This document shows, piece after piece, positions 1-64,000 of a stretch of 64,000 nt of DNA; position 1 is the first letter of the stretch; each line of letters opens with the position of its first letter. The notes beneath the pieces are model-generated. The model saw only the letters and a list, made by a program, of their open reading frames with translations. It had not been told where the DNA came from and did not search any database. The position numbers and the translations under genes are program-made. The DNA is taken from assembly GCA_013177945.1 (NCBI GenBank), contig JABLXW010000020.1, positions 62,001-126,000 of the forward strand, written 5' to 3'. The DNA is from Bacillota bacterium. Its GTDB lineage: Bacteria > Bacillota > DSM-12270 > Thermacetogeniales > Thermacetogeniaceae.

Positions 1-1185
1 ACGAATGGCCTCGGCGATCACAGGGTTGTCAAAAAGCCCCCGCTTGTTTTGAACCGGAACGTTCACCAGTACTTGAGGGAAACGGGTCATCTGGGCCGCC
101 AGTCGGGATAGAGGCTCATTCGATTCCCTGACAACTTTCAAAAGCTCCAGCGCCGTCAGGAGACCATCTCCGGTTGTCGTGCGGTCGAGAAAAATGATGT
201 GGCCTGACTGCTCGCCTCCCAGCACCGCCCCCGTTTTCTGCATCTCCTCGAGGATGTAGCGGTCCCCCACCTTTGTCTCGATAACCTCAACATTTTCTCT
301 CTGAAAAGCCTCTCGCAGACCCAGGTTGCTCATGACCGTAACCACAACCCTGCCGCCCGGGAGCAGGCCCTTGCGCTTCCGGGCCAGGCCGCAGATTACA
401 AGAATCTGGTCTCCATCTACCAGGTTACCCTTTTCATCTACGGCAACCACCCGGTCGGCATCACCATCAAAGGCAAGCCCCAAATCGGCCCCCAGGCTCA
501 CGACAGCCTGCTGGAGAGGATAGGGGTGGGTGGATCCGCACCCTTCGTTGATATTGACCCCGTTCGGCTCATTGTGCAGGACCGTCAGGTCCGCGCCGAG
601 CTCCGCAAAGAGGCGGGGTGCCAGGTTGGAAGCAGACCCGTGGGCGCAGTCGATGACCAGCCTGATCCCGCTTAAATCAACAGCAGCCTGTTCTTTGAGA
701 AAGGCCAGGTACCGGTTAAGCCCCCCGTCCTCCTCATAGACCCTTCCGATCCCGGCGCCGGTAGGCTGGGGAAAGGCGAAGTCATCCGTTAAAACCAGTC
801 GCTCGATTTCTTCCTCCACCGCGTCGGGGAGCTTGAAGCCATCTCCGCCAAAGAATTTAATCCCGTTGTCGGGAACCGGGTTGTGGGAGGCAGAAATCAC
901 AACCCCAGCACAGCATTCCGAGACCCTTGTGAGGTAGGCCAGGCCTGGTGTCGTGATCACCCCGGCCCTGAGGCAGTCGCCTCCTACGGAGAGAATCCCT
1001 GCAATTAAAGCAGCCTCCAGCATATCTCCCGAAACCCGCGTATCCTTTCCCAGCATGATCCGGGGGCGCTTTCCGTCCCGGCTCAGGACAAAAGCCCCGG
1101 CCCTCCCCAGACGAAAGGCCAGTTCAGGCGTCAGCTCCTGGTTGGCAACCCCTCTCACGCCGTCTGTTCCGAAAAGAAGCCCCAT
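1..1185 (-). CDS. glmM: Phosphoglucosamine mutase, 3' part cut by window edge
   Basis: Converts glucosamine-6-phosphate to glucosamine-1-phosphate for UDP-GlcNAc and peptidoglycan synthesis in the cytoplasm. The frame is open from an ATG at 1183-1185 to base 1 (395 codons); GlmM proteins are usually near 445 residues, so about 50 C-terminal residues lie outside. Visible signatures are the N-terminal LFGTDGVRG, the phosphoserine loop ISASHNP (about residue 100), the metal loop DGDADR and the sugar-binding GGEQSGH. A GGAGGG site sits 8 nt before the ATG. It follows cdaA and cdaR on the same strand, the usual Firmicute order, in which GlmM is coupled to c-di-AMP synthesis. The identification is firm. 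Confidence 0.95.
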
Positions 1186-1252
1186 CCTGCGCAGACCCTC
1201 CTTCCAGATTGCAGAGTTTATTATATCTCATTTTTTTATTTTTATCATTATT

Positions 1253-2206
1253 TTACTCTTCTGGTAATTGCCCTGTGTCAGAGCGGCCCACCTCCACGGT
1301 CACCTTTACCTGATTCTGGGTCACAGAAAAAACCCCCGGAGGAAGAGATAACTCCGTTTCTCGAACCATGCTCGCCCCGGTTCCGGAAATATCTACCGGC
1401 CGGGTGCGCACTTCGGTGAGGGCGGCCAGGGCATCCGGAGGGCCTGTGACCTGAATCTGGGGCGGATCCACCAGAACTTCTTTTACAGCAAACCCGGGTT
1501 GGGGTTCACCCCGAATATCCGCAGCCACGAAAACGGACTTGACGGGCCCCCGCGTCGTTACGGGAACCAGCACCTCCACAACCTCAGGCCGGGCCTTAAG
1601 CTTTTCCCCCGATGCGCCAGGTATCCGGATGCGCACTCTCTGAGTCACATTCTGCCGCGCCTCATTAACCCGCAAAACAGCCTGAACCTCCTGAACCCGC
1701 GCCAGGAGGGAGCTCGGCCCCTCCACCAAGACCTGGGAGGGGGTGGCGACGGGAGTCAGCAGAAGATAGCCGGCCGCCGGTTCCCCGAGGACCGCGACCC
1801 GAACCGGAACCTTTTTCTCCCCCCAAAAATCCAGGTAAACCCGCACCCTCTCGGGTTCAAGATTGGCGACGAGAGCACCAAAGGGCACTTCGGTTTTAAC
1901 CGGCAGGAGGGCCTCTCCTGCGCTCTGGCCTGCAAGATCTACGAAAACACGGATCTCTTCTGGACCCAGGCCCTGGATTACACTTTTTGCTCCTCGCACT
2001 GTAACTTTTACCTCGGGAAGGGATGAAGCCAGAACCAGTTGTGAGGAGAGACCGCGCGGTTCCAAAGGACGGGAGAAGGTGCGTTCCACGAGGGGGTCGC
2101 GCTGCCCCGTGACAAAATACCAGAGCAGAAAGGCAAGCAGCAGAGCCAGCACCTTGTAGCCGATATTGTAACGGAGAAACCAGTTTTTAATCGTTCCCTC
2201 TTTCAT
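1253..2206 (-). CDS. cdaR: CdaR/YbbR-domain membrane protein, regulator of CdaA
   Basis: Extracytoplasmic regulator of the diadenylate cyclase CdaA. The protein has one N-terminal membrane segment (residues about 12-30, KVLALLLAFLLWYFVTG) and then about 290 residues of repeated beta-rich YbbR units; the recurring 'V(x)V(x)GP' pattern is visible. I start it at the ATG at 2204-2206, which has GAGG about 6 nt upstream. A TTG at 2228-2230 would add eight residues but overlaps the cdaA stop without a well-spaced ribosome site. It lies between cdaA and glmM as in Bacillus and Listeria, so one transcript and a shared membrane complex are likely. Sequence is poorly conserved in this family, so the call rests on context plus the YbbR pattern. 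Confidence 0.88.
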   Translation of the reverse strand: MKEGTIKNWFLRYNIGYKVLALLLAFLLWYFVTGQRDPLVERTFSRPLEPRGLSSQLVLASSLPEVKVTVRGAKSVIQGLGPEEIRVFVDLAGQSAGEALLPVKTEVPFGALVANLEPERVRVYLDFWGEKKVPVRVAVLGEPAAGYLLLTPVATPSQVLVEGPSSLLARVQEVQAVLRVNEARQNVTQRVRIRIPGASGEKLKARPEVVEVLVPVTTRGPVKSVFVAADIRGEPQPGFAVKEVLVDPPQIQVTGPPDALAALTEVRTRPVDISGTGASMVRETELSLPPGVFSVTQNQVKVTVEVGRSDTGQLPEE

Positions 2207-2226
2207 CTTTTTTCCTCTGCTTCCTT

Positions 2227-3018
2227 TCAATCCCGCACCTTTTTGCCTCCGGGCCCGGTGAGCTCCTCCAGTTTTCTCTCCAGCTCAGCTCCTTTTAATC
2301 CCCGGAGAAGTTTCCCCCCCTGAGCAAGGGAAATCAGCCCTGTTTCCTCGGAAACCACCACCGCAACCGCATCGCTCTGCTCCGTAACCCCCAGCGCAGC
2401 CCGGTGCCGTGTTCCCAGCTCTTTGTTTAAAAAGGGGTTCTCGGTGAGGGGCAAATAACAGCCCGCCGCCAGAATCCGGTCCCCGTAAATGATCGCCGCC
2501 CCGTCATGAAGGGGGGTGCCCGGCTCAAAAATGTTGACAAGGGCCTCGGCCGAAACCAGGGCGTCAAGTTTGACCCCGCTTTCCACGTATTCCTGCAACC
2601 CGGTCTCCCGCACAAAGACTACAAGAGCCCCCACGCGGCGCCGCGCCAGGGCTTCCGCTGCCCGGACAACCTCATGGGCAGCCCGCCTCGCTTCCGCCTC
2701 CGCCAGAAAAAAGGAGCGGCCGAAAAAACCACCCCGGCCCAGCTGCTCCAGGGCGCGGCGCAGTTCCGGCTGGAAGACCACAGGGAGCGCCACAAAAAGC
2801 ATCGTCCAGGTTTTGTCCAGGATCCAGTTAGTTGTATATAAATTAAGGCGCTCACTCAAACTGGATGCAATCACGAGAACTGCAAGCCCTTTCAAAAGCT
2901 GAACGGCCCGCGTCCCCTTGATCAGCATCAGGAACTTGTACAAAACGAAAGCCACAATGAGAATATCGATAACCGTTCGCAGATCGAAATAATTCAAATA
3001 GGCCAGAACCTTCGCCAT
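2227..3018 (-). CDS. cdaA: Diadenylate cyclase CdaA (c-di-AMP synthase)
   Basis: Condenses two ATP into cyclic di-AMP at the membrane. The N-terminal third has membrane segments (VIDILIVAFVLYKFLMLI and AVLVIASSL regions); the DAC domain follows, with both catalytic signatures: DGA in LHDGAAII and RHR in GTRHRAALG. The ATG at 3016-3018 is preferred because AAGGTG lies about 7 nt upstream; a TTG 15 nt earlier has no ribosome site. About 264 residues, typical of CdaA. It is first in the cdaA-cdaR-glmM operon. No convincing consensus promoter was found in the 248-bp gap to the divergent gene at 3267. Confidence 0.94.
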   Translation of the reverse strand: MAKVLAYLNYFDLRTVIDILIVAFVLYKFLMLIKGTRAVQLLKGLAVLVIASSLSERLNLYTTNWILDKTWTMLFVALPVVFQPELRRALEQLGRGGFFGRSFFLAEAEARRAAHEVVRAAEALARRRVGALVVFVRETGLQEYVESGVKLDALVSAEALVNIFEPGTPLHDGAAIIYGDRILAAGCYLPLTENPFLNKELGTRHRAALGVTEQSDAVAVVVSEETGLISLAQGGKLLRGLKGAELERKLEELTGPGGKKVRD

Positions 3019-3266
3019 CACACCCACCTTCAAAAACCTTTTCTGAAAAAATATACCCCAAAATCACCTGGTATGCCAGCTTATCTTTATTCCCTCCGGA
3101 AACGATTACAACTTCTCCGCCTCCCTCCCATTTTCCTTGTCAAAAATCAAGCTCCTGAGGTTCCAGGTCATGGAAAAGCCTCCCGGCATCTGAAGCAACA
3201 CCCAAGAAGGAGTTTTGCAAACGGTCTAGAAAAAATACTAAAGTTGGCCCCGAGGAGGGAAAGAAG

Positions 3267-4043
3267 ATGAGAATTCATCACAATCTGAAAGCCCTTTGCA
3301 ACAAGATTAAACTCAAAAAATGGCAGCTTCCCCTCACCCTGGTTTTTTTGATTTCCGGAATCCTGCTGGTATCAGTGCTGCGCAGTCTGGCGGCAAGCAA
3401 CCAAACCCCCTGGCGCCAGAAAAACGAAAACCTCGTGGCCATGATCCAAACACAGGAAAGGATCATCAAAAGGCTGGAGGCAGAAATTGAAGAAAAGAGA
3501 GCCTCCCTCGCCCGCTCCCAGGAGGCCCTCGCCGCAGGCGAAGCAGAACTGCAAAACCTGCAGAACAAACTGCGGGAGCTAAAAGTCCAGGCGGGCCTTG
3601 TCGAGGTGGAAGGGCCGGGCATTGTAGTATTTTTGGATGACAACCGGAAGGGAGCCGAAGCAGCCCAGGCGAAAAACCCGGGCCAGTTTCAGGCAGAAGA
3701 CTTTCTGATCCATGATAAACACATCCTCTACATCATTAACGAACTTCGCGTTGGAGGGGCAGAGGCCATTTCCGTCAACGACCAGCGCATTGTAACTTCT
3801 TCGGACATCAGATGTGTGGGGCCAATGATCCTGGTGAATACAACCCGCCTTGCTCCACCCTACGTCGTTAAAGCAATCGGGAATCCGGACAGCCTTGCCA
3901 GGGTTTTGGAGGCGCCGGAGAGCGAGTATAATATTCTCAAAATGGCGGGTTTCCCCGTTAATCTCGAAAAGCACCCGAATATTGTAATCCCCCCTTACAA
4001 AGGGAGCTACCAGTTCACCTTTACGCAACCAAAGGAGGAATAG
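3267..4043 (+). CDS. DUF881 (YlxW/YlxX-type) membrane-anchored coiled-coil protein
   Basis: Function of the family is not well established; homologues sit next to division or cell-wall genes in Firmicutes. The 258-residue product has a short basic N-terminus, one membrane anchor (LPLTLVFLISGILLVSVL, about residues 21-38), a coiled coil (about 50-110, rich in E, K, L, Q) and a globular DUF881 domain containing VEGPGIVVFLDD and the INELRVGGAEAISVNDQRI stretch. It starts at ATG 3267 behind a GAGGAGGG site. Three bases separate it from the Sbp gene, which overlaps a second DUF881 gene, so the three form one transcription unit. This matches the B. subtilis ylxW-ylxX-sbp group although the order differs. 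Confidence 0.85.
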   Translation: MRIHHNLKALCNKIKLKKWQLPLTLVFLISGILLVSVLRSLAASNQTPWRQKNENLVAMIQTQERIIKRLEAEIEEKRASLARSQEALAAGEAELQNLQNKLRELKVQAGLVEVEGPGIVVFLDDNRKGAEAAQAKNPGQFQAEDFLIHDKHILYIINELRVGGAEAISVNDQRIVTSSDIRCVGPMILVNTTRLAPPYVVKAIGNPDSLARVLEAPESEYNILKMAGFPVNLEKHPNIVIPPYKGSYQFTFTQPKEE

Positions 4044-4046
4044 CTG

Positions 4047-4424
4047 ATGTGGCTGCCTCTCCTGGGCCTGCTCATTGGAATCGGAATCGGCTCTGCGCTT
4101 GCCTTCCCGATCCCCGGTGCGTATGTAAAATATTTATCAGTGGCAGTACTGGCCGCTCTGGACTCGGCGTTCGGGGGATTGAGGGCAATCCTCGAAGAAA
4201 AATTTGACAGCGCGGTCCTCCTCACCGGCTTTTTTACCAATGCTCTGCTTGCCGCGCTTCTAGCCTATTTAGGAGACCGCCTTGGCGTCGATCTTTACCT
4301 CGCAGCAGTTTTCGTTTTTGGGGTCCGGCTTTTCCAGAACCTCGCCATTATCAGGAGAGAGGTTCTGGCAGCCTGGCTGCGGAAGAGGCACCTTACGTCG
4401 CCGGGAGGAGGAAAAAATGGGTAG
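4047..4424 (+). CDS. sbp: Small basic protein (Sbp, DUF1290), polytopic membrane protein
   Basis: A 125-residue membrane protein of the DUF1290/Sbp family, which lies upstream of ftsA/ftsZ in many Firmicutes; its biochemical role is unknown. Three to four hydrophobic segments are visible, beginning LPLLGLLIGIGIGSALAF and ending before a basic tail. The signature IPGAYVKYLSVAVLAALDS and GGLRAILEEKFDS motifs match the family. The ATG at 4047 is 3 nt after the first DUF881 gene, with AAAGGAGGAA upstream. Its last 8 nt overlap the next DUF881 gene, which suggests translational coupling. Confidence 0.87.
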   Translation: MWLPLLGLLIGIGIGSALAFPIPGAYVKYLSVAVLAALDSAFGGLRAILEEKFDSAVLLTGFFTNALLAALLAYLGDRLGVDLYLAAVFVFGVRLFQNLAIIRREVLAAWLRKRHLTSPGGGKNG

Positions 4425-5106
4425 TCTCAAGCGGTGGCAGCTTCCCGTTTTCGTTGTATTTCTCTTCCTGGGCTTCCTCCTTTCCGTCCAGTTCCAGACC
4501 CAGCAGAACTTCCTCAGCGATCTGTCGCTCCAGAAGACTGACGTCCTTGTGCTCATGCTGAAAAAACTCCACGATAAAAGGGGCGAACTGGAAAAAGAAT
4601 TGAGGGAGCTGGACCGGCAGCAGCAAACCTTCCAGGCGGATGTCAGCAGCAGAGAGGCCCTGACAGAAGGCCTGAAAAAGGAATCGGCGCGCCTGCGAAA
4701 TGCCCTTGGACTCGACCCTGTCAAAGGGCCGGGGATTACCATCACCATTACCACCGATTCCCCAATCGTCTATCTTGATCTGGTTGACATCGTCAACGAA
4801 CTCTGGGCATCTCAGGCAGAAGCAATTGCCATCAACAACCAGCGCATTACCCCCTGGACAAGCATTTTCTGGAATAAAGAGGATTTAACCCTCACCATCA
4901 ACGGAAAAGAAGTCCTCTTTCCCTGCACCATTAAAGCCATCGGGGACCAGGAAAAGCTGGAATCGGGACTGCGGCTGCTCGGAGGAGTTCTGGACGACCT
5001 TGCCATCTACAAGGTCTACCCCGTGATCAGGCGGGTTGAGGAAATAGAACTTCCCGCCGCACCCCCGCCCACCCTGCATTATCTCCGGCCTAGATCCCAA
5101 ACATAA
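4417..5106 (+). CDS. Second DUF881 membrane-anchored coiled-coil protein
   Basis: A paralogue of the gene at 3267: one N-terminal membrane anchor (LPVFVVFLFLGFLLSVQF), a charged coiled coil (about residues 45-85) and a DUF881 domain with VKGPGITITIT, DIVNELWASQAEAIAINNQ and VYPVIRRVEE. About 229 residues. I chose the ATG at 4417, which has GGGAGGAG directly upstream; a longer frame open from 4282 runs through the Sbp gene and is not used. Two DUF881 proteins flanking Sbp suggest an envelope complex, but this is inference. The unit probably ends at the hairpin at 5109-5136. Confidence 0.85.
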   Translation: MGSLKRWQLPVFVVFLFLGFLLSVQFQTQQNFLSDLSLQKTDVLVLMLKKLHDKRGELEKELRELDRQQQTFQADVSSREALTEGLKKESARLRNALGLDPVKGPGITITITTDSPIVYLDLVDIVNELWASQAEAIAINNQRITPWTSIFWNKEDLTLTINGKEVLFPCTIKAIGDQEKLESGLRLLGGVLDDLAIYKVYPVIRRVEEIELPAAPPPTLHYLRPRSQT

Positions 5107-5108
5107 GA

Positions 5109-5136
5109 CCCGGAGCAGGGTTTAAACCTGTCCGGG
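5109..5136. terminator. GC-rich hairpin between convergent genes
   Basis: CCCGGA pairs with TCCGGG and CAGG with CCTG across a short TTTAAA-containing loop, with a one-base bulge. It lies just after the DUF881 stop and 34 bp from the cimA stop on the other strand. There is no clear U-tract on either side, so it may be a weak or bidirectional terminator, or only an RNA-stabilising stem. Confidence 0.4.
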
Positions 5137-5169
5137 CCTCTCGATCTCGAGTCAGACTTGCCTCAATTT

Positions 5170-6789
5170 TTAACTTTTAACCTTATTAAGGCTGCGGAGC
5201 AGGGCGTAGTTCATGCTGTCGGTCAGGGCCTGCCAGCTTGCCTCGATGATGTTCTCCGAAACCCCGACGGTGCTCCACGAACCGGCGGCATCGGCAGACT
5301 CGATCAGAACCCTCACCTTTGCCCCCGTCCCGTCTTTTCCGTCCAGAACGCGGACCTTGTAATCAACCAGGTGCATCTCCTTGAGAACCGGGTAGAAGCC
5401 TTCAAGAGCCTTCCTGAGGGCATTGTCCACGGCGTTCACGGGGCCGTTCCCTTCGGCCGCAGTGTGGATGATCTGGTCCCCGACGCGCAGCTTGATCGTG
5501 GCCTCGGAACTGATCAGATCACCGTCGTTGGGCCGCTTTTCAACCAGGAGCTTCAAGCTTTCGAGGGTAAAAAATTCTTCGTACTGCCCGAAGGCCCGCC
5601 GCAGCAAAAGCTCCAGGGAAGCGTCGGCTCCCTCAAACTGGTAACCCTGGTACTCCAGTTCTTTGATTTTCTGGATGATTTCCCTCGCCCGGGGACTGTC
5701 CTGAGTGAGATCGAGGTTCAGCTCCTGCGCCTTGTAAAACAGGTTGCTGGCTCCCGACAGCTCCGAAACCAAAACGCGGCGCTTGTTTCCAACCAGTTCG
5801 GGGTTGAGGTGCTCGTAGGTCGCAGGGTCCTTTAAAATTGCGCTGACGTGGACTCCCCCCTTGTGAGCAAAGGCGCTGGCTCCGACAAAGGGCTGGTTGT
5901 TGTGGGGGGTCATATTCGCGATCTCGCTCACATAATGAGACGCTTCCGTAAGCCGGCGCAGGGCTTCGGGGCTCAGACAGGAAAATCCTAGTTTGAGCTG
6001 GAGATTGGGAATGATCGAGCAGAGGTTGGCATTGCCGCAGCGCTCCCCAAAACCGTTGATCGTCCCCTGAACCTGACGCGCCCCGCATCTTACTGCAACA
6101 ATGCTGTTGGCGACGGCCAGATCTCCGTCGTTGTGGGCGTGGATGCCCAGCGGCAACTTGACGGCCCGGCAGACCCGTTCAAAAATTTGCTCAACCTCGT
6201 GGGGCAAACTGCCGCCGTTGGTGTCGCACAGGACGATCCAGTCCGCACCGGCCTCGGCCGCCGCTTTCAAGGTCGCCAGGGCGTAGTCCGGATTCGCTTT
6301 GAAGCCGTCAAAGAAGTGCTCGGCATCGTAAATTACCTCGCGCCCCTGCGCCTTCAGGTAGCCCACGCTCTCCCGGATCATGTTCAGGTTCTCTGCCAGG
6401 GAGGTCTGGAGGGCTGTTGTCACATGGAAATCCCAGCTTTTTCCGAAAATTGTAACACAGGGGGTTTCCGCCTGAAGCAGCGCCCTGATATTGGCGTCCT
6501 GCGCCACGGGAACCCCTGCCCTTCGGGTCGCGCCAAACGCCGCGATCCTCGCGTGCTTCAAAGGAAGCCTCCGGACCCGGTAAAAATACTCCAGGTCCTT
6601 GGGATTGGACCCCGGCCATCCCCCCTCGATGTAAGGAACCTCCAGTTCGTCCAGTTTTCTCGTGATCTTCAGCTTATCTTCGACCGTCAGGCTGATTCCT
6701 TCACCCTGTGCCCCATCCCGCAGCGTCGTGTCGTAAACAAATACCTTTACATCCCCGCACTTCTCTTTTAAATCCCCACCACTTCTCAT
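5170..6789 (-). CDS. cimA: (R)-citramalate synthase
   Basis: Condenses pyruvate and acetyl-CoA to citramalate, the threonine-independent entry to isoleucine. The 539-residue protein has a DRE-TIM metallolyase barrel with [12 protein letters not shown] near the N-terminus, [13 protein letters not shown] (metal-binding His pair) and the [15 protein letters not shown] region, followed by a LeuA-type regulatory domain. The 'GAQGEGIS' variant and the [13 protein letters not shown] stretch are typical of the CimA subfamily, not isopropylmalate synthase. ATG at 6787-6789. It is last in the ilv-leu operon, 9 nt after leuB. LeuC, LeuD and LeuB may also process citramalate-derived intermediates. No threonine deaminase is in the window, so isoleucine probably comes from citramalate. 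Confidence 0.93.
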
Positions 6790-6798
6790 CCTTTCTTG

Positions 6799-7923
6799 TC
6801 AGTCTTCGGTTCCGAACAAGGCGTTGCCGCTCTTCGCAGCATCAAGGCTGCCCGCTTCTCTTAAAAAAGCAGCGACCAGGGAGCCCATTTCGGCGGTTGC
6901 AACCTCCCGCGCGCCCGGCTTCATCAGATCGGGGGTCCGGTACCCCTCTTCCAGCACCCTGCGGACGGCCTCCTCAATGGCGCGCGCCCCCTCCTCAAAA
7001 CCGAAGGAATAGCGGAGCATCAAAGCAGCAGAAAGAATCGTGGCAAGAGGGTTTGCCTTCTGCTGGCCGGCAATGTCGGGGGCCGAACCGTGCGCCGGCT
7101 CATACAAGGCAACCTTCCCCCCGAGGCTGGCCGAAGGGAGCATTCCGATGGAGCCGGTCAAAACACTGGCTTCATCTGTGAGAATATCCCCAAACATGTT
7201 CTCCGTAACGATCACATCAAACTGGCGGGGGTTGCGCACAAGCTGCATGGCGCAGTTATCCACGTACATGTGTTCAAGCTCCACATCAGGGTAATCTTTC
7301 CCAAGTTCTGTGATCACCTCGCGCCAGAGCCGCGAACTTTCCAGAACGTTTGCCTTATCCACAGAAGTGACTTTGCCCCGCCGCTTGCGTGCCATCTCGA
7401 AGGCGAGGCGCCCAATGCGGACGATCTCTCCTGTTGAATAGACGAGGGTGTCCAGTGCCCGTTCTTCTTCGCCTATCTTTTCCCTCTGCTTCGCGCCGAA
7501 GTAAAGCCCTCCGGTCAACTCCCGGACCACAACAAGATCGAGCCCTGCAACGATTTCTTCTTTTAAAGGCGAAGCCTCGATCAGGGAAGGAAAGAGAACA
7601 GCCGGCCTGATATTTGCGTAGAGGCCCAGGTGTTTGCGCAGGGGGAGGAGCGCACCGGCCTCGGGGCGCAGGGCAGGGGGCAGGTGATCCCACTTCGGCC
7701 CCCCGATTGCTCCCAGCAAAATGGCGTCGCTTTCTTCACAGAGCCTGAGGGTTTCTTCGGGGAGGGGGACGCCGTAAACGTCGTAGGCGGCGCCCCCCAC
7801 CAGGGCCTCCTGGAACGTAAAGGAGATCTGGAAGCGTTTTCCCACCGCTTCCAGGGCCTTGACCGCTTCGGGGACGATCTCGGGTCCGATTCCGTCTCCG
7901 GGCAAAAGCAAAATCTTAGGCAC
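6799..7923 (-). CDS. leuB: 3-isopropylmalate dehydrogenase
   Basis: NAD-dependent oxidative decarboxylation of 3-isopropylmalate, the third leucine step; probably also acts on 3-methylmalate made through CimA. 374 residues, a normal family length. Signatures: [11 protein letters not shown] at the N-terminus, [12 protein letters not shown], and the metal/substrate stretch [15 protein letters not shown]. It starts with GTG at 7921-7923, 3 nt inside the preceding leuD stop region, with AAAGG about 10 nt upstream, so translation is probably coupled to leuD. Confidence 0.95.
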
Positions 7924-8416
7924 GTTTCGTCATCCTTTCCCGCACGTAATTGATCAATCCACCTGCCCGCATGATTTCCTGCATGAAGGGAGGGAAGGGA
8001 GCCGCCTGATAAACCCCGCCCCGCGAAAGATTCTTAATCATGCCGGAGGCCAGATCCACCGCAACCAGATCCCCTTCTTCCAGGGCTGCTGCAGCCTCAG
8101 AAGACTCCAGGATGGGAAGTCCGATGTTGATGGCGTTGCGGTAGAAAATCCGGGCAAAGGAGGCGGCGATGACGCAGCCTACCCCTGCCCCTTTCAGCGC
8201 GATGGGGGCATGCTCCCGGGAGGAGCCGCACCCAAAATTCTTTCCCGCAACCACAATGTCTCCCGGAGAGACGCGCCGGGCAAAGTCGGGGTCGGCGTCC
8301 TCCATGCAGTGGGCCGCCAGTTCTGCCGGGTCGGTCGTATTTAAATAACGCGCCGGTATGATCAGATCCGTATCGATGTTGGCGCCGAATTTCCAAACAC
8401 GCCCCTTAATCTGCAT
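7916..8416 (-). CDS. leuD: 3-isopropylmalate dehydratase small subunit
   Basis: Swivelling-domain subunit of the [4Fe-4S] isomerase that converts 2- to 3-isopropylmalate. About 166 residues, with [15 protein letters not shown] and [17 protein letters not shown], both diagnostic of LeuD. I use the ATG at 8414-8416 (MQIKG), which has GGGAGG about 12 nt upstream; a TTG 12 nt further up lies directly against the ribosome site. It overlaps leuC by 11 nt, as expected for subunits made in equal amounts. It is the short LeuD type seen in Clostridia and archaea. Confidence 0.94.
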
Positions 8417-9683
8417 TGTTCGCCACAACCTCCCTCGGGTGTGAAATACAGCCGGTTACCGCCGAGGCTGCGGCAACGGCAGGCCCTGCAAGGTAAACCT
8501 CGCTCTCCGGGTGTCCCATCCGGCCCACAAAATTCCTGTTCGTAGTGGCAAGGGCCCTCTCGCCCCGCGCCAGGATCCCCATGTGCCCGCCGAGACAGGG
8601 GCCGCAGGTGGGAGTGCTCACAACCGCCCCGGCCTGAACAAAAATTTCCAGCAGCCCCTCTCGGAGGGCGCTTAAATATATCTCCTGGGTCCCCGGAATC
8701 ACGATCAGGCGCAGGCGCGGGTGAACCTTCCTTCCCTTGAGAATCCGCGCCGCGATTCGCAAATCCTCGAGCCGCCCGTTCGTGCAGGAGCCGATCACCA
8801 CCTGGTCGATTTCGATCCCTGCAGCCTCCGCAACCGGCCGGGCATTTTCGGGAAGGTGGGGAAAGGCAACCTGAAGGTCGATCTCCTCCACCTGGTACTC
8901 CCGCACCTCAACGTAGGCGGCATCGGGATCGCTGGCAAATATCTGGAAGGAACGCTGGGCCCTCTCCCGCACGTAGGCAAGGGTTTTTTGATCCGGAGCA
9001 ATGATGCCGTTTTTTGCTCCGGCCTCGACGGCCATGTTGCACATGGTCAGGCGCCCTTCGACGGAAAGAGCTTCAATCGCCTCCCCGGTAAATTCCATCG
9101 CCCGGTAAAGGGCGCCGTCAACCCCGATGTCCCCGATCGTGTAGAGAATCAGGTCCTTTCCGGTAACCCAGGGGAGCATTTTTCCATGGTAGATGAACTT
9201 CATGCTCTCCGGCACCTTAAACCAGCATTCACCCAGGGCCATTCCCGCGGCGAGATCAGTGCTCCCGACCCCTGTTGCAAAAGCCCCCAGCGCCCCGTAG
9301 GTGCAGGTATGGGAATCGGCTCCGATGATCAGGTCGCCGGGGAGCGCGAGCCCCTGCTCGGGAAGAAGGCAGTGCTCAATCCCCATGCGCCCTACCTCAA
9401 AGTAATGAACGATTCCAAATTTCCGTGCGAACTCCCGCACTTCCCGGCACTGCTCGGCAGATTTGATATCCTTATTCGGTGTAAAATGGTCCGGGACCAG
9501 GGCGATCCGGGCGGGATCGAAAACGCGGTCAAGCCCCAGTTTCAGAAACTCCTTGATGGCAACAGGCGCCGTGATGTCGTTTGCAAGGACAAGATCCAGG
9601 CGGCAGTTGACCAGTTCCCCCGGAGCAACCCGCTCCTTTCCGGCGTGAGCCGCCAGGATCTTTTCGGTAATGGTCATTCCCAT
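8406..9683 (-). CDS. leuC: 3-isopropylmalate dehydratase large subunit
   Basis: Aconitase-family catalytic subunit. About 425 residues, the short prokaryotic LeuC type that partners the 166-residue LeuD. Cluster ligands are visible as the Cys in VIGSCTNGR and the pair in [28 protein letters not shown] is the active-site loop. The true start is the ATG at 9681-9683 (MGMTITEK), 7 nt after GGAGG; the frame is open further upstream but runs back into leuA. It lies 11 nt after leuA and overlaps leuD. Confidence 0.95.
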
Positions 9684-9694
9684 GTCATGTCCTC

Positions 9695-11254
9695 CTATTC
9701 CCCATCCTGATTTGTTGCGGCGGAAAAGAAAGCTGCATCTTCCCCCACTTCGCAAATCACCTTGTTTACGGCGTTCAAATAAGCTTTTACACTTGCTTCG
9801 ATGATGTCGGTGCTCAAACCCCGCCCAATGAAGGTCTTCCCTCCGTACTCCACCCGGACCACAACCTCGCCCAGAGCATCTTTGCCTCCTGTAATTGCGC
9901 TCAGGGAGTAATCGGCCAGAGAGAGGTTGTTGATTCCGGTTATTTTATCAACAGCCTTAAAGGCCGCGTCCACCGGCCCGTCCCCGCAGGCCGCCTCCTC
10001 CCTGACGATCCCGTTCCGCTTCAAGCCCACCGTCGCCGTGGGAACAACCGTCGTGCCGCTCGAGACATGGAGGTAGGCAAGCTGGTACAGCTCCGGAGCA
10101 ACCTTAATCTCATTTTTCACAATTGCTTCCAGATCCCGGTCGGTAATATCCTTTTTGCGGTCCGCCAGGTTTTTAAAACGCTGGAAGGCTTTTTCCAGTT
10201 CCTCGTCAGAAAGGATATATCCCAGTTCTGCCAGGCGCTCCCTGAGGGCGTGGCGCCCCGAGAGCTTCCCCAAAACGATGTTGGCCTTGGGAAACCCGAC
10301 CAATTCGGGATTCATAATTTCATAAGTTGCGCGCGCCTGCAAAACACCATCCTGGTGGATTCCCGAGGCGTGGAGGAAAGCATTTTTCCCCACAACTGCC
10401 TTGTTGGGCTGGACGGGCATCCCGGTCAGGGTGCTGACCAGTCTGCTCGTCCGGTAAATTTCGTCGTACCTGATGTTCGTCTCCTTCTGGTAGTAGGCGC
10501 GCCTGGTATAAAGCGCCATCACGATCTCTTCCAGGGCAGCATTCCCGGCCCGCTCCCCCAGGCCGTTGACCGCGCATTCCACCTGCTGGGCTCCGTTCCG
10601 GATCGCAGCCAGGGAATTTGCAACCGCCAGCCCCAGGTCGTTGTGGCAGTGGACGCTTAAAATCACCCGGTCGGTGCCGGGCACGCGCGCCCGGATCTGG
10701 GCAATAAAATCCCCAAATTCGTAGGGAGTGGCGTACCCTACGGTATCAGGGATGTTGACAACCGTTGCCCCGGCTTCGATTACGGCCTGGATTACCTCGC
10801 ACAAAAAACTGAGATCGCTGCGAAAAGCATCCTCGGCGGAAAACTCCACATCCTCGGTGTAGCCCTTGGCATGCTTCACCGCAGCCACCGCAAGGTTCAG
10901 GACTTCTTCCCTGCTCTTCTGCAGCTTGTACTGGAGATGGATGTCGGAGGTGGCGATGAAGGTGTGGATCCGGGGCCTCTCCGCCTCTTTCAGAGCCTCC
11001 CAGGCCCGGTCGATGTCGGTCCGGTTGGCGCGGGCAAGGCCTGCGATGACGGGGCCCTGCACCTCCCTGGCAACCGCCTGGACCGCCGCAAAGTCACCCG
11101 GTGAAGCAATGGGAAACCCTGCTTCAATCACGTCTACGTTTAGCTTTGCAAGCTGGCGGGCGATCTCCAGTTTTTCGTGCAGGTTCAGGCTCACCCCGGG
11201 AGACTGTTCGCCGTCCCGGAGCGTTGTATCAAAGATGTAAATCCGCTCTGACAA
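9695..11254 (-). CDS. leuA: 2-isopropylmalate synthase
   Basis: First committed leucine step: acetyl-CoA plus 2-oxoisovalerate gives 2-isopropylmalate. 519 residues: catalytic barrel with [14 protein letters not shown] and [15 protein letters not shown], the [15 protein letters not shown] stretch, then a C-terminal domain ending in a leucine-binding fold ([20 protein letters not shown]). It starts with TTG at 11252-11254, 10 nt after GGAGG. It differs from the CimA paralogue in the same operon by the 'GEQSPG' motif. Leucine feedback inhibition is likely but not visible in the sequence. Confidence 0.95.
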
Positions 11255-11296
11255 AGCCGTTTAACCTCCCAAGAACATCCCTTTTTCGGGGCAAAA

Positions 11297-12982
11297 TCAT
11301 CTAACACTATCTGGAAGTTCGATTAATTCCCCGATTCCCTTCCCGGCCAGGACCATCGGGTAGACCAGTTCATCGGGATCGATGATGCAGTCTACGATCG
11401 TCAGCCTCCCGTTTGCCAGGACTTCGTCCAGGGTCGGATAGATGTCTTCGCTTCGCTCGAGGCGTATCCCCACCGCATCGTAGGCCCGCGCCAGCTGCAC
11501 GAAATCCGGGCAAAAAGTAAAGTTAACCTGGCTGTAGCGCCTGGCGCAGTAAAAATACTGGAGCTGTTTAACCATTCCCAGGGCGTGGTTGTTGAAGATA
11601 AAGATTTTCAGGGGGAGTTTTTCCTGCATGGCGGTGCCCAGCTCAAACATATTCATCTGAAAACTTCCGTCTCCGGTCAGGGAGAGAACCAGCTTTTCAG
11701 GGTTGCCAAGCTGGGCGCCCAGGGCCGCTGGGAGTCCGTAGCCCATCGTTCCCAGTCCGCCCGAGGAAAGGAAGGTGTAGGGCTTCCGGACTTTGAAAAA
11801 CTGCGCAGCCCACATCTGGTGCTGCCCCACATCCGTCGCGACGATGCAGTCCCCCTTCGTGATCTCGCCCAGGGCCCGGATGATCTGCTGGGGTTTCAGG
11901 CTTCCGTCCTCGCAAAAACGCAGCGGGTGCTCCTCCTTCCACCTGGCGATCTGCTTCAGCCAGGCCGGATTGTCCTTTTCCTGAACGAGGGGAAGCAAAG
12001 CGCGCAGGAAGCACCTGACATCACCGATTACGGGAAGGGCCGCCGGGATGTTTTTGCCGATTTCTGCAGGATCGATGTCAACGTGGATTATTTTCGCATG
12101 GGGAGCAAATTTCTTGACATTTCCCGTTACCCGGTCTGCAAAACGGGCGCCCAGGGCCAGCAAAACGTCGGCCGCGCTGACCGCGTAGTTGGCGTACGCG
12201 GTCCCGTGCATCCCCAGCATTCCCAGCGCAAGCTCGTGGTCCTCGGGAAAGGCCCCGATTCCCATTAAAGTGGTTGTAACGGGAACACGCATTTTTTCCG
12301 CCAGTGCAAGCAGTTCTTCAGGGGCGCGGGCACTCAGAACCCCACCCCCGGCCAGAATAACCGGGCGCTCCGCCCTGTTCAGCATTTCTGCAGCCTGATC
12401 TACAAGGTCGGGATCCGGCTCGTACCGGGGGTGGTAGCTGCGGAGTTCCGTCCTCTCCCTCTCGCGCCATTCGATCTGGGCCTCCGCAACGTTGCGGGGG
12501 AGGTCGATGACAACAGGCCCCGGCCTCCCTGTGCGTGCGATGTAGAAGGCTTCCCGGATGACGCGGGGCAGTTCCTGAGGGTGCTTGACAAGGTAATTAT
12601 GCTTTGTGATGGGAAGGGTAATCCCCTTTGTATCGACCTCCTGAAAGGCATCGGTCCCCACCATTCCGGTGCCCACCTGGCCGGTGATCACCACCACCGG
12701 AATCGAATCCATGTAGGCAGTCGCGATTCCGGTAACAAGGTTTGTGGCGCCGGGGCCCGAGGTTGCCATGCAGACTGCAGGCTTCCCCGTCGTCCTCGTG
12801 TAGCCGCTCGCCGCATGGACAGCAGCCTGCTCCTGACGGACGAGAACATGCCTGAAGTCGGTATGGTAGAGGGCGTCGTAGACCGGAAGGAGGGCGCCGC
12901 CGGGGTACCCGAAAATGAGCTCCACATTTTCCTCGCGAAAAACCCGCATCAGGGCTTCCGCGCCCGAAATCATCGTTTTCAC
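11297..12982 (-). CDS. ilvB: Acetolactate synthase large subunit (second copy in the operon)
   Basis: ThDP-dependent carboligase making acetolactate or acetohydroxybutyrate. 561 residues with the three AHAS domains: FGYPGGALLPVYDAL and the catalytic Glu region VRQEQAAVHAASGY, the FAD-binding centre, and a C-terminal ThDP/Mg site GDGSFQMNMFEL...NNHALGMV. It starts with GTG at 12980-12982, 7 nt after GGAGG. Unlike the copy at 14535 it has no small-subunit gene next to it; it lies between ilvC and leuA. It may share IlvN, work unregulated, or be a catabolic-like variant; the sequence looks biosynthetic. Confidence 0.9.
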   Translation of the reverse strand: MKTMISGAEALMRVFREENVELIFGYPGGALLPVYDALYHTDFRHVLVRQEQAAVHAASGYTRTTGKPAVCMATSGPGATNLVTGIATAYMDSIPVVVITGQVGTGMVGTDAFQEVDTKGITLPITKHNYLVKHPQELPRVIREAFYIARTGRPGPVVIDLPRNVAEAQIEWRERERTELRSYHPRYEPDPDLVDQAAEMLNRAERPVILAGGGVLSARAPEELLALAEKMRVPVTTTLMGIGAFPEDHELALGMLGMHGTAYANYAVSAADVLLALGARFADRVTGNVKKFAPHAKIIHVDIDPAEIGKNIPAALPVIGDVRCFLRALLPLVQEKDNPAWLKQIARWKEEHPLRFCEDGSLKPQQIIRALGEITKGDCIVATDVGQHQMWAAQFFKVRKPYTFLSSGGLGTMGYGLPAALGAQLGNPEKLVLSLTGDGSFQMNMFELGTAMQEKLPLKIFIFNNHALGMVKQLQYFYCARRYSQVNFTFCPDFVQLARAYDAVGIRLERSEDIYPTLDEVLANGRLTIVDCIIDPDELVYPMVLAGKGIGELIELPDSVR

Positions 12983-13033
12983 TTTACGGCCTCCTTTCTT
13001 GCTGCCAGATTCGGGCGAGGCCTCATCGCTTCC

Positions 13034-14023
13034 CTACTTCTTCAGCCAAGGCATCATTTCCCGGAGTTTCTTGCCCACGACTTCAATCAGGTGGTTTGCT
13101 TCCTTCTTTGCCAGCGCATTGAAGACGGGCCGCCCTGTCATGTTCTCCAGAATCCATTCCCGCGCAAAACTCCCGTTCTGGATTTCCTCGAGGATGCGCT
13201 TCATTTCGGCGCGCGTTTCCTGCGTAATGATCCGCTTCCCCCGCGTCAGATCGCCGTACTCGGCGGTATCGCTGATGGAATAGCGCATCCAGCTGATCCC
13301 GCCCTCGTACATCAAGTCCACGATCAGCTTCAGTTCGTTCAGGCACTCGAAATAGGCAATTTCCGGCTGGTACCCGGCCTCCACCAGCGTATCGAAACCG
13401 GCCCGGACGAGTTCGGTAACCCCGCCGCAGAGCACGGCCTGCTCACCAAAGAGATCGGTTTCCGTTTCCTCTTTAAAGGTGGTCTCGATAACCCCGGCCC
13501 GGGTCGAACCGATTCCCCTGGCATACGCCAGCGCGAGCTGCATTGCCTGCCCCGTATAATCCTGAGCTACCGCCACAAGGGCAGGAACCCCGGCCCCCTG
13601 CTCGTACATCCGCCGCAGGAGGTGTCCCGGGCTTTTTGGCGCCACCATAAACACATCAACCTCGGGGGGCGGAACGATCTGGCCGTAGTGGATGTTGAAA
13701 CCGTGTGAAAAGGCAATTGCGTTGCCCGGCTTCAAGTGAGGGGCAATGTCGGTCCGGAAAACGGCCGGCTGCTTATCATCGGGAATCAAAATCTGAACAA
13801 CGTCGGCCTGGGCGGCAGCCTCAGCCGCGGTCATTACCCGAAAGCCGGCCTCGGCTGCTTTTTTCCAGTTCCCGCTCCCCGGAGCCTCGGCCACAATCAC
13901 GTTTACCCCGCTGTCCCTCAGGTTGAGGGCCTGGGCATGGCCCTGGCTCCCGTAGCCGATCACGGCAACGGTTTTCCCCTCGAGAAACTTCAGATCTGCG
14001 TCCTGATCGTAATAAATTTTCAT
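13034..14023 (-). CDS. ilvC: Ketol-acid reductoisomerase (class I)
   Basis: Isomerises and reduces acetolactate or acetohydroxybutyrate to dihydroxy acids. About 330 residues, class I length. The Rossmann motif [17 protein letters not shown] is followed by [15 protein letters not shown], then the Mg-binding knotted domain with [13 protein letters not shown] and the [19 protein letters not shown] helix. The ATG at 14021-14023 (MKIYY) is 9 nt after GGAGG; an ATG nine bases upstream touches the ribosome site. The beta-2 loop carries Ala-Glu-Ala-Pro where NADPH enzymes usually have Gly-Leu-Arg, which may alter cofactor choice. Confidence 0.95.
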
Positions 14024-14039
14024 GGTATACATCCTCCTC

Positions 14040-14531
14040 TCAGTCTTCTTCGTACTTCGGGCCCCGGACCATGGCAATTTTGCCCGTGCGTACCAGCTCC
14101 AGAATCCCAAAAGGTTTCAGGGATTTTTCGATTGCCCGGATCTTCCCTTCATCACCGGTGCACTCGATGATGAGAGTTCGCTGGCCGATGTCCACGATAC
14201 GCGCCCTGAAAATGTCCACAATCTGCATAATCTCCCCGCGCACTGGGGGTTCGGCGTTGACCTTGATTAAAACCAGTTCCCGGTCCACATACTCGACGTT
14301 TGTAATATCCTGTACTTCAATGACATCGATGAGTTTATCAAGCTGCTTTGTAACCTGCTCGATCACCCTGTCATCGCCGTCTACCACAATTGTCATGCGG
14401 GAAATGCTCGGTTCGTGGGTTTGACCTACGGCCAGGCTCTCGATGTTATAACCGCGCCGGCTGAACAACCCGGCCACCCGGGTTAAAACACCCGGCTGAT
14501 TCTCCACCAGAACCGCCAGTGTATGTCTCAT
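14040..14531 (-). CDS. ilvN: Acetolactate synthase small (regulatory) subunit
   Basis: ACT-domain regulatory subunit that activates AHAS and gives valine sensitivity. 163 residues, the normal long bacterial form. The N-terminal ACT domain ([21 protein letters not shown] and [12 protein letters not shown]) is followed by the conserved C-terminal half ([18 protein letters not shown], and a TGKIAMVRG tail). ATG at 14529-14531, 3 nt after the ilvB stop at 14535, so it belongs with that large subunit. Confidence 0.95.
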
Positions 14532-14534
14532 CTC

Positions 14535-16211
14535 TTACCCCCCCAGCATTTTTGTTAGTGACTCCCCTGGCGGGACCATCGGAAAAACATTTTCCTCCCG
14601 GGCAATCACGAAATCGATCACAACCGGCTTCGGCGAGGCAATCGCCTGCTCCAGGGCAGGCCTTACCTCCTCGGCGCGGGTGACGCGGATTCCCTCGGCC
14701 CCGTACGCCTCCGCCAGCTTCACAAAATCGGGCGTATCGGCAAGATCCGTCTGGGAATACCTCCTGCCGTGGAACAGTTCCTGCCACTGCCGCACCATCC
14801 CCAAATAACGGTTGTTCAGAATCGCGATGTTGATGGGCAGCCGGAACTGAACCGCAGTCGCCAGTTCCTGCGACGTCATCTGGATGCTTCCGTCTCCCGC
14901 AATATCGAAAACAACGGCATCCGGCCGCCCTACCTGGGCGCCGATGGCAGCAGGCAAACCGAAGCCCATGGTCCCGAGCCCGCCTGAAGAGATGAAAGTA
15001 CGGGGATGAATTGCTTTGTAATACTGGGCGGCCCACATCTGGTTCTGCCCCACCTCGGTGGTAATGACCGCCTCTCCCTTCGTGACTTCCCAGATCTGCT
15101 CAATGACATACTGGGGCTTAAGTATGCCCTCCTCATTTGCATAAGTGAGGGGATGCTCCGCCTTCCACTGCGCGATCTGCTCCAGCCACTCCCTGGTCTG
15201 CGGAACTTCAACGCGGGGGATTAAATCCCTTAAAACCTCCTTGACATCGCCGACCAGGGGGTAGTGCACCCGGACGTTTTTTCCGATTTCGGCCGGATCG
15301 ATGTCAATGTGGATCACCTGGGCGTGGGGCGCAAAGGTATCCAGCCTGCCCGTCACCCGGTCGTCGAAGCGCGCCCCCACCGCGATGATGAGATCGCTGT
15401 AGGAAACGGCGTAATTCGCATATTTCGTGCCGTGCATCCCCAGCATCCCAAGGGAAAGGGGATGGGTTTCGGGGAACGCCCCCTTCCCAAGCAGAGTGGT
15501 GGTTACGGGAATCTGGGCCTTCTCTGCAAGCTCCAGGAGCTCCCTGGCGGCCCCTGAAGAAACCACGCCTCCGCCCGCGTAGATCACCGGCCTGCGGGAT
15601 TCCCCAATTGCTTTGGCGGCCTGGTAAATCTGAGTGGCGCTGTATTTTTCGGGCAGGCGGTAACCGCGGAAGGAAATCTGCGGCGGGTATTCAAACTCCG
15701 CCTGGGCCAGCGTCACATCTTTCGGGAGGTCGATGAGAACCGGGCCCGGCCTTCCTGTTGTGGCAATGTGAAAGGCAGACCGGATAGCAGGAGCCAGCTG
15801 GCGCACATCTTTTACCAGGTAGCTGTGCTTGACGATGGGCAAAGTAATTCCGGTGATATCCGCCTCCTGAAAAGAGTCGCGTCCGATCGCGGAAACGGCA
15901 ACCTGACCCGTCAGGGCAATAATCGGAATCGAATCCATATAGGCGTTCGCGATCCCCGTCACCAGATTGGTTGCCCCGGGGCCGGAAGTGGCGATGCAGA
16001 CACCGGGCTTTCCCGTCGCCCGGGCATAGCCGTCCGCGGCATGGGCAGCACCCTGTTCGTGGCGGACCAGAATATGCCTGATGGAGGAGTCATAAAGCTT
16101 ATCGTAGAGAGGAAGCACGGCACCGCCCGGGTACCCGAAAACCACTTCCACACCCTCGGCCTCAAGGGCTTTCACAATGATTTCGGCGCCGGTAAGCTTC
16201 AAGCCGGCCAC
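14535..16211 (-). CDS. ilvB: Acetolactate synthase large subunit (paired with ilvN)
   Basis: ThDP/FAD/Mg-dependent AHAS catalytic subunit. 559 residues from the GTG at 16209-16211 (AGGAGG 8 nt upstream); an earlier GTG and a later TTG are possible starts. Motifs: [16 protein letters not shown], the Glu in [14 protein letters not shown], and [12 protein letters not shown]...[11 protein letters not shown] for ThDP. It overlaps the end of ilvD by 13 nt and is followed 3 nt later by ilvN, the standard catalytic/regulatory pairing. It is clearly related to, but diverged from, the second copy at 11297. Confidence 0.94.
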
Positions 16212-17884
16212 CCCCCATGCCCTCCTGGGCACAGGACGGCGCCCTTGCTGGCCGAGGCAACCAGCGCCGCATAGCGGGAAAGATAGCCCGACTTCACCCT
16301 GGGTTCAGGCTCCCTCCAGTTTTTTCTGCGCCGCGCAAGCTCTTCTTCGGAGACCAGAAGCTCCAGCTTCCGGCCCGGGATATCAATCTTGATGAGATCC
16401 CCTTCTTCCACCAGGGCGATTGGCCCTCCCACGGCTGCCTCCGGAGAGATGTGACCGATGGAAGCGCCCCGGGTTGCCCCGGAAAAGCGCCCGTCGGTAA
16501 TGAGAGCGACCTCCCGGTCCAGCCCCATTCCCGCAACGGCAGCGGTCGGTGTCAGCATCTCGCGCATCCCGGGCCCTCCCCTTGGTCCTTCGTACCTGAT
16601 GACGATCACGTCCCCGCGCCGGATCCGACCCCCTAAGATTGCAGCAACGGCTTCCTCTTCGCCGTTGAACACCCGCGCCGGCCCCGTGTGCACAAGCATT
16701 TCCGGAGCAACGGCAGACTGCTTGACAACGGCCCCTTCAGGTGCCAGGTTCCCCTTCAAGATGGCCAAACCCCCGGTGGGGCTGTAGGGATCGGCAGCGC
16801 TTCTGATCACGTCCGGCCGCTTAATCTCCGCTCCCTCAAGATTCTCTGCCACAGTCCGCCCTGTAACCGTCAGGGCATCCCCAGAAATCAAACCATGCCC
16901 GAGAAGCTCCTTCATTACTGCAGGGATCCCTCCGGCCTCATCGAGGTCCTGGATGTGCTGGTTCCCGGCCGGGCTCAGCTTGCACAGATTCGGCACCTTC
17001 TGGCTGATCTCATCCACAAGATCCAGTTCAAGCTCCCACCCCGCTTCCCTCGCCAGGGCCGGGAGGTGGAGGACGGTATTTGTGGAACCCCCCAGCGCCA
17101 TATCAACGGCCAGGGCATTCCAAAGGGCGGCCTGAGTGAGAATGTCCCGGGGCCGGATCCCGTTTCTCAGCAGTTCCATCACCTGCCAGCCGGCCTGTTT
17201 CGCAAGCCTGAGCCGCGCTGCAGCGACGGCGGGAATTGTTCCGTTGCCCGGCAAAGCCATGCCCAGGGCCTCCGCCAGGCAGTTCATCGTGTTCGCCGTG
17301 AACATTCCGGCGCAGGAACCGCAGCCGGGACAGGCCTGGGCCTCCAGTTCGGAGAGTTCTTCTGCCGTGATCTTTCCGGCACTGAAAGCTCCCACCCCTT
17401 CAAAAACGGTGCTGAGACTCACTTCCCGGCCCTGGAACCTCCCGGCCAGCATGGGGCCTCCGCTGATCACAATTGCAGGAAGATTCAACCGGACCGCCGC
17501 CATCAGCATCCCCGGGACCACCTTATCGCAATTGGGAATGAGTACCAGGGCGTCCAGGGCGTGGGCAACCGCCATCACCTCGATGGAATCCGCAATCAGT
17601 TCCCGGCTCGCGAGGGAACAGCACATTCCTTCATGGTTCATGGCAAGGCCGTCGCAAACTGCAATTGCCGGAAACTCAAAAGGTGTTCCCCCGTTTGCCC
17701 GGATGCCTGCCTTCACGGCCGCAGCAATCTGATCCAGGTGAAGATGTCCGGGCACCAGTTCGTTTTGCGAGTTTACAACTCCCACAAAGGGACGCCCCAT
17801 CTCCCACTCCGTAAGGCCAAGTGCTTTCAACAAGGACCGGTGGGGGGCCTTTTCTACACCATGCTTAACCCTGCTGCTGATCAT
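16199..17884 (-). CDS. ilvD: Dihydroxyacid dehydratase
   Basis: Fe-S dehydratase giving 2-oxoisovalerate and 3-methyl-2-oxovalerate. 561 residues, a normal length. Visible elements: [13 protein letters not shown], the NCDK motif (Cys/Asp ligands), and the [20 protein letters not shown] cluster stretch; the C-terminal half has [19 protein letters not shown] and [16 protein letters not shown] at 17882-17884 behind GGAGGGG. It lies between ilvE and ilvB in the operon; its 3' end contains the ribosome site of ilvB. Confidence 0.95.
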
Positions 17885-17931
17885 AGCTTACCCCTCCCCC
17901 AATTTTTCTCTGGTCCTGGTACCCTCCCCGT

Positions 17932-18819
17932 TCAACGAACACAGGGGTAGATTTCCGGACCATCCCACTCCGTTAACTTGCGAAACTCCCTGATCAAGGC
18001 CCTTGTAATCTCGCCCGGTTTCCCCTGCCCGATGACGCGGCCGTCTACCTTCACGACCGGAATCAACTCAGCTGCCGTTCCGGTTAAGAAACATTCATCT
18101 GCAACAAAAAGATCATGGCGGGTAAAAACTTTTTCGGCGGTCTTATACCCCATTTTCGCTGCCAGTTCGAGGACTGCGTTACGGGTAACTCCTTCTAAAA
18201 TTCCCAAAAAGGATGGTGGTGTGATTACTTCCCCCTTCTTGATGATGAAAATGTTGTCCCCCGTGCACTCGGTAACGTATCCTTCGTTGTTCAACATAAT
18301 TGCCTCGGGCACCCCTGCAAGGTTTGCTTCGATCTTGGCAAGCACGTTGTTCAGGTAATTCAAGGACTTGATCCTGGGGTTGACACCTTCGACAATGTTC
18401 CGGCGGGTGGGAACTGTTACCACCTCCAGGCCGTTTTCGTACATTTCCTCCGGGTAGAGCTGAATCTGGGCCGCGATGATAAAAACGGTAGGCTTCGGGC
18501 ACTTGCGGGGATCGAGCCCCAAATCCCCCCTTCCCCGGGTGACCACAAGCCTGATGTAGGCATCCCTGAGGTTGTTGCGGCGCAGGGTCTCCAGAACAGC
18601 TTCAAACATTTCTTCCTTCGGCATCCCGATTTCCAGGAGAATGGACTTGGCGGATTCATAGAGGCGGTCAATATGCTCCTGGAGGCGAAAAACCCTCCCG
18701 CTGTAGGCGCGGATCCCTTCGAAAACCCCGTCACCGTAAAGCAGTCCGTGGTCGAAAACGGAAATTTTTGCCTCTTCCTCGTCGACAAAGGCTCCATTTA
18801 AATAGATGACAAGCCCCAA
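17932..18819 (-). CDS. ilvE: Branched-chain amino acid aminotransferase
   Basis: PLP fold-type IV transaminase for the last step to Ile, Val and Leu. About 295 residues. The PLP lysine lies in NPRIKSLNYLNNVLAKIEA; other marks are FDHGLLYGDGVFEGIRAY near the start and EAIMLNNEGYVTECTGDNIF. I start it at TTG 18817-18819 (MGLVIYLNG), 7-10 nt after GGAGAGG; no in-frame ATG fits. It is the first gene of the operon, 108 nt after the T-box terminator, so control of all eleven genes enters here. Confidence 0.93.
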   Translation of the reverse strand: MGLVIYLNGAFVDEEEAKISVFDHGLLYGDGVFEGIRAYSGRVFRLQEHIDRLYESAKSILLEIGMPKEEMFEAVLETLRRNNLRDAYIRLVVTRGRGDLGLDPRKCPKPTVFIIAAQIQLYPEEMYENGLEVVTVPTRRNIVEGVNPRIKSLNYLNNVLAKIEANLAGVPEAIMLNNEGYVTECTGDNIFIIKKGEVITPPSFLGILEGVTRNAVLELAAKMGYKTAEKVFTRHDLFVADECFLTGTAAELIPVVKVDGRVIGQGKPGEITRALIREFRKLTEWDGPEIYPCVR

Positions 18820-18926
18820 CTGAGTTCCTCTCCTTCCCCCTCTTAACTTTCCAGGCAGCAAAACGACAACCGGGCCTCTTCCACCCCCTGCAGATTAAAA
18901 AATCCTGTATACATGAAAATAATTAC

Positions 18927-18972
18927 AAAAAACCCCTCCCGCCAAGACAGATCTCTGTCAGGGACGAGAGGG
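18927..18972 (-). terminator. T-box attenuator terminator
   Basis: On the minus strand a long stem (CCCTCTCG and ACAGA arms against TCTGT and CGGGAGGGG) is followed directly by six T. Its 5' arm can instead pair with the T-box sequence to form the antiterminator, the standard two-state switch. Confidence 0.88.
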
Positions 18973-19240
18973 ACCCCGCGGTACCACCCTGCTTGCTGTC
19001 CTCCCGGACAACCTCTCAGTGTGTCCACAAAATCTTAACGGACCTCAAGTCTGGACAAGTCCGGCACCACCTACTGGGCAAAAAAGCCGTTCGGATGGCA
19101 GCTCTCCGGGACGATACCACCACTGCGACAGGGACTGGTTCGCAGCTCCCCCAGCTCTCTGAACCCAAGCGCGCCAGTGGGGCGTGCTCCCGTCATGGCT
19201 TTTCTTCTATTGCACTTTTCTTCTATAAAATAAACAGGAT
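18927..19240 (-). ncRNA. T-box leader (probable isoleucine specifier) of the ilv-leu operon
   Basis: The conserved T-box AGGGTGGTACCGCGG is present at 18976-18990 (minus strand), followed by a terminator. Upstream, a Stem I can be drawn: CGGGA pairs with TCCCG and CCACTG with CAGTGG, leaving an internal loop whose 3' side reads TGGTATCG. The best specifier is ATC (19113-19115), because it is followed by a purine and then the lower helix, as in known T-boxes; that codes for isoleucine. The apical part contains AGAGAGCTGGGGGAGCTG, which fits the AG bulge and distal loop. Uncharged tRNA-Ile would stabilise the antiterminator and switch the operon on. Confidence 0.93.
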
Positions 19241-19273
19241 GAAGATGAACTCAAAGCAAAATATTTTCTAACC

Positions 19274-19302
19274 AGTATAGAAAAATACCGGGTTCATGTC
19301 AA
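19274..19302 (-). promoter_or_regulatory. Sigma-A promoter of the ilv-leu operon
   Basis: On the minus strand TTGACA (19297-19302) and TATACT (19274-19279) are separated by exactly 17 bp. Transcription would begin near 19267 and enter the T-box leader at once. Confidence 0.9.
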
Positions 19303-19338
19303 TAGCTTTTAGGTTTTTTTGTAAATAAAAAAATTCCT

Positions 19339-19542
19339 TCAAAAAGGAAGAGAATACAGTTCGGGATGCAACTGGCGCCTGGTCCTGTTCCGCCCCTCCC
19401 GTTTTGCCGCGTAAAGAGCCTGATCCGCACTGGTCAACAAGAGATCCACTACTTCCTCCACCTGTTTTTCTTCCTGGCGCCGGTTTAAATTCCAGAGCGA
19501 AGTAACGCCAATGCTGATTGTCAGGTGAAGACCCGGGAGAGA
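19339..19542 (-). pseudogene. GGDEF-domain remnant (C-terminal end only)
   Basis: An open stretch without a start codon encodes LTISIGVTSLWNLNRR, then LLLTSADQALYAAKREGRNR and a stop at 19339-19341. The 'ISIGV' strand and 'ADxALYxAKxxGRNR' helix are the C-terminal hallmarks of diguanylate cyclases. An in-frame stop lies just upstream at 19543-19545 and the catalytic GGDEF motif is absent, so this is a decayed 3' fragment of about 67 codons between the hemL terminator and the ilv promoter. Confidence 0.8.
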
Positions 19543-19543
19543 T

Positions 19544-19571
19544 TAAAAAACAACTATTATAGAGAGTTGTT
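19544..19571 (-). terminator. Rho-independent terminator of the hem/ahb operon
   Basis: On the minus strand AACAACT and AGTTGTT form a 7-bp stem around a 9-nt loop, followed by a run of T. The stem starts inside the last codons of hemL, so the terminator overlaps the stop codon. Confidence 0.8.
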
Positions 19572-20864
19572 CCTGGCAGCCGAAAAAGCCTTGCGAGCAG
19601 CATCTACCGTGCGCTCGATCTGCTCATCTGTATGGGCAAGGCTCATGAAGCCTGCTTCGAACTGGGAGGGGGCAAGGTAAATCCCCTGCTCCAGCATGGA
19701 ACGGAAGAAGGCAGCATAACGCCGGAGGTCAGAGGTGCAGGCGGTTTGATAGTCCACCACCGGCGCTTCCGCAAAAAAGGTGCAGAACATCGACCCGACC
19801 CGGTTGAAGGTCACCGGAAGGCCTGCCTCCTGGGCCGCCTCGCGCAGCCCTGCCTCCAGAAGGGAGGACTTGCGCTCCAGTTCCACATAAGTTCCCGGCC
19901 GCCTGAGCACCGCGAGGGTCGCCAGCCCGGCAGTCACCGCAAGGGGGTTGCCTGAGAGAGTGCCGGCCTGGTAAACCGGGCCTGCGGGGGCCACCTGCTC
20001 CATAATCTCCCGTTTCCCGCCGTAGGCGCCCACCGGCAGCCCGCCTCCGATCACCTTGCCCAGACAGGTGAGGTCGGGATCGATGTGGTAAAGCTCCTGG
20101 GCGCCCCCGTAAGCAACGCGAAAACCCGTGATCACTTCGTCGAAAATCAAGAGGGCCCCGTAGCGCCGGGTGATTTCCCGCAAACCCTCCAGGAAACCCT
20201 CCCGCGGGGGCACCACACCCATATTGCCGGCAACCGGCTCCACAATAACTGCTGCAATCTCTTCCCCTTCCCGCGCGAAGATCATCTTGAGAGCCTCCAG
20301 GTCGTTGTAGGGGGCGGCAATGGTACTGGCCGCCGTGCCGGCAGGAACGCCCGGGCTGTCGGGTACACCCAGGGTCAGGGCTCCCGATCCCGCCTTAACT
20401 AACAAAAAGTCCGCGTGCCCGTGGTAGCAGCCCTCGAACTTGACAATTTTATTCCTTCCTGTGTAGCCCCGCGCCAGGCGCAGGGCGCTCATGGTGGCTT
20501 CCGTCCCGGAGTTGACCAGGCGCACCATTTCCACGGAAGGGACCGCCTCCACAATCGCCCGCGCCAGTTCTGTTTCCAGTTCGGTGGGAGCTCCAAAGCT
20601 GGTCCCTTTTTTCAGGCAGTCCTGCAGGGCCGCCACCACCTCCGGGTGCAGGTGACCCAGGATCAGCGGCCCCCAGGAACCCACGTAGTCTATATATTCG
20701 TTCCCATCCACATCATAGAGCAGCGCCCCCTCCCCGCGGGCGATAAACACCGGGCCGCCTCCCACCGCTTTAAAGGCCCGCACCGGGCTGTTTACGCCAC
20801 CCGGCAGATACCGGCAGGCCTCCGCAAACATTTCCCGCGACCGCTGAAATCTTTCCCGCTGCAT
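19557..20864 (-). CDS. hemL: Glutamate-1-semialdehyde 2,1-aminomutase
   Basis: PLP enzyme that turns glutamate-1-semialdehyde into 5-aminolevulinate. About 435 residues, the family norm. Signatures: [11 protein letters not shown], the [13 protein letters not shown] stretch and the PLP lysine in [18 protein letters not shown] favour the ATG at 20862-20864, 10 nt from GGAGG; a GTG three codons upstream overlaps the ahbB stop as GTGA and could also be used. It is the last gene of the hem/ahb cluster. The partner glutamyl-tRNA reductase (hemA) is not in the window. Confidence 0.95.
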
Positions 20865-20869
20865 CCGGA

Positions 20870-21346
20870 TCACTCCTCCAGGAAATAATTCATACAGCTT
20901 TTTTTTAACTCGGCAGTGCTGAAAAGCAGCAGGTAGTCCTCGATACCGCTCGCCCGGGCGAGCCGGGCGGCAATCTCCCGGCAGTCATCCGGGCTGCGCC
21001 CGTGGATCATGGTAAAGAGGTTGTAGGGCCAGTCGGGCAGGCGGGGAGGGCGCTGGTAGCAGTGGCTCACTTCGTCAAAGGCAGCCATCAGCAGCCCCAC
21101 CTCCTCGATGCGCTCCTCCGGAACCTGCCACACTACAAGAGCGTTGGCGCCATACCCTAAATCCTGGTGGCGGACCAGCGCCCCGAAGCGCCGGATAATC
21201 CCCCGCCTGATGAAATCTTTAACAACATCCAGCAGTTCCTCTTCGCTCATCCTGAGCTTTTCCGCCAGTACCCGGTAAGGGCGGTTTACCAGGGGAACTC
21301 CCTCCTGCAGCACCCGGATCATTTCCTTTTCCCTTGGTGAGAGCAT
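20870..21346 (-). CDS. ahbB: Siroheme decarboxylase subunit AhbB (Lrp/AsnC-like fold)
   Basis: With AhbA, decarboxylates siroheme to 12,18-didecarboxysiroheme in the alternative heme pathway. 158 residues: an N-terminal Lrp-type helix-turn-helix remnant ([19 protein letters not shown]) and a RAM-like domain with [19 protein letters not shown] and the conserved [20 protein letters not shown] segment, typical of AhbB/NirH-type proteins. It is flanked by ahbA and hemL and overlaps hemL's possible GTG start. Transcription-factor function is unlikely given this setting. Confidence 0.88.
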
Positions 21347-21347
21347 C

Positions 21348-21809
21348 TCACTCCTCCCCCAGGTCGAAATTCACCCTGATCTTAAAGACCCTTTTTGAAG
21401 GGAGGTTCAGGACCTCCGTGATTCCGGTGCGCTTTTTTATTTCCTCAAGGACTGCTTCGAGCCGGTCAGGATTCTCCTCAAGCAGGGTGAACCACATGTT
21501 GTAGTCCCCCTCCCGCAGGTAGTTGTGGGTCACCCCGGGAAAGCTGTTGACAACGGCGGCAACCTCCGGAATCCGCTCCAGGGGCACTTTCAGGGCGGCA
21601 AGTGTGCCGCAGTAGCCCAGCATCCGGGAGTCGAAAACGGGGCCGAGCCGCCGGATCACTCCGCAGGCGATCAGGCGTTCCAGACGGGCGAGGACCTCCT
21701 CTTCACTGGTGCCCAGGGTTTCCGCCAGCTCGCGGTAGGGCTCCGGCGTGATGGGGAAAGATGACTGGATTAAATTAAGGAGCTGCCTGTCCAGACTGTC
21801 CAGCCTCAC
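21348..21809 (-). CDS. ahbA: Siroheme decarboxylase subunit AhbA (Lrp/AsnC-like fold)
   Basis: Partner of AhbB in siroheme decarboxylation. 153 residues: RLDSLDRQLLNLIQ helix-turn-helix-like start, then VIRRLGPVFDSRMLGYCGTLAALKV and FPGVTHNYLREGDYNMWFTL, the family's conserved active-site region. It starts with GTG at 21807-21809 behind GGGGAGGGG; the frame is open further upstream but inside ahbD. It overlaps the end of the radical SAM gene by about 35 nt and is one base from ahbB. Confidence 0.88.
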   Translation of the reverse strand: MRLDSLDRQLLNLIQSSFPITPEPYRELAETLGTSEEEVLARLERLIACGVIRRLGPVFDSRMLGYCGTLAALKVPLERIPEVAAVVNSFPGVTHNYLREGDYNMWFTLLEENPDRLEAVLEEIKKRTGITEVLNLPSKRVFKIRVNFDLGEE

Positions 21810-22815
21810 GGCCGCCCCTCCCCTGTCTTGACTTCCTCTTGCGGTACAGGCACCAGGGCTCCTCCGCCATGTAATCACCGTAATAAAAGTAGGCCCGGGC
21901 GCGGCAGCCCCCGCAAATCTTCCTGTAATCACAAACGCCGCACCCACCCCCGTAATCCTCCGTGCGCAGCCGCTTCAAAACCGGGCTTTCCTGCCAGATG
22001 CGGCTGAAAGGGATCTCCCGTACGTTCCCCACCGGAATGTTCAAATAGGCACAGGGCTGAACCTCGCCTGCAGGAGTGACAACGCAGTAGCCGGTCCCGG
22101 CCAGGCACCCTTTTTGAAAGCGCAGGTTCAGGCCAAGCCGGGCAGCAATCCGCATGAACTGGGGGGCGCAGGTAGGTTTAACCTCAATTGGCACCTCCTT
22201 TTGCTTTCTCATCAGGCGGTGCAGCAAACGCTCGTACTGGGCGGCCCTCAGGGACTCTTCTTCGATGTTTACCGCCCGACCGGCAGGAACCAAAAAGAAG
22301 ACGTGGTGGGCCACGGCCCCCATCCGGACTGCCAGATCGGTCAGCTCCTCCACCTGTTCATAGTTCCACTCAACAACAGTAGTGTGAACCTGAAAGGGCA
22401 AACCCTCCCTCCGGCAGGCTGCCATCCCCTCCACCGCCGCCTGCCAGGCTCCGGGAGTGCCCCGAAAGCGGTCGTGCTGCTCCGGACTAGTAGAGTCCAG
22501 GCTGATGCCAACGGTGAGGGCGCCGGCCTCCCTCAACCTTCTCGCCGCCTCCCCGGTAATCAAGGTGCCGTTGCTGCCCAGAACCGGCCGCAGGCCCCTT
22601 CTGGAGGCGTGCCCCAACAGTTCGTAAAGATCCGGCCTCAACAGAGGCTCTCCCCCGCTGAAGATCATGACCTTGAACCCGGCCTGGACGATTTCGTCGA
22701 TCAAAGCCATGCCTCCGGCCGTGTCCAGCTCTTCCCGGACGCGGTCGCCGGCATCCCGGTAGCAGTGGACACAGGCAAGGTTGCAGGCGTTGGTAGTGTT
22801 CCAGGAGACCAGCAT
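21775..22815 (-). CDS. ahbD: Radical SAM heme synthase AhbD-type (NirJ2-like)
   Basis: Likely converts Fe-coproporphyrin III to heme b by oxidative decarboxylation of two propionates. About 346 residues. The SAM cluster motif is CNLACVHC (CxxxCxxC) close to the start, followed by SGGEPLL; a C-terminal SPASM-like set of cysteines is visible (CVVTPAGEVQPCAY, GGCGVCDYRKICGGCRAR). The ATG at 22813-22815 is 10 nt after GGAGG and leaves a short N-terminus before the cluster. The assignment to AhbD and not AhbC rests on the shorter N-terminus and similarity to proteins called NirJ2; the two radical SAM genes could be swapped. Confidence 0.8.
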   Translation of the reverse strand: MLVSWNTTNACNLACVHCYRDAGDRVREELDTAGGMALIDEIVQAGFKVMIFSGGEPLLRPDLYELLGHASRRGLRPVLGSNGTLITGEAARRLREAGALTVGISLDSTSPEQHDRFRGTPGAWQAAVEGMAACRREGLPFQVHTTVVEWNYEQVEELTDLAVRMGAVAHHVFFLVPAGRAVNIEEESLRAAQYERLLHRLMRKQKEVPIEVKPTCAPQFMRIAARLGLNLRFQKGCLAGTGYCVVTPAGEVQPCAYLNIPVGNVREIPFSRIWQESPVLKRLRTEDYGGGCGVCDYRKICGGCRARAYFYYGDYMAEEPWCLYRKRKSRQGRGGREAGQSGQAAP

Positions 22816-22837
22816 CAGGTTCACTCCTCCCGCGAAA

Positions 22838-24013
22838 TCAGGCAATGCCAATCTCTTCGTCAGTCAAATAGCAGGCCGGATCCGGGGCCCAGAAGTCGTT
22901 GTAGACGGCTTCCGCCCGGCTCCGGAAATTGCCGTTGCAGAGCTCCAGCCAGCGGCAGCGGGCGCAGCGCCCCTTTAAGAGGGGATGCCGGTTTTTCAAG
23001 CCCGCCAGGATGGGGTGGGAAAGGTCGGTCCAGATTTCGCCGAAGCTCCTCTCCCGCACATTGCCGAAGGTGTGGTGGAAGGTGAACTGGTCCGGGTGGA
23101 CGCAACCCTCCCAGTCCACGGCGGCGATGGCAACACCTGAGCGGTTGCCGCCGTTTTGCCTGAGCAGCCGGTAGACCCGCTCCGCCCGGGCGGGGTCTCG
23201 CTGAAGCAGCTTCAGGTAGACGTAAACCCCGTCGGCGTGGTTGTCCACCGTCAGGACCTCCCGGGGCTTCCCCCGGCGGTGAAAGTCCAGGGTCCGCTCC
23301 ATAATCAAATCGAGGGCGGCACGGGACTGGGCATGAGAAATGTCGTCCCCGCGCATCCCCTTCCCCCGGCCGCTGTATGCCAGGTGGTAAAAACAGACCC
23401 GGGGGATGTCCTCCCTCTCGACCAGTTCGAAAATCGGCTCCAGCTCGTTGTAATTGTGCCGGTTGATGGTGAAACGGAGGCCCACCCGCACTCCTGCCTC
23501 CAGGCAGTTACGGATTCCCTGCAGGGCAGCTTCAAAGGCTCCCGCCTTCCCCCGGAAGCGGTCATTGCTCTCTCCGATCCCGTCCAGGCTGATTCCCACA
23601 TACCCTACACCGATCTCCTTCAGCCTGCGGGCTGCCTTCGGGGTAATCAGGGTGCCGTTGGTGGAAACTGTAGCGCGGATCCCCCGGCCGGCGGCATGGG
23701 CGGCCAGCTCGAAAAAATCGGGGCGCATCAGCGGCTCTCCGCCGGAAAAGAGGAGCACCGGCACCTTAAAGGCGGCCAGGTCGTCGATAAACTTTTTCCC
23801 CTCCGCGGTGCTCAGTTCCCGGGGGTGTTTTTCGGGATGAGCGCTGGCATAACAGTGCATGCAGCGGAGGTTGCAGGCGCGGGTCATGTTCCACACCACC
23901 ACCGGGCCCTGCCCTGCCGCCGCCCCATGGCGCTGCTCCCGGGAGGAGGGGCTGTAACGCAGGAAATCGCCGAAATTTTCGCTTTCACAGAGCAGCTTGC
24001 TGATGCTGATCAT
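22838..24013 (-). CDS. ahbC: Radical SAM protein AhbC-type (NirJ1-like), Fe-coproporphyrin synthase
   Basis: Likely removes two acetate side chains from didecarboxysiroheme to give Fe-coproporphyrin III. About 391 residues: N-terminal extension, radical SAM motif CNLRCMHC, SGGEPLMRPDF, and C-terminal cysteines in EGCVHPDQF, GRCARCRWLELCNGNFRSRAE. The ATG at 24011-24013 has GGAG 8 nt upstream. It overlaps the end of cobA-hemD by 29 nt and precedes ahbD by 22 nt. The SPASM-type cysteines suggest at least one auxiliary Fe-S cluster. Confidence 0.82.
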   Translation of the reverse strand: MISISKLLCESENFGDFLRYSPSSREQRHGAAAGQGPVVVWNMTRACNLRCMHCYASAHPEKHPRELSTAEGKKFIDDLAAFKVPVLLFSGGEPLMRPDFFELAAHAAGRGIRATVSTNGTLITPKAARRLKEIGVGYVGISLDGIGESNDRFRGKAGAFEAALQGIRNCLEAGVRVGLRFTINRHNYNELEPIFELVEREDIPRVCFYHLAYSGRGKGMRGDDISHAQSRAALDLIMERTLDFHRRGKPREVLTVDNHADGVYVYLKLLQRDPARAERVYRLLRQNGGNRSGVAIAAVDWEGCVHPDQFTFHHTFGNVRERSFGEIWTDLSHPILAGLKNRHPLLKGRCARCRWLELCNGNFRSRAEAVYNDFWAPDPACYLTDEEIGIA

Positions 24014-25541
24014 CTCCACCTCTCCCCTGGCTCGCTTCTAAAAGAGCCTCTATCAGGCCTTCAACAGTATACCTGCGGGCCTCAATATGGACGGGGAGGC
24101 CCACCTCACGGGCGGTGCGTGCGGTCACGGGGCCGATGCAGGCCACCGTCACCCCCGCCAGCAGCCGGGAGAGGTCGGGCTCCTGAAGGAGCTGCACAAA
24201 GTTGCGAACTGTTGAGGAACTGGTGAAGGTGACCACGTGGATCCTCCCTGCTGCAAGCAGCTCCCGGACCAGGCGGCCGTCACCTTCCCCCGGAAGGGTT
24301 CGGTAGACCGCCACTTCATCAACTTCCGCCCCCAGGCTGCTCAGGGCATCCCCCAGCACCTTCCGGGCAAGATCGGCCCGGGGCAGGAGCACCCGGTCGC
24401 CTGGTTTGACCTTTCCCTGCAAACTGGCAGCAAGCGCTTCTGCCCGGTACTCCCCGGGGATGCAGGCAACCCGAAGGGCGTAATTCTCCAGGGCCTGTCC
24501 GGTTTTGGGTCCAATCGCGCAAATCTTTGCTCTGTGAAGAGCCCGGATATCCCTTCCCTTTTGCCGCAGCCGCCGGACAAAAAAGTGCACACCGTTCACG
24601 CTGGTGAAAACAACCCAACTGTAGGATTCCAACCGGGCGATGGCGGCATCCAGTGCTTCATAGTTCTCCGGTTCCACCACACGAATGGCGGGGAATTCCA
24701 CAACTTCCCCTCCCAGGGCCTCGAGCGCCCGGGAAAGGGCGCCGGCCTGCTCCCGCGCCCGGGTGACCAGCACCCGCTTTCCGAAGAGGGGCTTCTTCTC
24801 GAACCAGGCCAGCTTTTCCCTGAAAGCCACCACTTCCCCCACCACGATCACCGCCGGGTTTGCCAGGCCCGCTTCCCTGGCCCTTGGGGCGATGTCTGCC
24901 AGTGTACCCACCAGGGTCTGCTGCTCTGCGCGCGTCCCCCAGGAAATCACGGCAACCGGCGTCTGGGGGGAGCGTCCGCATGCCACCAGCCGGCTTGCTA
25001 TTTGCGGGAGGCTGGCCATCCCCATGAGAAAGACCAGCGTCCCGGCACCGGTTGCAATCCGGTCCCAGTCGATCCTGGAGCGTTCTTTTGCGGGGTCCTC
25101 GTTTCCTGTAATGATGGCAAGAGTGGAGGTGCAGTCCCGGTGGGTCACAGGTATCCCGGCATAGGCCGGCACCGCAAGGGCCGAAGTAACCCCCGGCACC
25201 ACCTCAAAGGGGATCCCGGCTTCTGCCAGGGCCCCGGCCTCCTCTCCCCCCCGGCCGAAGACAAAGGGGTCTCCTCCCTTCAGGCGCACCACCACCTTTC
25301 CCCGCGCTGCTCTTTCCACCAGAAGAGCATTGATTTCCTGCTGGGTCATGGCATGGCCGGCAGGGCCTTTTCCGGCATAGATCAGTTCGGCCCCGGGAGC
25401 AGCCTGGGCCAGCAGGCAGGGGTTGACCAGGCGGTCGTAAACAATCACCTCCGCCTTCCGGATCAACTCCAGACCCTTTACCGTAATCAGTCCCGGGTCC
25501 CCGGGGCCTGCTCCCACCAGATAAACCATCCCTTTACGCAT
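23985..25541 (-). CDS. cobA-hemD: Uroporphyrinogen-III C-methyltransferase / uroporphyrinogen-III synthase fusion
   Basis: Two-domain protein of 518 residues. Residues about 1-245 are an SAM-dependent uroporphyrinogen-III methyltransferase (VYLVGAGPGDPGLIT, VVRLKGGDPFVFGRGGEE, GIPVTHRD), giving precorrin-2; residues about 253-505 are uroporphyrinogen-III synthase (KRVLVTRAREQAGALSRALE, FTSVNGV, FTSSSTVRNF). The fusion is common in Clostridia. ATG at 25539-25541 overlaps hemC by 8 nt. It supplies siroheme for the Ahb route and possibly corrinoid, which the methyltransferases further along would need. Confidence 0.94.
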   Translation of the reverse strand: MRKGMVYLVGAGPGDPGLITVKGLELIRKAEVIVYDRLVNPCLLAQAAPGAELIYAGKGPAGHAMTQQEINALLVERAARGKVVVRLKGGDPFVFGRGGEEAGALAEAGIPFEVVPGVTSALAVPAYAGIPVTHRDCTSTLAIITGNEDPAKERSRIDWDRIATGAGTLVFLMGMASLPQIASRLVACGRSPQTPVAVISWGTRAEQQTLVGTLADIAPRAREAGLANPAVIVVGEVVAFREKLAWFEKKPLFGKRVLVTRAREQAGALSRALEALGGEVVEFPAIRVVEPENYEALDAAIARLESYSWVVFTSVNGVHFFVRRLRQKGRDIRALHRAKICAIGPKTGQALENYALRVACIPGEYRAEALAASLQGKVKPGDRVLLPRADLARKVLGDALSSLGAEVDEVAVYRTLPGEGDGRLVRELLAAGRIHVVTFTSSSTVRNFVQLLQEPDLSRLLAGVTVACIGPVTARTAREVGLPVHIEARRYTVEGLIEALLEASQGRGGDDQHQQAAL

Positions 25542-26475
25542 CGATACCGAACTCCTGTCTCGCCTTTTTCAGAATCTCTCCCGCACCCCGGGAAACCAGC
25601 CTCTCTGCAAGCCCCTCCCCCAGGCTCTCCGCCCGGCCGGCAGGCCCCCGGACGAGGTCCCGCACCAGATGCCTGCCGTCAAGACTAACCACAACTCCCT
25701 CCAGCACCAGCTCCCGGCCCCTGACCTCTCCCAGGGCCCCGACCGGAACCTGGCATCCCCCCTCCAGCCTTCTCAGAAAGGCCCGTTCGGCAGTGATGGA
25801 GGCGCGGGAGGCGGGATCATCCAGCGGTCTTACCATTTCCTGGATCTCTTCATCGGCCGCCCGGATTTCGATCCCGAGGGCTCCCTGACCTACCGCCGGC
25901 AGGCAGACGCTAAAAGGGATGCGTTGGGTAATCAGGTCGTCCAGGCCCAGGCGATGCACCCCGGCGTAGGCCAGCACCAGGGCGTCGAGGTTCATTGCCT
26001 CGAGCTTGCGCAAGCGGGTGGTCAGGTTCCCCCGCAGGGGGACGATCTCCAGGTCGGACCGAAAATGGAGCAGCTGGGCGGTCCGGCGCAAACTGCTGGT
26101 GCCAACACGGGCCCCGGGTGGAAGGTGCTCGAGGGTTGATCCGGTGCGGGAAATGAGCACATCCCCCGGGTATTCCCGCCTGCAGATGGCACCGAGCGCC
26201 AGACCTGGAGGCAGCCTGGTTGGCAAATCCTTCATACTGTGCACCGCCAGATCGATTTCTCCCCGCGCCAGGGCTGCTTCCAGCTCCTTAGTGAACAACC
26301 CTTTGTCTCCGATCTTGGCGAGGGAGACATCCTGAATCCGGTCTCCTGTTGTTTTCATTCCGCGCAGGGCAAAGGCCCGGTCAGGGTGCATCTCTTCGAG
26401 CTGCCGCAGGACCCAGCGTGCCTGCCAGAGGGCAAGCCGGCTTGTGCGGGTGCCGATGATGATCTCTTTTTTCAC
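25534..26475 (-). CDS. hemC: Hydroxymethylbilane synthase (porphobilinogen deaminase)
   Basis: Polymerises four porphobilinogens into hydroxymethylbilane. About 313 residues: KKEIIIGTRTSRLALWQA, the catalytic Asp region SMKDLPTRLPPGL, GTSSLRR, and the dipyrromethane-cofactor Cys in RRLEGGCQVPVG. I start it at GTG 26473-26475 because homology begins there; the ribosome site GGGGG/AGGAG lies just upstream. It is the first recognisable gene of the hem/ahb cluster; hemB is absent from its common position here. The 200 bp upstream holds no gene and no promoter I can defend. Confidence 0.93.
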   Translation of the reverse strand: MKKEIIIGTRTSRLALWQARWVLRQLEEMHPDRAFALRGMKTTGDRIQDVSLAKIGDKGLFTKELEAALARGEIDLAVHSMKDLPTRLPPGLALGAICRREYPGDVLISRTGSTLEHLPPGARVGTSSLRRTAQLLHFRSDLEIVPLRGNLTTRLRKLEAMNLDALVLAYAGVHRLGLDDLITQRIPFSVCLPAVGQGALGIEIRAADEEIQEMVRPLDDPASRASITAERAFLRRLEGGCQVPVGALGEVRGRELVLEGVVVSLDGRHLVRDLVRGPAGRAESLGEGLAERLVSRGAGEILKKARQEFGIDA

Positions 26476-26675
26476 CTCCTGGCCCCCTATCCAAAAAAGT
26501 TGGCCGGGTGATTCCGAAATTTTGCCCGGAAGCACCGTTCCGGCGCAGGCGCCGCCACTCCTCCGGGCGCCCCGGCAGACCCCTCAAACGGCCAGATAAA
26601 AGACTTCGAGGGTCCGGCCCCAAATTCCTTCTAAGCCGCCTGCCGTTGCCGCCTGGCAGCAAAGAAATGTCCTTA

Positions 26676-27503
26676 TTAAGGGGCAAAGGCCAGGATCCGG
26701 GCGAGAATCTCCTGGCGGCGCCTTTCCACTCCCTCAAAGTCCATTGCCTCAACGTAAAACTGCTCCATCTCATCGTGCACCTCTTTTGCCTTTTTAATGT
26801 AGGCAATCGCCCGTGCCAGGGACCGGGCAAACACCTCCCGGGCCTCTCTCAGCTCCTCCCGGCAGGCATTTATAGAGTCCGGATCCAGACAGAAATCGAA
26901 ATCGTACTCCCGGTAAAGGTTCAAACCAGGCAGAGACGTCGGGACAAAATCAAGCTCCGGAAAGAGATTCAAAACCGCAGTTCTTTGCTCCGGGAGGAGG
27001 AGCAGGTCGATCTGGGCCGGGTCAAAGGCGCAGTGGTAAACCTCAAATCTGAACCCGCAGCGGTAAGCAAACCCGGCCAGTTCCTGAAGAACCCTCTCTT
27101 TCCCGGCCCCGGGCTCCCCCTTGAGGACGAAAAGGCGCTCCACCTCCAGAATCGTCGGAAGGTGGTGAACGATCCCTCCAGGCGTGAGGGCCGAGGCAAA
27201 AAGGTGCCGATCTTTCGGTGCTCCATTCCCGCAGGGAATCTCTTTCCCGAAGACCTGCCGGATCAGGTCTCCGGCCAGTTGATTCAACCGCTCAATCCTG
27301 ATCCCCTCGCTCCGGCAGGACTTTTCTTCTTCTCGCGCGATTTTCGCCACCCGGAGGCTGCTGTAGGCAGTTGCAAAATGGCGCGCCACCCGCCTGTTGG
27401 CCGCGATGATTTCTTGTTTGCGGCTCCGCAGCTTCGACTCGTCCCAGTAGTCCCCGAGGTGGACGATCTCGTCAACGGCTCCGGGGTTCCTGGGATCGAA
27501 GAC
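26676..27503 (-). pseudogene. 3' half of a PRK06851-type two-P-loop ATPase gene, split by insertion
   Basis: Encodes about 274 residues beginning FDPRNPGAVDEIVHLGDYWDE and containing a second P-loop (LKGEPGAGKERV) and a long helical C-terminus. The missing 5' half lies 12 kb away at 39867-40130 and ends in the same Gly-Thr-Ala-Pro-His-Val codons. Joined, the two halves give about 362 residues, the expected size of PRK06851-family proteins (function unknown). Here the frame continues in phase from a recombinase remnant, so a chimeric protein of 325 residues starting at GTG 27653 could be made. Its own N-terminal P-loop is absent. Confidence 0.82.
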
Positions 27504-27518
27504 GTGCGGCGCTGTTCC
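27501..27518 (-). other. Left att-like junction (element/host)
   Basis: On the minus strand the core GGAACAGCGCCGCACGTC joins recombinase 3' sequence (upstream) to the ATPase 3' half (downstream). It shares its upstream arm with the site at 36067 and its downstream arm with neither other copy, as expected of a hybrid attL/attR site. Confidence 0.78.
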
Positions 27519-27653
27519 GGAACGCGAAACACCTGCTGCGGCCTGAACACGGGCCTCCACCAGGACCTCTCCTTCGCGCACAACCACCTGTCGAACAAGA
27601 AGATCGAACAGTGCGATGGCGCCCGAAACCCTGATGTATACCACAGCTAGCAC
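27501..27653 (-). pseudogene. Internally deleted serine recombinase (unit A)
   Basis: The first ten codons (MLAVVYIRVS, ending at the catalytic Ser position) match the intact recombinase at 36007-37605, then the frame jumps to its last part (LLVRQVVVREGEVLVEARVQ ... SRSGTAPHV). About 480 codons are missing and a few unrelated codons mark the junction. Without the catalytic core it cannot recombine DNA. The frame remains open into the ATPase 3' half. It begins GTG overlapping the stop of the small gene at 27647, exactly as in unit B. Confidence 0.88.
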
Positions 27654-27817
27654 AGAGGTTCATTCTTTTCCCGCCGGATTTTCTCGAGGATCCGGGCGAA
27701 GGCGTACCTGCGCGCTTCAGCCAGGACCCTCCGGCTCTCTTCCTCGGTGCCGGTGAAAACCACCCGGACGGTGTACTGTACCGGCGCTTTCCGCTCCACC
27801 TTTTTCTTCGCCAGCAC
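27647..27817 (-). CDS. Small basic protein preceding recombinase, unit A copy
   Basis: 56 residues (MLAKKKVERKAPVQYTVRVV...KNEPLC), almost identical to the unit B copy at 37599-37766. One A of the ATG has been lost relative to unit B (GCATGG to GCTGG), so it would start at the GTG at 27815-27817, still in frame, with GGGGGTGG upstream. The stop overlaps the GTG of the recombinase remnant (GTGCTAG). I do not recognise a family. Its fixed place before the recombinase suggests a role in recombination or its control. Confidence 0.6.
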   Translation of the reverse strand: MLAKKKVERKAPVQYTVRVVFTGTEEESRRVLAEARRYAFARILEKIRREKNEPLC

Positions 27818-27853
27818 TCCATCCACCCCCTAAATTCTACGCTGGCGGTGGGT

Positions 27854-27868
27854 TGTCTTATTAAGACA
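27854..27868. promoter_or_regulatory. 15-bp palindrome, probable operator (unit A)
   Basis: TGTCTTATTAAGACA is a perfect inverted repeat (7-bp arms, 1-bp centre). The identical palindrome lies at the same distance before the small gene of unit B at 37807-37821, in surrounding sequence that has otherwise begun to differ. A binding site for a regulator of the recombinase unit is the simplest reading. Confidence 0.55.
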
Positions 27869-27881
27869 GGAAAAATTCCCC

Positions 27882-27914
27882 GAAAAAAAAGAAAAGCCCG
27901 GACACCCGACCGGG
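27882..27914 (-). terminator. Terminator of the methyltransferase operon
   Basis: On the minus strand CCCGG/CCGGG form a stem around an 8-nt loop, followed by CTTTTC and a run of eight T. It lies 170 bp after the last gene of the operon. A further stem (GCCGCAG/CTGCGGC) lies at 27926-27950. Confidence 0.75.
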
Positions 27915-28087
27915 AAGGAAGGTGTCGCCGCAGCTCCTTCTGGCTGCGGCACAAAGGGGGCACCGTGGTCGGGTCCGCCATGCAGAGGGCCGTAACCGTC
28001 CAGATCTCCTGCCCGCATCCTCCCTTTCCGGATCTTCCCTCAGGGCTGCAGACCAAACCTTTGCACCGGTAGTCGCCCGGCAGGGGT

Positions 28088-28438
28088 CTATTGCTGCAAG
28101 CCGGCCAGGCACTCCTCCACCAGATTCTGCACCTCATCCTTTGCAGGGCCGAACACCACGACATTCAGGCTGAGAGAGGGTTTAAAAAAAACGGCGCCGC
28201 TCCAGTCTTTCGAGGCCCGGGTGATCACCTTACCGGGCTTTGTGCAGCTGAAAGCGGCGTAAGGCTCCCCTTCTGTAACAAAGGCCTTGATGTGGCCGGG
28301 CACCACTCCTTTGATGCTCAGCCTTTCCGCCAAGCGCAACAGCAGCCTGGAAACGATCTTTTCAACCTCCTCGGCGCTCATCGGCCGGGACGGCTTCAAC
28401 TCCATCGTTCTGGAAACCGCCGCCTCATGCATATGCAT
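28088..28438 (-). CDS. Small protein of unknown function, end of methyltransferase operon
   Basis: 116 residues with no motif I can name. The start is His-rich (MHMHEAAVSRTM), then a helical segment (AEEVEKIVSRLLLRLAERL) and a beta-rich C-terminus (AAFSCTKPGKVITRAS, LNVVVFGPA). It overlaps the CobW-type GTPase by 14 nt with AGGAGG about 10 nt before the ATG, so the two are coupled. A role in corrinoid or metal handling is possible from context only. Confidence 0.65.
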   Translation of the reverse strand: MHMHEAAVSRTMELKPSRPMSAEEVEKIVSRLLLRLAERLSIKGVVPGHIKAFVTEGEPYAAFSCTKPGKVITRASKDWSGAVFFKPSLSLNVVVFGPAKDEVQNLVEECLAGLQQ

Positions 28439-29027
28439 ATTGCAACAACCTCCTCAGGACCGGTTCCTCAAGGCCTTTAATGAGGGAAGCGGCCAGCACC
28501 TCCGCCCGAGGATTGATCTCTTTTGCCTTCGCCATGAGGCTCTGCAGGGCACTTTCACTCGCTTCGTCGATCTTGCTGGCAACGACCAGATCTGCCTCCG
28601 AGATCTGGGCAAAGATCAGTTCCGGCATGATCTCCGTAAGCTCTTCCCAGCGGCCGGTATCGGCAATAACCAGGGTGAATATATTGTCAATTCCTTTCCC
28701 GTACTTCCCGAGAGTATTCAGTATCGTGCTGGGTCTGGCAATCCCGGTGGCTTCGATGATCAGCCAGTCGGGGTTAAACCGTTCCGCGATCTGGTTCACC
28801 GCAAGGGTCAGTTCACCAGTCAGTTGACAACATATACAGCCCCCGTAGATCTCCCGTACCTGGAAGCCCTCCCGGGCAAGAAACCGGTCGTCGATCCCTA
28901 CTTCTCCGGCCTCATTCTCGATGATGACAACTCTCTGCTCCTTCTGCACGACCAGGTACCCGGCAAGATGCCTGATGAACGTGGTCTTTCCGGAGCCCAG
29001 GAAGCCGCCTACCAGAACGACCCTCAT
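28425..29027 (-). CDS. CobW/COG0523-type metal-handling GTPase, short form
   Basis: 200 residues of the G3E GTPase family. P-loop GGFLGSGKTT (residues about 7-16), the ENEAGEVGID motif, and the metal-binding CICC motif (Cys64, 66, 67) are all present. The usual C-terminal CobW domain is missing, so it is the G domain alone. G3E proteins insert or deliver metals; within an operon of corrinoid proteins, support of cobalt/corrinoid or zinc loading of the methyltransferases is plausible but inferred. ATG at 29025-29027 behind AAGGGGG, directly after the DUF1638 gene. Confidence 0.88.
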   Translation of the reverse strand: MRVVLVGGFLGSGKTTFIRHLAGYLVVQKEQRVVIIENEAGEVGIDDRFLAREGFQVREIYGGCICCQLTGELTLAVNQIAERFNPDWLIIEATGIARPSTILNTLGKYGKGIDNIFTLVIADTGRWEELTEIMPELIFAQISEADLVVASKIDEASESALQSLMAKAKEINPRAEVLAASLIKGLEEPVLRRLLQYAYA

Positions 29028-29029
29028 GC

Positions 29030-29737
29030 CTACCCCCTTCCGAAATCAAACTGCGAAAGGTTCAAAATGGAATCCTTTATGTCCATGAAGTAGTCCATGG
29101 AAAGCTTTTCCCCGGGCTCCAGAACGATAAATCTTTCATCCCAGGGGCCGGTCAGCAGCTGCTTCAGCATCTGGAGGGATCCCTTCACCACCTGGTGCTT
29201 CAGCCCCAGCATTTCGGCGATTTCGTAAGACTTGGCCAGACAGGCATCGTCAAGGGGATAGGCCCCCGTATCGATCAGGACGAGCCGCCTGTAGTGCGCC
29301 AGCATCATTTTCAAAACCCGCTCCGCCCGCTCCCTGCCGTAGCGTTCGACGCAGCGCTCAAATTCCTTGATAATGTTGTTTTCGTTAACGATCCACCCTC
29401 TGGTCAAAAAGTAACTGACCATTTCCCGTGACAACTCTTCTCTCTTTTCATAGGACCCTAACAGGAGGGAGATGCAGTCGTCAACCCTGGGCACGATCAG
29501 CCGGGCGCCGGGAGAGTGCAGGCCCAGCAGCGAGTTGCCGCAGTACCCGTAGCAGAGGATGATGTCCTCCACATTGGTGATTCTGCTCACCGTTTCCTGC
29601 AGTTTCATACGCAGGGCCTCCGGGTGGTTGTGGAGCCCCGATTCCACCCAGATTACCGGGTGCCTCACCCCGGTCTCGGCAATTGCCATATTAACCTCAT
29701 CGCTTATGGTCTGACATGCGATAACGATCGTGCTCAT
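29030..29737 (-). CDS. DUF1638 protein
   Basis: 235 residues. The start IVIACQTISDEVN, the ILCYGYCGNSLLGLHSPGARLIVPRVDDCISLLLGS stretch and the acidic C-terminal region match DUF1638 proteins, which are often found with corrinoid-dependent methyltransferases in methanogens and acetogens; no activity is established. The conserved cysteines (YGYCGN, DDC) could bind metal. It lies between the corrinoid protein and the CobW-type GTPase, 12 and 2 nt away, within one operon. Confidence 0.82.
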   Translation of the reverse strand: MSTIVIACQTISDEVNMAIAETGVRHPVIWVESGLHNHPEALRMKLQETVSRITNVEDIILCYGYCGNSLLGLHSPGARLIVPRVDDCISLLLGSYEKREELSREMVSYFLTRGWIVNENNIIKEFERCVERYGRERAERVLKMMLAHYRRLVLIDTGAYPLDDACLAKSYEIAEMLGLKHQVVKGSLQMLKQLLTGPWDERFIVLEPGEKLSMDYFMDIKDSILNLSQFDFGRG

Positions 29738-29749
29738 GGCCGCGCAACC

Positions 29750-30427
29750 TCATCTGGCCGTCCTGTGGCAGGCAGCGTACCTGCCCTTGCCGCGTTCCTT
29801 AAGCAGCCTGCTGCAGAGTTCGGCGCCTTCTGTGCAATTCTTCGCCCAGTAGTCTGCGCCGGTGTAGCTGCAGACGACTTCATTCACCAGGCCCCCGATG
29901 ACGATCACCGGGCGCCGTTTCCCCATCCGCCTCTTTATCAGGCAAACGGTCTTTTTCATGGAATCGTATGCGTCAGAGATCAGGCCGGACAGGCAGAGTA
30001 TGGGAGCGCCGGTTTGCCGGAGCTTTTCCAGGAATGTCACCGGAGACACGTTGACGCCCACATCAAGCACCTCCAGCCCGTAATGGCGCATCGTCACAAT
30101 CGTAATGTTTTTGCCTATATCATGGATGTCCTTTTCCACGGTGCCGAACACAACCTGAGGAGGCCGGCCCTGGCCTGCGGCCCCACCGGCGGGTCCCAAC
30201 ACAACCTGCTGGGCGCGCTTGTAGATATCGGCGGCCATCACCACATCGGCCAGGAAGTACTCCCCCCTGTTGTACCTTTCCAGCACAATCTCCACCCCGG
30301 TCCTTACCTCCTCCAGGAGCATAAAGGGATCCATCCCCCTTGCCAGGCCGTTGCGGACCAGGGAAATGGCCTTTTCCTCCTGGATCCCTGCAACAGCAGA
30401 AACTATGAGCTTGCGCACCGCCTCCAT
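29750..30427 (-). CDS. Corrinoid (methyl-carrier) protein
   Basis: 225 residues with the two modules of MtaC/MtvC-type proteins: a helical cap (about residues 1-75, ending YFLADVVMAADIYKRA) and a B12-binding Rossmann domain with DIHDIGKN, giving His102 as the lower cobalt ligand, then VSPVTFLEKL and VIGGLVNE. It carries methyl groups between methyltransferase I and II. It differs clearly from the corrinoid protein at 33781, so the operon has two carrier types, perhaps for two substrates. It follows the GntR-family regulator. Confidence 0.92.
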   Translation of the reverse strand: MEAVRKLIVSAVAGIQEEKAISLVRNGLARGMDPFMLLEEVRTGVEIVLERYNRGEYFLADVVMAADIYKRAQQVVLGPAGGAAGQGRPPQVVFGTVEKDIHDIGKNITIVTMRHYGLEVLDVGVNVSPVTFLEKLRQTGAPILCLSGLISDAYDSMKKTVCLIKRRMGKRRPVIVIGGLVNEVVCSYTGADYWAKNCTEGAELCSRLLKERGKGRYAACHRTAR

Positions 30428-30445
30428 CGCCGATCACTTCCCCTC

Positions 30446-31165
30446 TCATGGTCGTGAAACAGCCTTCAAAGTAAAACGGTCGCCGCGGCAGATCATCTTC
30501 GACCATCCGATGGGCCGGTTCTTTGCGGCATAGATGATCTGTTCTATGCACAGGGCGGGAAGTCCTGCCCTGGCATCCAGCAGCTCTGCCTCCTCCTTTG
30601 TCAGGATGCAGGGAGAAACCTCCAGGACATTTTTCACAGATACCAGCTCGGTGTGCCGGGCTACCAGGTCCGGAAAGGCGGCGTAGGCGATTTCCTTTTC
30701 CAGCAGAGGAGCTCCTCTGACATAAGGCAGAAAGCGGGAGTCAACGGCAACCGGCCCCCTTTCATCAGAAAGGATGCGCCTGATCTTCAGAACTTTGTTC
30801 CCCTTTTTCACACCCAACTTGTGCGAAATCTTTTCATCTGCAGGAATAATTTCCACCTCATGGAGCTGGACGCCGAACCCCCTGTTCTTCTCAAAGATCT
30901 TTTCTTCAGAGAAATCCAGCACCAGGGTGTCCATGCGGGGGGATGCAACAAAGCTCCCCTTCCCCTGGACGGACTCGATATAGCCGTCTTTTGCCAGCAG
31001 CTCCAGCCCGTGGCGCACGGTCATGTGGCTGACACCGTACTGCCTGGCGAGCTGGGCTGTTGAGGGGATCATGTCTCCGGGCTTCAGTTCGCCCCGGTCG
31101 ATTTTGGTTTTGAGGTCTTCCGCCACCCGGTAGTAGGCGGGAACAAAAGAGGTGCGGGTCTTCAT
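30446..31165 (-). CDS. GntR-family regulator (HutC/UTRA subfamily)
   Basis: About 239 residues: an N-terminal winged helix (YRVAEDLKTKIDRGELKPGD, PSTAQLARQYGVSHMTVRHGLELLAKDGYIE) and a UTRA ligand-binding domain (KVLKIRRILSDERGPVAVDSRFLP). The ATG at 31163-31165 is where homology begins; a GTG or TTG further up is possible. It lies inside the methyltransferase operon between the UroD-type genes and the second corrinoid gene and probably responds to the methylated substrate or a product. No operator was identified. Confidence 0.88.
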   Translation of the reverse strand: MKTRTSFVPAYYRVAEDLKTKIDRGELKPGDMIPSTAQLARQYGVSHMTVRHGLELLAKDGYIESVQGKGSFVASPRMDTLVLDFSEEKIFEKNRGFGVQLHEVEIIPADEKISHKLGVKKGNKVLKIRRILSDERGPVAVDSRFLPYVRGAPLLEKEIAYAAFPDLVARHTELVSVKNVLEVSPCILTKEEAELLDARAGLPALCIEQIIYAAKNRPIGWSKMICRGDRFTLKAVSRP

Positions 31166-31285
31166 CAAAATCTTACACACTCCCGTGAACACGGGCACCC
31201 GCCGCCCCGGCGGAGAGACAGGTGCCCGGTCTATGTTTTTTTAATACACCCGATAAATCCGGAAACTCTCCCCAAGGCAGGCAGT

Positions 31286-32392
31286 CTAACCCCTGACTGA
31301 ATCGATCATCGCCTTGACGTTTTCCGGTTTGGCGTTGGGAGGAATGTCGCAGCCCTGGGCGAGGATGAATCCGGAGGGCCCGATGTTCTCGATCAGACGC
31401 CTGCAATAGCCGTAAACCTCATCCGGAGTTCCCAGGGACAGCAGGGCCGCCGGCACATCCCCCATGATGCACATGTGGTCCCCGAGAATCTCCTTGGCCT
31501 TGAAGATGTCGGTGGACCCGTCCGGGGAGAAGACGCACTTACCCCTGGGAAGCTCCCGCAGGTATTCCAGGTCCCTGGTCCAGCTGGAATCGAAATGCAG
31601 AATGGCAATTACTCCTTCCTCAACCACCGTTTCCACCAGCTGCTTGAAATAGGGAAAAACAAACCTCCTCCACAGCCGCGGAGACAAAAACTCGCTCGCC
31701 GAACGCCAGCCCCCTACCCAGACACCGAGGGGTTTGGTGGCGCGCAGCGACTTTCTGGCGTTTTCAACTATGTCCACCATGGCCGCATCCATGGCAGCCT
31801 GAACTTTATCGGGAATCCTGTAAAGGTCCTTCAAAAAAGCCTGCAAAGACCGGCCTCCGCAGAAGTTTTCATACGGGATGGTGAGGTTTCCTCCCCTGAA
31901 AAGCACAATCCCCCGATTTTTCAAATTTTCTGCAGCCTTAGGTTGATACGCCAAAAACGGCTGCAGTTTTTCCCCTAAATTATCGAGCCTGTCCCTGTAG
32001 TACTCCATGAGAAAACGGTTGTAACCCTTTTCAACTATAGCATCGTAATCTTCCACCGTCATCAGTTCCTGCTCGTCGATCTGCCAGAGTTCGTCATCCG
32101 GCAGATCCCTGCCCGGTATCTTAATTTTAGAGAGCCAGAGGGTTTGGAGGGTCAGAACATAGAATGAAGCCCCTTGCAAGCCGTCGACCTCACCCAGCCT
32201 GGAGAAGGATTCAAGGATGGTCTTATGAGACAATTCGGGGTCCATACAAAAATCCGCCAGCTTGACACCCATATGCCTGGCGCAGAACGAATCTCCCAGG
32301 GGCACCACCGGCACCCGGTCGGGCTTGCCCAGGGCCACGGCCGTCTTGATGCGGTTTAAGCGCTCCTCGTACAGCTCCCTGGCAGTTGCCAT
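31286..32392 (-). CDS. UroD/MtaA-superfamily corrinoid methyltransferase (copy 1)
   Basis: 368 residues of the uroporphyrinogen-decarboxylase-like methyltransferase superfamily (MtaA, CmuA, MtvB). The barrel motifs NLTIPYENFCGGRSL, LHFDSSWTRDL and GCDIPPNAKPENVKAM are visible; the His of LHFD and the Cys of GCD are at the usual zinc-ligand positions, with Asp where MtaA has Cys. With a corrinoid protein and a methyl-THF methyltransferase alongside, it is best read as methyltransferase I, moving a methyl group from an unknown donor (perhaps a methoxylated aromatic) to the corrinoid. The first 33 residues are identical to copy 2. Confidence 0.87.
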   Translation of the reverse strand: MATARELYEERLNRIKTAVALGKPDRVPVVPLGDSFCARHMGVKLADFCMDPELSHKTILESFSRLGEVDGLQGASFYVLTLQTLWLSKIKIPGRDLPDDELWQIDEQELMTVEDYDAIVEKGYNRFLMEYYRDRLDNLGEKLQPFLAYQPKAAENLKNRGIVLFRGGNLTIPYENFCGGRSLQAFLKDLYRIPDKVQAAMDAAMVDIVENARKSLRATKPLGVWVGGWRSASEFLSPRLWRRFVFPYFKQLVETVVEEGVIAILHFDSSWTRDLEYLRELPRGKCVFSPDGSTDIFKAKEILGDHMCIMGDVPAALLSLGTPDEVYGYCRRLIENIGPSGFILAQGCDIPPNAKPENVKAMIDSVRG

Positions 32393-32543
32393 TTACGCCA
32401 CCCCCAGCATCTTTTTGGCAATCTCCACACCTGCCGGGGCGTCCACGCAGTAAGCATCCGCCCTCGCGTATCTGCAGGTGGCCTCATCCACGGGTCCTCC
32501 GCCCACCAGGACCTTCACTCCCTCCCGGAGCCCGGCCTGCTCC
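32295..32543. repeat. 249-bp direct repeat, copy 1
   Basis: Appears base-for-base identical to 33683-33931. It spans the first 98 bp of the UroD-type gene and the last 151 bp of the preceding corrinoid gene; outside it the two UroD genes diverge sharply. This indicates a recent duplication or gene conversion. Confidence 0.85.
32393..32543 (-). pseudogene. C-terminal remnant of a corrinoid protein gene
   Basis: About 49 codons (EQAGLREGVKVLVGGGPVDE ... AKKMLGVA) identical to the C-terminus of the corrinoid protein at 33781. Upstream of the repeat edge the sequence loses similarity; a TTG-started frame to 32587 exists but lacks the cobalt-binding His. It is a duplication scar and cannot bind corrinoid. 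Confidence 0.85.
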
Positions 32544-32673
32544 GGAACCTCGACGGCAATCTCCGGTTCGTCAGGGCCTTCCCCCAAGGAATCCCGTCAG
32601 GTCGATACAGACCCGGGCGCCCGCTTCCGGGGGGAAGAGATGCGGGCACCCGGACAGGCAAATCCGGAAGGAC

Positions 32674-33780
32674 TCAACCCTTGGCAGACTCGATCATCGC
32701 CTTGACGTTTTCCAGCTTCGCAGTTGTGGGTATGTCGCAGCCTGATGACAAAATAAAGCCGGCGGGGCCGATGTTGTCAATCAATTTCCGGCAGTAACTA
32801 TACACATCATCCGGGGTTCCCAGGGCAAACATAGAGGCAGGCACATCCCCCATGATGCACATGTGATCTCCCAGGATCTCCTTGGCCTTGAAGATGTCGG
32901 TGGCTCCGTCCAGCGCCAGCACGCACTTTCCCTTCGGGAAGGCGCGCAGGTATTCAAGATCCCGGGTCCAGTTGGAATCAAAATGCAGAATCGCGATCAC
33001 GCCTTCGTCCGTGACGGCTTCAACCAGCTGCTTGTAATACGGAAAAACGAACTTCTGCCACAGCCGCGGGGACAGAAACTCGCTGGCAGAGCGCCAGCCC
33101 CCGACCCAGACGGCAATCGGCTTCAGGTTCTGGCAAAGAGCCTTTGCGTCGTTGATGATTTCCGCCATGGCTACGTCCATGGCAGCCCTTACCTTGTCCG
33201 GCAGCCGGTAAAGATCCCTCAGAAAAACGCTCAAAGAGCGACCGCCGCAAAAGTTTTCGTAAGGTATGGTTAAAACCCCCGGCGACAGGGGAACGAGCCC
33301 CTGCTCTTCCGTAGCCCTGATGGTCTGCGGGATGCTCTCTAAAAAGGGTCTGACTTTTTCCTGCACGTTGCCCAGCCTGTTGGTGAAATAATCGTTCAGG
33401 AAATAACCATACCCCTTGTTGATGATAACGTCGTAGTCCTCTTCTTTCATCAATTCCTGTTCATTAACCTGCCAGAGGTCGTCATCAGGGAGATCGCGTC
33501 CAGGTATTTTCACATCGGAAAGCCACAGGAGGCAGAGGGAGTAAACATTGTACGTGGTTTGCTGGATCCCGTCCACATCCCCCAGCTGCGCAACGGCCCT
33601 GAGAATGGTTTCATTGGCAAGCATCGGCTCCGTACAAAACCTCGAGAGCTTAACGTTCATGTACTTTGCAAACACGGCGTTGCCCAGGGGCACCACCGGC
33701 ACCCGGTCGGGCTTGCCCAGGGCCACGGCCGTCTTGATGCGGTTTAAGCGCTCCTCGTACAGCTCCCTGGCAGTTGCCAT
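32674..33780 (-). CDS. UroD/MtaA-superfamily corrinoid methyltransferase (copy 2)
   Basis: 368 residues, same length and fold as copy 1: VLTIPYENFCGGRSL, LHFDSNWTRDL, GCDIPTTAKLENVKAM. The shared Asn-Phe-Cys-Gly and His/Cys zinc-site positions suggest the same chemistry, while scattered differences through the substrate barrel suggest another donor or specificity. It follows immediately (no gap) the stop of the corrinoid protein gene at 33781, so the carrier and this methyltransferase I are the natural pair. Confidence 0.88.
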   Translation of the reverse strand: MATARELYEERLNRIKTAVALGKPDRVPVVPLGNAVFAKYMNVKLSRFCTEPMLANETILRAVAQLGDVDGIQQTTYNVYSLCLLWLSDVKIPGRDLPDDDLWQVNEQELMKEEDYDVIINKGYGYFLNDYFTNRLGNVQEKVRPFLESIPQTIRATEEQGLVPLSPGVLTIPYENFCGGRSLSVFLRDLYRLPDKVRAAMDVAMAEIINDAKALCQNLKPIAVWVGGWRSASEFLSPRLWQKFVFPYYKQLVEAVTDEGVIAILHFDSNWTRDLEYLRAFPKGKCVLALDGATDIFKAKEILGDHMCIMGDVPASMFALGTPDDVYSYCRKLIDNIGPAGFILSSGCDIPTTAKLENVKAMIESAKG

Positions 33781-33931
33781 TTACGCCACCCCCAGCATCT
33801 TTTTGGCAATCTCCACACCTGCCGGGGCGTCCACGCAGTAAGCATCCGCCCTCGCGTATCTGCAGGTGGCCTCATCCACGGGTCCTCCGCCCACCAGGAC
33901 CTTCACTCCCTCCCGGAGCCCGGCCTGCTCC
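33683..33931. repeat. 249-bp direct repeat, copy 2
   Basis: Partner of 32295-32543. Here the repeat lies in intact genes (5' end of UroD copy 2 and 3' end of the complete corrinoid gene), so this is probably the source copy. Confidence 0.85.
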
Positions 33932-34410
33932 AGGGCTTCGACGGTGGCCTTCAGGCTTTCAAAGCTGGTGGTCAGCAGGCAGGATAAACCCACAAGCTGC
34001 GGTTTGTGCTCCCTTACCGCCTCCACAAACTTCTGGACGGGGACATCCACTCCCAGGTCGATCACGTTGAAGCCGTTGCTGGTGAAGACAAGGGCCACGA
34101 TGTTCTTGCCGATGTCGTGAATGTCGCCGGCCACCGTTCCCAGCACCATCGTCCCGACGGTCTCCCCCGTCCTTCCCTTGAGTTTTTCCTGCAAGGGCTC
34201 TACCGCCTTTTTAAAAATATCTGCTGCCATGATCAGCTCGGAAAGGTAATACTCCTGGGCCTGGTAGCGTTCTCCGATGATCTCCATTCCCTTTTGCAGT
34301 GCTCCGAAGATCTGCTCCGGAGGAACTCCCTCCTCCAGCTGCCTCTTCACCTCGGCGTAAACCTCTTCCTCCATCAGGTCGCCCATGAAGGTAGCCAAAG
34401 ACTCGCCCAT
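33781..34410 (-). CDS. Corrinoid (methyl-carrier) protein
   Basis: 209 residues: helical cap (EEEVYAEVKRQLEEGVPPEQ, ending YYLSELIMAADIFKKAVEPL) and B12 domain with GDIHDIGKNIVALVFTSNGF, His98 being the cobalt ligand, then SCLLTTSFESLKATVE and KVLVGGGPVDE. ATG at 34408-34410, 8 nt after GGAGGGG; a longer frame upstream lacks a better site. It lies between the methyl-THF methyltransferase and the UroD-type gene, giving a complete MT-II/carrier/MT-I set like MtvABC of acetogens. Confidence 0.93.
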   Translation of the reverse strand: MGESLATFMGDLMEEEVYAEVKRQLEEGVPPEQIFGALQKGMEIIGERYQAQEYYLSELIMAADIFKKAVEPLQEKLKGRTGETVGTMVLGTVAGDIHDIGKNIVALVFTSNGFNVIDLGVDVPVQKFVEAVREHKPQLVGLSCLLTTSFESLKATVEALEQAGLREGVKVLVGGGPVDEATCRYARADAYCVDAPAGVEIAKKMLGVA

Positions 34411-34552
34411 TTTTGCTTCCCCTCCAGTCTGAAATAGTCTCTTCACACCTGCTTCACCGCCGGAAGCGCATACATCGAAGGAAACTTCGGTTTAACCGTT
34501 TACCCCATCTCCACCTCCCCACCGGAAAATTGAAGGCGTGCCACCTAGACTT

Positions 34553-35344
34553 TCATATCATCCCTCTGCGGTAAGCGTTCAGATAGGCGCGGCAGTAGCG
34601 GTCCTTCCCGATCAAGGCTTCCGTGGTGTAAATGCTCCCCATCAGGTCTCGATCGAGGGGATCGAGAATCGCCGAATCCATTCCCTCGTAGAGGGCAATG
34701 ATCAGGAAATGGCGGTTGATTACCTTTCGCTTCGGCAGTCCGAAGGAGATGTTGCTTAAACCGGAAGTGATCTTCACCTGCGGAAACTCTTTCTTGATGC
34801 GGCGCATCACTTCCACGAATTTCAACATCGACTGGCCGTCGGTAGAAAGGGCGATCACGAGGGGGTCGATGTAGATCCTGTCGGGCGAGATCCCGAATTC
34901 CTGAGCCTTGCCGAGCAGGCTTCTGGCAATGTCCAGGCGAGTCTCCACGTCTTTCGGGATCCCTCTGTCGTCGAGGGTGAGTGCAATCACATCCCAGCCG
35001 TACTGCTTCGCCAGGGGGAAAATCCTCTCCGGCTTGTCCCCTTCCCCGGAAACGGAATTGATCAACCCCCGCTCACCGGCATAAGGGATCACCTCAGCCA
35101 GAGTCTCGGGGCTGGGGCTGTCCAGACACAGGGGGATGTGCACCACTTCCCGCACCGTCTCCACCAGCCACCGCAGGCTTTCCACTTCCCTGCCCGGCTC
35201 GGTCCCGGCGCAGAGATCGAGATAATCGGCGCCGGCAGCCTCCTGGTCACGGGCCAGCTTCTGGATAAACTCCCTGTCCCGCCTCGCGATGGCCTCACCC
35301 ACGGTTTTGAGGGTGCCATTAATCTTCTCACCGATGATAATCAT
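34553..35344 (-). CDS. Methyltetrahydrofolate:corrinoid methyltransferase (MT-II, DHPS-like barrel)
   Basis: 263 residues of the pterin-binding family (AcsE, MtvA, MtgA). Motifs: IIIGEKINGTLK at the N-terminus, AGADYLDLCAGTEP, LINSVSGEGDK, and TSGLSNISFGLPKRKVINRHF, all characteristic of methyl-THF methyltransferases. It would move the methyl group from the corrinoid protein to THF (or the reverse), feeding the Wood-Ljungdahl methyl branch. First gene of the operon, 139 bp after a consensus promoter. No reductive activator of corrinoid is in this cluster. Confidence 0.92.
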   Translation of the reverse strand: MIIIGEKINGTLKTVGEAIARRDREFIQKLARDQEAAGADYLDLCAGTEPGREVESLRWLVETVREVVHIPLCLDSPSPETLAEVIPYAGERGLINSVSGEGDKPERIFPLAKQYGWDVIALTLDDRGIPKDVETRLDIARSLLGKAQEFGISPDRIYIDPLVIALSTDGQSMLKFVEVMRRIKKEFPQVKITSGLSNISFGLPKRKVINRHFLIIALYEGMDSAILDPLDRDLMGSIYTTEALIGKDRYCRAYLNAYRRGMI

Positions 35345-35482
35345 CCGGCCAATCCCCTTTTGCGCTTAAAGTTTCCTCGGGAATTCTCCCTCTTTCACCG
35401 GGGCCGCCCCGGCGATGCTTCCGGAGCCGGAGCACAGCCCGCACCAACTTCTTCAACATGGATATATAACTAGATTACTTTA

Positions 35483-35511
35483 ATTATATGATAACTCTGC
35501 CGGGAGATCAA
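35483..35511 (-). promoter_or_regulatory. Sigma-A promoter of the methyltransferase operon
   Basis: On the minus strand TTGATC (35506-35511) and TATAAT (35483-35488) are 17 bp apart. It precedes the methyl-THF methyltransferase by about 140 bp and is the only strong promoter found in unit A. Confidence 0.8.
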
Positions 35512-35590
35512 CCAATTTATTGTCCGCTTCCTCGGTGTTGAAAACCGGCCCGGGCCTCAAGCCAGGCCCCGCTCAAACAAGGGGAAGTAA

Positions 35591-35944
35591 GTAAAATTAC
35601 GCCGCAGGCACGGCTTCGAACCGAAAGAACCCGCACTTGTGAACGATTACGAAACGTTGCTGCTGACGATCCAATCGGGATTTGGAATAGCGGTGCTGTC
35701 GGCCAACATGAAAAAACAAAGCAATCCGTGCAGCACCTTTGTCGATATTGAGGACGAAGACTGCGTCATTACAAGAAGCATAATATACAAATCCAGCAAC
35801 ACCAATCCTGCCATCCCCCTTTTTCTCAAGCAGTTCGATTACCTGAAGAACGAACTGCTGCTCCATCAATACGCAAGAAAAACGATGAGCAACGAAATGT
35901 TCCCGTTCCGCAAAAAAATAAAAACAGACCTGCCGTTACCTTGA
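35591..35944 (+). pseudogene. LysR-type regulator, C-terminal effector-domain remnant
   Basis: An in-frame stretch RRHGFEPKEPALVNDYETLLLTIQSGFGIAVLSANM continuing to FLKQFDYLKNELL resembles the C-terminal part of LysR effector domains (the 'aGxGiailp' turn and closing helix). There is a stop at 35588 and no DNA-binding domain. Base composition is more AT-rich than its surroundings, as expected of foreign or decayed DNA. It lies near the unit A/B junction and points away from the methyltransferase operon. Confidence 0.6.
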
Positions 35945-36006
35945 AAAACAAACCGGCCAGTTGAGAAAATCAAGCAGGCCGGCCGCGCAAACTGCTGCTT
36001 ATGACA

Positions 36007-37605
36007 TCAACGCCGCGGCAGCTGCGCCGCCGCGGCCGCCTCGAAGGGTTTCGATGGAGGAACAGCCACGTGCGGCGCCGTTCCGGAACGCGAAACACCT
36101 GCTGCGGCCTGAACACGGGCCTCCACCAGGACCTCTCCTTCGCGCACAACCACCCGTCGAACAAGAAGATTGATCAGTTTTTCCTTTTCTCCCCAGCTCA
36201 GGTCGTCAAGCCGCCCGGCTACCTGGCGGGCAAGCTCCCGCAGGGCCTCTACTCCCCGCTCGGCAAGAAGAGCGGCCTGGCGCGCCTCTTCGAGCTCCTT
36301 CAGGCGCGCCTCCAGGACGGCCTTTTCCCGCCCGACGTCCAGCACCGCCCGCTCGAACATCTCCACATCCACCAGCCCCCGGCGGTAGGCCTCAAAGGCC
36401 CGCTCCCGCTCCCGCTTCAACTGTTCCAATCTCTTCTGCACAAGGTTTATCTCATTCTCAATCCGTCCGCCTGCCTCCTGGTGTGCGTCCCTGAACAGCG
36501 CCTCGGGGTCGTTCAGCCATTCCTTCACTTTTGCCCAGACCGCCTCCTCCAGAACGTCTGCCCGGTGCATTCTGTTCGCACATTTGGGTGCAGGCTCCCG
36601 GCGGTCTCCGTTGGCCCGGTCCCAGGTGTTCAGGCAGGCGTAGTACCTGTACGTCCTGTTTTTAGAGTGGCCGCTTTGGCCTGCCATGGCGCGGCCGCAG
36701 AGACCGCAGGCCACCAGCCCCGACAAATGGTAGCTGTGGACGCGCCCCCCGCGGCGGCCTTTCTTTGCTCTAGAAAGTTTTTCCTGCAGGGCAGCCCACT
36801 TCTCAGGCTCTATGAGGGCGGGAACGGGCACGGCAATCCAGTCTTCTTTAGGGCGCTCCCGGCAGGTCGCCTTCTGGCCGCGCTGCCGGGCGGCCTTGAT
36901 TCCCTCGGCGTTGTAACGGTTCAGATACAGTTCGCCGACGTAGGTTCGGTTTTTCAATATCCGCCGCACCGTCGCCCTGTACCATTTATCCCCCTGCGGT
37001 GCAGGCACCCCTTCGGCGTTGAACTGCGCTGCTATCGCTTCCGGTGACATCCCTGACAGGGCCATCTCCACCATGCGGCGGTATACCGCCGCCCGGTCTT
37101 GGTCTACCTCCAGCTTTCCGCTGGAGTGCCTGTAGCCGTACACCCTCGGGTCGTGGGTCAAAAGGCCGCGGCGCGCCTTCGCCAGCTTTCCGAAGCGGCT
37201 CCGCGCTTTAAACTTCTCCTTCTCGTATTCGGCGATGGCGCCCCGGAGGGAGTAGAAAAGCCTTCCCTCAGGGGTGTCCTGCCATTCGCACGTTACGAAC
37301 TCAAGCCTGCAGCCGACCTTTTCGATCATCTCCATCAGGAGCAGCTGGTGGGCCAGCCTCCGGGAGAGCCTGTCCGGGTCGTAGACGACAAACCAGGCGG
37401 CTCCTGCGTTGACAGCGGTGAGGGCCGCCTGGAGACCGGGGCGCTCCAGAATCTCCCCGGTAACCCCTTCGTCGCGGTAGACCTCCACCTGCGCTGCGCC
37501 CAGTTCCCGGGCCTTTTTTCTGCAGGCTGCTTCCTGTGCCTCCAGGGAGTACCCGTGCCGCGCCTGGTCTTCTGTAGAAACCCTGATGTACACTACGGCT
37601 AGCAC
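36007..37605 (-). CDS. Large serine recombinase (unit B)
   Basis: 532 residues. N-terminal catalytic domain with the nucleophile Ser10 in VVYIRVSTEDQ, plus VYDPDRLSRRLAHQ; a recombinase domain (VYGYRHSSGKLEVD to RTYVGELYLNR); a zinc ribbon (CGLCGRAM with later Cys residues near YYACLN); a coiled coil (about 395-470); and a C-terminal tail. The last 25 residues read through the att-like core: SRSGTAPHVAVPPSKPFEAA. It starts with GTG at 37603-37605, overlapping the stop of the small gene. It probably integrates and excises this element; all catalytic features look intact. Confidence 0.93.
   Translation of the reverse strand: MLAVVYIRVSTEDQARHGYSLEAQEAACRKKARELGAAQVEVYRDEGVTGEILERPGLQAALTAVNAGAAWFVVYDPDRLSRRLAHQLLLMEMIEKVGCRLEFVTCEWQDTPEGRLFYSLRGAIAEYEKEKFKARSRFGKLAKARRGLLTHDPRVYGYRHSSGKLEVDQDRAAVYRRMVEMALSGMSPEAIAAQFNAEGVPAPQGDKWYRATVRRILKNRTYVGELYLNRYNAEGIKAARQRGQKATCRERPKEDWIAVPVPALIEPEKWAALQEKLSRAKKGRRGGRVHSYHLSGLVACGLCGRAMAGQSGHSKNRTYRYYACLNTWDRANGDRREPAPKCANRMHRADVLEEAVWAKVKEWLNDPEALFRDAHQEAGGRIENEINLVQKRLEQLKRERERAFEAYRRGLVDVEMFERAVLDVGREKAVLEARLKELEEARQAALLAERGVEALRELARQVAGRLDDLSWGEKEKLINLLVRRVVVREGEVLVEARVQAAAGVSRSGTAPHVAVPPSKPFEAAAAAQLPRR
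36067..36084 (-). other. Internal att-like site between units A and B
   Basis: GGAACGGCGCCGCACGTG on the minus strand, inside the recombinase reading frame. Its upstream arm matches the site at 27501 and its downstream arm (GCTGTTCC) matches the site at 39867, so it has both element arms and looks like an attP-type site or a tandem junction. Confidence 0.75.
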
Positions 37606-37766
37606 AGGGGTTCACCCTTTTCCCGCCGGATTTTCTCGAGGACCCGGGCGAAGGCGTACCTGCGCGCTTCAGCCAGGACCCTCCGGCTCTCTTCCTCGGT
37701 GCCGGTGAAAACTACCCGGACGGTGTACTGTACCGGCGCTTTCCGCTCCACCTTTTTCTTCGCCAT
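37599..37766 (-). CDS. Small basic protein coupled to recombinase (unit B)
   Basis: 55 residues, MAKKKVERKAPVQYTVRVVF followed by TGTEEESRRVLAEARRYAFARVLEKIRREKG and a Cys-terminated tail. ATG at 37764-37766 has GGGGGTGG 9 nt upstream. The stop overlaps the recombinase GTG (GTGCTAG), so the two are translationally coupled. I know no family for it. Basic helix-rich proteins of this size next to a serine recombinase include directionality factors and repressors, so either is possible. The near-identical copy in unit A shows it is a fixed part of the element. Confidence 0.72.
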   Translation of the reverse strand: MAKKKVERKAPVQYTVRVVFTGTEEESRRVLAEARRYAFARVLEKIRREKGEPLC

Positions 37767-37806
37767 GCACTCCATCCACCCCCTAAATTCTACGCTGGCG
37801 GTAGGT

Positions 37807-37821
37807 TGTCTTATTAAGACA
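37807..37821. promoter_or_regulatory. 15-bp palindrome, probable operator (unit B)
   Basis: TGTCTTATTAAGACA, identical to 27854-27868 and at an equivalent distance (about 40 bp) before the small gene. Confidence 0.55.
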
Positions 37822-37868
37822 GGAAAAAATTCTGGTTGCTGCCGTCTTTCACAAAAAAATCACCCCCG

Positions 37869-37899
37869 AAAAACGAAAAACCCGGTCATTGACCCGGGT
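37869..37899 (-). terminator. Terminator of the multicopper oxidase gene
   Basis: On the minus strand ACCCGG and CCGGGT form a stem with an 8-nt loop, followed by TTTTTCGTTTTT. About 165 bp separate it from the oxidase stop; the gap between holds no gene. Confidence 0.75.
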
Positions 37900-38064
37900 A
37901 CTCTCCATCTTTTTAGTGGCACTGTATGTAATCTCAGTCCCCTTTTCATCGGGGTTAGGAGTGCCCATGCCGGCGCACAATAAAGGGCGCCATGCGGCAC
38001 CCCCTTTAGCATCTGTCAACCGCTGCCCATAAACATGGAACCACAACACGAACCGTTCCCTGCT

Positions 38065-39702
38065 TCAATCCTGAGGGCATGTATGGGGCGGTTCGGTTAT
38101 GGCAGGCGGGTCCGCCTTATAGTCAGATCCAGGGAAATCGGTTTCGATTATCATCAACTGCCCGCCGGGATAGACACCATTATTGGTGACCTTGTAATCG
38201 TCATGATTATGGGCGATGTAAAACTGCGGGAAGAAAAAGTTGTCCGCCGTAGCCGAACCATAGTTCCAGGCGGCCCAGTTATACGGAGAGATAAAAGAGC
38301 CGCGCCCCAGACCTGTTTGCAAGATGATGTCCGTCCACAAATCTCTTGCACCGGGGGAAGGCGGTATAAAGGTACCGGCTTCTTTTGAGCGTTCTGTGGC
38401 GCTGGCAACCTGCTGTTTCAGTGACGGGAAACCCGCTTTACCGCAGAAAATGTAATCAGCATAGGTGCTCCGCTTATCGTCGGCGGTGTAAAGGACGTCG
38501 TAGCTCTCGCCGGAACCGACAAGGGTGGTAAAATTCATTTCGTGAGCCGGATTATTCATATCAGCTACCCTTGGGTGGGTATCTTTCCCGACGATCAGGC
38601 CCATCCACCCGTGTGTATGGAAAGGTACGGGTTGATACCCCACGTTAATCAGGCGAAGCAGGAATTTATCTGGAGGCCGTATCTTATTCTGATGAAGGGT
38701 TTCGGCAGATTCGGCATCGTCCAGGTATTCATAATCCTCATGTTCTGAGTCCCCAAAGAAAGGCGTTTTTGAGTGCTTCTTTCTTCCTGTAGATACCCTG
38801 ACATAAGCATCATAACCATCAGGGATGCTGTAGCCGAAATCGGGTACCAGGTTTTCCGGCAAGGTGGTTGGGAGGAGGGTATCGGGAAAGGCGCGGCCGT
38901 TAATGAGCCACCAATCAGGTTTGTAATCAACCGGGTTGAATTCGGTCTGCTCGAACACCGCCTGGTGCCATCTGGAATCAATGTCTGAGAGAAGTACAAC
39001 CCAATCGCTATTGAAAAAGGTATTTATATCGTTATAGGCAAAGTTCCTGTTAGTAGCCGTAACGGGAATCTGGGGCTGCGGTATCCAATTCAAGGTCCAG
39101 CCTCTACGTTTATCTTTCCGGATTCCCGCTTCGGCAAGGCTTTTCATGGAAGGGTAAACAATCAAGGCGCCGTACATCCCCATCTGGACGTGCTCAGAGG
39201 CTTCGTGGTGACAGTGGTAGAAAAACGAGCCGGGGCGTTCCGGTTTGAAGAAATATGTTACGGTGATTCCCGGTGTACCCGGCGGTGTTACAGGCACACC
39301 AAACGAAGTTTCGGGAACGCCATCGAGCTGGGTCGCGATGTGGGCGCCATGGATATGAATCGTATGGAGATCGAGTATCGGCGGGTCGGTAAGGAACAAT
39401 CCGAGATTGGTGAGAGTGAGATACAGCTCATCCCCCACCTCAATGTCGATTCTCGGAGAAGGTATTACTGCCTTCCCCCTCAGAGCATCCAGATTTTCCG
39501 GCAGCGTCGTGTCAAACTGAGGATTAACTATTTTTTCAGGACCCGCAGGTCTCCCGCAGTCATCGATTGACTGCACCTTATAGAGCCCGCCAACAAACCC
39601 GAAAACATAGACTTTCTTGCGTGGTGCTGTCCCGGTGGGGTCGGTCGGCAGGTTGATGAAACCGTCAGTTGCAAACAGGTTCCAGAAATACCTTTTTGGC
39701 AT
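38065..39702 (-). CDS. Multicopper oxidase (CotA/laccase superfamily), no signal peptide
   Basis: 545 residues with cupredoxin-type domains. Copper motifs seen: LHTIHIHGAH (HxH), FYHCHHEASEHVQMGMYG (His-Cys-His with following His and Met, a type 1-like site) and VPFHTHGW (HxH). The C-terminal region has AHNHDD instead of the usual HCHxxxHxxxM. There is no N-terminal signal peptide, as in spore-coat CotA. ATG at 39700-39702 behind AAGGGGG. The substrate (phenolic, metal or other) is unknown; an oxygen-using enzyme in an apparent anaerobe is noteworthy and fits acquisition as element cargo. Confidence 0.82.
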   Translation of the reverse strand: MPKRYFWNLFATDGFINLPTDPTGTAPRKKVYVFGFVGGLYKVQSIDDCGRPAGPEKIVNPQFDTTLPENLDALRGKAVIPSPRIDIEVGDELYLTLTNLGLFLTDPPILDLHTIHIHGAHIATQLDGVPETSFGVPVTPPGTPGITVTYFFKPERPGSFFYHCHHEASEHVQMGMYGALIVYPSMKSLAEAGIRKDKRRGWTLNWIPQPQIPVTATNRNFAYNDINTFFNSDWVVLLSDIDSRWHQAVFEQTEFNPVDYKPDWWLINGRAFPDTLLPTTLPENLVPDFGYSIPDGYDAYVRVSTGRKKHSKTPFFGDSEHEDYEYLDDAESAETLHQNKIRPPDKFLLRLINVGYQPVPFHTHGWMGLIVGKDTHPRVADMNNPAHEMNFTTLVGSGESYDVLYTADDKRSTYADYIFCGKAGFPSLKQQVASATERSKEAGTFIPPSPGARDLWTDIILQTGLGRGSFISPYNWAAWNYGSATADNFFFPQFYIAHNHDDYKVTNNGVYPGGQLMIIETDFPGSDYKADPPAITEPPHTCPQD

Positions 39703-39833
39703 GATTAACCCCCTTAAAAACCAAGTCAGTGGTTGATGGTTTTTATATTTTATGATTTACCGGTACAATCGGTTCCCGGTTTTCGATCTCCGCACTGATG
39801 CTGAAGCGCCGACGAATGGCAACAACCGATTAC

Positions 39834-40130
39834 CTAAGTAAACCCACGTTCGCACACGGGAACCGCCACGTGCGGGGCTGTGCCGTCGATCAGCGCAACG
39901 CGCAAAGCCGGGATCACAACGGCATCGAGCGATTCGTTGTCGGAGGAACACCAGTGAAACTCGATATCATAACCCCGTTCCTGCATCTCTTCCCCAATCC
40001 GCTGCATAAAAGTGGACTTCCCGACACCGGGACCCCCTTTAATAACAAAAATCCTGGCGGCGTCCTCTTCGATGATATTGTCGTAAAAGGAATAGAATCC
40101 GAGGCAGGTATTCCCGCCGGGAAAAACCAT
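39834..40130 (-). pseudogene. 5' half of the split PRK06851-type ATPase gene
   Basis: From the ATG at 40128-40130 (AAGGGAAGG upstream): MVFPGGNTCLGFYSFYDNII, P-loop GGPGVGKSTF (about residues 32-41), HWCSSDNESLDAVVIPALRVALIDGTAPHV (88 residues), then ten element-encoded codons (AVPVCERGFT) and a stop. The remaining 274 residues are at 26676-27503. If expressed it gives only the first P-loop module. In the ancestral order it lay downstream of the trxB terminator and upstream of hemC. Confidence 0.84.
39867..39884 (-). other. Right att-like junction (host/element)
   Basis: GGCACAGCCCCGCACGTG on the minus strand joins the ATPase 5' half (GCGCTGATCGAC upstream) to the element arm (GCGGTTCC downstream). 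The core differs from the other two copies at a few wobble positions, consistent with its host origin. Confidence 0.78.
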
Positions 40131-40206
40131 CCTGACCTTCCCTTTACCCAAAACGAAAACCCCCTCTCGAAAAACTTGGTTGGCTAAGGCTTCACACAAA
40201 AGATCA

Positions 40207-40233
40207 CAAAAAAAGCGTCTACCGCGAGACGCT
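40207..40233 (-). terminator. Terminator after the thioredoxin-reductase-like gene
   Basis: On the minus strand AGCGTCT and AGACGCT form a perfect 7-bp stem with a 6-nt loop, followed by seven T. Confidence 0.88.
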
Positions 40234-40275
40234 CCTCTCACTATCTTTATTTAATTTATTAGGCCTCCTCCCCAA

Positions 40276-41205
40276 TTATTCCTGAAGAGGATCAGCTTTT
40301 TTTGAAGCTTTCTGCACCGGCAAGGCAGCTTCTTCCCGTTTCTGGTCCAGGTAGTGGACGGCGCTTAAGGCTGCTGTGAGGCCCTCACCCACCGCTTTCC
40401 CCACCTGATAGGGTTTTCCGGTGCAGTCACCTGCGGCAAAGACGCCGGGGATGTTTGTCGCCATCCCCCGGTCCACAACAATGGCGCCATCCTGGATCCG
40501 GAGCCCTTCCACAAGGCGCTCGGCAGGAGCCACCTCCCGGATGATGAAGACCCCGGCCACGGGCAGTTCCCCTGAAGCCAGGGCAAGGCCCGTTACCCTT
40601 TCCCGGCCCAAAACCCTCAGGGGCTGCTCCCGCCGCACTTCAACCCGGGGATCCACCCTGATTTCCCCGTGGTAGCGGGGAAAGAAGTAGACCTTCCTGC
40701 AGATTTCGGCGAGGAAGTTAACCTCCTCCTCGGCCTGGGGCGTCTCCCCGATCACCGCCACATCCTGGTCCCGGTAAAGGGGGCCATCGCAGGTGGCACA
40801 GTACCCCAAACCCCGCCCCAAAAGCTCCTTTTCGCCGGGCAGAAAACGGGCCTGCTGAACCCCTGTTGCCAGAATCACCGCCCGGCTCCGGTAGATCCGG
40901 TTCTCCCGCGTCACACAGGTGAATTCCGTTCCGGGGTAGATGTTTTCGACACGCTCCCGCTCCAGCACCGCACCCAGGCCCCGGGCGTGCTCAAGAAACC
41001 GCTGCTGGAGTTCCACGCCTGAAATTTCGGGAAAGCCGGGATAATTTCTGATTTCCGGGGCCTTTTCAAGCCGCCGGGAGCCCATTTCCGCGCTCAAAAT
41101 GAGCACGCTTTTCTCCCGGAGCCGCCCGTTAACCGCCGCCGCCAGACCGGCGGGGCCCGCCCCCACGATCAGCAAATCCCAAACTTGAGGTTTTGCCTGA
41201 TTCAA
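40276..41205 (-). CDS. Thioredoxin-reductase-like flavoprotein lacking the NADPH motif
   Basis: 309 residues. FAD site GAGPAGLAAA at the N-terminus, redox-active CATC in GYCATCDGPLY, and the FAD-closing GVFAAGDCTG. The second nucleotide site, usually GGGNSA followed by HRR, reads VIGETPQAEEE and FFPRYHGEI, so both the GxGxxA and the HRRxxxR elements are lost. Such losses mark ferredoxin- or otherwise NADPH-independent thioredoxin reductases of Clostridia. TTG start at 41203-41205 behind GGGGGTG. It lies 15 nt after a DUF1786 gene. Confidence 0.85.
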   Translation of the reverse strand: MNQAKPQVWDLLIVGAGPAGLAAAVNGRLREKSVLILSAEMGSRRLEKAPEIRNYPGFPEISGVELQQRFLEHARGLGAVLERERVENIYPGTEFTCVTRENRIYRSRAVILATGVQQARFLPGEKELLGRGLGYCATCDGPLYRDQDVAVIGETPQAEEEVNFLAEICRKVYFFPRYHGEIRVDPRVEVRREQPLRVLGRERVTGLALASGELPVAGVFIIREVAPAERLVEGLRIQDGAIVVDRGMATNIPGVFAAGDCTGKPYQVGKAVGEGLTAALSAVHYLDQKREEAALPVQKASKKADPLQE

Positions 41206-41220
41206 GTTCGATCACCCCCA

Positions 41221-42270
41221 TCAGCCTCTATCAGCTTCTAGAAATTCTTTGAGAGACGCAACCAGCCCAAAACACCCGCTCAGCATCATATCTCCGCAGG
41301 GAACCGCAAAGTAGCCCAGGCCCTCCGCAAGCCTGCGCCGGGGGCCCGTAACCGCCACGAACTCAAAACAGCCGGGATCGGGCGCCTCCGGGTGCCAGGC
41401 GCAGCCGTGCCCGCCGTCTGCATAAACCTCTTCGTTGGCCACTTTCCCCTCCCGGAACCGGGCCAGGAAATTCCGCAGCTTTTCCGGAGTCATCAAGCCT
41501 GTGTGGTGCTCGAAAATTCCCCAGATGCGGTCCCCCCGGACAAGTGCGGCCAGGACATGCTGATTTCCCACATTCACAACCATCACTCCGGCCTGCTGCC
41601 GCGCCGCCACTACAGGGTCCAGAAGCGCGCCCCGGATTGCCGCAGCCCCCGTATCCATTAAAAAGGCGCCCGGGACAGCCTCCTGCACCGCCCGCATCCT
41701 GGTCAGGTAAGGAGGGATTTCCCGGTAAATCAGGTCAACAAGCCGTCCCCCCTGGGCAAGAAACCGCTCCCAGTGTTCAAAGCGGAATTTCCGGTTGCTT
41801 TTTCCAATTGCCTCACCGTGATCCTGGACCGCAACCGCCACGGTCTCCGGAAGCTCCACATCGAAGAAAGCCAGCGCCTGCCGGAGATCGTCCAGAACCA
41901 CATCCTGCAGGTAAAGGCCGATGCAGTTTTCCTCGGGAGGCTGCTCAACGATTCGTACACCCAGTGCTTCTACTTCGCGGGGATCGTCCCGGATGGTCTT
42001 TGCGGCGCGGGGTGTGGCGTAGACCCGCAGCCCGGCTTCCAGGTGCCTTTTTAAGGCACGCACCAGGGGCCCTCCCCCCATCAGATTCCCGCACAGAAAA
42101 ACGCTCTGGCCGCGCGCCGTTGCCCGAGCAACGCGGCCGGCGAAGATCTGGGTCTGAGAGGGAAGCACCAGCTTGACGCAGTTCTCCACCGCCTTCCCTT
42201 CCTCGTAGAGCAGAATATCCTGCGTCCCGGCCCCGACATCAACGGCCAGGACAGAAAACCTGTCCGGCAA
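41221..42270 (-). CDS. DUF1786 protein (ASKHA/actin-like ATPase fold)
   Basis: 349 residues. The start VLAVDVGAGTQDILLYEEG is a phosphate-1-like loop of the sugar kinase/Hsp70/actin superfamily and is the mark of DUF1786; VVNVGNQHVLAALV is a second nucleotide loop. The family has no proven function. TTG at 42268-42270 lies 8 nt after GGAGG. It forms a unit with the flavoprotein downstream. Confidence 0.82.
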   Translation of the reverse strand: MPDRFSVLAVDVGAGTQDILLYEEGKAVENCVKLVLPSQTQIFAGRVARATARGQSVFLCGNLMGGGPLVRALKRHLEAGLRVYATPRAAKTIRDDPREVEALGVRIVEQPPEENCIGLYLQDVVLDDLRQALAFFDVELPETVAVAVQDHGEAIGKSNRKFRFEHWERFLAQGGRLVDLIYREIPPYLTRMRAVQEAVPGAFLMDTGAAAIRGALLDPVVAARQQAGVMVVNVGNQHVLAALVRGDRIWGIFEHHTGLMTPEKLRNFLARFREGKVANEEVYADGGHGCAWHPEAPDPGCFEFVAVTGPRRRLAEGLGYFAVPCGDMMLSGCFGLVASLKEFLEADRG

Positions 42271-42439
42271 GGCAATAACCTCCTTTGAACTTGTGGCAGG
42301 ATCCTACGAACAAATTTCGGTTCAATCTGGCCAATCCAGCAGGAACTGGCTTTTTAAAAGAAGAATTATGCTAAAACCTTTATTTTTTCAATAAGACTTT
42401 AAGAAAAATAACAAGACCAAAAGTCCAGAGGGGAAGGCG

Positions 42440-43564
42440 ATGATCAGAATCAGCCTTGAAAACACCCGGCCGGGGATGATTCTGGCTCGAGACATCTGCA
42501 GCGCCGAGGGCAAAGTGCTGCTGGCAGCCGGGGTCAGGCTGGATGAGCGTTACCTCGCCAGACTAAAAGAACTCGGGATTCCTGCGGTCTACGTCTGCGA
42601 CCGGCTTACCGAAGGGATTGAGATCGTCGACGTGGTTTCTGCAGAAACCCGGCTGCAGGCCCTTGCCACGGTCAAAAATCTCTTTCAAGAAGCGTGGGAT
42701 GCCCGGCGCCTGAACATCAAAGGCGCCCGCAAAACCGTAGACAACATCATCAGCGAAATTCTCTACAATAAAAACGCCCTGATTAATCTGGCGGAAGTCC
42801 GCGCCTATGACGACTACACCTTTGCCCACTCCGTGAACGTCTGCGTCCTCTCCATCGTCACCGGCATCTCCCTCAACCTTAGCAGAAATCAACTCTGCGA
42901 ACTGGGGATCGGGGCCCTGCTCCATGACATCGGAAAAACCCGGATCGACCGCAGCCTGCTCAACAAGATCGAGCCCCTCAGCGTCAGCGAATTCGAAGTG
43001 ATCAAAAAACACAGCGCAGAAGGCTTCGAGATCCTGCGCCAGTATCCGGAACTTTCGCTCCTTTCGGCCCACGTCGCCTTCCAGCACCACGAGCGGTTCG
43101 ACGGAAGCGGCTACCCCCGCGGCTTGCGGGGACAGGAAATTCACGCCTACGCGATGATCACGGCTGTTGCCGATGTTTTCGACGCCCTGACCTCGGACAG
43201 AGTTTACTGCCGGGGCTTCCTGCCCCACGAAGCCCTTGATTTAATTACGGCGCAGGCCGGGGTGCTGTTTGATCGCGTTGTCGTCAATGCTTTTTTAGAA
43301 AACATTGCCCCGTATCCCGTAACCACTATGGTACAGTTAAATACGGGAGAAATCGGGATCGTGGTGGATGTCAACCGCGGCCGCCAGCACCGTCCGGTGG
43401 TCCGGGTTCTTTTCGACGGCAGCCTCCAGGAAATCCCCGGCTTCCACGAAATAGACCTGGCGAAACACGAAAACATCTATATCGCCCGCGTGCTGGCTCC
43501 GGGGGAGTTTCCTCCCCCAACCAGCTTCTGCGCCGAGGAAACGGTTTCTCCCTCCCGGCCGTGA
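42440..43564 (+). CDS. HD-GYP domain c-di-GMP phosphodiesterase-like protein
   Basis: 374 residues. An N-terminal DUF3391-like domain (about 1-100) is followed by an HD-GYP domain with His130, LLHDIGK (His162-Asp163) and QHHERFDGSGYPRGLRG; the GYP motif is intact. A C-terminal beta-rich extension (TMVQLNTGEIGIVVDVN) resembles those of other HD-GYP proteins. It is probably a cytoplasmic enzyme hydrolysing cyclic di-GMP or a related dinucleotide. ATG at 42440 behind GAGGGGAAGG. It is a single gene, divergent from DUF1786; no membrane segment is seen. Confidence 0.9.
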   Translation: MIRISLENTRPGMILARDICSAEGKVLLAAGVRLDERYLARLKELGIPAVYVCDRLTEGIEIVDVVSAETRLQALATVKNLFQEAWDARRLNIKGARKTVDNIISEILYNKNALINLAEVRAYDDYTFAHSVNVCVLSIVTGISLNLSRNQLCELGIGALLHDIGKTRIDRSLLNKIEPLSVSEFEVIKKHSAEGFEILRQYPELSLLSAHVAFQHHERFDGSGYPRGLRGQEIHAYAMITAVADVFDALTSDRVYCRGFLPHEALDLITAQAGVLFDRVVVNAFLENIAPYPVTTMVQLNTGEIGIVVDVNRGRQHRPVVRVLFDGSLQEIPGFHEIDLAKHENIYIARVLAPGEFPPPTSFCAEETVSPSRP

Positions 43565-43570
43565 AAAACT

Positions 43571-44089
43571 TTAAGGCAGCAGAATCCGCTCCCCGATCTT
43601 GGCGCGTCTGAAGGCAAGATGATAAAAAACCGCTTTGTTTAAATTTTCCGGATTTCCTCCATAGCGTTCCACAATATCAATGCACAAATTCCAGAAGGAT
43701 GAAAAGGGATTAAGGGAGGCGCCCAGGTTCGCGTAAATCGCCCTTCCTTTATCCGTAATCCGCAGGCCGGGCCCTTCAAAAAGCTTTTCCTTCTTTAAAT
43801 CTTCAAGAATGCGCTGGACGATCCGGCTGTGGGCCCCGGTCCGGGTGCGGACAAAATCATAGAAACCCAGCTGCTGCCGCTCCGTTTTTTCGGCGCTGAC
43901 CAGAAAAAGAAGGTTGTGAAGGGAACGGGCAGACTCAAAAGTATAACACATGAGGAGACGCAAAATCAGGATATGCTGGACGGTATAGGAAATCACGGGG
44001 GCCTGCACTCCTGTTTTACGGCTTGAGCCTGGCAGAACCAGTCCTGCTAATTTTAAGAATTTCTTTATCTTTATAGTAATTTCCTGCAC
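43571..44089 (-). CDS. Hypothetical protein, possible winged-helix
   Basis: 172 residues, family not recognised. The middle (FYDFVRTRTGAHSRIVQRILEDLKKEKLFEGPGLRITDKGRAIYANL) has the helix-helix-wing pattern of small winged-helix proteins. The start is uncertain: the frame opens at GTG 44089 without a good ribosome site. Convergent with the HD-GYP gene, 6 bp apart, with no terminator between them. Confidence 0.5.
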   Translation of the reverse strand: MQEITIKIKKFLKLAGLVLPGSSRKTGVQAPVISYTVQHILILRLLMCYTFESARSLHNLLFLVSAEKTERQQLGFYDFVRTRTGAHSRIVQRILEDLKKEKLFEGPGLRITDKGRAIYANLGASLNPFSSFWNLCIDIVERYGGNPENLNKAVFYHLAFRRAKIGERILLP

Positions 44090-44148
44090 CGAAAAAAAAT
44101 TCGCCCCATGCTTCGACAGCAGGAGCAGGTTCCGCGCATTAAAATGCC

Positions 44149-45009
44149 CTAAACAGGATTCTGCCGTACGTATTCCTGGTAGGCGGCGCGCAGGCTCACC
44201 GCAGCCGGTCCCGGTCTTCCCGAACCGATGGGGAACCCGTCCAGGGAGACGAGAGGCATCACCTCAAGCAGGGAGCTGGTGAGAAAAGCCTCCTCGGCCT
44301 TCCTGAAGTCTTCGGGCAAAACGATTTTCTCCGCAACCGAAAACCCAAGTTCGCCGGCGAGAGAAAGGACGATTTCCCGGGTAATCCCCGGCAGAAGCCC
44401 GCTCTCCGGGTGGGGTGTGATGATCGAGCGGCCCTGGAAAACAAGAAAAACGTTGCTGATCGTCCCTTCGGCCACCTCCCCTTTGATGTTCAAAAAGATC
44501 CCCTCATCCGCCCCGGCCGCGGCCGCCTCCCGGCGCCCCAGCACATTTTCCAGATAGTTGAGGGATTTCAACCTCACAAGAGGGGAAAGGTGGTTGCGGG
44601 GAAAGCTGACGGTCGCGGCGCGAAAACCACGCGCATAAGCAGCAGGGGGGTAGGGTTCCCCCGGGTGGGCAGTAATGACAACGGTAGGTTTGATGCCAGG
44701 AGGGGAAAGCAGCCCCCGGGGGGACTCCCCCCGGGCTACCGTCACCCTCAGAGACCCCTCGGCGAGGCCCGAGGCCTCAAGGAGCGCTTCCACACCGGTC
44801 TTAAGCTCTTCACCTGGAAAGGGTATCTGGAGCACCTGACACCCCGCCGCCAGCCGCGCCAGGTGCCGCCTCCAGGCAAAAGGTTTTCCCCGGTAGACCC
44901 GAACCGTCTCAAACAGGCCGTCCCCGTAAAGGAACCCCCTTTCTCCAATCCCCAGCGAGGGAGCGTTCTCGGGGACCAGGCGCCCCCTCACCCAGGCAAA
45001 GCCAGGCAC
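44149..45009 (-). CDS. pabC: 4-amino-4-deoxychorismate lyase
   Basis: PLP fold-type IV enzyme releasing pyruvate from aminodeoxychorismate to make p-aminobenzoate for folate. 286 residues: GIGERGFLYGDGLFETVRVY, the PLP lysine in RLKSLNYLENVLGRREA, and EGIFLNIKGEVAEGTISNVF. It resembles IlvE but the setting after pabB makes PabC the better call. GTG at 45007-45009 overlaps the end of pabB by 22 nt. Confidence 0.9.
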   Translation of the reverse strand: MPGFAWVRGRLVPENAPSLGIGERGFLYGDGLFETVRVYRGKPFAWRRHLARLAAGCQVLQIPFPGEELKTGVEALLEASGLAEGSLRVTVARGESPRGLLSPPGIKPTVVITAHPGEPYPPAAYARGFRAATVSFPRNHLSPLVRLKSLNYLENVLGRREAAAAGADEGIFLNIKGEVAEGTISNVFLVFQGRSIITPHPESGLLPGITREIVLSLAGELGFSVAEKIVLPEDFRKAEEAFLTSSLLEVMPLVSLDGFPIGSGRPGPAAVSLRAAYQEYVRQNPV

Positions 45010-46427
45010 TCCTCAACCACCCCCTCTTCGTACCCCAGCGCCCGGAGAAGGGCGCGCGCCTTGTAAATGGTTTCCCAGTACTCCGCATCGGGGTCCGAAT
45101 CGGCGACAATCCCGCCTCCCACCTGGAAGTATGCGGTCCCGTCTTTGATGATAAAGGTGCGAATCACGATGTTTAAATCGGCAGATCCGTCAAATCCCAA
45201 ATAACCGAGGGAGCCGGTATAGATTCCCCTTTTGACAGGCTCCAGTTCCTCGATGATTTCCATCGCCCTGATTTTAGGAGCTCCGGTAATGGAGCCGCCC
45301 GGGCAGGTCGCCATCAAAAGGTCGACCAGGTCCCTGCCTGGAGCAAGGGTTCCCCTTACCGTCGAGACCAGATGAAACACGGTGGCATACTCCTCAAGGC
45401 AGATCAGTTCCGGGACGTGAACGCTTCCAAAGCTGCATACCCGCCCCAGGTCGTTGCGCTCCAGGTCGACGATCATCACCAGTTCCGCCCGGTCCTTTTC
45501 GCTGTTTAAAAGCTCCGTCCGGAGGCGCCGGTCCTCGGCAGGGGTTCTCCCCCGCCGGCGCGTCCCCTTGATGGGGCGCGTCTCCACCACCCCGTTTCTC
45601 ACCTGGAGAAACCTCTCCGGTGAAGCGCTGGCAACAACTGCTTCGGGGTAATTGAGGTAGGCAGAAAAGGGGGCAGGGTTGATCCTGCGCAGCCTGCAGT
45701 AGAGGGACCAGGGTGAGCCTGCCAGCGGGCAGGAAAAGCGCTGGGAAAGGTTGACCTGGAAAATATCTCCTGCTGCAATGTAATCCTTCGCCCGCTGGAC
45801 CGCCCTCCGGTAGGTTTCGCGGGTGAAGTGCCCTGTAATCTTCGAGGCATTTCCCGGCAGAAAGGGCTCCTCCTGTTCACGTGCCGGAAGCCGGGCAAAG
45901 CTCTGGGAAACAAGGGCCTCAAGCTCTTCCAGCCTCCGGCGCGCCCGCGCCGGGGCATTTTCGCCCGACTCAGGCAATCCGGTGGAGGTCAGGTATGCCT
46001 TCCCCTCCAGGTGATCTATTACCACCAGGCGGTCGTAAAATCCCAGATAGCAGTCAGGCAACCCCAGGTCGTCCTCGGCCCAGTTAGGGAGCTTCTCCAG
46101 CTGCCAGCCCAGATCATAGGCAAAGTAGCCGAAGGCACCCGCGGCCACCGGCACCGGAGCAGAAGAAGGAACCTGGCAGCGCCGGAGCAGTTCTTTCAAA
46201 ACAGGAAAGGGATTGGCCCTTCTTTCCCGCCAGGCTCCCCCTTCCCAGATGGCAACCCGGTCCCCTTTCGACCTGAAGACCAGGAAGGGGTCGCTTCCCA
46301 GAAAAGAGTAGCGCCCCAAACGCTCGGGGTTCATTCCGCTGTCCAGGAAGAAGCTGAAGGGCCGCTCCCTTAAGAGTTCGAAGACCTGAACCGGATCGAA
46401 AGGGCCGGTTTCTTTAATAATCATCAT
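44988..46427 (-). CDS. pabB: Aminodeoxychorismate synthase component I
   Basis: 479 residues of the chorismate-utilising family: an N-terminal anthranilate-synthase-type domain (PFSFFLDSGMNPERLGRYSF) and a catalytic domain with RETYRRAVQRAKDYIAAGDIFQVNLSQRF, ETRPIKGTRRRG, and CPGGSITGAPKIRAMEIIEELE. The PIKG lysine is the nucleophile that separates PabB from TrpE (usually PIAGT). ATG at 46425-46427 behind AGGGGG, overlapping aroF by 14 nt. It works with the glutaminase at 47319. Confidence 0.92.
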   Translation of the reverse strand: MMIIKETGPFDPVQVFELLRERPFSFFLDSGMNPERLGRYSFLGSDPFLVFRSKGDRVAIWEGGAWRERRANPFPVLKELLRRCQVPSSAPVPVAAGAFGYFAYDLGWQLEKLPNWAEDDLGLPDCYLGFYDRLVVIDHLEGKAYLTSTGLPESGENAPARARRRLEELEALVSQSFARLPAREQEEPFLPGNASKITGHFTRETYRRAVQRAKDYIAAGDIFQVNLSQRFSCPLAGSPWSLYCRLRRINPAPFSAYLNYPEAVVASASPERFLQVRNGVVETRPIKGTRRRGRTPAEDRRLRTELLNSEKDRAELVMIVDLERNDLGRVCSFGSVHVPELICLEEYATVFHLVSTVRGTLAPGRDLVDLLMATCPGGSITGAPKIRAMEIIEELEPVKRGIYTGSLGYLGFDGSADLNIVIRTFIIKDGTAYFQVGGGIVADSDPDAEYWETIYKARALLRALGYEEGVVEECLALPG

Positions 46428-47292
46428 TGGCAACCCCCTGGCTGATTTTCAGTGTTCTCCCGGCGCGGCAAATCCACTCTTCATCCCTGACCAGACGGCC
46501 GACGGCCCGCGCCACCCTTCTTAAATCCCGCACCAGCCGGGAAAATTCTTTCAAGTTCAGAGACTGCCGGCCGTCGCAGAGGGCCGCTGCCGGATTGGGG
46601 TGCACTTCGATGAGGAGGCCGTCGGCCCCGGCGGCAACGGCGGCCCGCGCCAGCGCTCCGACAAGCTCCCGCTTCCCGGCGGCATGACTGGGGTCCACCA
46701 CCACCGGATAGGGGCCCAGCTCTTTCAGGACCGGCACCGCACTCAGGTCCAGGGTGTTCCTGGTCTGGGTCTCGAAGGTGCGGATTCCCCGTTCGCACAA
46801 GATAATTTCCTCATTCCCTGCCGCCCTGATGTGCTCCGCCGCCAGCAGCCATTCCTCGCAGGTTGCAGCCATGCCCCGCTTCAGCAGAACGGGGCGTCCG
46901 CTTCTCCCGACCTCCCGGAGCAGGGCAAAGTTCTGCATGTTCCGGCTCCCAACCTGCAAGATGTCTGCGTAAGCCGCCACCAGCTCCACGTCCCGGGGGT
47001 CCAGGACCTCGGTGACAACAGCCATTCCCGTGAACTCCCTGGCCTCCGCCAGGATCTGGAGCCCAGCCCTGCCCAGGCCTGCAAAACTGTAAGGGCTGGT
47101 CCGGGGCTTGAAAGCTCCCCCTCTCAGCACCCGCACCCCTATCTGGCGCAGGGCGCGGGCGCAGGCCAGAAGGGACTCCCTTTCTTCCACAGCGCAGGGC
47201 CCCGCCATCAGGACGACCTCGGGGCTCCCGAAAACAACCTCTCCCACCGCGACCGTCTTCTTGGGCTCGCGGGGCTGCAGGTGGTCTTCCAT
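46414..47292 (-). CDS. aroF: 3-deoxy-7-phosphoheptulonate synthase (class I beta)
   Basis: First shikimate-pathway enzyme: PEP plus erythrose-4-phosphate gives DAHP. About 292 residues: MAGPCAVEERESL, GGAFKPRTSPYSFAGLG, LKRGMAATCEEWL, ILCERGIRTFE, and DPSHAAGKRELV. There is no FeeS-like N-terminal ACT or fused chorismate mutase, so feedback control is not evident. ATG at 47290-47292 is 8 nt after GGGGGG. It lies between pabA and pabB, boosting chorismate supply for this branch. Confidence 0.94.
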   Translation of the reverse strand: MEDHLQPREPKKTVAVGEVVFGSPEVVLMAGPCAVEERESLLACARALRQIGVRVLRGGAFKPRTSPYSFAGLGRAGLQILAEAREFTGMAVVTEVLDPRDVELVAAYADILQVGSRNMQNFALLREVGRSGRPVLLKRGMAATCEEWLLAAEHIRAAGNEEIILCERGIRTFETQTRNTLDLSAVPVLKELGPYPVVVDPSHAAGKRELVGALARAAVAAGADGLLIEVHPNPAAALCDGRQSLNLKEFSRLVRDLRRVARAVGRLVRDEEWICRAGRTLKISQGVANDDY

Positions 47293-47318
47293 TGCAATAA
47301 CCCCCCTTCCGAATCGGT

Positions 47319-47930
47319 TCACGGCACAGGCCTGCCCGCCCGGGCAAAATTCCTGTTCCAGGCCTCTGCCTGCTCTAAGAAGTTGCGCAGAAGGGGCTTC
47401 CCCTCTTCCGTGAGGATGGACTCCGGATGAAACTGGACCCCCTCCACAAAAAACTCTCTGTGCCGGATCCCCATGATCTCCCCCTGATCGGTTTCGGCGG
47501 CAATCTCAAGACAGGGAGGGAGGGTTTCCCGCCGCACGATCAGGGAGTGGTAGCGTGTCGCCTCGAAAGGATTCTTTAAACCGGTATAAATCGTGCGCCC
47601 GTCGTGGTAAATGAGGGAGGTCTTCCCGTGCATCAAGCGGGGCGCCCGGACGACTTCCCCTCCGAAGGCCTGGCCGATCGCTTGGTGGCCGAGACAAACG
47701 CCTAAAATGGGGATCTTTCCTGCAAAGCGGGCAATCAAATCCAGGCAGATCCCTGCCTCGTTGGGGGTGCAGGGGCCCGGTGAAAGGAGGATTGCCGTTG
47801 GAGCCAGCGCCTCAATTTCTGCCAGCGTAATGGCATCGTTCCGGTAGACCTTGATCTCCTGACCCATTTCCCCCAGATACTGAACCAGGTTAAAAGTAAA
47901 GGAATCATAGTTGTCGATCATCAAAAGCAA
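47319..47930 (-). CDS. pabA: Glutamine amidotransferase, component II of ADC/anthranilate synthase
   Basis: 203 residues, class I amidotransferase: [15 protein letters not shown], oxyanion strand [13 protein letters not shown], nucleophile Cys in [15 protein letters not shown], and the His-Glu pair in [13 protein letters not shown]. It supplies ammonia to PabB and possibly to TrpE, as the shared TrpG of Bacillus does. TTG at 47928-47930 with GGAGGGG upstream; an ATG three codons in is less well spaced. First gene of an operon whose leader carries a TRAP-like site. Confidence 0.92.
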
Positions 47931-48008
47931 GGTATCCCCTCCCTAAATTGCCTGCAATCGGGATTACACCAATCCGAACGTTCCCAACCTGCCCAACTCT
48001 TCAGTAAC

Positions 48009-48034
48009 AAAAAAACCAGTACCGAAGTACTGGT
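48009..48034 (-). terminator. Leader terminator (attenuator) of the pabA operon
   Basis: On the minus strand ACCAGTAC and GTACTGGT form an 8-bp stem closed by a TTCG tetraloop, followed by seven T. It lies in the leader, 79 bp before pabA and 16 nt after the TRAP-like repeats, so it controls read-through. Confidence 0.9.
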
Positions 48035-48049
48035 CCGCATCCCAGACAG

Positions 48050-48103
48050 CTCCGCGTCGTCTCATCTCGGCTTCCCTCGGCTCACCTCGTCTCAACTCAT
48101 CTT
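48050..48103 (-). promoter_or_regulatory. TRAP (MtrB) binding site candidate: eleven spaced triplets
   Basis: On the minus strand the leader reads AAG, five GAG, AAG, two GAG, GAC and a final GAG, nearly all separated by exactly two bases (the last by three). Eleven (G/U/A)AG triplets with 2-3 nt spacing is the target of the 11-subunit Trp RNA-binding attenuation protein. In Bacillus TRAP also controls trpG/pabA. Tryptophan-loaded TRAP bound here would favour the terminator just downstream. The antiterminator pairing was not resolved. Confidence 0.75.
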
Positions 48104-48149
48104 ATGCAGTTTTAAATTAATTTAATTTCACTCCTATACCCTGCCCTTA

Positions 48150-48178
48150 ACTTTACCACAGCCGCCTCCAGGTGTCAA
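48150..48178 (-). promoter_or_regulatory. Sigma-A promoter of the pabA operon
   Basis: On the minus strand TTGACA (48173-48178) and TAAAGT (48150-48155) are 17 bp apart. The transcript would start near 48143 and have a leader of about 210 nt. Confidence 0.85.
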
Positions 48179-48235
48179 CCTGCATTTCCGGCTCAATTTC
48201 GAAAGCTCCCCAAGTTTAGTTTCAAGCTGGCAGCC

Positions 48236-48448
48236 TTAAACCGCAAGTGCGCCGTATCCATTTTCGATGAACTTCTGAATGTGAGTAGTTTTGAAATTGT
48301 GGTCGTCCATCCCGGCAGGGTAGTACTTCCCGTCCACATAGTCAAACCCCATGACCGATTGATGCGTCTTGATTCTCCTGCCGAAGAACTCTTCGCTGAA
48401 CCTGTCCACAGCCTCTTTGCTTATCGCGCAGTTGTCGGCCTCATTCAA
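48236..48448 (-). CDS. Hypothetical small protein
   Basis: 70 residues from a TTG at 48446-48448 with GGGAG 7 nt upstream. No family recognised. The sequence (SKEAVDRFSEEFFGRRIKTH, FDYVDGKYYPAGMDDHNF) looks protein-like, not antisense, but it may be the C-terminal end of a decayed gene. It lies between the pabA promoter and a frameshifted gene, in a stretch with otherwise no clear coding content. Confidence 0.35.
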   Translation of the reverse strand: MNEADNCAISKEAVDRFSEEFFGRRIKTHQSVMGFDYVDGKYYPAGMDDHNFKTTHIQKFIENGYGALAV

Positions 48449-48717
48449 CAGTTGCTCCCGGTCCGGCCCGTCATATCACTGTTTTTCTCAATCGATTAGT
48501 GTGCCATGGCCTCAATAATCCTACCCCCAAACTTTCGCCTTGCCTCCAAACTTTTTATCACCGGTAATTGCCTATTCATAGCTACCACCTGACATTTTTA
48601 CTCACGCTTAACATCCCAGCCTCCTGGCGCCTCCCGCGCAGGCAAAAGTAGCTAAGATTTTGGCAGCGGAGCGCACCCTCAACGACCTCGGGAGCCCCGG
48701 AGAGGAAATTTCCAGCT

Positions 48718-49037
48718 TCATAATCGAAACCTGGCGGCTTTTCCCCACCAGTAAACCCGGTAGATTTCCTTTTTCACCGGAACCTGATCTTCCCCGTCTT
48801 TCGCGTAGCCGTACACTTCAATGGTGTAGGCGAAGAGATCGAAGTAGACATGGCGCCCTCCCCGGGCATCCAGATCCGGGTTCTGCCTTTCAAAGGCATT
48901 TTCGGCCATCACCTGAGCCTCATCCGCATCCACAGGGTATTCAGCAACAGAAAGCTTCCGCCCGGCAGCAACAGGAAGACGGCAAGCAACAAAAGGGCGC
49001 AGCTTAAGAAGAAATCCCGCCTGCTTACAAAAAACAT
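48718..49037 (-). pseudogene. Frameshifted small exported protein
   Basis: An ATG at 49035-49037 with an excellent AGGAGGAGG site opens a signal-peptide-like start (SRRDFFLSCALLLLAVFLLL). That frame soon hits a stop, but from about 48960 another frame continues with AEYPVDADEAQVMAENAFER ... VKKEIYRVYWWGKAARFRL to a stop at 48718. Joined, they would make a secreted or lipid-anchored protein of about 105 residues. One indel (mutation or sequencing error) explains it. Family unknown. Confidence 0.55.
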
Positions 49038-49157
49038 GGTCCTCCTCCTACCCTTAGTTGTTTAACTTCCTGCCTTCCTGAAGAAAAGCGTTCCATAGAT
49101 TTTTACCGAACTTCGTTTGATTTTCTTACAGACCGGTACGGTTCAAAAAGGCACAAA

Positions 49158-49310
49158 CACAAACAGGGGCACAAACAGGGGGCAAACAGGGGGACGGTTC
49201 TGCTGTTTGTCCCCTTCATGGCTTACAAACGGGGGGCGGTTCTACTGTTTGTCCCTTTGTTTGGATGCGCAAACATGAGGACCGTCCCTTTGTTTGTGTG
49301 TGCCTTTGTT
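49158..49310. repeat. REP-like palindromic repeats
   Basis: Several short copies of acaaacaggggg, gggacggttctgctgtttg and the reverse-type caaacatgaggaccgtccc lie back to back. The same words flank transposase remnants at 53166-53414 and 54510-54761. They resemble repeats associated with REP-type tyrosine transposases of Firmicutes. Confidence 0.75.
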
Positions 49311-49332
49311 TGTGTAGGTTCATTACTGCAGT

Positions 49333-49791
49333 TCACACTACAGGCATTTTCCCGAACTTATTCTGCTCGTATAACTGAAGCAGTTCCTTGCCGATGTCCG
49401 GGTTGAGCCGGCTGACCTGCATCAGATAGAGGAGTGCAATCCCCTCGTAATTGATGTTTTCCCCCAGCAAGGCCAGTTCCAGGGCGCTGCGGGTGACGTT
49501 AATGACGCATTCCTCTTCGTGGTTGTCGCGGCATCCCTGGCACTGCAGCAGCACCTCTGCCAGGGCAAGGATCAGGTCGGGCTGGTAGTAGGCCCGGAAG
49601 TCGCGCCTGGGAAGATGCCGGGTGCCCCCGGGAATTCTAAAGGAGTGCTTTTGTTGAGAATAGTCGAGGGCTATCTGGCAGTACCCGATCAGGCAGCTGA
49701 CCTTTTCGCATTTGTTGCACTCCGCTTCGGTTTTACAGCAGCGGTCCACTGCCGCCCGTACCTTTTCGAGGTTGATGTCTCCGGAAGCCAC
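49333..49791 (-). CDS. Cys-rich protein next to sulfite-reductase-like gene
   Basis: 152 residues, no family named with certainty. An N-terminal cysteine array (DRCCKTEAECNKCEKVSCLIGYC) and a second group (LQCQGCRDNHEEEC) could bind a metal or Fe-S cluster; the rest is helical (ALELALLGENINYEGIALLYLMQ). GTG at 49789-49791 is 7 nt after GGGGGG and 3 nt after the SiR-like gene, so it is a co-transcribed partner. Its last codons are duplicated at 54440-54492. Confidence 0.65.
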   Translation of the reverse strand: MASGDINLEKVRAAVDRCCKTEAECNKCEKVSCLIGYCQIALDYSQQKHSFRIPGGTRHLPRRDFRAYYQPDLILALAEVLLQCQGCRDNHEEECVINVTRSALELALLGENINYEGIALLYLMQVSRLNPDIGKELLQLYEQNKFGKMPVV

Positions 49792-49794
49792 GGC

Positions 49795-50511
49795 TCAACC
49801 CCCCAGTCCGGCAAAGCTGAGAAAGTCGCTTTCTTCCTGGCTGCGGTACTTCGCGAGGAAATCTTCGGAAGGAAGAAACCTTTCGAGGCCGACCCTTTCG
49901 ATGGTGTTGCAGATCCGCTCTTTCGGCTCGGCGCATTCCGTATAGGTCTCGAGAATGGCTTCCAGCAAAGCAACGGCACCTTCGCCGTTAATACCTTCGG
50001 CTATCAGCGTTCCGTGTACCGGCTTCCGGCTTCCCCCCCGTCCCCCGAGGTAGATGCTGTACGCATCTTCACCTGTGGCTACAATGCCGTAATCGGCGCA
50101 GTACGGGTCCGTACAGCCCCGGTGGCAGCCGGCAACGGAGATTTTAAAATCCCGGGGTGTGGGGCGGTTCATAAACCTCTCCTGCAGTTCCCCACCCAGG
50201 CTGAAAACGTCGCTGAGGGCGCGCTGGCACAAGTCTTTGTTGCCGGCGCAGGCCTTGACGTTGCGAACGATTTCTCCAAAAACCCCGATGCGCAAACCCA
50301 GCGCGGCAACTCCTTTTCTCAGTTCTTCCAGCCTGTCCGACGGTATTAAAAAGATCAATGTCTGGCGGGTGGTCATCTTGCAGTACTGGCAACCGGTTGT
50401 TTCCGCCAGCTTCCCCAGTCCGGCGAGCTGTGCCGGGGTCAGCAGCCCGCATTTGGATACAATTCCGACGCCAAGGACCCCTGAACGTTGTCTGAAAATG
50501 GCGTCTCCCAC
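49795..50511 (-). CDS. Small siroheme/Fe-S sulfite or nitrite reductase-like protein
   Basis: 238 residues, the size of assimilatory-type small sulfite reductases, not the 500-residue enzymes. The coupled siroheme-[4Fe-4S] motif is present: Cys88 and Cys95 (CAGNKDLC) and Cys129 and Cys133 (CHRGC), with a ferredoxin-like N-terminal lobe (CQYCKMTTRQTLIFLIP). GTG at 50509-50511, 9 nt after GAGGAG. The substrate cannot be told from sequence: sulfite, nitrite, or a non-catalytic siroheme role. Siroheme would come from the CobA/HemD branch. Confidence 0.83.
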   Translation of the reverse strand: MGDAIFRQRSGVLGVGIVSKCGLLTPAQLAGLGKLAETTGCQYCKMTTRQTLIFLIPSDRLEELRKGVAALGLRIGVFGEIVRNVKACAGNKDLCQRALSDVFSLGGELQERFMNRPTPRDFKISVAGCHRGCTDPYCADYGIVATGEDAYSIYLGGRGGSRKPVHGTLIAEGINGEGAVALLEAILETYTECAEPKERICNTIERVGLERFLPSEDFLAKYRSQEESDFLSFAGLGG

Positions 50512-50733
50512 TCTTGATCACTCCTCTTATTTGAATACTGTCCAGCTGTCAAGCAACTGGAAGCAAAAATATTATCCTTTATGTTTTTTTTCATGTGGAG
50601 AGCATAGTTGTCCGCATTTACAGGCGCAGAGTAATCTAAAACAGCTATTGGAACAAATCCAATTTTGTAATCATTATAATTTAATGGACAAAAAAATGCA
50701 ACAGTTACCACAGCCCCGTCGGCATCACTTTAT

Positions 50734-51945
50734 TTAACCGGGAGATGCCGACTCGAAAAACGGGGCAAGTTCGGTCTTGCTCGACAAGAGGGCCGTTGCA
50801 ACTTTCCTTTCCATTAAGCGTTCTTTTACCTGCAGATTCAAAATGCCTTCAACTTCTTCCCATTTAAGGCGATGCCGGTAGGGCCGCTCTTCGCTGAGGG
50901 CGGTAAAAATGTCCGCGGCTCTAACCAACTGGGATGGCAGGTCCAGCTCTCTGCCGGTCTTTCTAAAAGGATAACCATTGGCGTCGGGCCGCTCGTGGTG
51001 GAACGCCGCCCATTCCGCCAGGGGCGATTGCGGGGCTGCCGTCTTCAGCCACCAGTAGGTGTAATAAGGGTGCTGTTTAATGATATTGAACTCGGTTTCG
51101 GTGAGGGCACCTGGCTTCTCAAGCAACTCCTCGGGAACGGTTACTTTTCCGAGATCGTGCAGCAAACCTGCAACTTCCAGCAAGGCACAGTCTTCTTGCA
51201 GCAATCCGGTTTTTTGGCCGAGGAGGCGCGCTGTCCGGGCGACCCTGAGGGAGTGCCCATAGGTAAAAGGGCTTTTGGCGTCGATGATCCTGGCGAACAA
51301 TTCCGCTATTTTGAGCAGATCGCCCGTTTCTACGGCAATGGAACGGTAAGGAATGAGGGGGATCAGGTGCTCGTCTATCCAGGGCGACTGCAGCTCCAGC
51401 CAGAAACTCTCCTTATTCGAAAGCTTTTCGAACAGGGAGACGAGATCCGGGTCGAACACCTCCCCTGCAAGTTCCCGCAGGCGGGTTAAAATCTCCCGGC
51501 GCTGGTCGAGTATGTTGAGATCGCTCCGGAGCAGGACATCAACCCGGTCAACCAGGTGAATAATGCGGCTGGCGAGCGGTATATCCGTTCTGCTCTTTCC
51601 TGTCTGGTTTCCTCCCTTCCAGCGATCGTGGTGGGAGAGGACGATACAGGCGATGGAATCGAGGAACCCGCTGGAAAATAACTTATAACCGCGCAAGCAG
51701 TGATCGTATGTGTCCATAATATCGAAGCTTGCCAGATCCAGCTTTTCCCGCCAGGTCACCGCCCCCGCATCGTGCAGGATGGATGCCTTGAAAAGCTCAA
51801 ACAGGGCATTTTTGCCCAGCCCGGCGGACTTTCCCAGCTGCAGGGACATCAGCGCAACCCGCTTGTGGTGGTGCGTGATTCCCGTGCCGGCGAAATCGAG
51901 ACTGTGGGACAGGTTCAGGAGCAATCTTACGAGATTAATTTTCAT
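50734..51945 (-). CDS. Tandem HD / HD-GYP domain protein
   Basis: 403 residues with two HD-type halves. The N-terminal half has HHKRVALMS, SILHDAGA and LSHHDRWKGG; the C-terminal half has YGHSLRVARTARLLG, GLLHDLGKVTVPEELL and FHHERPDANGYPFR, the last carrying the GYP signature. Probably a cyclic dinucleotide phosphodiesterase or a signalling HD protein of two-domain type. It lies between the SiR-like gene (222 bp away, no other gene in the gap) and fur. Confidence 0.87.
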   Translation of the reverse strand: MKINLVRLLLNLSHSLDFAGTGITHHHKRVALMSLQLGKSAGLGKNALFELFKASILHDAGAVTWREKLDLASFDIMDTYDHCLRGYKLFSSGFLDSIACIVLSHHDRWKGGNQTGKSRTDIPLASRIIHLVDRVDVLLRSDLNILDQRREILTRLRELAGEVFDPDLVSLFEKLSNKESFWLELQSPWIDEHLIPLIPYRSIAVETGDLLKIAELFARIIDAKSPFTYGHSLRVARTARLLGQKTGLLQEDCALLEVAGLLHDLGKVTVPEELLEKPGALTETEFNIIKQHPYYTYWWLKTAAPQSPLAEWAAFHHERPDANGYPFRKTGRELDLPSQLVRAADIFTALSEERPYRHRLKWEEVEGILNLQVKERLMERKVATALLSSKTELAPFFESASPG

Positions 51946-51972
51946 GGCTTATCACCTTGTGTCGTGCATTCC

Positions 51973-52425
51973 TTATTTCTGGCGTTTCTTTCGGCAACCG
52001 GGACAAATGCCGTACAGGTTGACGGCGTAGCTCTCCGCCAGAAATTCGCCCAGCTCCCTGGGCAAGTCCAGCCTGGGAAAATCCAGTTCGATATCGTAAA
52101 CCCTGCCGCAGCCCCGGCAGAGGAAGTGACCGTGGGGCTGGGGATTGGGATCGAAACGTTTTCGCACCGGGTCGATATTCAATTCCTGCAGTTCCCCCGC
52201 TTTTGCGAGGGTTTCCACCGTGCCGTAGACTGTTGCCAGGGAAAGGGACGGGTAGAGCGGCTTAAGCCGCTGGTAGATCTCCTCCGCGGAAGGATGCGAC
52301 GTATTGCCGTCAAGAAATTCAAGAATTGCCAGTCGTTGGGGAGTTGCCTTCAACCCCAGCCGGTTCAGCTTTTCCGACAAGGCCATCCTCTTTTTTTCGC
52401 CGAAATTCTTTGTACTGGCTCCCAT
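51973..52425 (-). CDS. Fur-family metalloregulator
   Basis: 150 residues: winged helix (LKATPQRLAILEFLDGNTSHPSAEEIYQRL, SLATVYGTVETLAKAGEL) and dimerisation domain with two zinc-type Cys pairs (CRGCG and CPGC). It could be Fur, PerR or Zur; KRFDPNPQPHGHFLC is of the PerR/Fur type but does not decide. ATG at 52423-52425 with AGGAG 10 nt upstream. A role in iron or oxidative control of nearby genes is possible but unproven. Confidence 0.9.
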   Translation of the reverse strand: MGASTKNFGEKKRMALSEKLNRLGLKATPQRLAILEFLDGNTSHPSAEEIYQRLKPLYPSLSLATVYGTVETLAKAGELQELNIDPVRKRFDPNPQPHGHFLCRGCGRVYDIELDFPRLDLPRELGEFLAESYAVNLYGICPGCRKKRQK

Positions 52426-52541
52426 AGATATCTGGCTCCTACAATAAATACGCTTTTGTAATTATTATTGATTAAAAGTAATTAAATTGCAATCATTGAG
52501 ACATTCGATGAAATAGCCGCAGCCTGTGTCTTTTGATGCCT

Positions 52542-53154
52542 CTACAGCCTGCCTTTCCTTGTGCCGCAGTCTATCCCGCCAGGAAACTCCCTTAGTCTCC
52601 AGGTTGCCACTGGAACAGTAAGGGGAGCCTTTGGGCATCATCTTATTACTATCAAGCGCAACCGCTACGTTATTAACCATGAATGAAAGAGGCGAAGGAG
52701 CTTTGTGGAAAATAACCCTCCGCCTGTTTTTGACGCTTCTCTTTCTTGTACCGGGGGAGTCCGGGTTGGTGGCCGAGATTTTTTAATTGTTTGAGGAGCG
52801 GCCCCCGCTCCCACCTGACGCGAGGAAGGTCCATGAGGTCGGTTTTCCGGTCCACCAATCCTTCCCGCCCGGCAAAAATGCAGCGGAAACCGGCCCTCCG
52901 GGCGGCCTCCCGGACCTCCCTGCCCGTGCAACCGAAGGGCAGGGAAAGCGCGGACGGCGGCCTCCCCACGATCTCCTCGAGAACAGCGCGGGATACCACA
53001 AGATCGTTCCAGATCCGGGCCCGGCGTTCGTCTCCGGTTTCAGGCCGGCCCGTCCAGGGACTATGGAGTCTTGCCTGGTAGTACGGCTGTCCGCCAACGG
53101 TACTGTGCCCCTCGTGGGTGTGGGAACCTACGGTAACAAGCCCGCTCGCTGCCA
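52542..53154. repeat. 613-bp direct repeat, copy 1 (deacetylase 3' end)
   Basis: Almost identical to 54764-55377, differing by one indel and a few substitutions. It covers the C-terminal 160 codons of a polysaccharide deacetylase and about 130 bp beyond its stop. Here the gene's 5' part is missing and is replaced by REP-like sequence. Confidence 0.9.
52673..53154 (-). pseudogene. 5'-truncated polysaccharide deacetylase copy
   Basis: Encodes only LAASGLVTVGSHTHEGHSTV to the C-terminus (about 160 codons), matching the full gene at 54896-55834. It has the His pair (SHTHEGH) but not the catalytic Asp-Asp. No start codon or ribosome site fits; it is a duplication product truncated at the REP boundary. 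Confidence 0.88.
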
Positions 53155-53165
53155 AGCACACAAGC

Positions 53166-53414
53166 ACAAACAGGGGGACGGTTCTGCTGTTTGTCCCCTT
53201 CAGGCTTTATTTTAACAGTCAACCCTGTTATGTTATCCTCGCAATCTGTCTGAGGCTACTCCCCTCTATTTCCTTGATTTTCTGCAAGATTTTATCCCGC
53301 TCTGGTTTTTCCATCTGGTGCAGAACATTAACCGGTCTACCACTTAATTTTTTTGATTTCGTGTTTCGTCACTTACTCCTGCTTGCGCAAACATGAGAAC
53401 CGTCCCCTTGTTTG
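53166..53414. repeat. REP-flanked transposase fragment, copy 1
   Basis: About 249 bp, matching 54510-54761. REP-like words lie at both ends (gggacggttctgctgtttg at one, caaacatgagaaccgtccc at the other) with a transposase C-terminal fragment between, like the arrangement of REP-associated transposons. Confidence 0.82.
53228..53370 (-). pseudogene. REP-associated (IS200-like) transposase, C-terminal fragment
   Basis: In-frame stretch KLSGRPVNVLHQMEKPERDK followed by ILQKIKEIEGSSLRQIARIT and a stop at 53228. The 'LKEIEGxSLRQIARITG' helix-turn-helix is typical of the C-terminus of REP-associated Y1 transposases in Firmicutes. The catalytic HUH domain is absent. Confidence 0.75.
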
Positions 53415-54053
53415 CCTATCTTTTTCCTTGAGGGCAAGCACTTTCAATTCCTTCAAGAAAGACTCCAGAAGCTCCGGTGCTTCGCTCAACAGTTCCGGCT
53501 CAAGGAGGAGCAGCCCGGCGGCCTCTGTCGGGTATACCTTTTTCAGCTTCTCCCACCGCCGCTCGAGAGCTTCGGCTCTCGCCGTCAGCGGGAACGCCTC
53601 TCTCAGCAGGTCCTCTCTTCTGCGTTTGTAGGCTGCAGCCACGTCCAGGACATCCCTCGTCTTCAGCGTTTCTGCTCTATAGAAGAGTTTCTTAACTACT
53701 ATCTCCTCGGGGGTTTCTATGTACACGGATTCCCCTTCAACTTCGCTTTCCCGGCGAGGTCTTCGGGTGAGGTTGGGAGCCACAATGAAGTCGATTTCTC
53801 CCTCTGCGAGCTTCAGTTTGAGGAAGCTGGAACCCTCCACGTAGTCGCGGACGATCTCTGCCGCCGCTCTGTTGAGTCGCGGGGTCAAAAAGGTAAGAAG
53901 CTGGGCATCGGTAAAAAAAATGTCGACATCCCTGCTTTCCCTGTGATGGAGGTGAAGGGCGAGGGCCGTTCCTCCTCCGAAGCTCCACTCGCTACGGGGA
54001 ATCCCGGAGGCGTCCAGAAGGCGGACCGCCTTTTTAAAGAGTTTCTTCCACAT
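53373..54053 (-). CDS. AbiEii/AbiGii-type nucleotidyltransferase (toxin-like)
   Basis: About 226 residues from the ATG at 54051-54053. WSFGGGTALALHLHHRESRDVDIFF contains the GG...(x)D(x)D nucleotidyltransferase signature of the DUF1814/AbiEii family; IETPEEIVVKKLFYRAETLKTRDVLDVAAAY is the following conserved stretch. It overlaps the 91-residue gene by 20 nt, as toxin-antitoxin pairs do. The last codons (TRGRFSCLRKQE) are made of REP-like sequence, so the true C-terminus was replaced by the adjacent repeat. Activity is uncertain. Confidence 0.8.
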   Translation of the reverse strand: MWKKLFKKAVRLLDASGIPRSEWSFGGGTALALHLHHRESRDVDIFFTDAQLLTFLTPRLNRAAAEIVRDYVEGSSFLKLKLAEGEIDFIVAPNLTRRPRRESEVEGESVYIETPEEIVVKKLFYRAETLKTRDVLDVAAAYKRRREDLLREAFPLTARAEALERRWEKLKKVYPTEAAGLLLLEPELLSEAPELLESFLKELKVLALKEKDRQTRGRFSCLRKQE

Positions 54054-54309
54054 CCAGGTATACCATCTCCTCGAAGTCCGGGTTCGGGTAGATCTCTCTG
54101 ATGTATCTCTCGTAGTAGGCCGCCAGCACTTCGTCTGAAACTCCGTGCCTTGAGGCGAACTTCGCCACATCCTGGAGGGGAACGTCCGTAAAGAAGTTGA
54201 AGATCTGGGCAGCGTACTTTTTGTTGAATTTCATGTTTCTCAGCATTTCCGCGAGCCTTTCCTCTTTCAGGCGGCCGCGCGTCTGGGCGTTTATCGTGGA
54301 CTCAACCAT
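54034..54309 (-). CDS. Small partner protein of the nucleotidyltransferase (antitoxin-like)
   Basis: 91 residues, helical and charged (GRLKEERLAEMLRNMKFNKK, DVAKFASRHGVSDEVLAAYYERYIREIYPNPDFEEM). The middle could be a helix-turn-helix. Its 3' end overlaps the nucleotidyltransferase start. I do not recognise a named family; the antitoxin role is by position. The pair sits exactly between the two duplicated repeat blocks. Confidence 0.6.
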   Translation of the reverse strand: MVESTINAQTRGRLKEERLAEMLRNMKFNKKYAAQIFNFFTDVPLQDVAKFASRHGVSDEVLAAYYERYIREIYPNPDFEEMVYLDVEETL

Positions 54310-54439
54310 CAGGTCATTCCTTTCATTTAGTTTTTGAGGTAGAAGCGGAGGTTCAGATGGCCTCTTGAATTTTCTTGAGGGTATTTTATCCTAAAGGAGG
54401 TGCAGGTTGCAATAAGCGCTGACTGACCTGAAAATGCAA

Positions 54440-54492
54440 GGTTCATTACTGCAGTTCACACTACAGGCATTTTCCCGAATTTATTCTGCTCG
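54440..54492. repeat. 53-bp copy of the end of the Cys-rich gene
   Basis: Matches 49317-49369 with one mismatch; that segment is the last codons and stop of the gene at 49333 plus 16 bp. In both places it abuts REP-like sequence, though on opposite sides. Confidence 0.85.
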
Positions 54493-54509
54493 GACAAACA
54501 GGGGGACAG

Positions 54510-54761
54510 ACAAACAGGGGGACGGTTCTGCTGTTTGTCCCCTTCAGGCTTTATTTTAACAGTCAACCCTGTTATGTTATCCTCGCAATCTGTCTGAGGC
54601 TACTCCCCTCTATCTCCTTGATTTTCTGCAAGATTTTATCCCGCTCTGGTTTTTCCATCTGGTGCAGAACATTAACCGGTCTACCACTTAATTTTTTTGA
54701 TTTCGTGCTTCGGCACTTACCTTACTTGCTTGCGCAAACATGAGAACCGTCCCCTTGTTTG
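54510..54761. repeat. REP-flanked transposase fragment, copy 2
   Basis: Matches 53166-53414. It is followed directly by the 614-bp deacetylase repeat, whereas in copy 1 the order of the two blocks is reversed. Confidence 0.82.
54572..54714 (-). pseudogene. REP-associated transposase C-terminal fragment, second copy
   Basis: Same fragment as 53228-53370, ending in the SLRQIARIT-type helix and a stop at 54572. It has no catalytic domain. Confidence 0.75.
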
Positions 54762-54763
54762 GC

Positions 54764-55377
54764 CTACAGCCTGGCCTTTCCTTGTGCCGCAGTCTATCCC
54801 GCCAGGAAACTCCCTTAGTCTCCAGGTTGCCACTGGAACAGTAAGGGGAGCCTTTGGGCATCATCTTATTACTATCAAGCGCAACCGCTACGTTATTAAC
54901 CATGAATGAAAGAGGCGAAGGAGCTTTGTGGAAAATAACCCTCCGCCTGTTTTTGACGCTTCTCTTTCTTGTACCGGGGGAGTCCGGGTTGGTGGCCGAG
55001 ATTTTTTAATTGTTTGAGGAGCGGCCCCCGCTCCCACCTGACGCGAGGAAGGTCCATGAGGTCGGTTTTCCGGTCCACCAATCCTTCCCGCCCGGCAAAA
55101 ATGCAGCGGAAACCGGCCCTCCGGGCGGCCTCCCGGACCTCCCTGCCCGTGCAACCGAAGGGCAGGGAAAGCGCGGACGGCGGCCTCCCCACGATCTCCT
55201 CGAGAACAGCGCGGGATACCACAAGATCGTTCCAGATCCGGGCCCGGCGTTCGTCTCCGGTTTCAGGCCGGCCCGTCCAGGGACTATGGAGTCTTGCCTG
55301 GTAGTACGGCTGTCCGCCAACGGTACTGTGCCCCTCGTGGGTGTGGGAACCCACGGCAACAAGCCCGCTCGCTGCCA
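54764..55377. repeat. 614-bp direct repeat, copy 2 (within the complete deacetylase)
   Basis: Partner of 52542-53154. The gene continues intact upstream (to 55834), so this is the parental copy. Confidence 0.9.
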
Positions 55378-55834
55378 TCAACCGCAGCTGCTCCGGAGAA
55401 ACCTTCGGCAGGTGGAGCTCCTCCCGGCGCACCGGGGCGAGCCATTTGGTGATGGGGAAGACAACCAGCGGGATTCGGCGCGCCTTCAGGGCCGGAAAAG
55501 CCAGACTGTAAATGCCCTCGTACCCGTCGTCTGCCGCCAGGAGGACGGCGCCAGGCGGCACATCACCCCGCCCCTCAACAAAAGCAAGGAATTGGTCCAG
55601 AGCGATGAAAACGTAGCCGGCCCTTTGTAGGGAGTCGAGCGTTTCCCGGAATTCTTTTAAAGAAACGGTATAGGGCCCCGGCTTTTCCTGTATCTGGTGA
55701 AAGAAAACCGCCGCCACCTGGCGCCCGGAAGCTACCGCCCCTTGAGCCCTATTTTGTTTTAAGCAGGAAGGCCTCGTAGCATGAAGACTATCAATGAAAA
55801 ATATACAACCCAACAACAATATGGTTGCTGCCAT
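54896..55834 (-). CDS. Polysaccharide deacetylase (NodB homology), exported
   Basis: About 312 residues. Signal peptide or anchor at the N-terminus (ATILLLGCIFFIDSLHA), then a PgaB-like N-terminal segment (AAVFFHQIQEKPGPYTVSL) and the NodB domain: catalytic Asp pair in AADDGYEGI, metal His pair in GSHTHEGHS, and LSLPFGCTGREVREAAR. It probably removes N-acetyl groups from an envelope or biofilm glycan. ATG at 55832-55834 with AAGGG 10 nt upstream; upstream codons in frame lie in a repeat shared with 58808. Confidence 0.88.
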   Translation of the reverse strand: MAATILLLGCIFFIDSLHATRPSCLKQNRAQGAVASGRQVAAVFFHQIQEKPGPYTVSLKEFRETLDSLQRAGYVFIALDQFLAFVEGRGDVPPGAVLLAADDGYEGIYSLAFPALKARRIPLVVFPITKWLAPVRREELHLPKVSPEQLRLMAASGLVAVGSHTHEGHSTVGGQPYYQARLHSPWTGRPETGDERRARIWNDLVVSRAVLEEIVGRPPSALSLPFGCTGREVREAARRAGFRCIFAGREGLVDRKTDLMDLPRVRWERGPLLKQLKNLGHQPGLPRYKKEKRQKQAEGYFPQSSFASFIHG

Positions 55835-55892
55835 CAAAAATTTGCCCTTGCTTGTATTTATCAAACTATCTACCCCCGACGACAGACAATTC

Positions 55893-56005
55893 AACTTGAT
55901 TATATATTTCTGGAAAAGATTTGTACAGCGCCGGCAGGATTTAAGACACAAAGGAGCGAAACGTAACAGGATGAAAAAATTGGTGAGATGTGGTGTTCAA
56001 GAGAT
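55893..56005 (+). repeat. 113-bp promoter/leader repeat, copy 1
   Basis: Begins aacttgattatatatttctg and matches 58808-58920 with only scattered differences. It contains a start codon followed by codons for KKLVRCGVQE; here this opens a 29-codon frame ending near 56060. It precedes the CapK-like gene by 110 bp. Confidence 0.8.
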
Positions 56006-56115
56006 AAAAAATCCAGGAAAACCGGTTCCTGAAGGAGAATCTAAATTGAAATCTAATTAAACTGCGGCATCTGCCTGCCAGGAAAAAAGATAAAAAAATC
56101 AGGGCGGTTGAGAAA

Positions 56116-57471
56116 ATGAGCTTGAACAAGGCGTTAATCAAATACCTCGCCTTCCCTGCCATGGAAAGGTTCAAAGGAAACAAAATCCGTCAATACCTGT
56201 CCTATCTAAAGCAAACCCAGTTCCTCCCGCCGGACGAAATCAGGCGCCTCCAGCAGAAAAAACTCGCGGTGCTGCTGCGTCACTGCCTCGCCAGGGTTCC
56301 CGCCTACCAGCCCTTCGCCTACCTGCTCGACCAAGTTGAACGGGAACCGGAAGGTGTGCTTAAACAACTTCCGATTTTAACCAAACAGAACTTCATTGAG
56401 AACACCAATCTCTATCTGGCTCAAGGACAAAAGCCGGAAAACCTGATTCTCAACCGAACCGGGGGATCAACCGGGGAACCTGTAAGGTTTTATTTAGACC
56501 GGGCAACTGTAGAGCACTACGAAGCGGCAAGGTGGCGCGGCCTTTCCTGGTGGGGCATCGAAATCGGAGACCCTTCGGCGATGATCTGGGGTTCCCCCCT
56601 GGAGCTCAGCCAGAACCAGCAGCTTCTCTATTACCTGAAAGAAAGATACCTTAAAAACAGGATCATCATCCCTGCTTACGGAATGAAACCCGAAGGTCTG
56701 GCAGAATACGCGAAAAAAATCAATTCGCTCCGGCCCGTTTACATCTACGGGTACGCTTCGGCTCTTGCCCTGTTCGCCCGACTCGCCTCCGAGTCCGGAA
56801 TAAAGCTGAAACCACGCTTAAAAGGAGTTGTCTCTACGGCAGAGACCCTTCACGAAGACATGCGCACTGCAATCGAAAGTTTTTTCAACTGCAAAGCAGT
56901 CAACGAGTACGGCGCCCGGGACGGCGGAATTATCGCTTACGAGTGCCCCTGCGGAGGGATGCACATCAGCGCCGAAAACCTCTATTTAGAAATCGTCGAC
57001 CTGAAAACCAAAGAGCCGGCAGAAACAGGAAAAACAGGGCTGGTCTTGGTAACAGACCTGAACAATTTTGCAATGCCCCGCCTCCGCTACCAGCTAGGAG
57101 ATCTCGCAGCACTCTCACCCGAACGGTGCCCGTGCGGGGTGAACCTGCCTCTCATGGGAAATATCGAAGGCCGGGAGGACGACGTTTTCGTGGGTAGAAA
57201 CGGCGAATTCATCCACGGCCACTTCTTCAACCACATCGCCCGCAATCTCGACGGAATCAGACAGTTTCAATTGGTCCAGTCCGCGCCCCGCGCGGTCATC
57301 CTGAAAATAGTAAAAGGAAAAAATTTCGCCGAACAGGAGGTTGAATTTTTCAAAAACAAGATTCTCGAGGCGCTTGGGGAGGTAGATATCACCCTGGAGT
57401 TTGTTCCGGCCATACCGCCTTCTCCGTCCGGCAAGGTTCAATACGCGAAGCGTCTTTTTCCACTTTCTTGA
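56116..57471 (+). CDS. CapK/PaaK-like AMP-forming ligase
   Basis: 451 residues of the phenylacetate-CoA ligase/CapK branch of the adenylate-forming superfamily. AMP-binding loop RTGGSTGEPVRF, the YGARDGG motif, and the C-terminal GREDDVF and PSGKVQYAKR are visible. A cysteine set (ECPCGG and RCPCG) may bind zinc, as in CapK proteins of surface polysaccharide loci. The setting among deacetylase and glycosyltransferase genes favours envelope polysaccharide modification, not aromatic degradation. Its 3' end overlaps the convergent membrane glycosyltransferase by 83 bp. Confidence 0.84.
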   Translation: MSLNKALIKYLAFPAMERFKGNKIRQYLSYLKQTQFLPPDEIRRLQQKKLAVLLRHCLARVPAYQPFAYLLDQVEREPEGVLKQLPILTKQNFIENTNLYLAQGQKPENLILNRTGGSTGEPVRFYLDRATVEHYEAARWRGLSWWGIEIGDPSAMIWGSPLELSQNQQLLYYLKERYLKNRIIIPAYGMKPEGLAEYAKKINSLRPVYIYGYASALALFARLASESGIKLKPRLKGVVSTAETLHEDMRTAIESFFNCKAVNEYGARDGGIIAYECPCGGMHISAENLYLEIVDLKTKEPAETGKTGLVLVTDLNNFAMPRLRYQLGDLAALSPERCPCGVNLPLMGNIEGREDDVFVGRNGEFIHGHFFNHIARNLDGIRQFQLVQSAPRAVILKIVKGKNFAEQEVEFFKNKILEALGEVDITLEFVPAIPPSPSGKVQYAKRLFPLS

Positions 57472-58846
57472 GCTTTACAGGATAATTACATTTCTCTACA
57501 GAGCAAAGAAGGTACCGGCTGATTCTGGCAGGCGGAACCGCTGCAAGGAGGAAGACCAGCGGAAGCAAAGGGAGGCCGTAGCGCCCGTAGCTGAAGTAGA
57601 CCATGTGCTCCAGGGTGTAGGCGGCCAGAAAGGCGGTTAGCAGAACGCCTGCTCCCTGCCGGGAAAGGACCAGGAGAACGGCCCCCAGAACCGCCAGAAT
57701 GAAAACAGCGAATTGAAAAGGAAGAAAGTAAGAACCCGCAATTCCCAGCACCGTCCGGGGGTAAAAGGGGACAATCCACAGGAAATAGGGCTTCCGGATC
57801 AGGTAGTAATGCAGGTACTTCCCGGTCTCCCGGGTGAAGCCCGCCTTGATGCGCTGCCAGGCAAGCTCTGTACGCGCCCTGTTCATCTCCATTTCGTTTT
57901 TGCTGGAGGGCCAGTCGGGAGCATAACCCCGGTGCAGCCCCTCCGGATAGGTTCCCAGCAGCAGGGGAGAACCCCCTTCCGAGGAAAGGGGAATGAACTG
58001 CCGGAAAACAACGGCGTTCCGCAGCCACCAGGGGATCAAGGGCAGGCAGAAACAGAGGAGAAGAACAAAACCCAGGCGCCACCTCTCTCTCTCGAAAAGA
58101 CGGTACAAGAATCCGGTTCTGGCGCGCCCTCCTCCAGAACGGAGAAAAATCGCCCCCAAACATAAAACCGGGAGAGGGAGAACGGTGGGACGAACCAGAG
58201 CCGCAAATCCACAGAGGAGGCCAAGCAAACAAGCGTGCCGCAGCAAGGCGCGCCCGCCGGAGGAAGCGGCGGAAATATTCAGCCTGTCCAGGAAATCAAG
58301 GCTATAATAAACTGCAGCGGTCGTCAGGAGGCCAAAAAGGCTTTCGGTCAAAAAATACCCGGGGAGCGCCACCAGCGGCGGGTAAAGGGCGGCGGCCCCA
58401 AGGGCCGGCAGCCCCCAGGGCCCCAAGGTGAGCCTCCGGGCGATCATCCCTATAAAAAAGAGCTGGAGCACGGACAGGAGACCCTGGGCAATCCGGATTA
58501 ACAACTCCCGGGGAAGAAAGTCGGGGAGGATGTAAAAGATGCTTAAAAAAAGAGGATATCCCGGCATCACGTAGGCGCTGGAACGGCCGGGGTCAAACGT
58601 GGTGAATCTGTAGCAAGCAACAAGGATCCTGGCGCTCCGCCGGTACATTAAATCATCTGAGCCCAGCTCCAGAGACGGGCCCTGTACGGCAACCACATAA
58701 AACCGCAGAGCCAGAGCAAGACAGAGAAGCTGGAAAAAAAGAATTTCCTGGCGGAAAAACGTGCGAAAAAACCTCTGGAAAAGCACCCCCACCACCACCT
58801 TGCCCCGAACTTGATTATATATTTCTGGAAAAGATTTGTACAGCAC
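57389..58846 (-). CDS. GT39/ArnT-like polytopic membrane glycosyltransferase
   Basis: 485 residues with about ten membrane segments and, after the first, an acidic loop (SLELGSDDLMYRRSARI) where family members have the catalytic Asp. The 'FTTFDPGRSSAYVMPGYPLFLSIFY' loop and the AALVRPTVLPLP helix are typical of GT-C (PMT/ArnT) enzymes that use polyprenyl-phosphate sugars. The start is uncertain: GTG codons near 58800 are possible. It is convergent with the CapK-like gene and divergent from the GT2 cluster, whose products would make its lipid-linked donor. Confidence 0.8.
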   Translation of the reverse strand: MLYKSFPEIYNQVRGKVVVGVLFQRFFRTFFRQEILFFQLLCLALALRFYVVAVQGPSLELGSDDLMYRRSARILVACYRFTTFDPGRSSAYVMPGYPLFLSIFYILPDFLPRELLIRIAQGLLSVLQLFFIGMIARRLTLGPWGLPALGAAALYPPLVALPGYFLTESLFGLLTTAAVYYSLDFLDRLNISAASSGGRALLRHACLLGLLCGFAALVRPTVLPLPVLCLGAIFLRSGGGRARTGFLYRLFERERWRLGFVLLLCFCLPLIPWWLRNAVVFRQFIPLSSEGGSPLLLGTYPEGLHRGYAPDWPSSKNEMEMNRARTELAWQRIKAGFTRETGKYLHYYLIRKPYFLWIVPFYPRTVLGIAGSYFLPFQFAVFILAVLGAVLLVLSRQGAGVLLTAFLAAYTLEHMVYFSYGRYGLPLLPLVFLLAAVPPARISRYLLCSVEKCNYPVKLKKVEKDASRIEPCRTEKAVWPEQTPG

Positions 58847-58920
58847 CGGCAGGATTTAAGACACTAAGGGGCGAAAAGTAACCGGGTGAAAAAATTGGTG
58901 AGATGTGGTGTTCAAGAAAT
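58808..58920 (+). repeat. 113-bp promoter/leader repeat, copy 2
   Basis: Partner of 55893-56005. Here the conserved start codon is GTG (58886) and its frame continues without stop into the GT2 gene, so the leader is fused to the coding sequence. It also overlaps the 5' end of the divergent GT39-like gene. Confidence 0.8.
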
Positions 58921-59650
58921 GAAGAATAAGGAGTGCACGCGGGGGAAAACGCGGGTGCTGGCCATCGTCCCGGCCTACAACGAAGAGAAGACGGTGGGGG
59001 AAGTGGTCCGGGAGCTGAAACTGCAGGGCGTCGACGTGCTGGTGGTCAACGACGGCTCCCAGGACAGGACGGGTGAGGCGGCCGCAGCAGCGGGAGCCGA
59101 GGTTGTCAATCTTCCCTTTAACCTGGGCATCGGAGGGGCGGTCCAAACCGGCTACCGCTACGCCGCAACCTACAATTACGACATTGCGGTTCAGGTTGAC
59201 GGAGACGGCCAGCACGATCCCGCCTGCCTGGACCAGCTCCTCCGGCCGCTGCTCGCCGGCGAGGCAGACCTTGTGCTGGGCTCCCGGTTCCTCGGCAGTG
59301 CCGGATACCGCGTTCCGCTTTTGCGGCGGCTGGGGATGCTTGTTTTTACTTCGATTATTTCCCTGCTCTACAAGCGCCTGATTACCGATACCACGAGCGG
59401 GTATCGCGCCGCAAACAAAGAATTAATCCATCTTTTCGCGCAGGAATATCCCACCGACTACCCTGAGGTGGAAGTCCTTGCCCAGCTTTGTTTCTTAAAG
59501 AAGCGGCTGAAAGAGGTTCCGGTCCGGATGCTGGAACGCGCCCACGGCTCATCTTCTATTACGCTGGGGCGCTCTCTCTATTACATGCTCAAGGTATCTC
59601 TCGCCATTTTTAAAAACATCAAGTGGGGGACCGAAAAAAATGCATTTTGA
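58886..59650 (+). CDS. GT2 family (DPM1/polyprenyl-phosphate) glycosyltransferase
   Basis: 254 residues if started at GTG 58886; an ATG at 58919 (MKNKECTRGK) is equally likely, since the first 11 residues come from the duplicated leader. The GT-A fold is clear: LAIVPAYNEEKTVGEVV, VVNDGSQDRTGEAA, and the metal motif DGDGQHDP; acceptor-side LGSRFLG. No membrane domain follows, so it resembles DPM1-type synthases making undecaprenyl-phosphate sugars at the inner membrane face. It overlaps DUF2304 by 11 nt. Confidence 0.9.
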   Translation: MKKLVRCGVQEMKNKECTRGKTRVLAIVPAYNEEKTVGEVVRELKLQGVDVLVVNDGSQDRTGEAAAAAGAEVVNLPFNLGIGGAVQTGYRYAATYNYDIAVQVDGDGQHDPACLDQLLRPLLAGEADLVLGSRFLGSAGYRVPLLRRLGMLVFTSIISLLYKRLITDTTSGYRAANKELIHLFAQEYPTDYPEVEVLAQLCFLKKRLKEVPVRMLERAHGSSSITLGRSLYYMLKVSLAIFKNIKWGTEKNAF

Positions 59651-60008
59651 CATCTACACCGGCGCCGTCATCATTGCCCTTCTCTTCTTACTGTTGGTAC
59701 TCAGGCTGGTCCGGAACGGGAGCCTGCAGGAGCGTTACGCCCTTCTCTGGCTTTTCGCCGCCCTGGTGATCATCGTGCTCGCGCTCGGGCCTTCCCTGCT
59801 GGACCGGCTGGCCGGAATCCTGAAGATTTATTACCCCCCTTCGCTCTTATTTTTCGTGGCGATCATGTTCTGCTTTGTCCTCCTGCTCCATTTCTCGGTG
59901 GTGCTCTCCCAGCTCTCCAGGCGGGTGGTCCGGCTGGCCCAGGAAGTCGCCCTGCTGCGCTACGAACTTGCAAAAGAAAAAGGAAGGGAGCAAAAAGAAG
60001 TTGTATAA
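59640..60008 (+). CDS. DUF2304 small membrane protein
   Basis: 122 residues with three membrane segments (AVIIALLFLLLVLRLV, LLWLFAALVIIVLALG, LLFFVAIMFCFVLLLHFSVVLS) and a charged C-terminal helix (RRVVRLAQEVALLRYELAKEKG). DUF2304 proteins commonly follow GT2 enzymes and are thought to assist them; no activity is established. ATG at 59640 lies within the end of the GT2 gene. Confidence 0.83.
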   Translation: MHFDIYTGAVIIALLFLLLVLRLVRNGSLQERYALLWLFAALVIIVLALGPSLLDRLAGILKIYYPPSLLFFVAIMFCFVLLLHFSVVLSQLSRRVVRLAQEVALLRYELAKEKGREQKEVV

Positions 60009-60357
60009 AACACTGGGGCTGGTGCTAGCCAATGTCGTTCTTCTGGTGGCGGGCCAGATTCTCTGGAAAACGGGGGTCAACCGGCTCGGCAGCCTCGACC
60101 TGAGCGCGCTCCCCCGTCTCTTTGTTTCTCCCTGGATTTGGGGCGGAATTCTTCTTTTTGGTGCAGCCACAGTCATCTGGCTGGTTGCGCTTTCCCGCGC
60201 CGCCCTGAGCACCCTTTATCCCCTGCAGAGCCTGGCTTACATTCTGGGAATGGCAGCCGGGGTACTGCTTTTCCACGAAAAGGTGAGCTGGACAGGGTGG
60301 CTCGGCGGGTTCCTGATCTTTACTGGAATCTACCTGATTGCTAAAAGCGGATTATGA
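60001..60357 (+). CDS. SMR/EamA-type small membrane transporter (ArnE/F-like)
   Basis: 118 residues, four membrane segments (LANVVLLVAGQILWKTGV, WIWGGILLFGAATVIWLVAL, LQSLAYILGMAAGVLLF, WLGGFLIFTGIYLIAKS). The pattern is that of the small multidrug resistance fold; members beside polyprenyl-phosphate glycosyltransferases act as lipid-sugar flippases (ArnE/F in enterics). TTG at 60001 overlaps DUF2304 by 8 nt. With GT2, DUF2304 and the GT39-like enzyme it would form a lipid-linked sugar transfer pathway. Confidence 0.8.
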   Translation: MYKTLGLVLANVVLLVAGQILWKTGVNRLGSLDLSALPRLFVSPWIWGGILLFGAATVIWLVALSRAALSTLYPLQSLAYILGMAAGVLLFHEKVSWTGWLGGFLIFTGIYLIAKSGL

Positions 60358-61312
60358 GGAGGGGTGGTCCAAGCTGGCTGTTCGGGAAGTAGCAGAAGGA
60401 GTGTTTCTCATCGATGCCTTCGACATGGGAATCCCCAACCGGACTTCAGTTTATCTTGTGCGTGATGAAAGATCCGCCCTCATTGACACGGGAGCGGCGC
60501 ACAGCAGGGAGCGCCTGATTCTGGGCCTGCAGGAAACCGGCCTCGAACCGCGCGATTTGCAGTTCATCATTCTTACCCACATCCACGTTGACCACGCAGG
60601 GGGTGCAGGCTGGCTCCTGGAGCTTTTTCCAGACGCCCGGGTGATCGTCCACCCGAGAGGCGCTCCTCACCTCGCAGCCCCTGCTGACCTGAAGGCGGCT
60701 ACACGAAAGGCCCGCATGGCATACCCCTTCCATCCCTGCGAGTTCCTCCCCATCCCCGAGGAAAAGATGGAGGCTGCAAGGGACTCCCGGCAAATTCCGC
60801 TGGGCAGGAGAACCCTGACCCTGCTGGAGACTCCGGGTCACGCCTCCCACTGCATCTGCATCCACGACGACCTCACAAACGGAATCTTTGTCGGGGACTC
60901 CCTGGGCGTCAAAATCGACCACGTGCGGGATCACCAAAAATACGAGATCTTCCTTCCCGCGATGGTGCCCCCGCGCTTTGAGCCGCAAGAAGCGCTTCGT
61001 AGCGCGGATAAGCTGGCTGCTTTTCAGCCAAAATGGTTCTACTATTCCCACTTCGGAGCATCCCCGGAAACAGAGCGCCTCCTGGCAAAATACCGGAACG
61101 TCGTGGAAAGAGCCTTCGAGCTTGCGGAAAGCCTTAAAAAAGAGGAGGCGGATGAAGCAGCCGCCTGCACCCGCCTTTACAACTGGCTCCTCCGGGAAGT
61201 GCTGGAAATCCCCCAGGAAGTTTTAGGCAAAATAACTGCAGAAATAAAGCTTTCCCTTGAGCTCAACATCCACGGGCTGGTACGCTACATTGCCGGAAAA
61301 AGAAGCGCCTGA
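60338..61312 (+). CDS. Metallo-beta-lactamase fold hydrolase
   Basis: Up to 324 residues. The metal motif THIHVDHAGG (HxHxDH), the later His in TPGHASH and the Asp in FVGDSLGVKIDH are intact; a helical C-terminal third (KYRNVVERAFELAESLKKEE) is family-like. The start is unclear: TTG 60338 overlaps the SMR gene, while GGAGGGG at 60358 lies about 9 nt before a CTG at 60374 where homology begins. Substrate unknown (glyoxalase II-like hydrolases and others share this fold). Confidence 0.85.
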   Translation: MLKADYEEGWSKLAVREVAEGVFLIDAFDMGIPNRTSVYLVRDERSALIDTGAAHSRERLILGLQETGLEPRDLQFIILTHIHVDHAGGAGWLLELFPDARVIVHPRGAPHLAAPADLKAATRKARMAYPFHPCEFLPIPEEKMEAARDSRQIPLGRRTLTLLETPGHASHCICIHDDLTNGIFVGDSLGVKIDHVRDHQKYEIFLPAMVPPRFEPQEALRSADKLAAFQPKWFYYSHFGASPETERLLAKYRNVVERAFELAESLKKEEADEAAACTRLYNWLLREVLEIPQEVLGKITAEIKLSLELNIHGLVRYIAGKRSA

Positions 61313-61964
61313 CGGCGCCTCTGAACGGTATTACGGCAAATGGCTGGAGGATGTGCCAGCGCATGGAGCCTGTGAGATGAAGAAGACCAGGCGCGACTCT
61401 TTCACAACTCTTAAAAAAAGGGGGGAACCGCGCGAAAGAGTACGGTTCCCTATAGGAAGGGTTGGAGATGGCCTGATAATAAGCTTGCTAGTTTATTTTT
61501 TCTATTAAAACCACAAAAATCCTGCAAGTAAATTCTGAAAAATTTGACGATTTTTTTCATATTAAGATGAGTTTTACCGTTTGAGGCGAGAGGGGGAAAA
61601 TCAGATAATCCGCGCTTTTCGACAAATCCCTGCTCATTCAAACAGTAGCGGCGAAAAAGGGAGCCTCGCGGGGCTTCGACAATGGAGGCGGCTCGCCCCC
61701 CCCTTCACTTCATAGCTGATCAGAGGGCAGTGCTGGTGCGCCACACCCCTTCGTCAATCGCATACTCCTCCGGATGGGACAGGGCTCCAAAAGTCTACTC
61801 CCCTTCCCAGGCGGGGAAGGAAAGGCCTGCTGCAAACTCCAAGAGTATTTTGCCCCGGGAATCTCATCTTTTTATTCCTGAAACCCCTCACAAGGTTCGG
61901 ATCCCTTCGCCCCTCCTAAGGGGCCTGCAGCCACCCGGCCCGTCTGTCCAACTTCTGGCATAGT
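61313..61964. other. Intergenic stretch without a supported gene
   Basis: About 650 bp between the hydrolase and the hsp20 promoter. Open frames here are short and lack ribosome sites. The only clear structures are the hairpins at 61394-61450. GC content falls around 61490-61570 and rises again; I see no RNA family I can name. Confidence 0.5.
61423..61450. terminator. Hairpin with competing partner upstream
   Basis: GGGAACCG (61423-61430) pairs with CGGTTCCC (61443-61450). The loop contains GAAAGAGT, which can instead pair with ACTCTTTC about 40 bases upstream. On the minus strand the stem is followed by CCC and seven T, so it looks like a terminator in that direction; on the plus strand no U-tract follows. 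Confidence 0.45.
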
Positions 61965-61993
61965 TTGACATCAGTACCAGGAGATTCTATAAT
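61965..61993 (+). promoter_or_regulatory. Sigma-A promoter of hsp20
   Basis: TTGACA (61965-61970) and TATAAT (61988-61993) with a 17-bp spacer, a full consensus. The predicted start is near 62000, leaving a 64-nt leader. No CIRCE element was found. Confidence 0.92.
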
Positions 61994-62063
61994 TAAAATG
62001 CAGCAGAACGGGACAAAATTGGGGGTAGGAAGCTACTTTAAAATTTCTGAGGAGGTTGGTCAG

Positions 62064-62504
62064 ATGGCTTTGATGCGCTGGGATCCCTGGCGGGAACTGG
62101 CTTCTTTCAGGGAGGCAATCAACCGCCTCTTCGATGAAACCATCACCCGCCGCCTTCCCATTCCAGGCTGGGGTGAATGGAAGCCTTCTGTGGACGTGGT
62201 CGACCGCGGTGCAGAGTTCGTGATAAAGGCGGACCTGCCCGGCTACAGCCCGGAAAATGTCGAAATTACCGTCCAGGAAAACGCAGTTTTCATTCGGGGA
62301 GAAGTCAAAGAAGAAAAGGAAACAAAAGAAGGGGAGTACCACGTGCGCGAGCGCAGCTACGGATCTTTCGCCCGTTCCCTTCCCCTTTCGGTCCCAATCA
62401 AACCCGAACTGGCCAGAGCTACCTTTAAGAACGGCGTCCTCGAAATAATCCTCCCGAAAGCAGAGGTCCCCAAAGGCCGGACCCTCAAAATCGAGACCGA
62501 GTAA
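62064..62504 (+). CDS. Hsp20 / alpha-crystallin small heat shock protein
   Basis: 146 residues from the ATG at 62064, which has GAGGAGG 8 nt upstream; an earlier in-frame ATG at 61998 lies at the promoter's own start point and is unlikely. N-terminal region MRWDPWRELASFREAINRLFDE, alpha-crystallin domain (PSVDVVDRGAEFVIKADLPGYSPENVEITV, VRERSYGSFARSLPLSVPI, ATFKNGVLEIILPK). It holds unfolding proteins in an ATP-independent way. A single-gene unit with a strong promoter. Confidence 0.93.
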   Translation: MALMRWDPWRELASFREAINRLFDETITRRLPIPGWGEWKPSVDVVDRGAEFVIKADLPGYSPENVEITVQENAVFIRGEVKEEKETKEGEYHVRERSYGSFARSLPLSVPIKPELARATFKNGVLEIILPKAEVPKGRTLKIETE

Positions 62505-62506
62505 AA

Positions 62507-62556
62507 AGAAAAGGGTGGGTTATTGCCGTCGGCCGGTGGTTTCCTACCCCTTTTTC
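62507..62556 (+). terminator. Probable hsp20 terminator
   Basis: AAAAGGGTGGG can pair imperfectly with CCTACCCCTTTT, followed by a T-rich run (TTTTCTTTTTTC). It lies directly after the stop. Confidence 0.6.
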
Positions 62557-62682
62557 TTTTTTCTTGCCTTAACTTTTTCCTCCCCCATTTTCCCTGGTGA
62601 TCCCCTCCCCGCAACAACCGCCCCGAAAAGCTGCCTCCAATATCTGGCTAAATTCCTTGACTCAGGGGAAACTGAGCAAACT

Positions 62683-62696
62683 GAGCAAACTTGCTC
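62683..62696. promoter_or_regulatory. Inverted repeat upstream of the ECF sigma gene
   Basis: GAGCAA and TTGCTC flank a 2-bp centre, and the half-site GAGCAA also occurs once more just upstream. It is about 130 bp before the sigma factor gene, in an otherwise gene-free 320-bp gap (62505-62826), and might be an operator. No clear promoter was identified. Confidence 0.35.
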
Positions 62697-62826
62697 GAAT
62701 TATAAAGGCCAGCCAGCAAAAAGTCCGACCGCGCCTCCAGGCAAATCGAAGCCTTACAACCTTGTAAGATTTCCATAACCGGCTGCGTATTAAAAGCAGA
62801 GCCCAGGCTGGGAAAGGCGGAAAGCA

Positions 62827-63471
62827 ATGAAAGAGTATCCCTCAGACCAGGAACTGGTCCGGCAGACCCGCGCGGGTGATCTGCGGGCCTTTGAAATAAT
62901 TGTGGAGCGTTACCAGCAGGCGGTTTACCGGATTATCTATCGTTTACTCAGAGACTGGCAGGAGGCCGAGGACGTGGCGCAGGATGCTTTCTTAAAATGC
63001 TACCAACACCTCTCCCAGTACGATCAGGCGCGCCCGTTCAAACCCTGGCTTTACCGGATTGCGACCAACCTCGCCCTGAGCAGACTGCGGCGCCTGAAAA
63101 AACACCAGCTTCTTTCCTGGGATCAGTTTCTCAACCTCAATCCCTCCTCAAGAAGCGAAGCGGGCAGGGACTACACGGATCCCGAAGCTGCCTGGGAAGA
63201 GAAAGAGGCCAAAACGGAGGTCGCTCTTGCCTTGAAAAGGCTCAAGCCCCTTGACCAGCTGGTCATTATCCTGCGCTACCTTGAAGAACTCAGCTATGAA
63301 GAAATCGCCCTCATTCTCCAGACAAACCGCAACAATGTGGAGGTCCGGCTCTACCGGGCGAGGCAGAAACTCCGGGCCTTGCTTGAGGGAAAACCCGGTG
63401 AAGAACGGGCCGTCGGGGGAAGGGAGCAGCAGAAAAGGGAGGTGAAAACATGCTCCCGTGCCGGGAAATAG
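62827..63471 (+). CDS. ECF (RpoE-type) RNA polymerase sigma factor
   Basis: 214 residues. Region 2: FEIIVERYQQAVYRIIYRLLRDWQEAEDVAQDAFLKCYQHL with the RPFKPWLYRIATNLALSRLRR segment; region 4: LKPLDQLVIILRYLEELSYEEIALILQTNRNNVEVRLYRARQKL. Regions 1.1 and 3 are absent, as in ECF factors. It overlaps the zinc-finger anti-sigma gene by 22 nt, which indicates a regulatory pair. The signal it senses is unknown. Confidence 0.93.
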   Translation: MKEYPSDQELVRQTRAGDLRAFEIIVERYQQAVYRIIYRLLRDWQEAEDVAQDAFLKCYQHLSQYDQARPFKPWLYRIATNLALSRLRRLKKHQLLSWDQFLNLNPSSRSEAGRDYTDPEAAWEEKEAKTEVALALKRLKPLDQLVIILRYLEELSYEEIALILQTNRNNVEVRLYRARQKLRALLEGKPGEERAVGGREQQKREVKTCSRAGK

Positions 63472-64000
63472 TAAAGATCCTCGATCTCTATCTCGACGGG
63501 GAACTGGAGGAACGCATGCGGGCGCGGGTTGAAGAGCACCTTAAATGCTGCAGCACGTGCAGGGAGCTCCTCAACCACAGGATCCAGGAGGCCGCAAAGA
63601 TTCGGGCTGGATTTCCGGTTCCGGAACTCGCCCCCGGTTTTACAAAAAAGGTTATGGAAAAAATTTGCTCCGCCCGGCAGAGTCCCCAATTATTTCCGCC
63701 TTTATTTTCCGCTTTAGGCAAGATCCTGGTGAAACCCTGGCTTGCCCCGGTTCTGGCCGTTTTTCTCGTCCTGGCATTCCTCTACGGTACCGCCTTTGAT
63801 CTGCTCTCCCCGCTGCACCGCGGTATAACCACGCCACATAAGGCGGCAGAGGAATCAGTGAAACGCAAGAATCAGCAGCCTTTAGAAACCACTTCTCCCG
63901 CTCCCGAGGTCCCTCAAGATGGAAAACTGCAAGAACCCCCGCCGGGCGCGAAACTGCCGCTTTTTTCAAAAGAAAGCGCGGCAACAACCCCTCAGCACAA
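63450..64000 (+). CDS. Zinc-finger (zf-HC2) anti-sigma factor, 3' end beyond window
   Basis: Open from ATG 63450 (AAGGGAGG upstream) to the window end, at least 183 residues. The N-terminus LDLYLDGELEERMRARVEEH leads to HLKCCSTC (His-x3-Cys-x2-Cys), the zinc-binding anti-sigma signature. A membrane segment follows at about residues 93-111 (LAPVLAVFLVLAFLYGTAF), then a Pro/Lys-rich, probably extracytoplasmic region. It should hold the ECF sigma factor at the membrane until an envelope signal arrives. Confidence 0.88.
   Translation, partial: MLPCREIVKILDLYLDGELEERMRARVEEHLKCCSTCRELLNHRIQEAAKIRAGFPVPELAPGFTKKVMEKICSARQSPQLFPPLFSALGKILVKPWLAPVLAVFLVLAFLYGTAFDLLSPLHRGITTPHKAAEESVKRKNQQPLETTSPAPEVPQDGKLQEPPPGAKLPLFSKESAATTPQH

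Follow-up and report, generated by a model that had tools for sequence, protein, structure and literature searches.

An earlier note on a 64,000-nucleotide stretch of a Bacillota genome (the window) placed the attachment core of a serine recombinase inside that recombinase's own reading frame, and it proposed that the resulting change of C terminus could either act as a switch between integration and excision or simply produce a fusion. Is the variable tail a functional part of the protein, or a by-product of where the attachment site lies? The overall explanation that we consider very probable is that the tail is an overhang of the attachment site, that the fusion is incidental, and that two tandem elements split a host gene encoding a dual-wield NTPase (dwNTPase).

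Tandem elements and their attachment sites

A single host gene in the window, that of a PRK06851 dwNTPase, contains two related serine-recombinase elements arranged in tandem. Read along the minus strand, the order is dwNTPase N half, unit B, unit A and dwNTPase C half; unit B carries a multicopper oxidase gene, a small ORF and the recombinase gene, in that order, and unit A carries a corrinoid/methyltransferase-type operon followed by a recombinase stub. The features are as follows.

26676–27653, minus strand: fused ORF of 325 aa, comprising 51 residues of stub and 274 of the dwNTPase C half
27485–27530, minus strand: attR, unit A stub joined to the host C half; probable crossover 27505–27506
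27506–36071: unit A element, ~8.6 kb; cargo is the corrinoid/methyltransferase-type operon at 28088–35344 (minus strand)
36007–37605, minus strand: unit B large serine recombinase, 532 aa, defined by Pfam, the ends of relatives' alignments and the junction
36055–36095, minus strand: complete attP-like site where units B and A meet, GGAACGGCGCCG-CA-CGTGGCTGTTCC; probable crossover 36071–36072
36073–39871: unit B element, ~3.8 kb; cargo is the multicopper oxidase gene at 38065–39702 (minus strand)
37602–37772, minus strand: small ORF, ~55 aa, its stop overlapping the start of the recombinase gene; also conserved in front of related recombinases
39834–40241, minus strand: dwNTPase N half with the first P-loop, truncated after DGTAPHV and ending in the element tail AVPVCERGFT
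39850–39895, minus strand: attL, host N half joined to the unit B left arm; probable crossover 39871–39872

Both host halves match NCBIfam PRK06851 models and, joined at the core, they make one continuous ATPase of 362 residues counted from the conserved start, which is probably at 40130; the host gene is cut such that precise excision would restore it. The B-A order could stem equally from recombination of attP with attL or attR or from homologous recombination of an A circle with an integrated B, for which the nearly identical recombinase genes would supply the homology.

Several other features lie in the window. Two URO-D-type genes stand in tandem in the unit A operon (31286–32392 and 32674–33780), with their flanks repeated, which suggests an internal duplication. 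A perfect palindrome, TGTCTTATTAAGACA, occurs upstream of both recombinase operons (at ~27852–27868 and ~37805–37821) and is a possible operator. Outside the elements, long near-identical direct repeats lie at 49183–56012; for example, 52551–52850 and 54774–55073 are 100% identical.

The unit B protein has the domains of a large serine recombinase (Pfam Resolvase, E=3.4e-32; Recombinase, 2.2e-23; zinc-ribbon, 1.1e-13), and its conserved body stops near residue 499, where the alignments to most relatives end. Beyond this point the frame runs ...SRSGTAPHV AVPPSKPFEAAAAAQLPRR* across the core CCGCACGTGG, and the junction sequences confirm that the attachment core lies within the recombinase frame. 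The truncated N half of the host ATPase carries the core again at 39865 (...DGTAPHV AVPVCERGFT*), and a further copy, at 27502, reads ACGTGCGGCGC; ACGTGCGG is common to the three junctions (27502, 36068 and 39868). About 8 bp are shared at the core, in keeping with the short identity between attB and attP of large serine recombinases. The core is also more than a chance match, as the attP reconstructed from the two arms is symmetric about CA (p=0.02 for unit B, p=0.0015 for unit A), with 9–11 of 12 arm positions complementary around this central dinucleotide in recombinase families 1 and 2. As judged from the sequence, CA is the probable crossover dinucleotide, and it falls both in the His-512 codon of the recombinase and in the His codon of the host DGTAPH motif. 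A palindromic crossover (the CG of ACGT), which would account for opposite orientations, was set aside, as the symmetry favours CA. The arms of both units meet at the B/A junction, and therefore a complete attP is present in the chromosome.

The last 20 residues of the recombinase lie past the crossover and are encoded by the left arm of unit A, whereas the left arm of unit B itself (39850–39871) encodes AVPVCERGFT*, with which the circular form of unit B would be predicted to end. The earlier reading of AVPPSKP after the core is thus correct for the tandem arrangement but not as unit B's own tail, being the left arm of unit A; that the tail differs among circular, tandem and integrated states is borne out by the arms and junctions. 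We propose that attP overlies the 3′ end of the recombinase gene, such that the codons after ~499 would be mostly attP arm. Strand exchange at CA would join partner DNA, whatever its sequence, and translation would proceed to the next chance stop past His-512, yielding 11 residues in the unit B circle, 20 in the tandem and 275 in the stub of unit A; in that stub, the GTAPHV codons of host and element share one frame. The variable tail is then probably a neutral overhang of a compact int-attP module. Its neutrality in the unit B recombinase, the exact crossover bases and current mobility are what we infer.

The interrupted dwNTPase gene

PRK06851 proteins are dual-wield NTPases; Clostridioides difficile CD3298 is cited as one that plays a part in spore dipicolinate (PMC10949312). 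CD3298 is listed under sigma-E control (PMC3789822), and spores of a deletion mutant largely lack Ca-DPA (PMC10449524). The core encodes D87–H92 in the published numbering (assigned by motif), a region among the conserved residues given as putative active-site groups (PMC10949312). Across 299 genomes of the phylum, which are not phylogenetically independent, spoIVA is present in 207 of 212 genomes with a dwNTPase versus 42 of 87 without one (Fisher p=1.7e-23). The two halves rejoin exactly, as in interrupted sporulation genes, the sporulation link here coming from this co-occurrence and from the CD3298 literature.

Eight genomes have the dwNTPase gene interrupted at one and the same GTAPH codon, namely the source genome, five from the same family (G003, G004, G009, G011 and G019) and one from each of two other families (G053 and G020); spoIVA is present in all seven of these that were checked. 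The gene is intact in G002, G005–G008, G010 and G015–G018, and outside the family nearly all dwNTPases among the listed hits are full-length proteins. One genus provides a natural pair of empty and occupied sites (G010 intact, G009 split). At least four recombinase types are found at this codon: that of unit B and L053, family 2 (~37% identity), that of G053 (54%) and that of G020 (42%). All are related, and the common target may be an inherited specificity rather than an independent choice. A scan of named genomes found only three recombinase relatives, including L053 (6248–6420), a 65% identical recombinase in the same gene in reverse orientation, which abuts the N half and reads it antisense.

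Traces of repeated insertion are seen at the locus: G011 has two dwNTPase N halves (L063 1573–1845 and 3762–4025) whose left arms belong to different families of element, and beside the intact gene of G010 lies a further, decaying N half (L065 3943–4187). The recombinase clade also has a second landing site, in feoB near an LTNVF motif (L066, L098 and L099), where the orientation of the insertions varies (L066 and L098 versus L099). Closer relatives of the recombinase, in G003, G286 and G177, are inserted in feoB.

The small ORF recurs upstream of recombinases in L053, L057, L058, L060, L066, L098, L099, L100, L101 and L103; its conserved part spans ~44–60 aa, and in almost all relatives its end meets or overlaps the start of the recombinase gene. 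Compared with Pfam and PHROG, it gave no significant match. We regard it as a candidate directionality factor.

As an addition to the explanation above, the dwNTPase gene could be a recurrent, regulated insertion point of skin-like elements, in which mother-cell excision at sporulation, via the small ORF, restores the gene for spore Ca-DPA and the dwNTPase is made only there. We offer this as a tentative idea, more doubtful than not. It is consistent with the tracking of sporulation by the dwNTPase, with the sigma-E control and Ca-DPA role of CD3298, with the same-codon split in eight genomes, and with a 50–60-aa ORF adjoining the recombinase, close in size to SprB (58 aa) and GirX (6.5 kDa). 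However, the recombinase genes of family 2 are 87–94% identical in nucleotide sequence and the adjoining host C halves are 61–81% identical; the recombinase DNA being more alike than the host DNA, these elements are recent arrivals. The split dwNTPase of G011 is decaying, and a second, distant dwNTPase paralogue (29% identity) is intact in the source genome. A search by eye for a sporulation promoter upstream of the recombinase gave no clear match. Of the host C halves, the G009/G010 pair (dS 0.09, dN 0.024) is too recent for inferring continued function, and the divergence of the other pairs mostly predates insertion.

The fusion ORF and the recombinase tail

The ORF at 26676–27653 confirms that the unit A remnant is in frame with 274 residues of the host ATPase. 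It starts with the recombinase GTG, and the stub, which ends in GTAPHV, has ~10 residues from the N terminus of the recombinase fused to ~36 from its C terminus through an in-frame internal deletion. Because so little of the recombinase is retained, the product is not an active enzyme bearing a long tail; the suggestion that the outcome is simply a fusion holds for this stub, and we consider the recombinase-dwNTPase fusion incidental. The fusion might instead supply a promoter and start for the host C half, with the split NTPase working as two polypeptides. The ORF is indeed open over 325 aa from its GTG, and G003, G004, G009 and G053 have an ATG a short way upstream, in frame with the C half. 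In contrast, G019 has no ATG, GTG or TTG there before the core, the frame relation varies among elements, and the predicted fold ties the halves by long-range contacts (PMC10949312), all of which makes two working polypeptides unlikely.

The other proposal was that the tail is a switch, in which the C terminus of the circular form favours integration or is unstable, and the host-joined form favours or blocks excision. Its premise is sound, as attP truly lies in the coding frame and the tail changes upon integration, and there is precedent in mycobacteriophages, where a repressor gene that encodes a C-terminal degron contains attP and the integrase is degron-tagged (PMC9262239). The relatives nevertheless make a switch very unlikely. 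Among the copies with an assigned junction, which leave out G201 and a second copy in G053, a frame running through the core is seen in units A and B, L053, L066, L098 and four members of family 2. In G053, G177 and G020 the frame closes ahead of the junction; these are relatives of the kind that the earlier note had named as evidence against its reading, with att cores outside the recombinase gene. Specifically, the G053 recombinase (54% identity, dwNTPase target) stops 5 bp before the crossover, that of G177 (63%, feoB target) stops ahead of the host half, and that of G020 (42%, dwNTPase target) stops well ahead of it, with another gene between. Those that cross the core do so in differing frames, and the resulting tails are unrelated and ~4–60 aa long, including ~60 aa of antisense feoB in L066 and L098. 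Such lengths are of the order expected from chance stops (mean run ~21–31 codons at 50–60% GC).

Family 2 is the most telling case. Its members G003, G009, G019 and G004 use the same host codon as unit B and read the core in another frame, and despite their near-identical recombinases each integrated copy has its own short tail from host DNA (G003 HDAARFRSQKPGGG, G009 HGPARGRSPEPRGGR, G019 HDAACGRPPLSGGC and G004 HGTTCF). We compared synonymous with nonsynonymous changes in these four members, a test that covers few sites; for family 1, units A and B offer too little divergence and too little length for the same comparison. The ratios were 53.5:29.5 in the body and 1:5 in the pre-core codons for G003–G009, and 106:51 and 0:5 for G019–G004; with both pairs pooled, the body differs from the 24–27 pre-core codons at p=0.0002. 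The pre-core DNA is nonetheless 92–95% identical, as high as the whole gene. In family 2, the pre-core DNA is conserved as an att arm, without detectable protein-level constraint.

The tails of units A and B themselves also speak against a switch. Neither of the circular-form tails, AVPVCERGFT and AVPPSKPFEAAAAAQLPRR, shows by eye an ssrA-like LAA or degron end, and in the tandem the integrated unit B bears a circular-type tail. In both unit A and G011 the left arm encodes 19 residues between GTAPHV and the stop, a match that might point to tail retention, yet where the codons of the two arms differ, the residue mostly differs too. These results argue for the tail being an att overhang, short of proof for the unit B protein. 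Mis-joining of the tandem copies or of the split gene in this draft assembly of 55 contigs is extremely improbable, as both halves and both units lie on a single contig and the same split occurs in independent genomes, including the single-contig G019.

Relation to known elements

The gene-intervening elements comprise skin in sigK, SPbeta in spsM, gin in gerE, vfbin in spoVFB and vrin in spoVR, all insertions that are excised on sporulation, and yin in yabG. Like these, units A and B are large serine recombinase elements in a sporulation-associated gene with a short shared core, from which precise excision would restore the gene. They differ in that the PRK06851 dwNTPase is a new target, that two elements lie in tandem, that several recombinase types use one codon, and that a directionality factor and excision at sporulation are putative here. 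Units A and B, like gin, have no evident phage genes, and no close relatives of the recombinase were found among viral contigs, so there is no phage context.

The integration-dependent immunity of mycobacteriophages BPs and Brujita likewise places attP in a coding gene whose C terminus is altered by integration, but there the gene is the repressor, the integrase is a tyrosine enzyme and integration removes an ssrA-like degron; units A and B have neither a degron nor a conserved tail. In the archaeal suicidal integrases, attP lies in the integrase gene (PMC8371274). Integration of the SSV1 type splits and inactivates the enzyme, whereas here the crossover at codon 512 is past the body (~499) and the integrated enzyme is whole. 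The defining features of the suicidal-integrase and BPs-type mechanisms are absent here. Recombinases of PHROG 95 (Pfam PF00239-PF07508-PF13408) share the full domain set and a symmetric attP with a central dinucleotide; unlike them, the unit B gene overlaps attP at its 3′ end and its C-terminal residues depend on the partner.

These results set an eye-catching but probably neutral tail apart from a testable feature, the dwNTPase gene as a landing site. In the open-licence literature we found no paper that names it as an insertion target, and by their sequences units A and B and their relatives are candidate skin-like gene-intervening elements at a target not found reported there. A conserved, spore-associated NTPase as the landing site common to several serine recombinases is the part worth following up, and these elements also provide serine recombinases whose att sites are defined and symmetric, with naturally empty sites as controls. 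If excision is developmental, the list of skin, SPbeta and gin would gain a gene tied to calcium dipicolinate loading.

Follow-up and report, generated by a model that had tools for sequence, protein, structure and literature searches.

What is known of TRAP comes almost wholly from Bacillus. The B. subtilis protein attenuates transcription of trpEDCFBA, whereas for trpG, trpP and ycbK it acts at the ribosome-binding site and represses translation (PMC11255114; PMC3913778). The leader described here lies on the minus strand of a 64-kb window (the whole stretch of DNA analysed, 64,000 nucleotides, to which all positions refer), with a promoter, a triplet array and a UUCG-capped terminator preceding, in that order, pabA-aroF-pabB-pabC. 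It has in common with the B. subtilis trpEDCFBA leader that the genome carries a TRAP gene, that 11 triplets are spaced by 2-3 nt, that a terminator lies downstream and that the last repeats are expected to overlap an antiterminator. It differs in its target operon, in its strong UUCG-capped terminator and in its candidate antiterminator, for which a small conserved core takes the place of a long hairpin made of the repeats themselves. With the B. subtilis trpG (pabA) site in the folate operon it shares the target gene and tryptophan control of a shared glutaminase subunit; there, however, TRAP covers the ribosome-binding site, whereas here a terminator follows the site within the operon leader, and all four genes would come under its control. 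In the open-access literature searched, neither the core nor a pab operon attenuated by TRAP is described.

The predicted sigma-70-type promoter, TTGACA-17-TAAAGT (48150-48178, minus strand), has 10 of 12 matches and a TG ahead of the -10 element, which bears out the consensus promoter of the original prediction; 0.3 such promoters are expected in shuffles, and its position is kept in the sister leaders. Downstream of it, pattern searches, a triplet-chain score and shuffles define the predicted TRAP binding site (48050-48103, minus strand). This begins with nine AAG or GAG triplets at an exact 5-nt period (48103-48061; AAG GAG GAG GAG GAG GAG AAG GAG GAG), followed by GAC as repeat 10 (48058-48056) and, after a 3-nt spacer, by GAG as repeat 11 (48052-48050); with its spacers the array (48103-48050) reads AAG-AT-GAG-TT-GAG-AC-GAG-GT-GAG-CC-GAG-GG-AAG-CC-GAG-AT-GAG-AC-GAC-GCG-GAG. 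The eleven triplets initially proposed are thus recovered if the imperfect GAC is taken as the tenth, although only ten are NAG. Set against the expectation for a TRAP site, i.e. about 11 (G/U)AG triplets with 2-3 nt spacers, the array conforms with deviations, namely two AAG and one GAC, and these repeats are presumably weaker for TRAP. The pattern (DAGNN)x6 occurs once in the 2.7-Mb genome, in the window leader, and its reversed control has zero occurrences in the whole genome. The triplet-chain score is 24.0; when the 64-kb strand was shuffled 20 times the maxima were 10-15, and 200 dinucleotide shuffles of the leader alone all stayed below the score of the leader. In sister genera, the triplet period is kept while the spacers change.

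The gene for TRAP itself, mtrB, the absence of which had been named as grounds for abandoning TRAP control, is present in one copy in the genome (PF02081, E=1e-38; NCBIfam MtrB equivalog, 136 bits with a cut-off of 117). The nearest solved relatives of the encoded protein are all TRAP, and its alignment keeps all ten of the residues that we take to be the binding residues of Bacillus TRAP, i.e. T25, T30, Q47, T49 and T52 for tryptophan and E36, K37, D39, K56 and R58 for RNA. A search of the genome for anti-TRAP (rtpA), which had likewise been suggested, gave nothing over the cut-off, the best match being 21.7 bits (cut-off 32) within a 376-aa frame. Of the features that define a TRAP attenuator, the pab leader and its genome show three at the level of sequence, i.e. 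mtrB, triplets and a terminator.

The operon genes are all on the minus strand. The first three of those originally predicted score above curated cut-offs: pabA/trpG, for the glutamine amidotransferase of aminodeoxychorismate / anthranilate synthase (47319-47930; TIGR00566, 274 bits, cut-off 121), aroF, for DAHP synthase (46414-47322; TIGR01361, 376 bits, cut-off 268), and pabB, for aminodeoxychorismate synthase component I (44988-46433; TIGR00553, 355 bits, cut-off 328, and below the trpE cut-off). The fourth (44149-45009), a probable aminodeoxychorismate lyase (aminotransferase class IV), is matched by pabC and branched-chain aminotransferase models, every one under its cut-off, but is called pabC by context. 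The pabA of the window is the only trpG/pabA over the cut-off in the genome; the trp operon has the order trpE, trpD, trpC, trpB, trpA and aroF, then pheA-, tyrA- and aroA-like genes (read from translations), and trpG is absent from it. Tryptophan control of the pab operon therefore has a simple reason, since such control would also tune the glutaminase supply for anthranilate synthase. A stricter rule, by which triplets would be confined to genomes having pabA as their one trpG, fits g1, g2, g6 and G019, but it is contradicted by G002 and by triplet-bearing pabB-pabC operons, and was kept as a partial reason only; in the pabB-pabC operons without pabA, trpG sharing does not account for triplet control.

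The predicted intrinsic terminator (48009-48036, minus strand) has a UUCG loop, a U tract and a stem of 10 pairs (48036-48013); 0.5 such stems are expected in shuffles. Across 32 relatives it shows 13 further pair types, a level of covariation reached by none of 500 shuffles, and by this covariation the terminator, as had been predicted ahead of the operon, is genuine. In a plain fold, the full leader has ordinary stability (z -0.57). Rfam models gave zero matches to the window and the leader, whether for T-box, THF riboswitch or any other family, and the identification of the leader with a known riboswitch or T-box was dropped; an Rfam search of a TRAP-free leader gave chance-level matches only.

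Between the triplets and the terminator is a conserved core, which was missed in the original prediction. In the window it is GACGCG..CUGGGAUGCGGACCAGUAC (48027-48058, minus strand), with a putative stem S1, in which CGCG (48056-48053) pairs with UGCG (48039-48036), and a possible second stem S2, in which CUGG (48045-48042) pairs with CCAG (48033-48030). The pab leaders of the order and class have in common GGACGCG-N-UUGGGAUGCGAACCAGUAC-loop-terminator, and in its full form the core is GACGCG..UGGGAUGCGRACCAG (type 1, signature GACGC..GAUGCG) or GACUCG..GGGGUGAGNACCAG (type 2, signature GACUC..GGUGAG). S1 is CGCG/UGCG in type 1 and CUCG/UGAG in type 2, with 97% of cells paired; G-C changes to U-A in 13 of the 32 sequences, with one clean double change, the stem being short and its main covariation a single event, i.e. 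the type 1/type 2 split. S2 is YUGG/CCAG, the CCAG being the terminator's own 5' arm. It fits type 1 well, with A-U to G-C and U-G to C-G changes, and is partly kept in type 2, where the U-A pair is broken in several leaders. The core probably folds as a small stem or pseudoknot using the 5' arm of the terminator; S1 and the partly supported S2 would jointly make an H-type pseudoknot that holds this arm. The unpaired core residues are invariant. Compactness, conserved unpaired residues and a possible pseudoknot by the terminator are features in common with small H-type pseudoknot riboswitches (e.g. preQ1-I and SAM-II), whereas the core has no Rfam match and a pseudoknot that is supported in part. 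In TRAP-free leaders (e.g. L213 and L272), the core holds two direct repeat units, GGACGCGAA and GGAUGCGAA, at a distance of about 16 nt; these might serve as a double site for a protein in place of the stem.

As a candidate antiterminator, the S1/S2 core is partly supported by covariation. When the pab leader was folded in search of an antiterminator, as had been suggested, the GCCGAG triplets paired with the terminator's UUCG loop and 3' arm; this pairing was dropped for pab, being no better than in spacer shuffles (p 0.2-0.8). Triplet-to-terminator pairing does beat spacer shuffles in the trp leader of the same genome (p 0.002), in a related ior leader (G001; p 0.018) and in the trp leader of that relative, where none of 500 spacer shuffles was as good.

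Our main reading, to which we give a probability of about 0.7, is that the leader is a TRAP-dependent transcription attenuator, in which tryptophan-loaded TRAP would open the core and let the terminator form. In the window leader, TRAP repeats 10 and 11 are on the 5' strand of the core, and in most TRAP-type leaders a GAG is immediately ahead of the core, with a GAG or CAG inside it, after the S1 5' strand. With its 5' strand placed between repeats 10 and 11, S1 should be opened by bound TRAP. When tryptophan is ample, TRAP would wrap the eleven triplets and, with repeats 10 (GAC) and 11 (GAG) flanking and including the S1 5' strand, block S1 and any S2 pseudoknot; the terminator would then fold and RNA polymerase would stop before pabA. 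When tryptophan is scarce, the core would form first on the emerging RNA and hold the CCAG, and the operon would be read. The site, the terminator, mtrB, and the conserved layout and gene context are observed, whereas TRAP binding, the antiterminator role of S1/S2 and the direction of control are inferred. Rough energies favour the terminator over so small a core and therefore kinetics, pausing or another factor must help. The pABA operon, including DAHP synthase, would thus be under transcription attenuation, in contrast with the translational control of pabA/trpG in Bacillus.

The sample of relatives comprised 20 genomes of the order and class (the class of Thermacetogenium phaeum), 18 of which have mtrB. 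The window-type leader recurs in sister genera, and in the order and class genomes triplet sites are ahead of pab, trp, trpB-like, ior and, once, trpX-like genes. A leader covariance model found pab leaders in nearly all 20 genomes, some of them triplet-free, and models R2 and R3, then run across the phylum, found the core across it, as type 1 and type 2. pabA or pabB follows within 331 nt in 41 of 42 leaders, the 42nd being at a contig end. The pabB calls beside leaders were made by tblastn; in a spot check, five of six proteins were over the curated PabB cut-off and under the TrpE cut-off, and the sixth, a truncated piece (G141), had zero matches at the strict threshold. We did not count G065, G103 and G168, which matched the terminator half of the models only, without the core, nor G061, a bare terminator hairpin at a non-pab place. 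Triplet arrays, rarely reached by shuffles, are present in 28 of the 41 tested pab leaders, with two weak (G192 and G317), and extend beyond the sister genera to ten other families (f3, f14, f33, f38, f66, f75, f93, f111, f120 and f132). As the arrangement recurs in many Firmicutes families, TRAP may widely link tryptophan to folate precursor supply.

The other 13 of the 41 pab leaders, from five families (f1, f16, f46, f120 and f124), have the core and zero triplets. Between families, the cores of triplet-free leaders are 82-100% identical and their flanks 10-47% identical, which is near chance. In one complete, single-contig genome (G316), the core is present and mtrB has no match; the predicted -10 element there ends about 20 nt before the core, such that core and terminator make up nearly the whole leader. 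Across a 398-genome sample of the phylum, mtrB is present in 36 of 37 core-bearing genomes and in 164 of 361 others (Fisher 1e-10, with kinship ignored). Two readings of the predicted elements stay: an older RNA element joined later by TRAP, or a TRAP attenuator with decayed triplets. Either way, a core without a TRAP site is a case for how a protein-controlled attenuator builds on, or decays to, a TRAP-independent RNA. The TRAP-free leaders of one family (those of G019 (L213), G005-G007, G015, G016, G018 and G002) have a second, GACRCCUCGGG-like motif upstream of the core, which was seen in no other family.

These observations bear on what the core itself does. It may be an independent regulatory RNA, riboswitch-like or bound by some other factor, that acts on pABA synthesis via the terminator, the TRAP triplets being a lineage-specific second input on its 5' strand; we consider this unlikely, but of real weight, given the triplet-free leaders in five families, the contrast in identity between cores and flanks, the invariant unpaired residues without an Rfam match, and the leader without mtrB, in which the short distance from -10 to core leaves no space for another sensor. 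Yet nearly all core-bearing genomes have mtrB, the triplet-free state is found in few independent families only, and the core may equally be a relic of TRAP control or its antiterminator. The more specific proposal, that the core is a new cis-regulatory RNA for a folate- or chorismate-related signal controlling pABA synthesis in many Firmicutes, overlaid on its 5' strand in some lineages by an eleven-repeat TRAP site as a tryptophan override, is by a shade the more tentative. We are more doubtful that TRAP acts on the polymerase directly, or with NusA/NusG pausing, the core then serving as a hairpin for pausing and not as an antiterminator: in B. subtilis, TRAP is able to bring about termination without attenuator RNA (PMC3913778) and the core is a short hairpin immediately before the terminator, but this terminator is strong, intrinsic and covarying, unlike the weak Bacillus attenuators, and the core is retained where triplets are absent.

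The remaining alternatives concern the site. Because it is in the 5' leader before the terminator, and off the pabA ribosome-binding site, it is more naturally read as an attenuator than as a site of translational repression; attenuation of the whole operon, as originally suggested, is supported by this layout, well upstream of the pabA start, which is conserved in relatives. Repression of pabA translation, with a constitutive terminator, has its precedent in B. subtilis trpG (PMC11255114), and in several Bacillales that we scanned trpG has array-like sites at -35 to -75, but here it is very improbable, as the terminator intervenes and the pabA start is about 120 nt beyond the end of the site, which leaves the Shine-Dalgarno sequence untouched. 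Hardest of all to credit is that the purine-rich repeats arose by chance or from another origin and are no TRAP site: the two AAG and one GAC speak for this, but the array is unique in the genome, missing from shuffles and the reversed control, and constant in period in sister genera despite changing spacers, and mtrB is present.

Besides the core and its occurrence without triplets elsewhere, the original prediction did not include other TRAP-type sites that the genome carries. One is the leader of the trp operon (L085 1650-1752), which combines a triplet array with a terminator of its own; another array with a terminator is ahead of a phenylacetate-CoA-ligase-like (PaaK-like) gene and iorAB (L220; G000:C8:180300-185300). 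A triplet array and terminator precede genes for a PaaK-like aryl-CoA ligase and/or iorAB (indolepyruvate ferredoxin oxidoreductase) in most genera of the class (L220, L054, L076, L081, L083, L217, L218, L221, L222 and L226-L230). We know of no previous mention of paaK/iorAB as a TRAP target; if they are repressed by TRAP with tryptophan, an anabolic or salvage role for iorAB in these anaerobes is suggested. Arrays over the Shine-Dalgarno sequence and start codon of a TrpB-like gene (TIGR01415; L060, L062, L063, L067, L070, L074, L078 and L082), with a weaker one across the start of that in the genome of the window (L094 1447), point to possible translational control by TRAP. In one relative (L080; G016:C113), an array is over the start of a gene for a TrpX-like ABC transporter substrate-binding protein (348 bits, cut-off 390), followed by apparent permease and ATPase genes. 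Elsewhere in the window, the 3' portion of a polysaccharide-deacetylase-like gene is present twice in near-identical form (52665-53167 and 54888-55951), about 2.2 kb apart, with a nucleotidyltransferase-like ORF (53373-54170; names from translations) in between, and the region looks duplicated.
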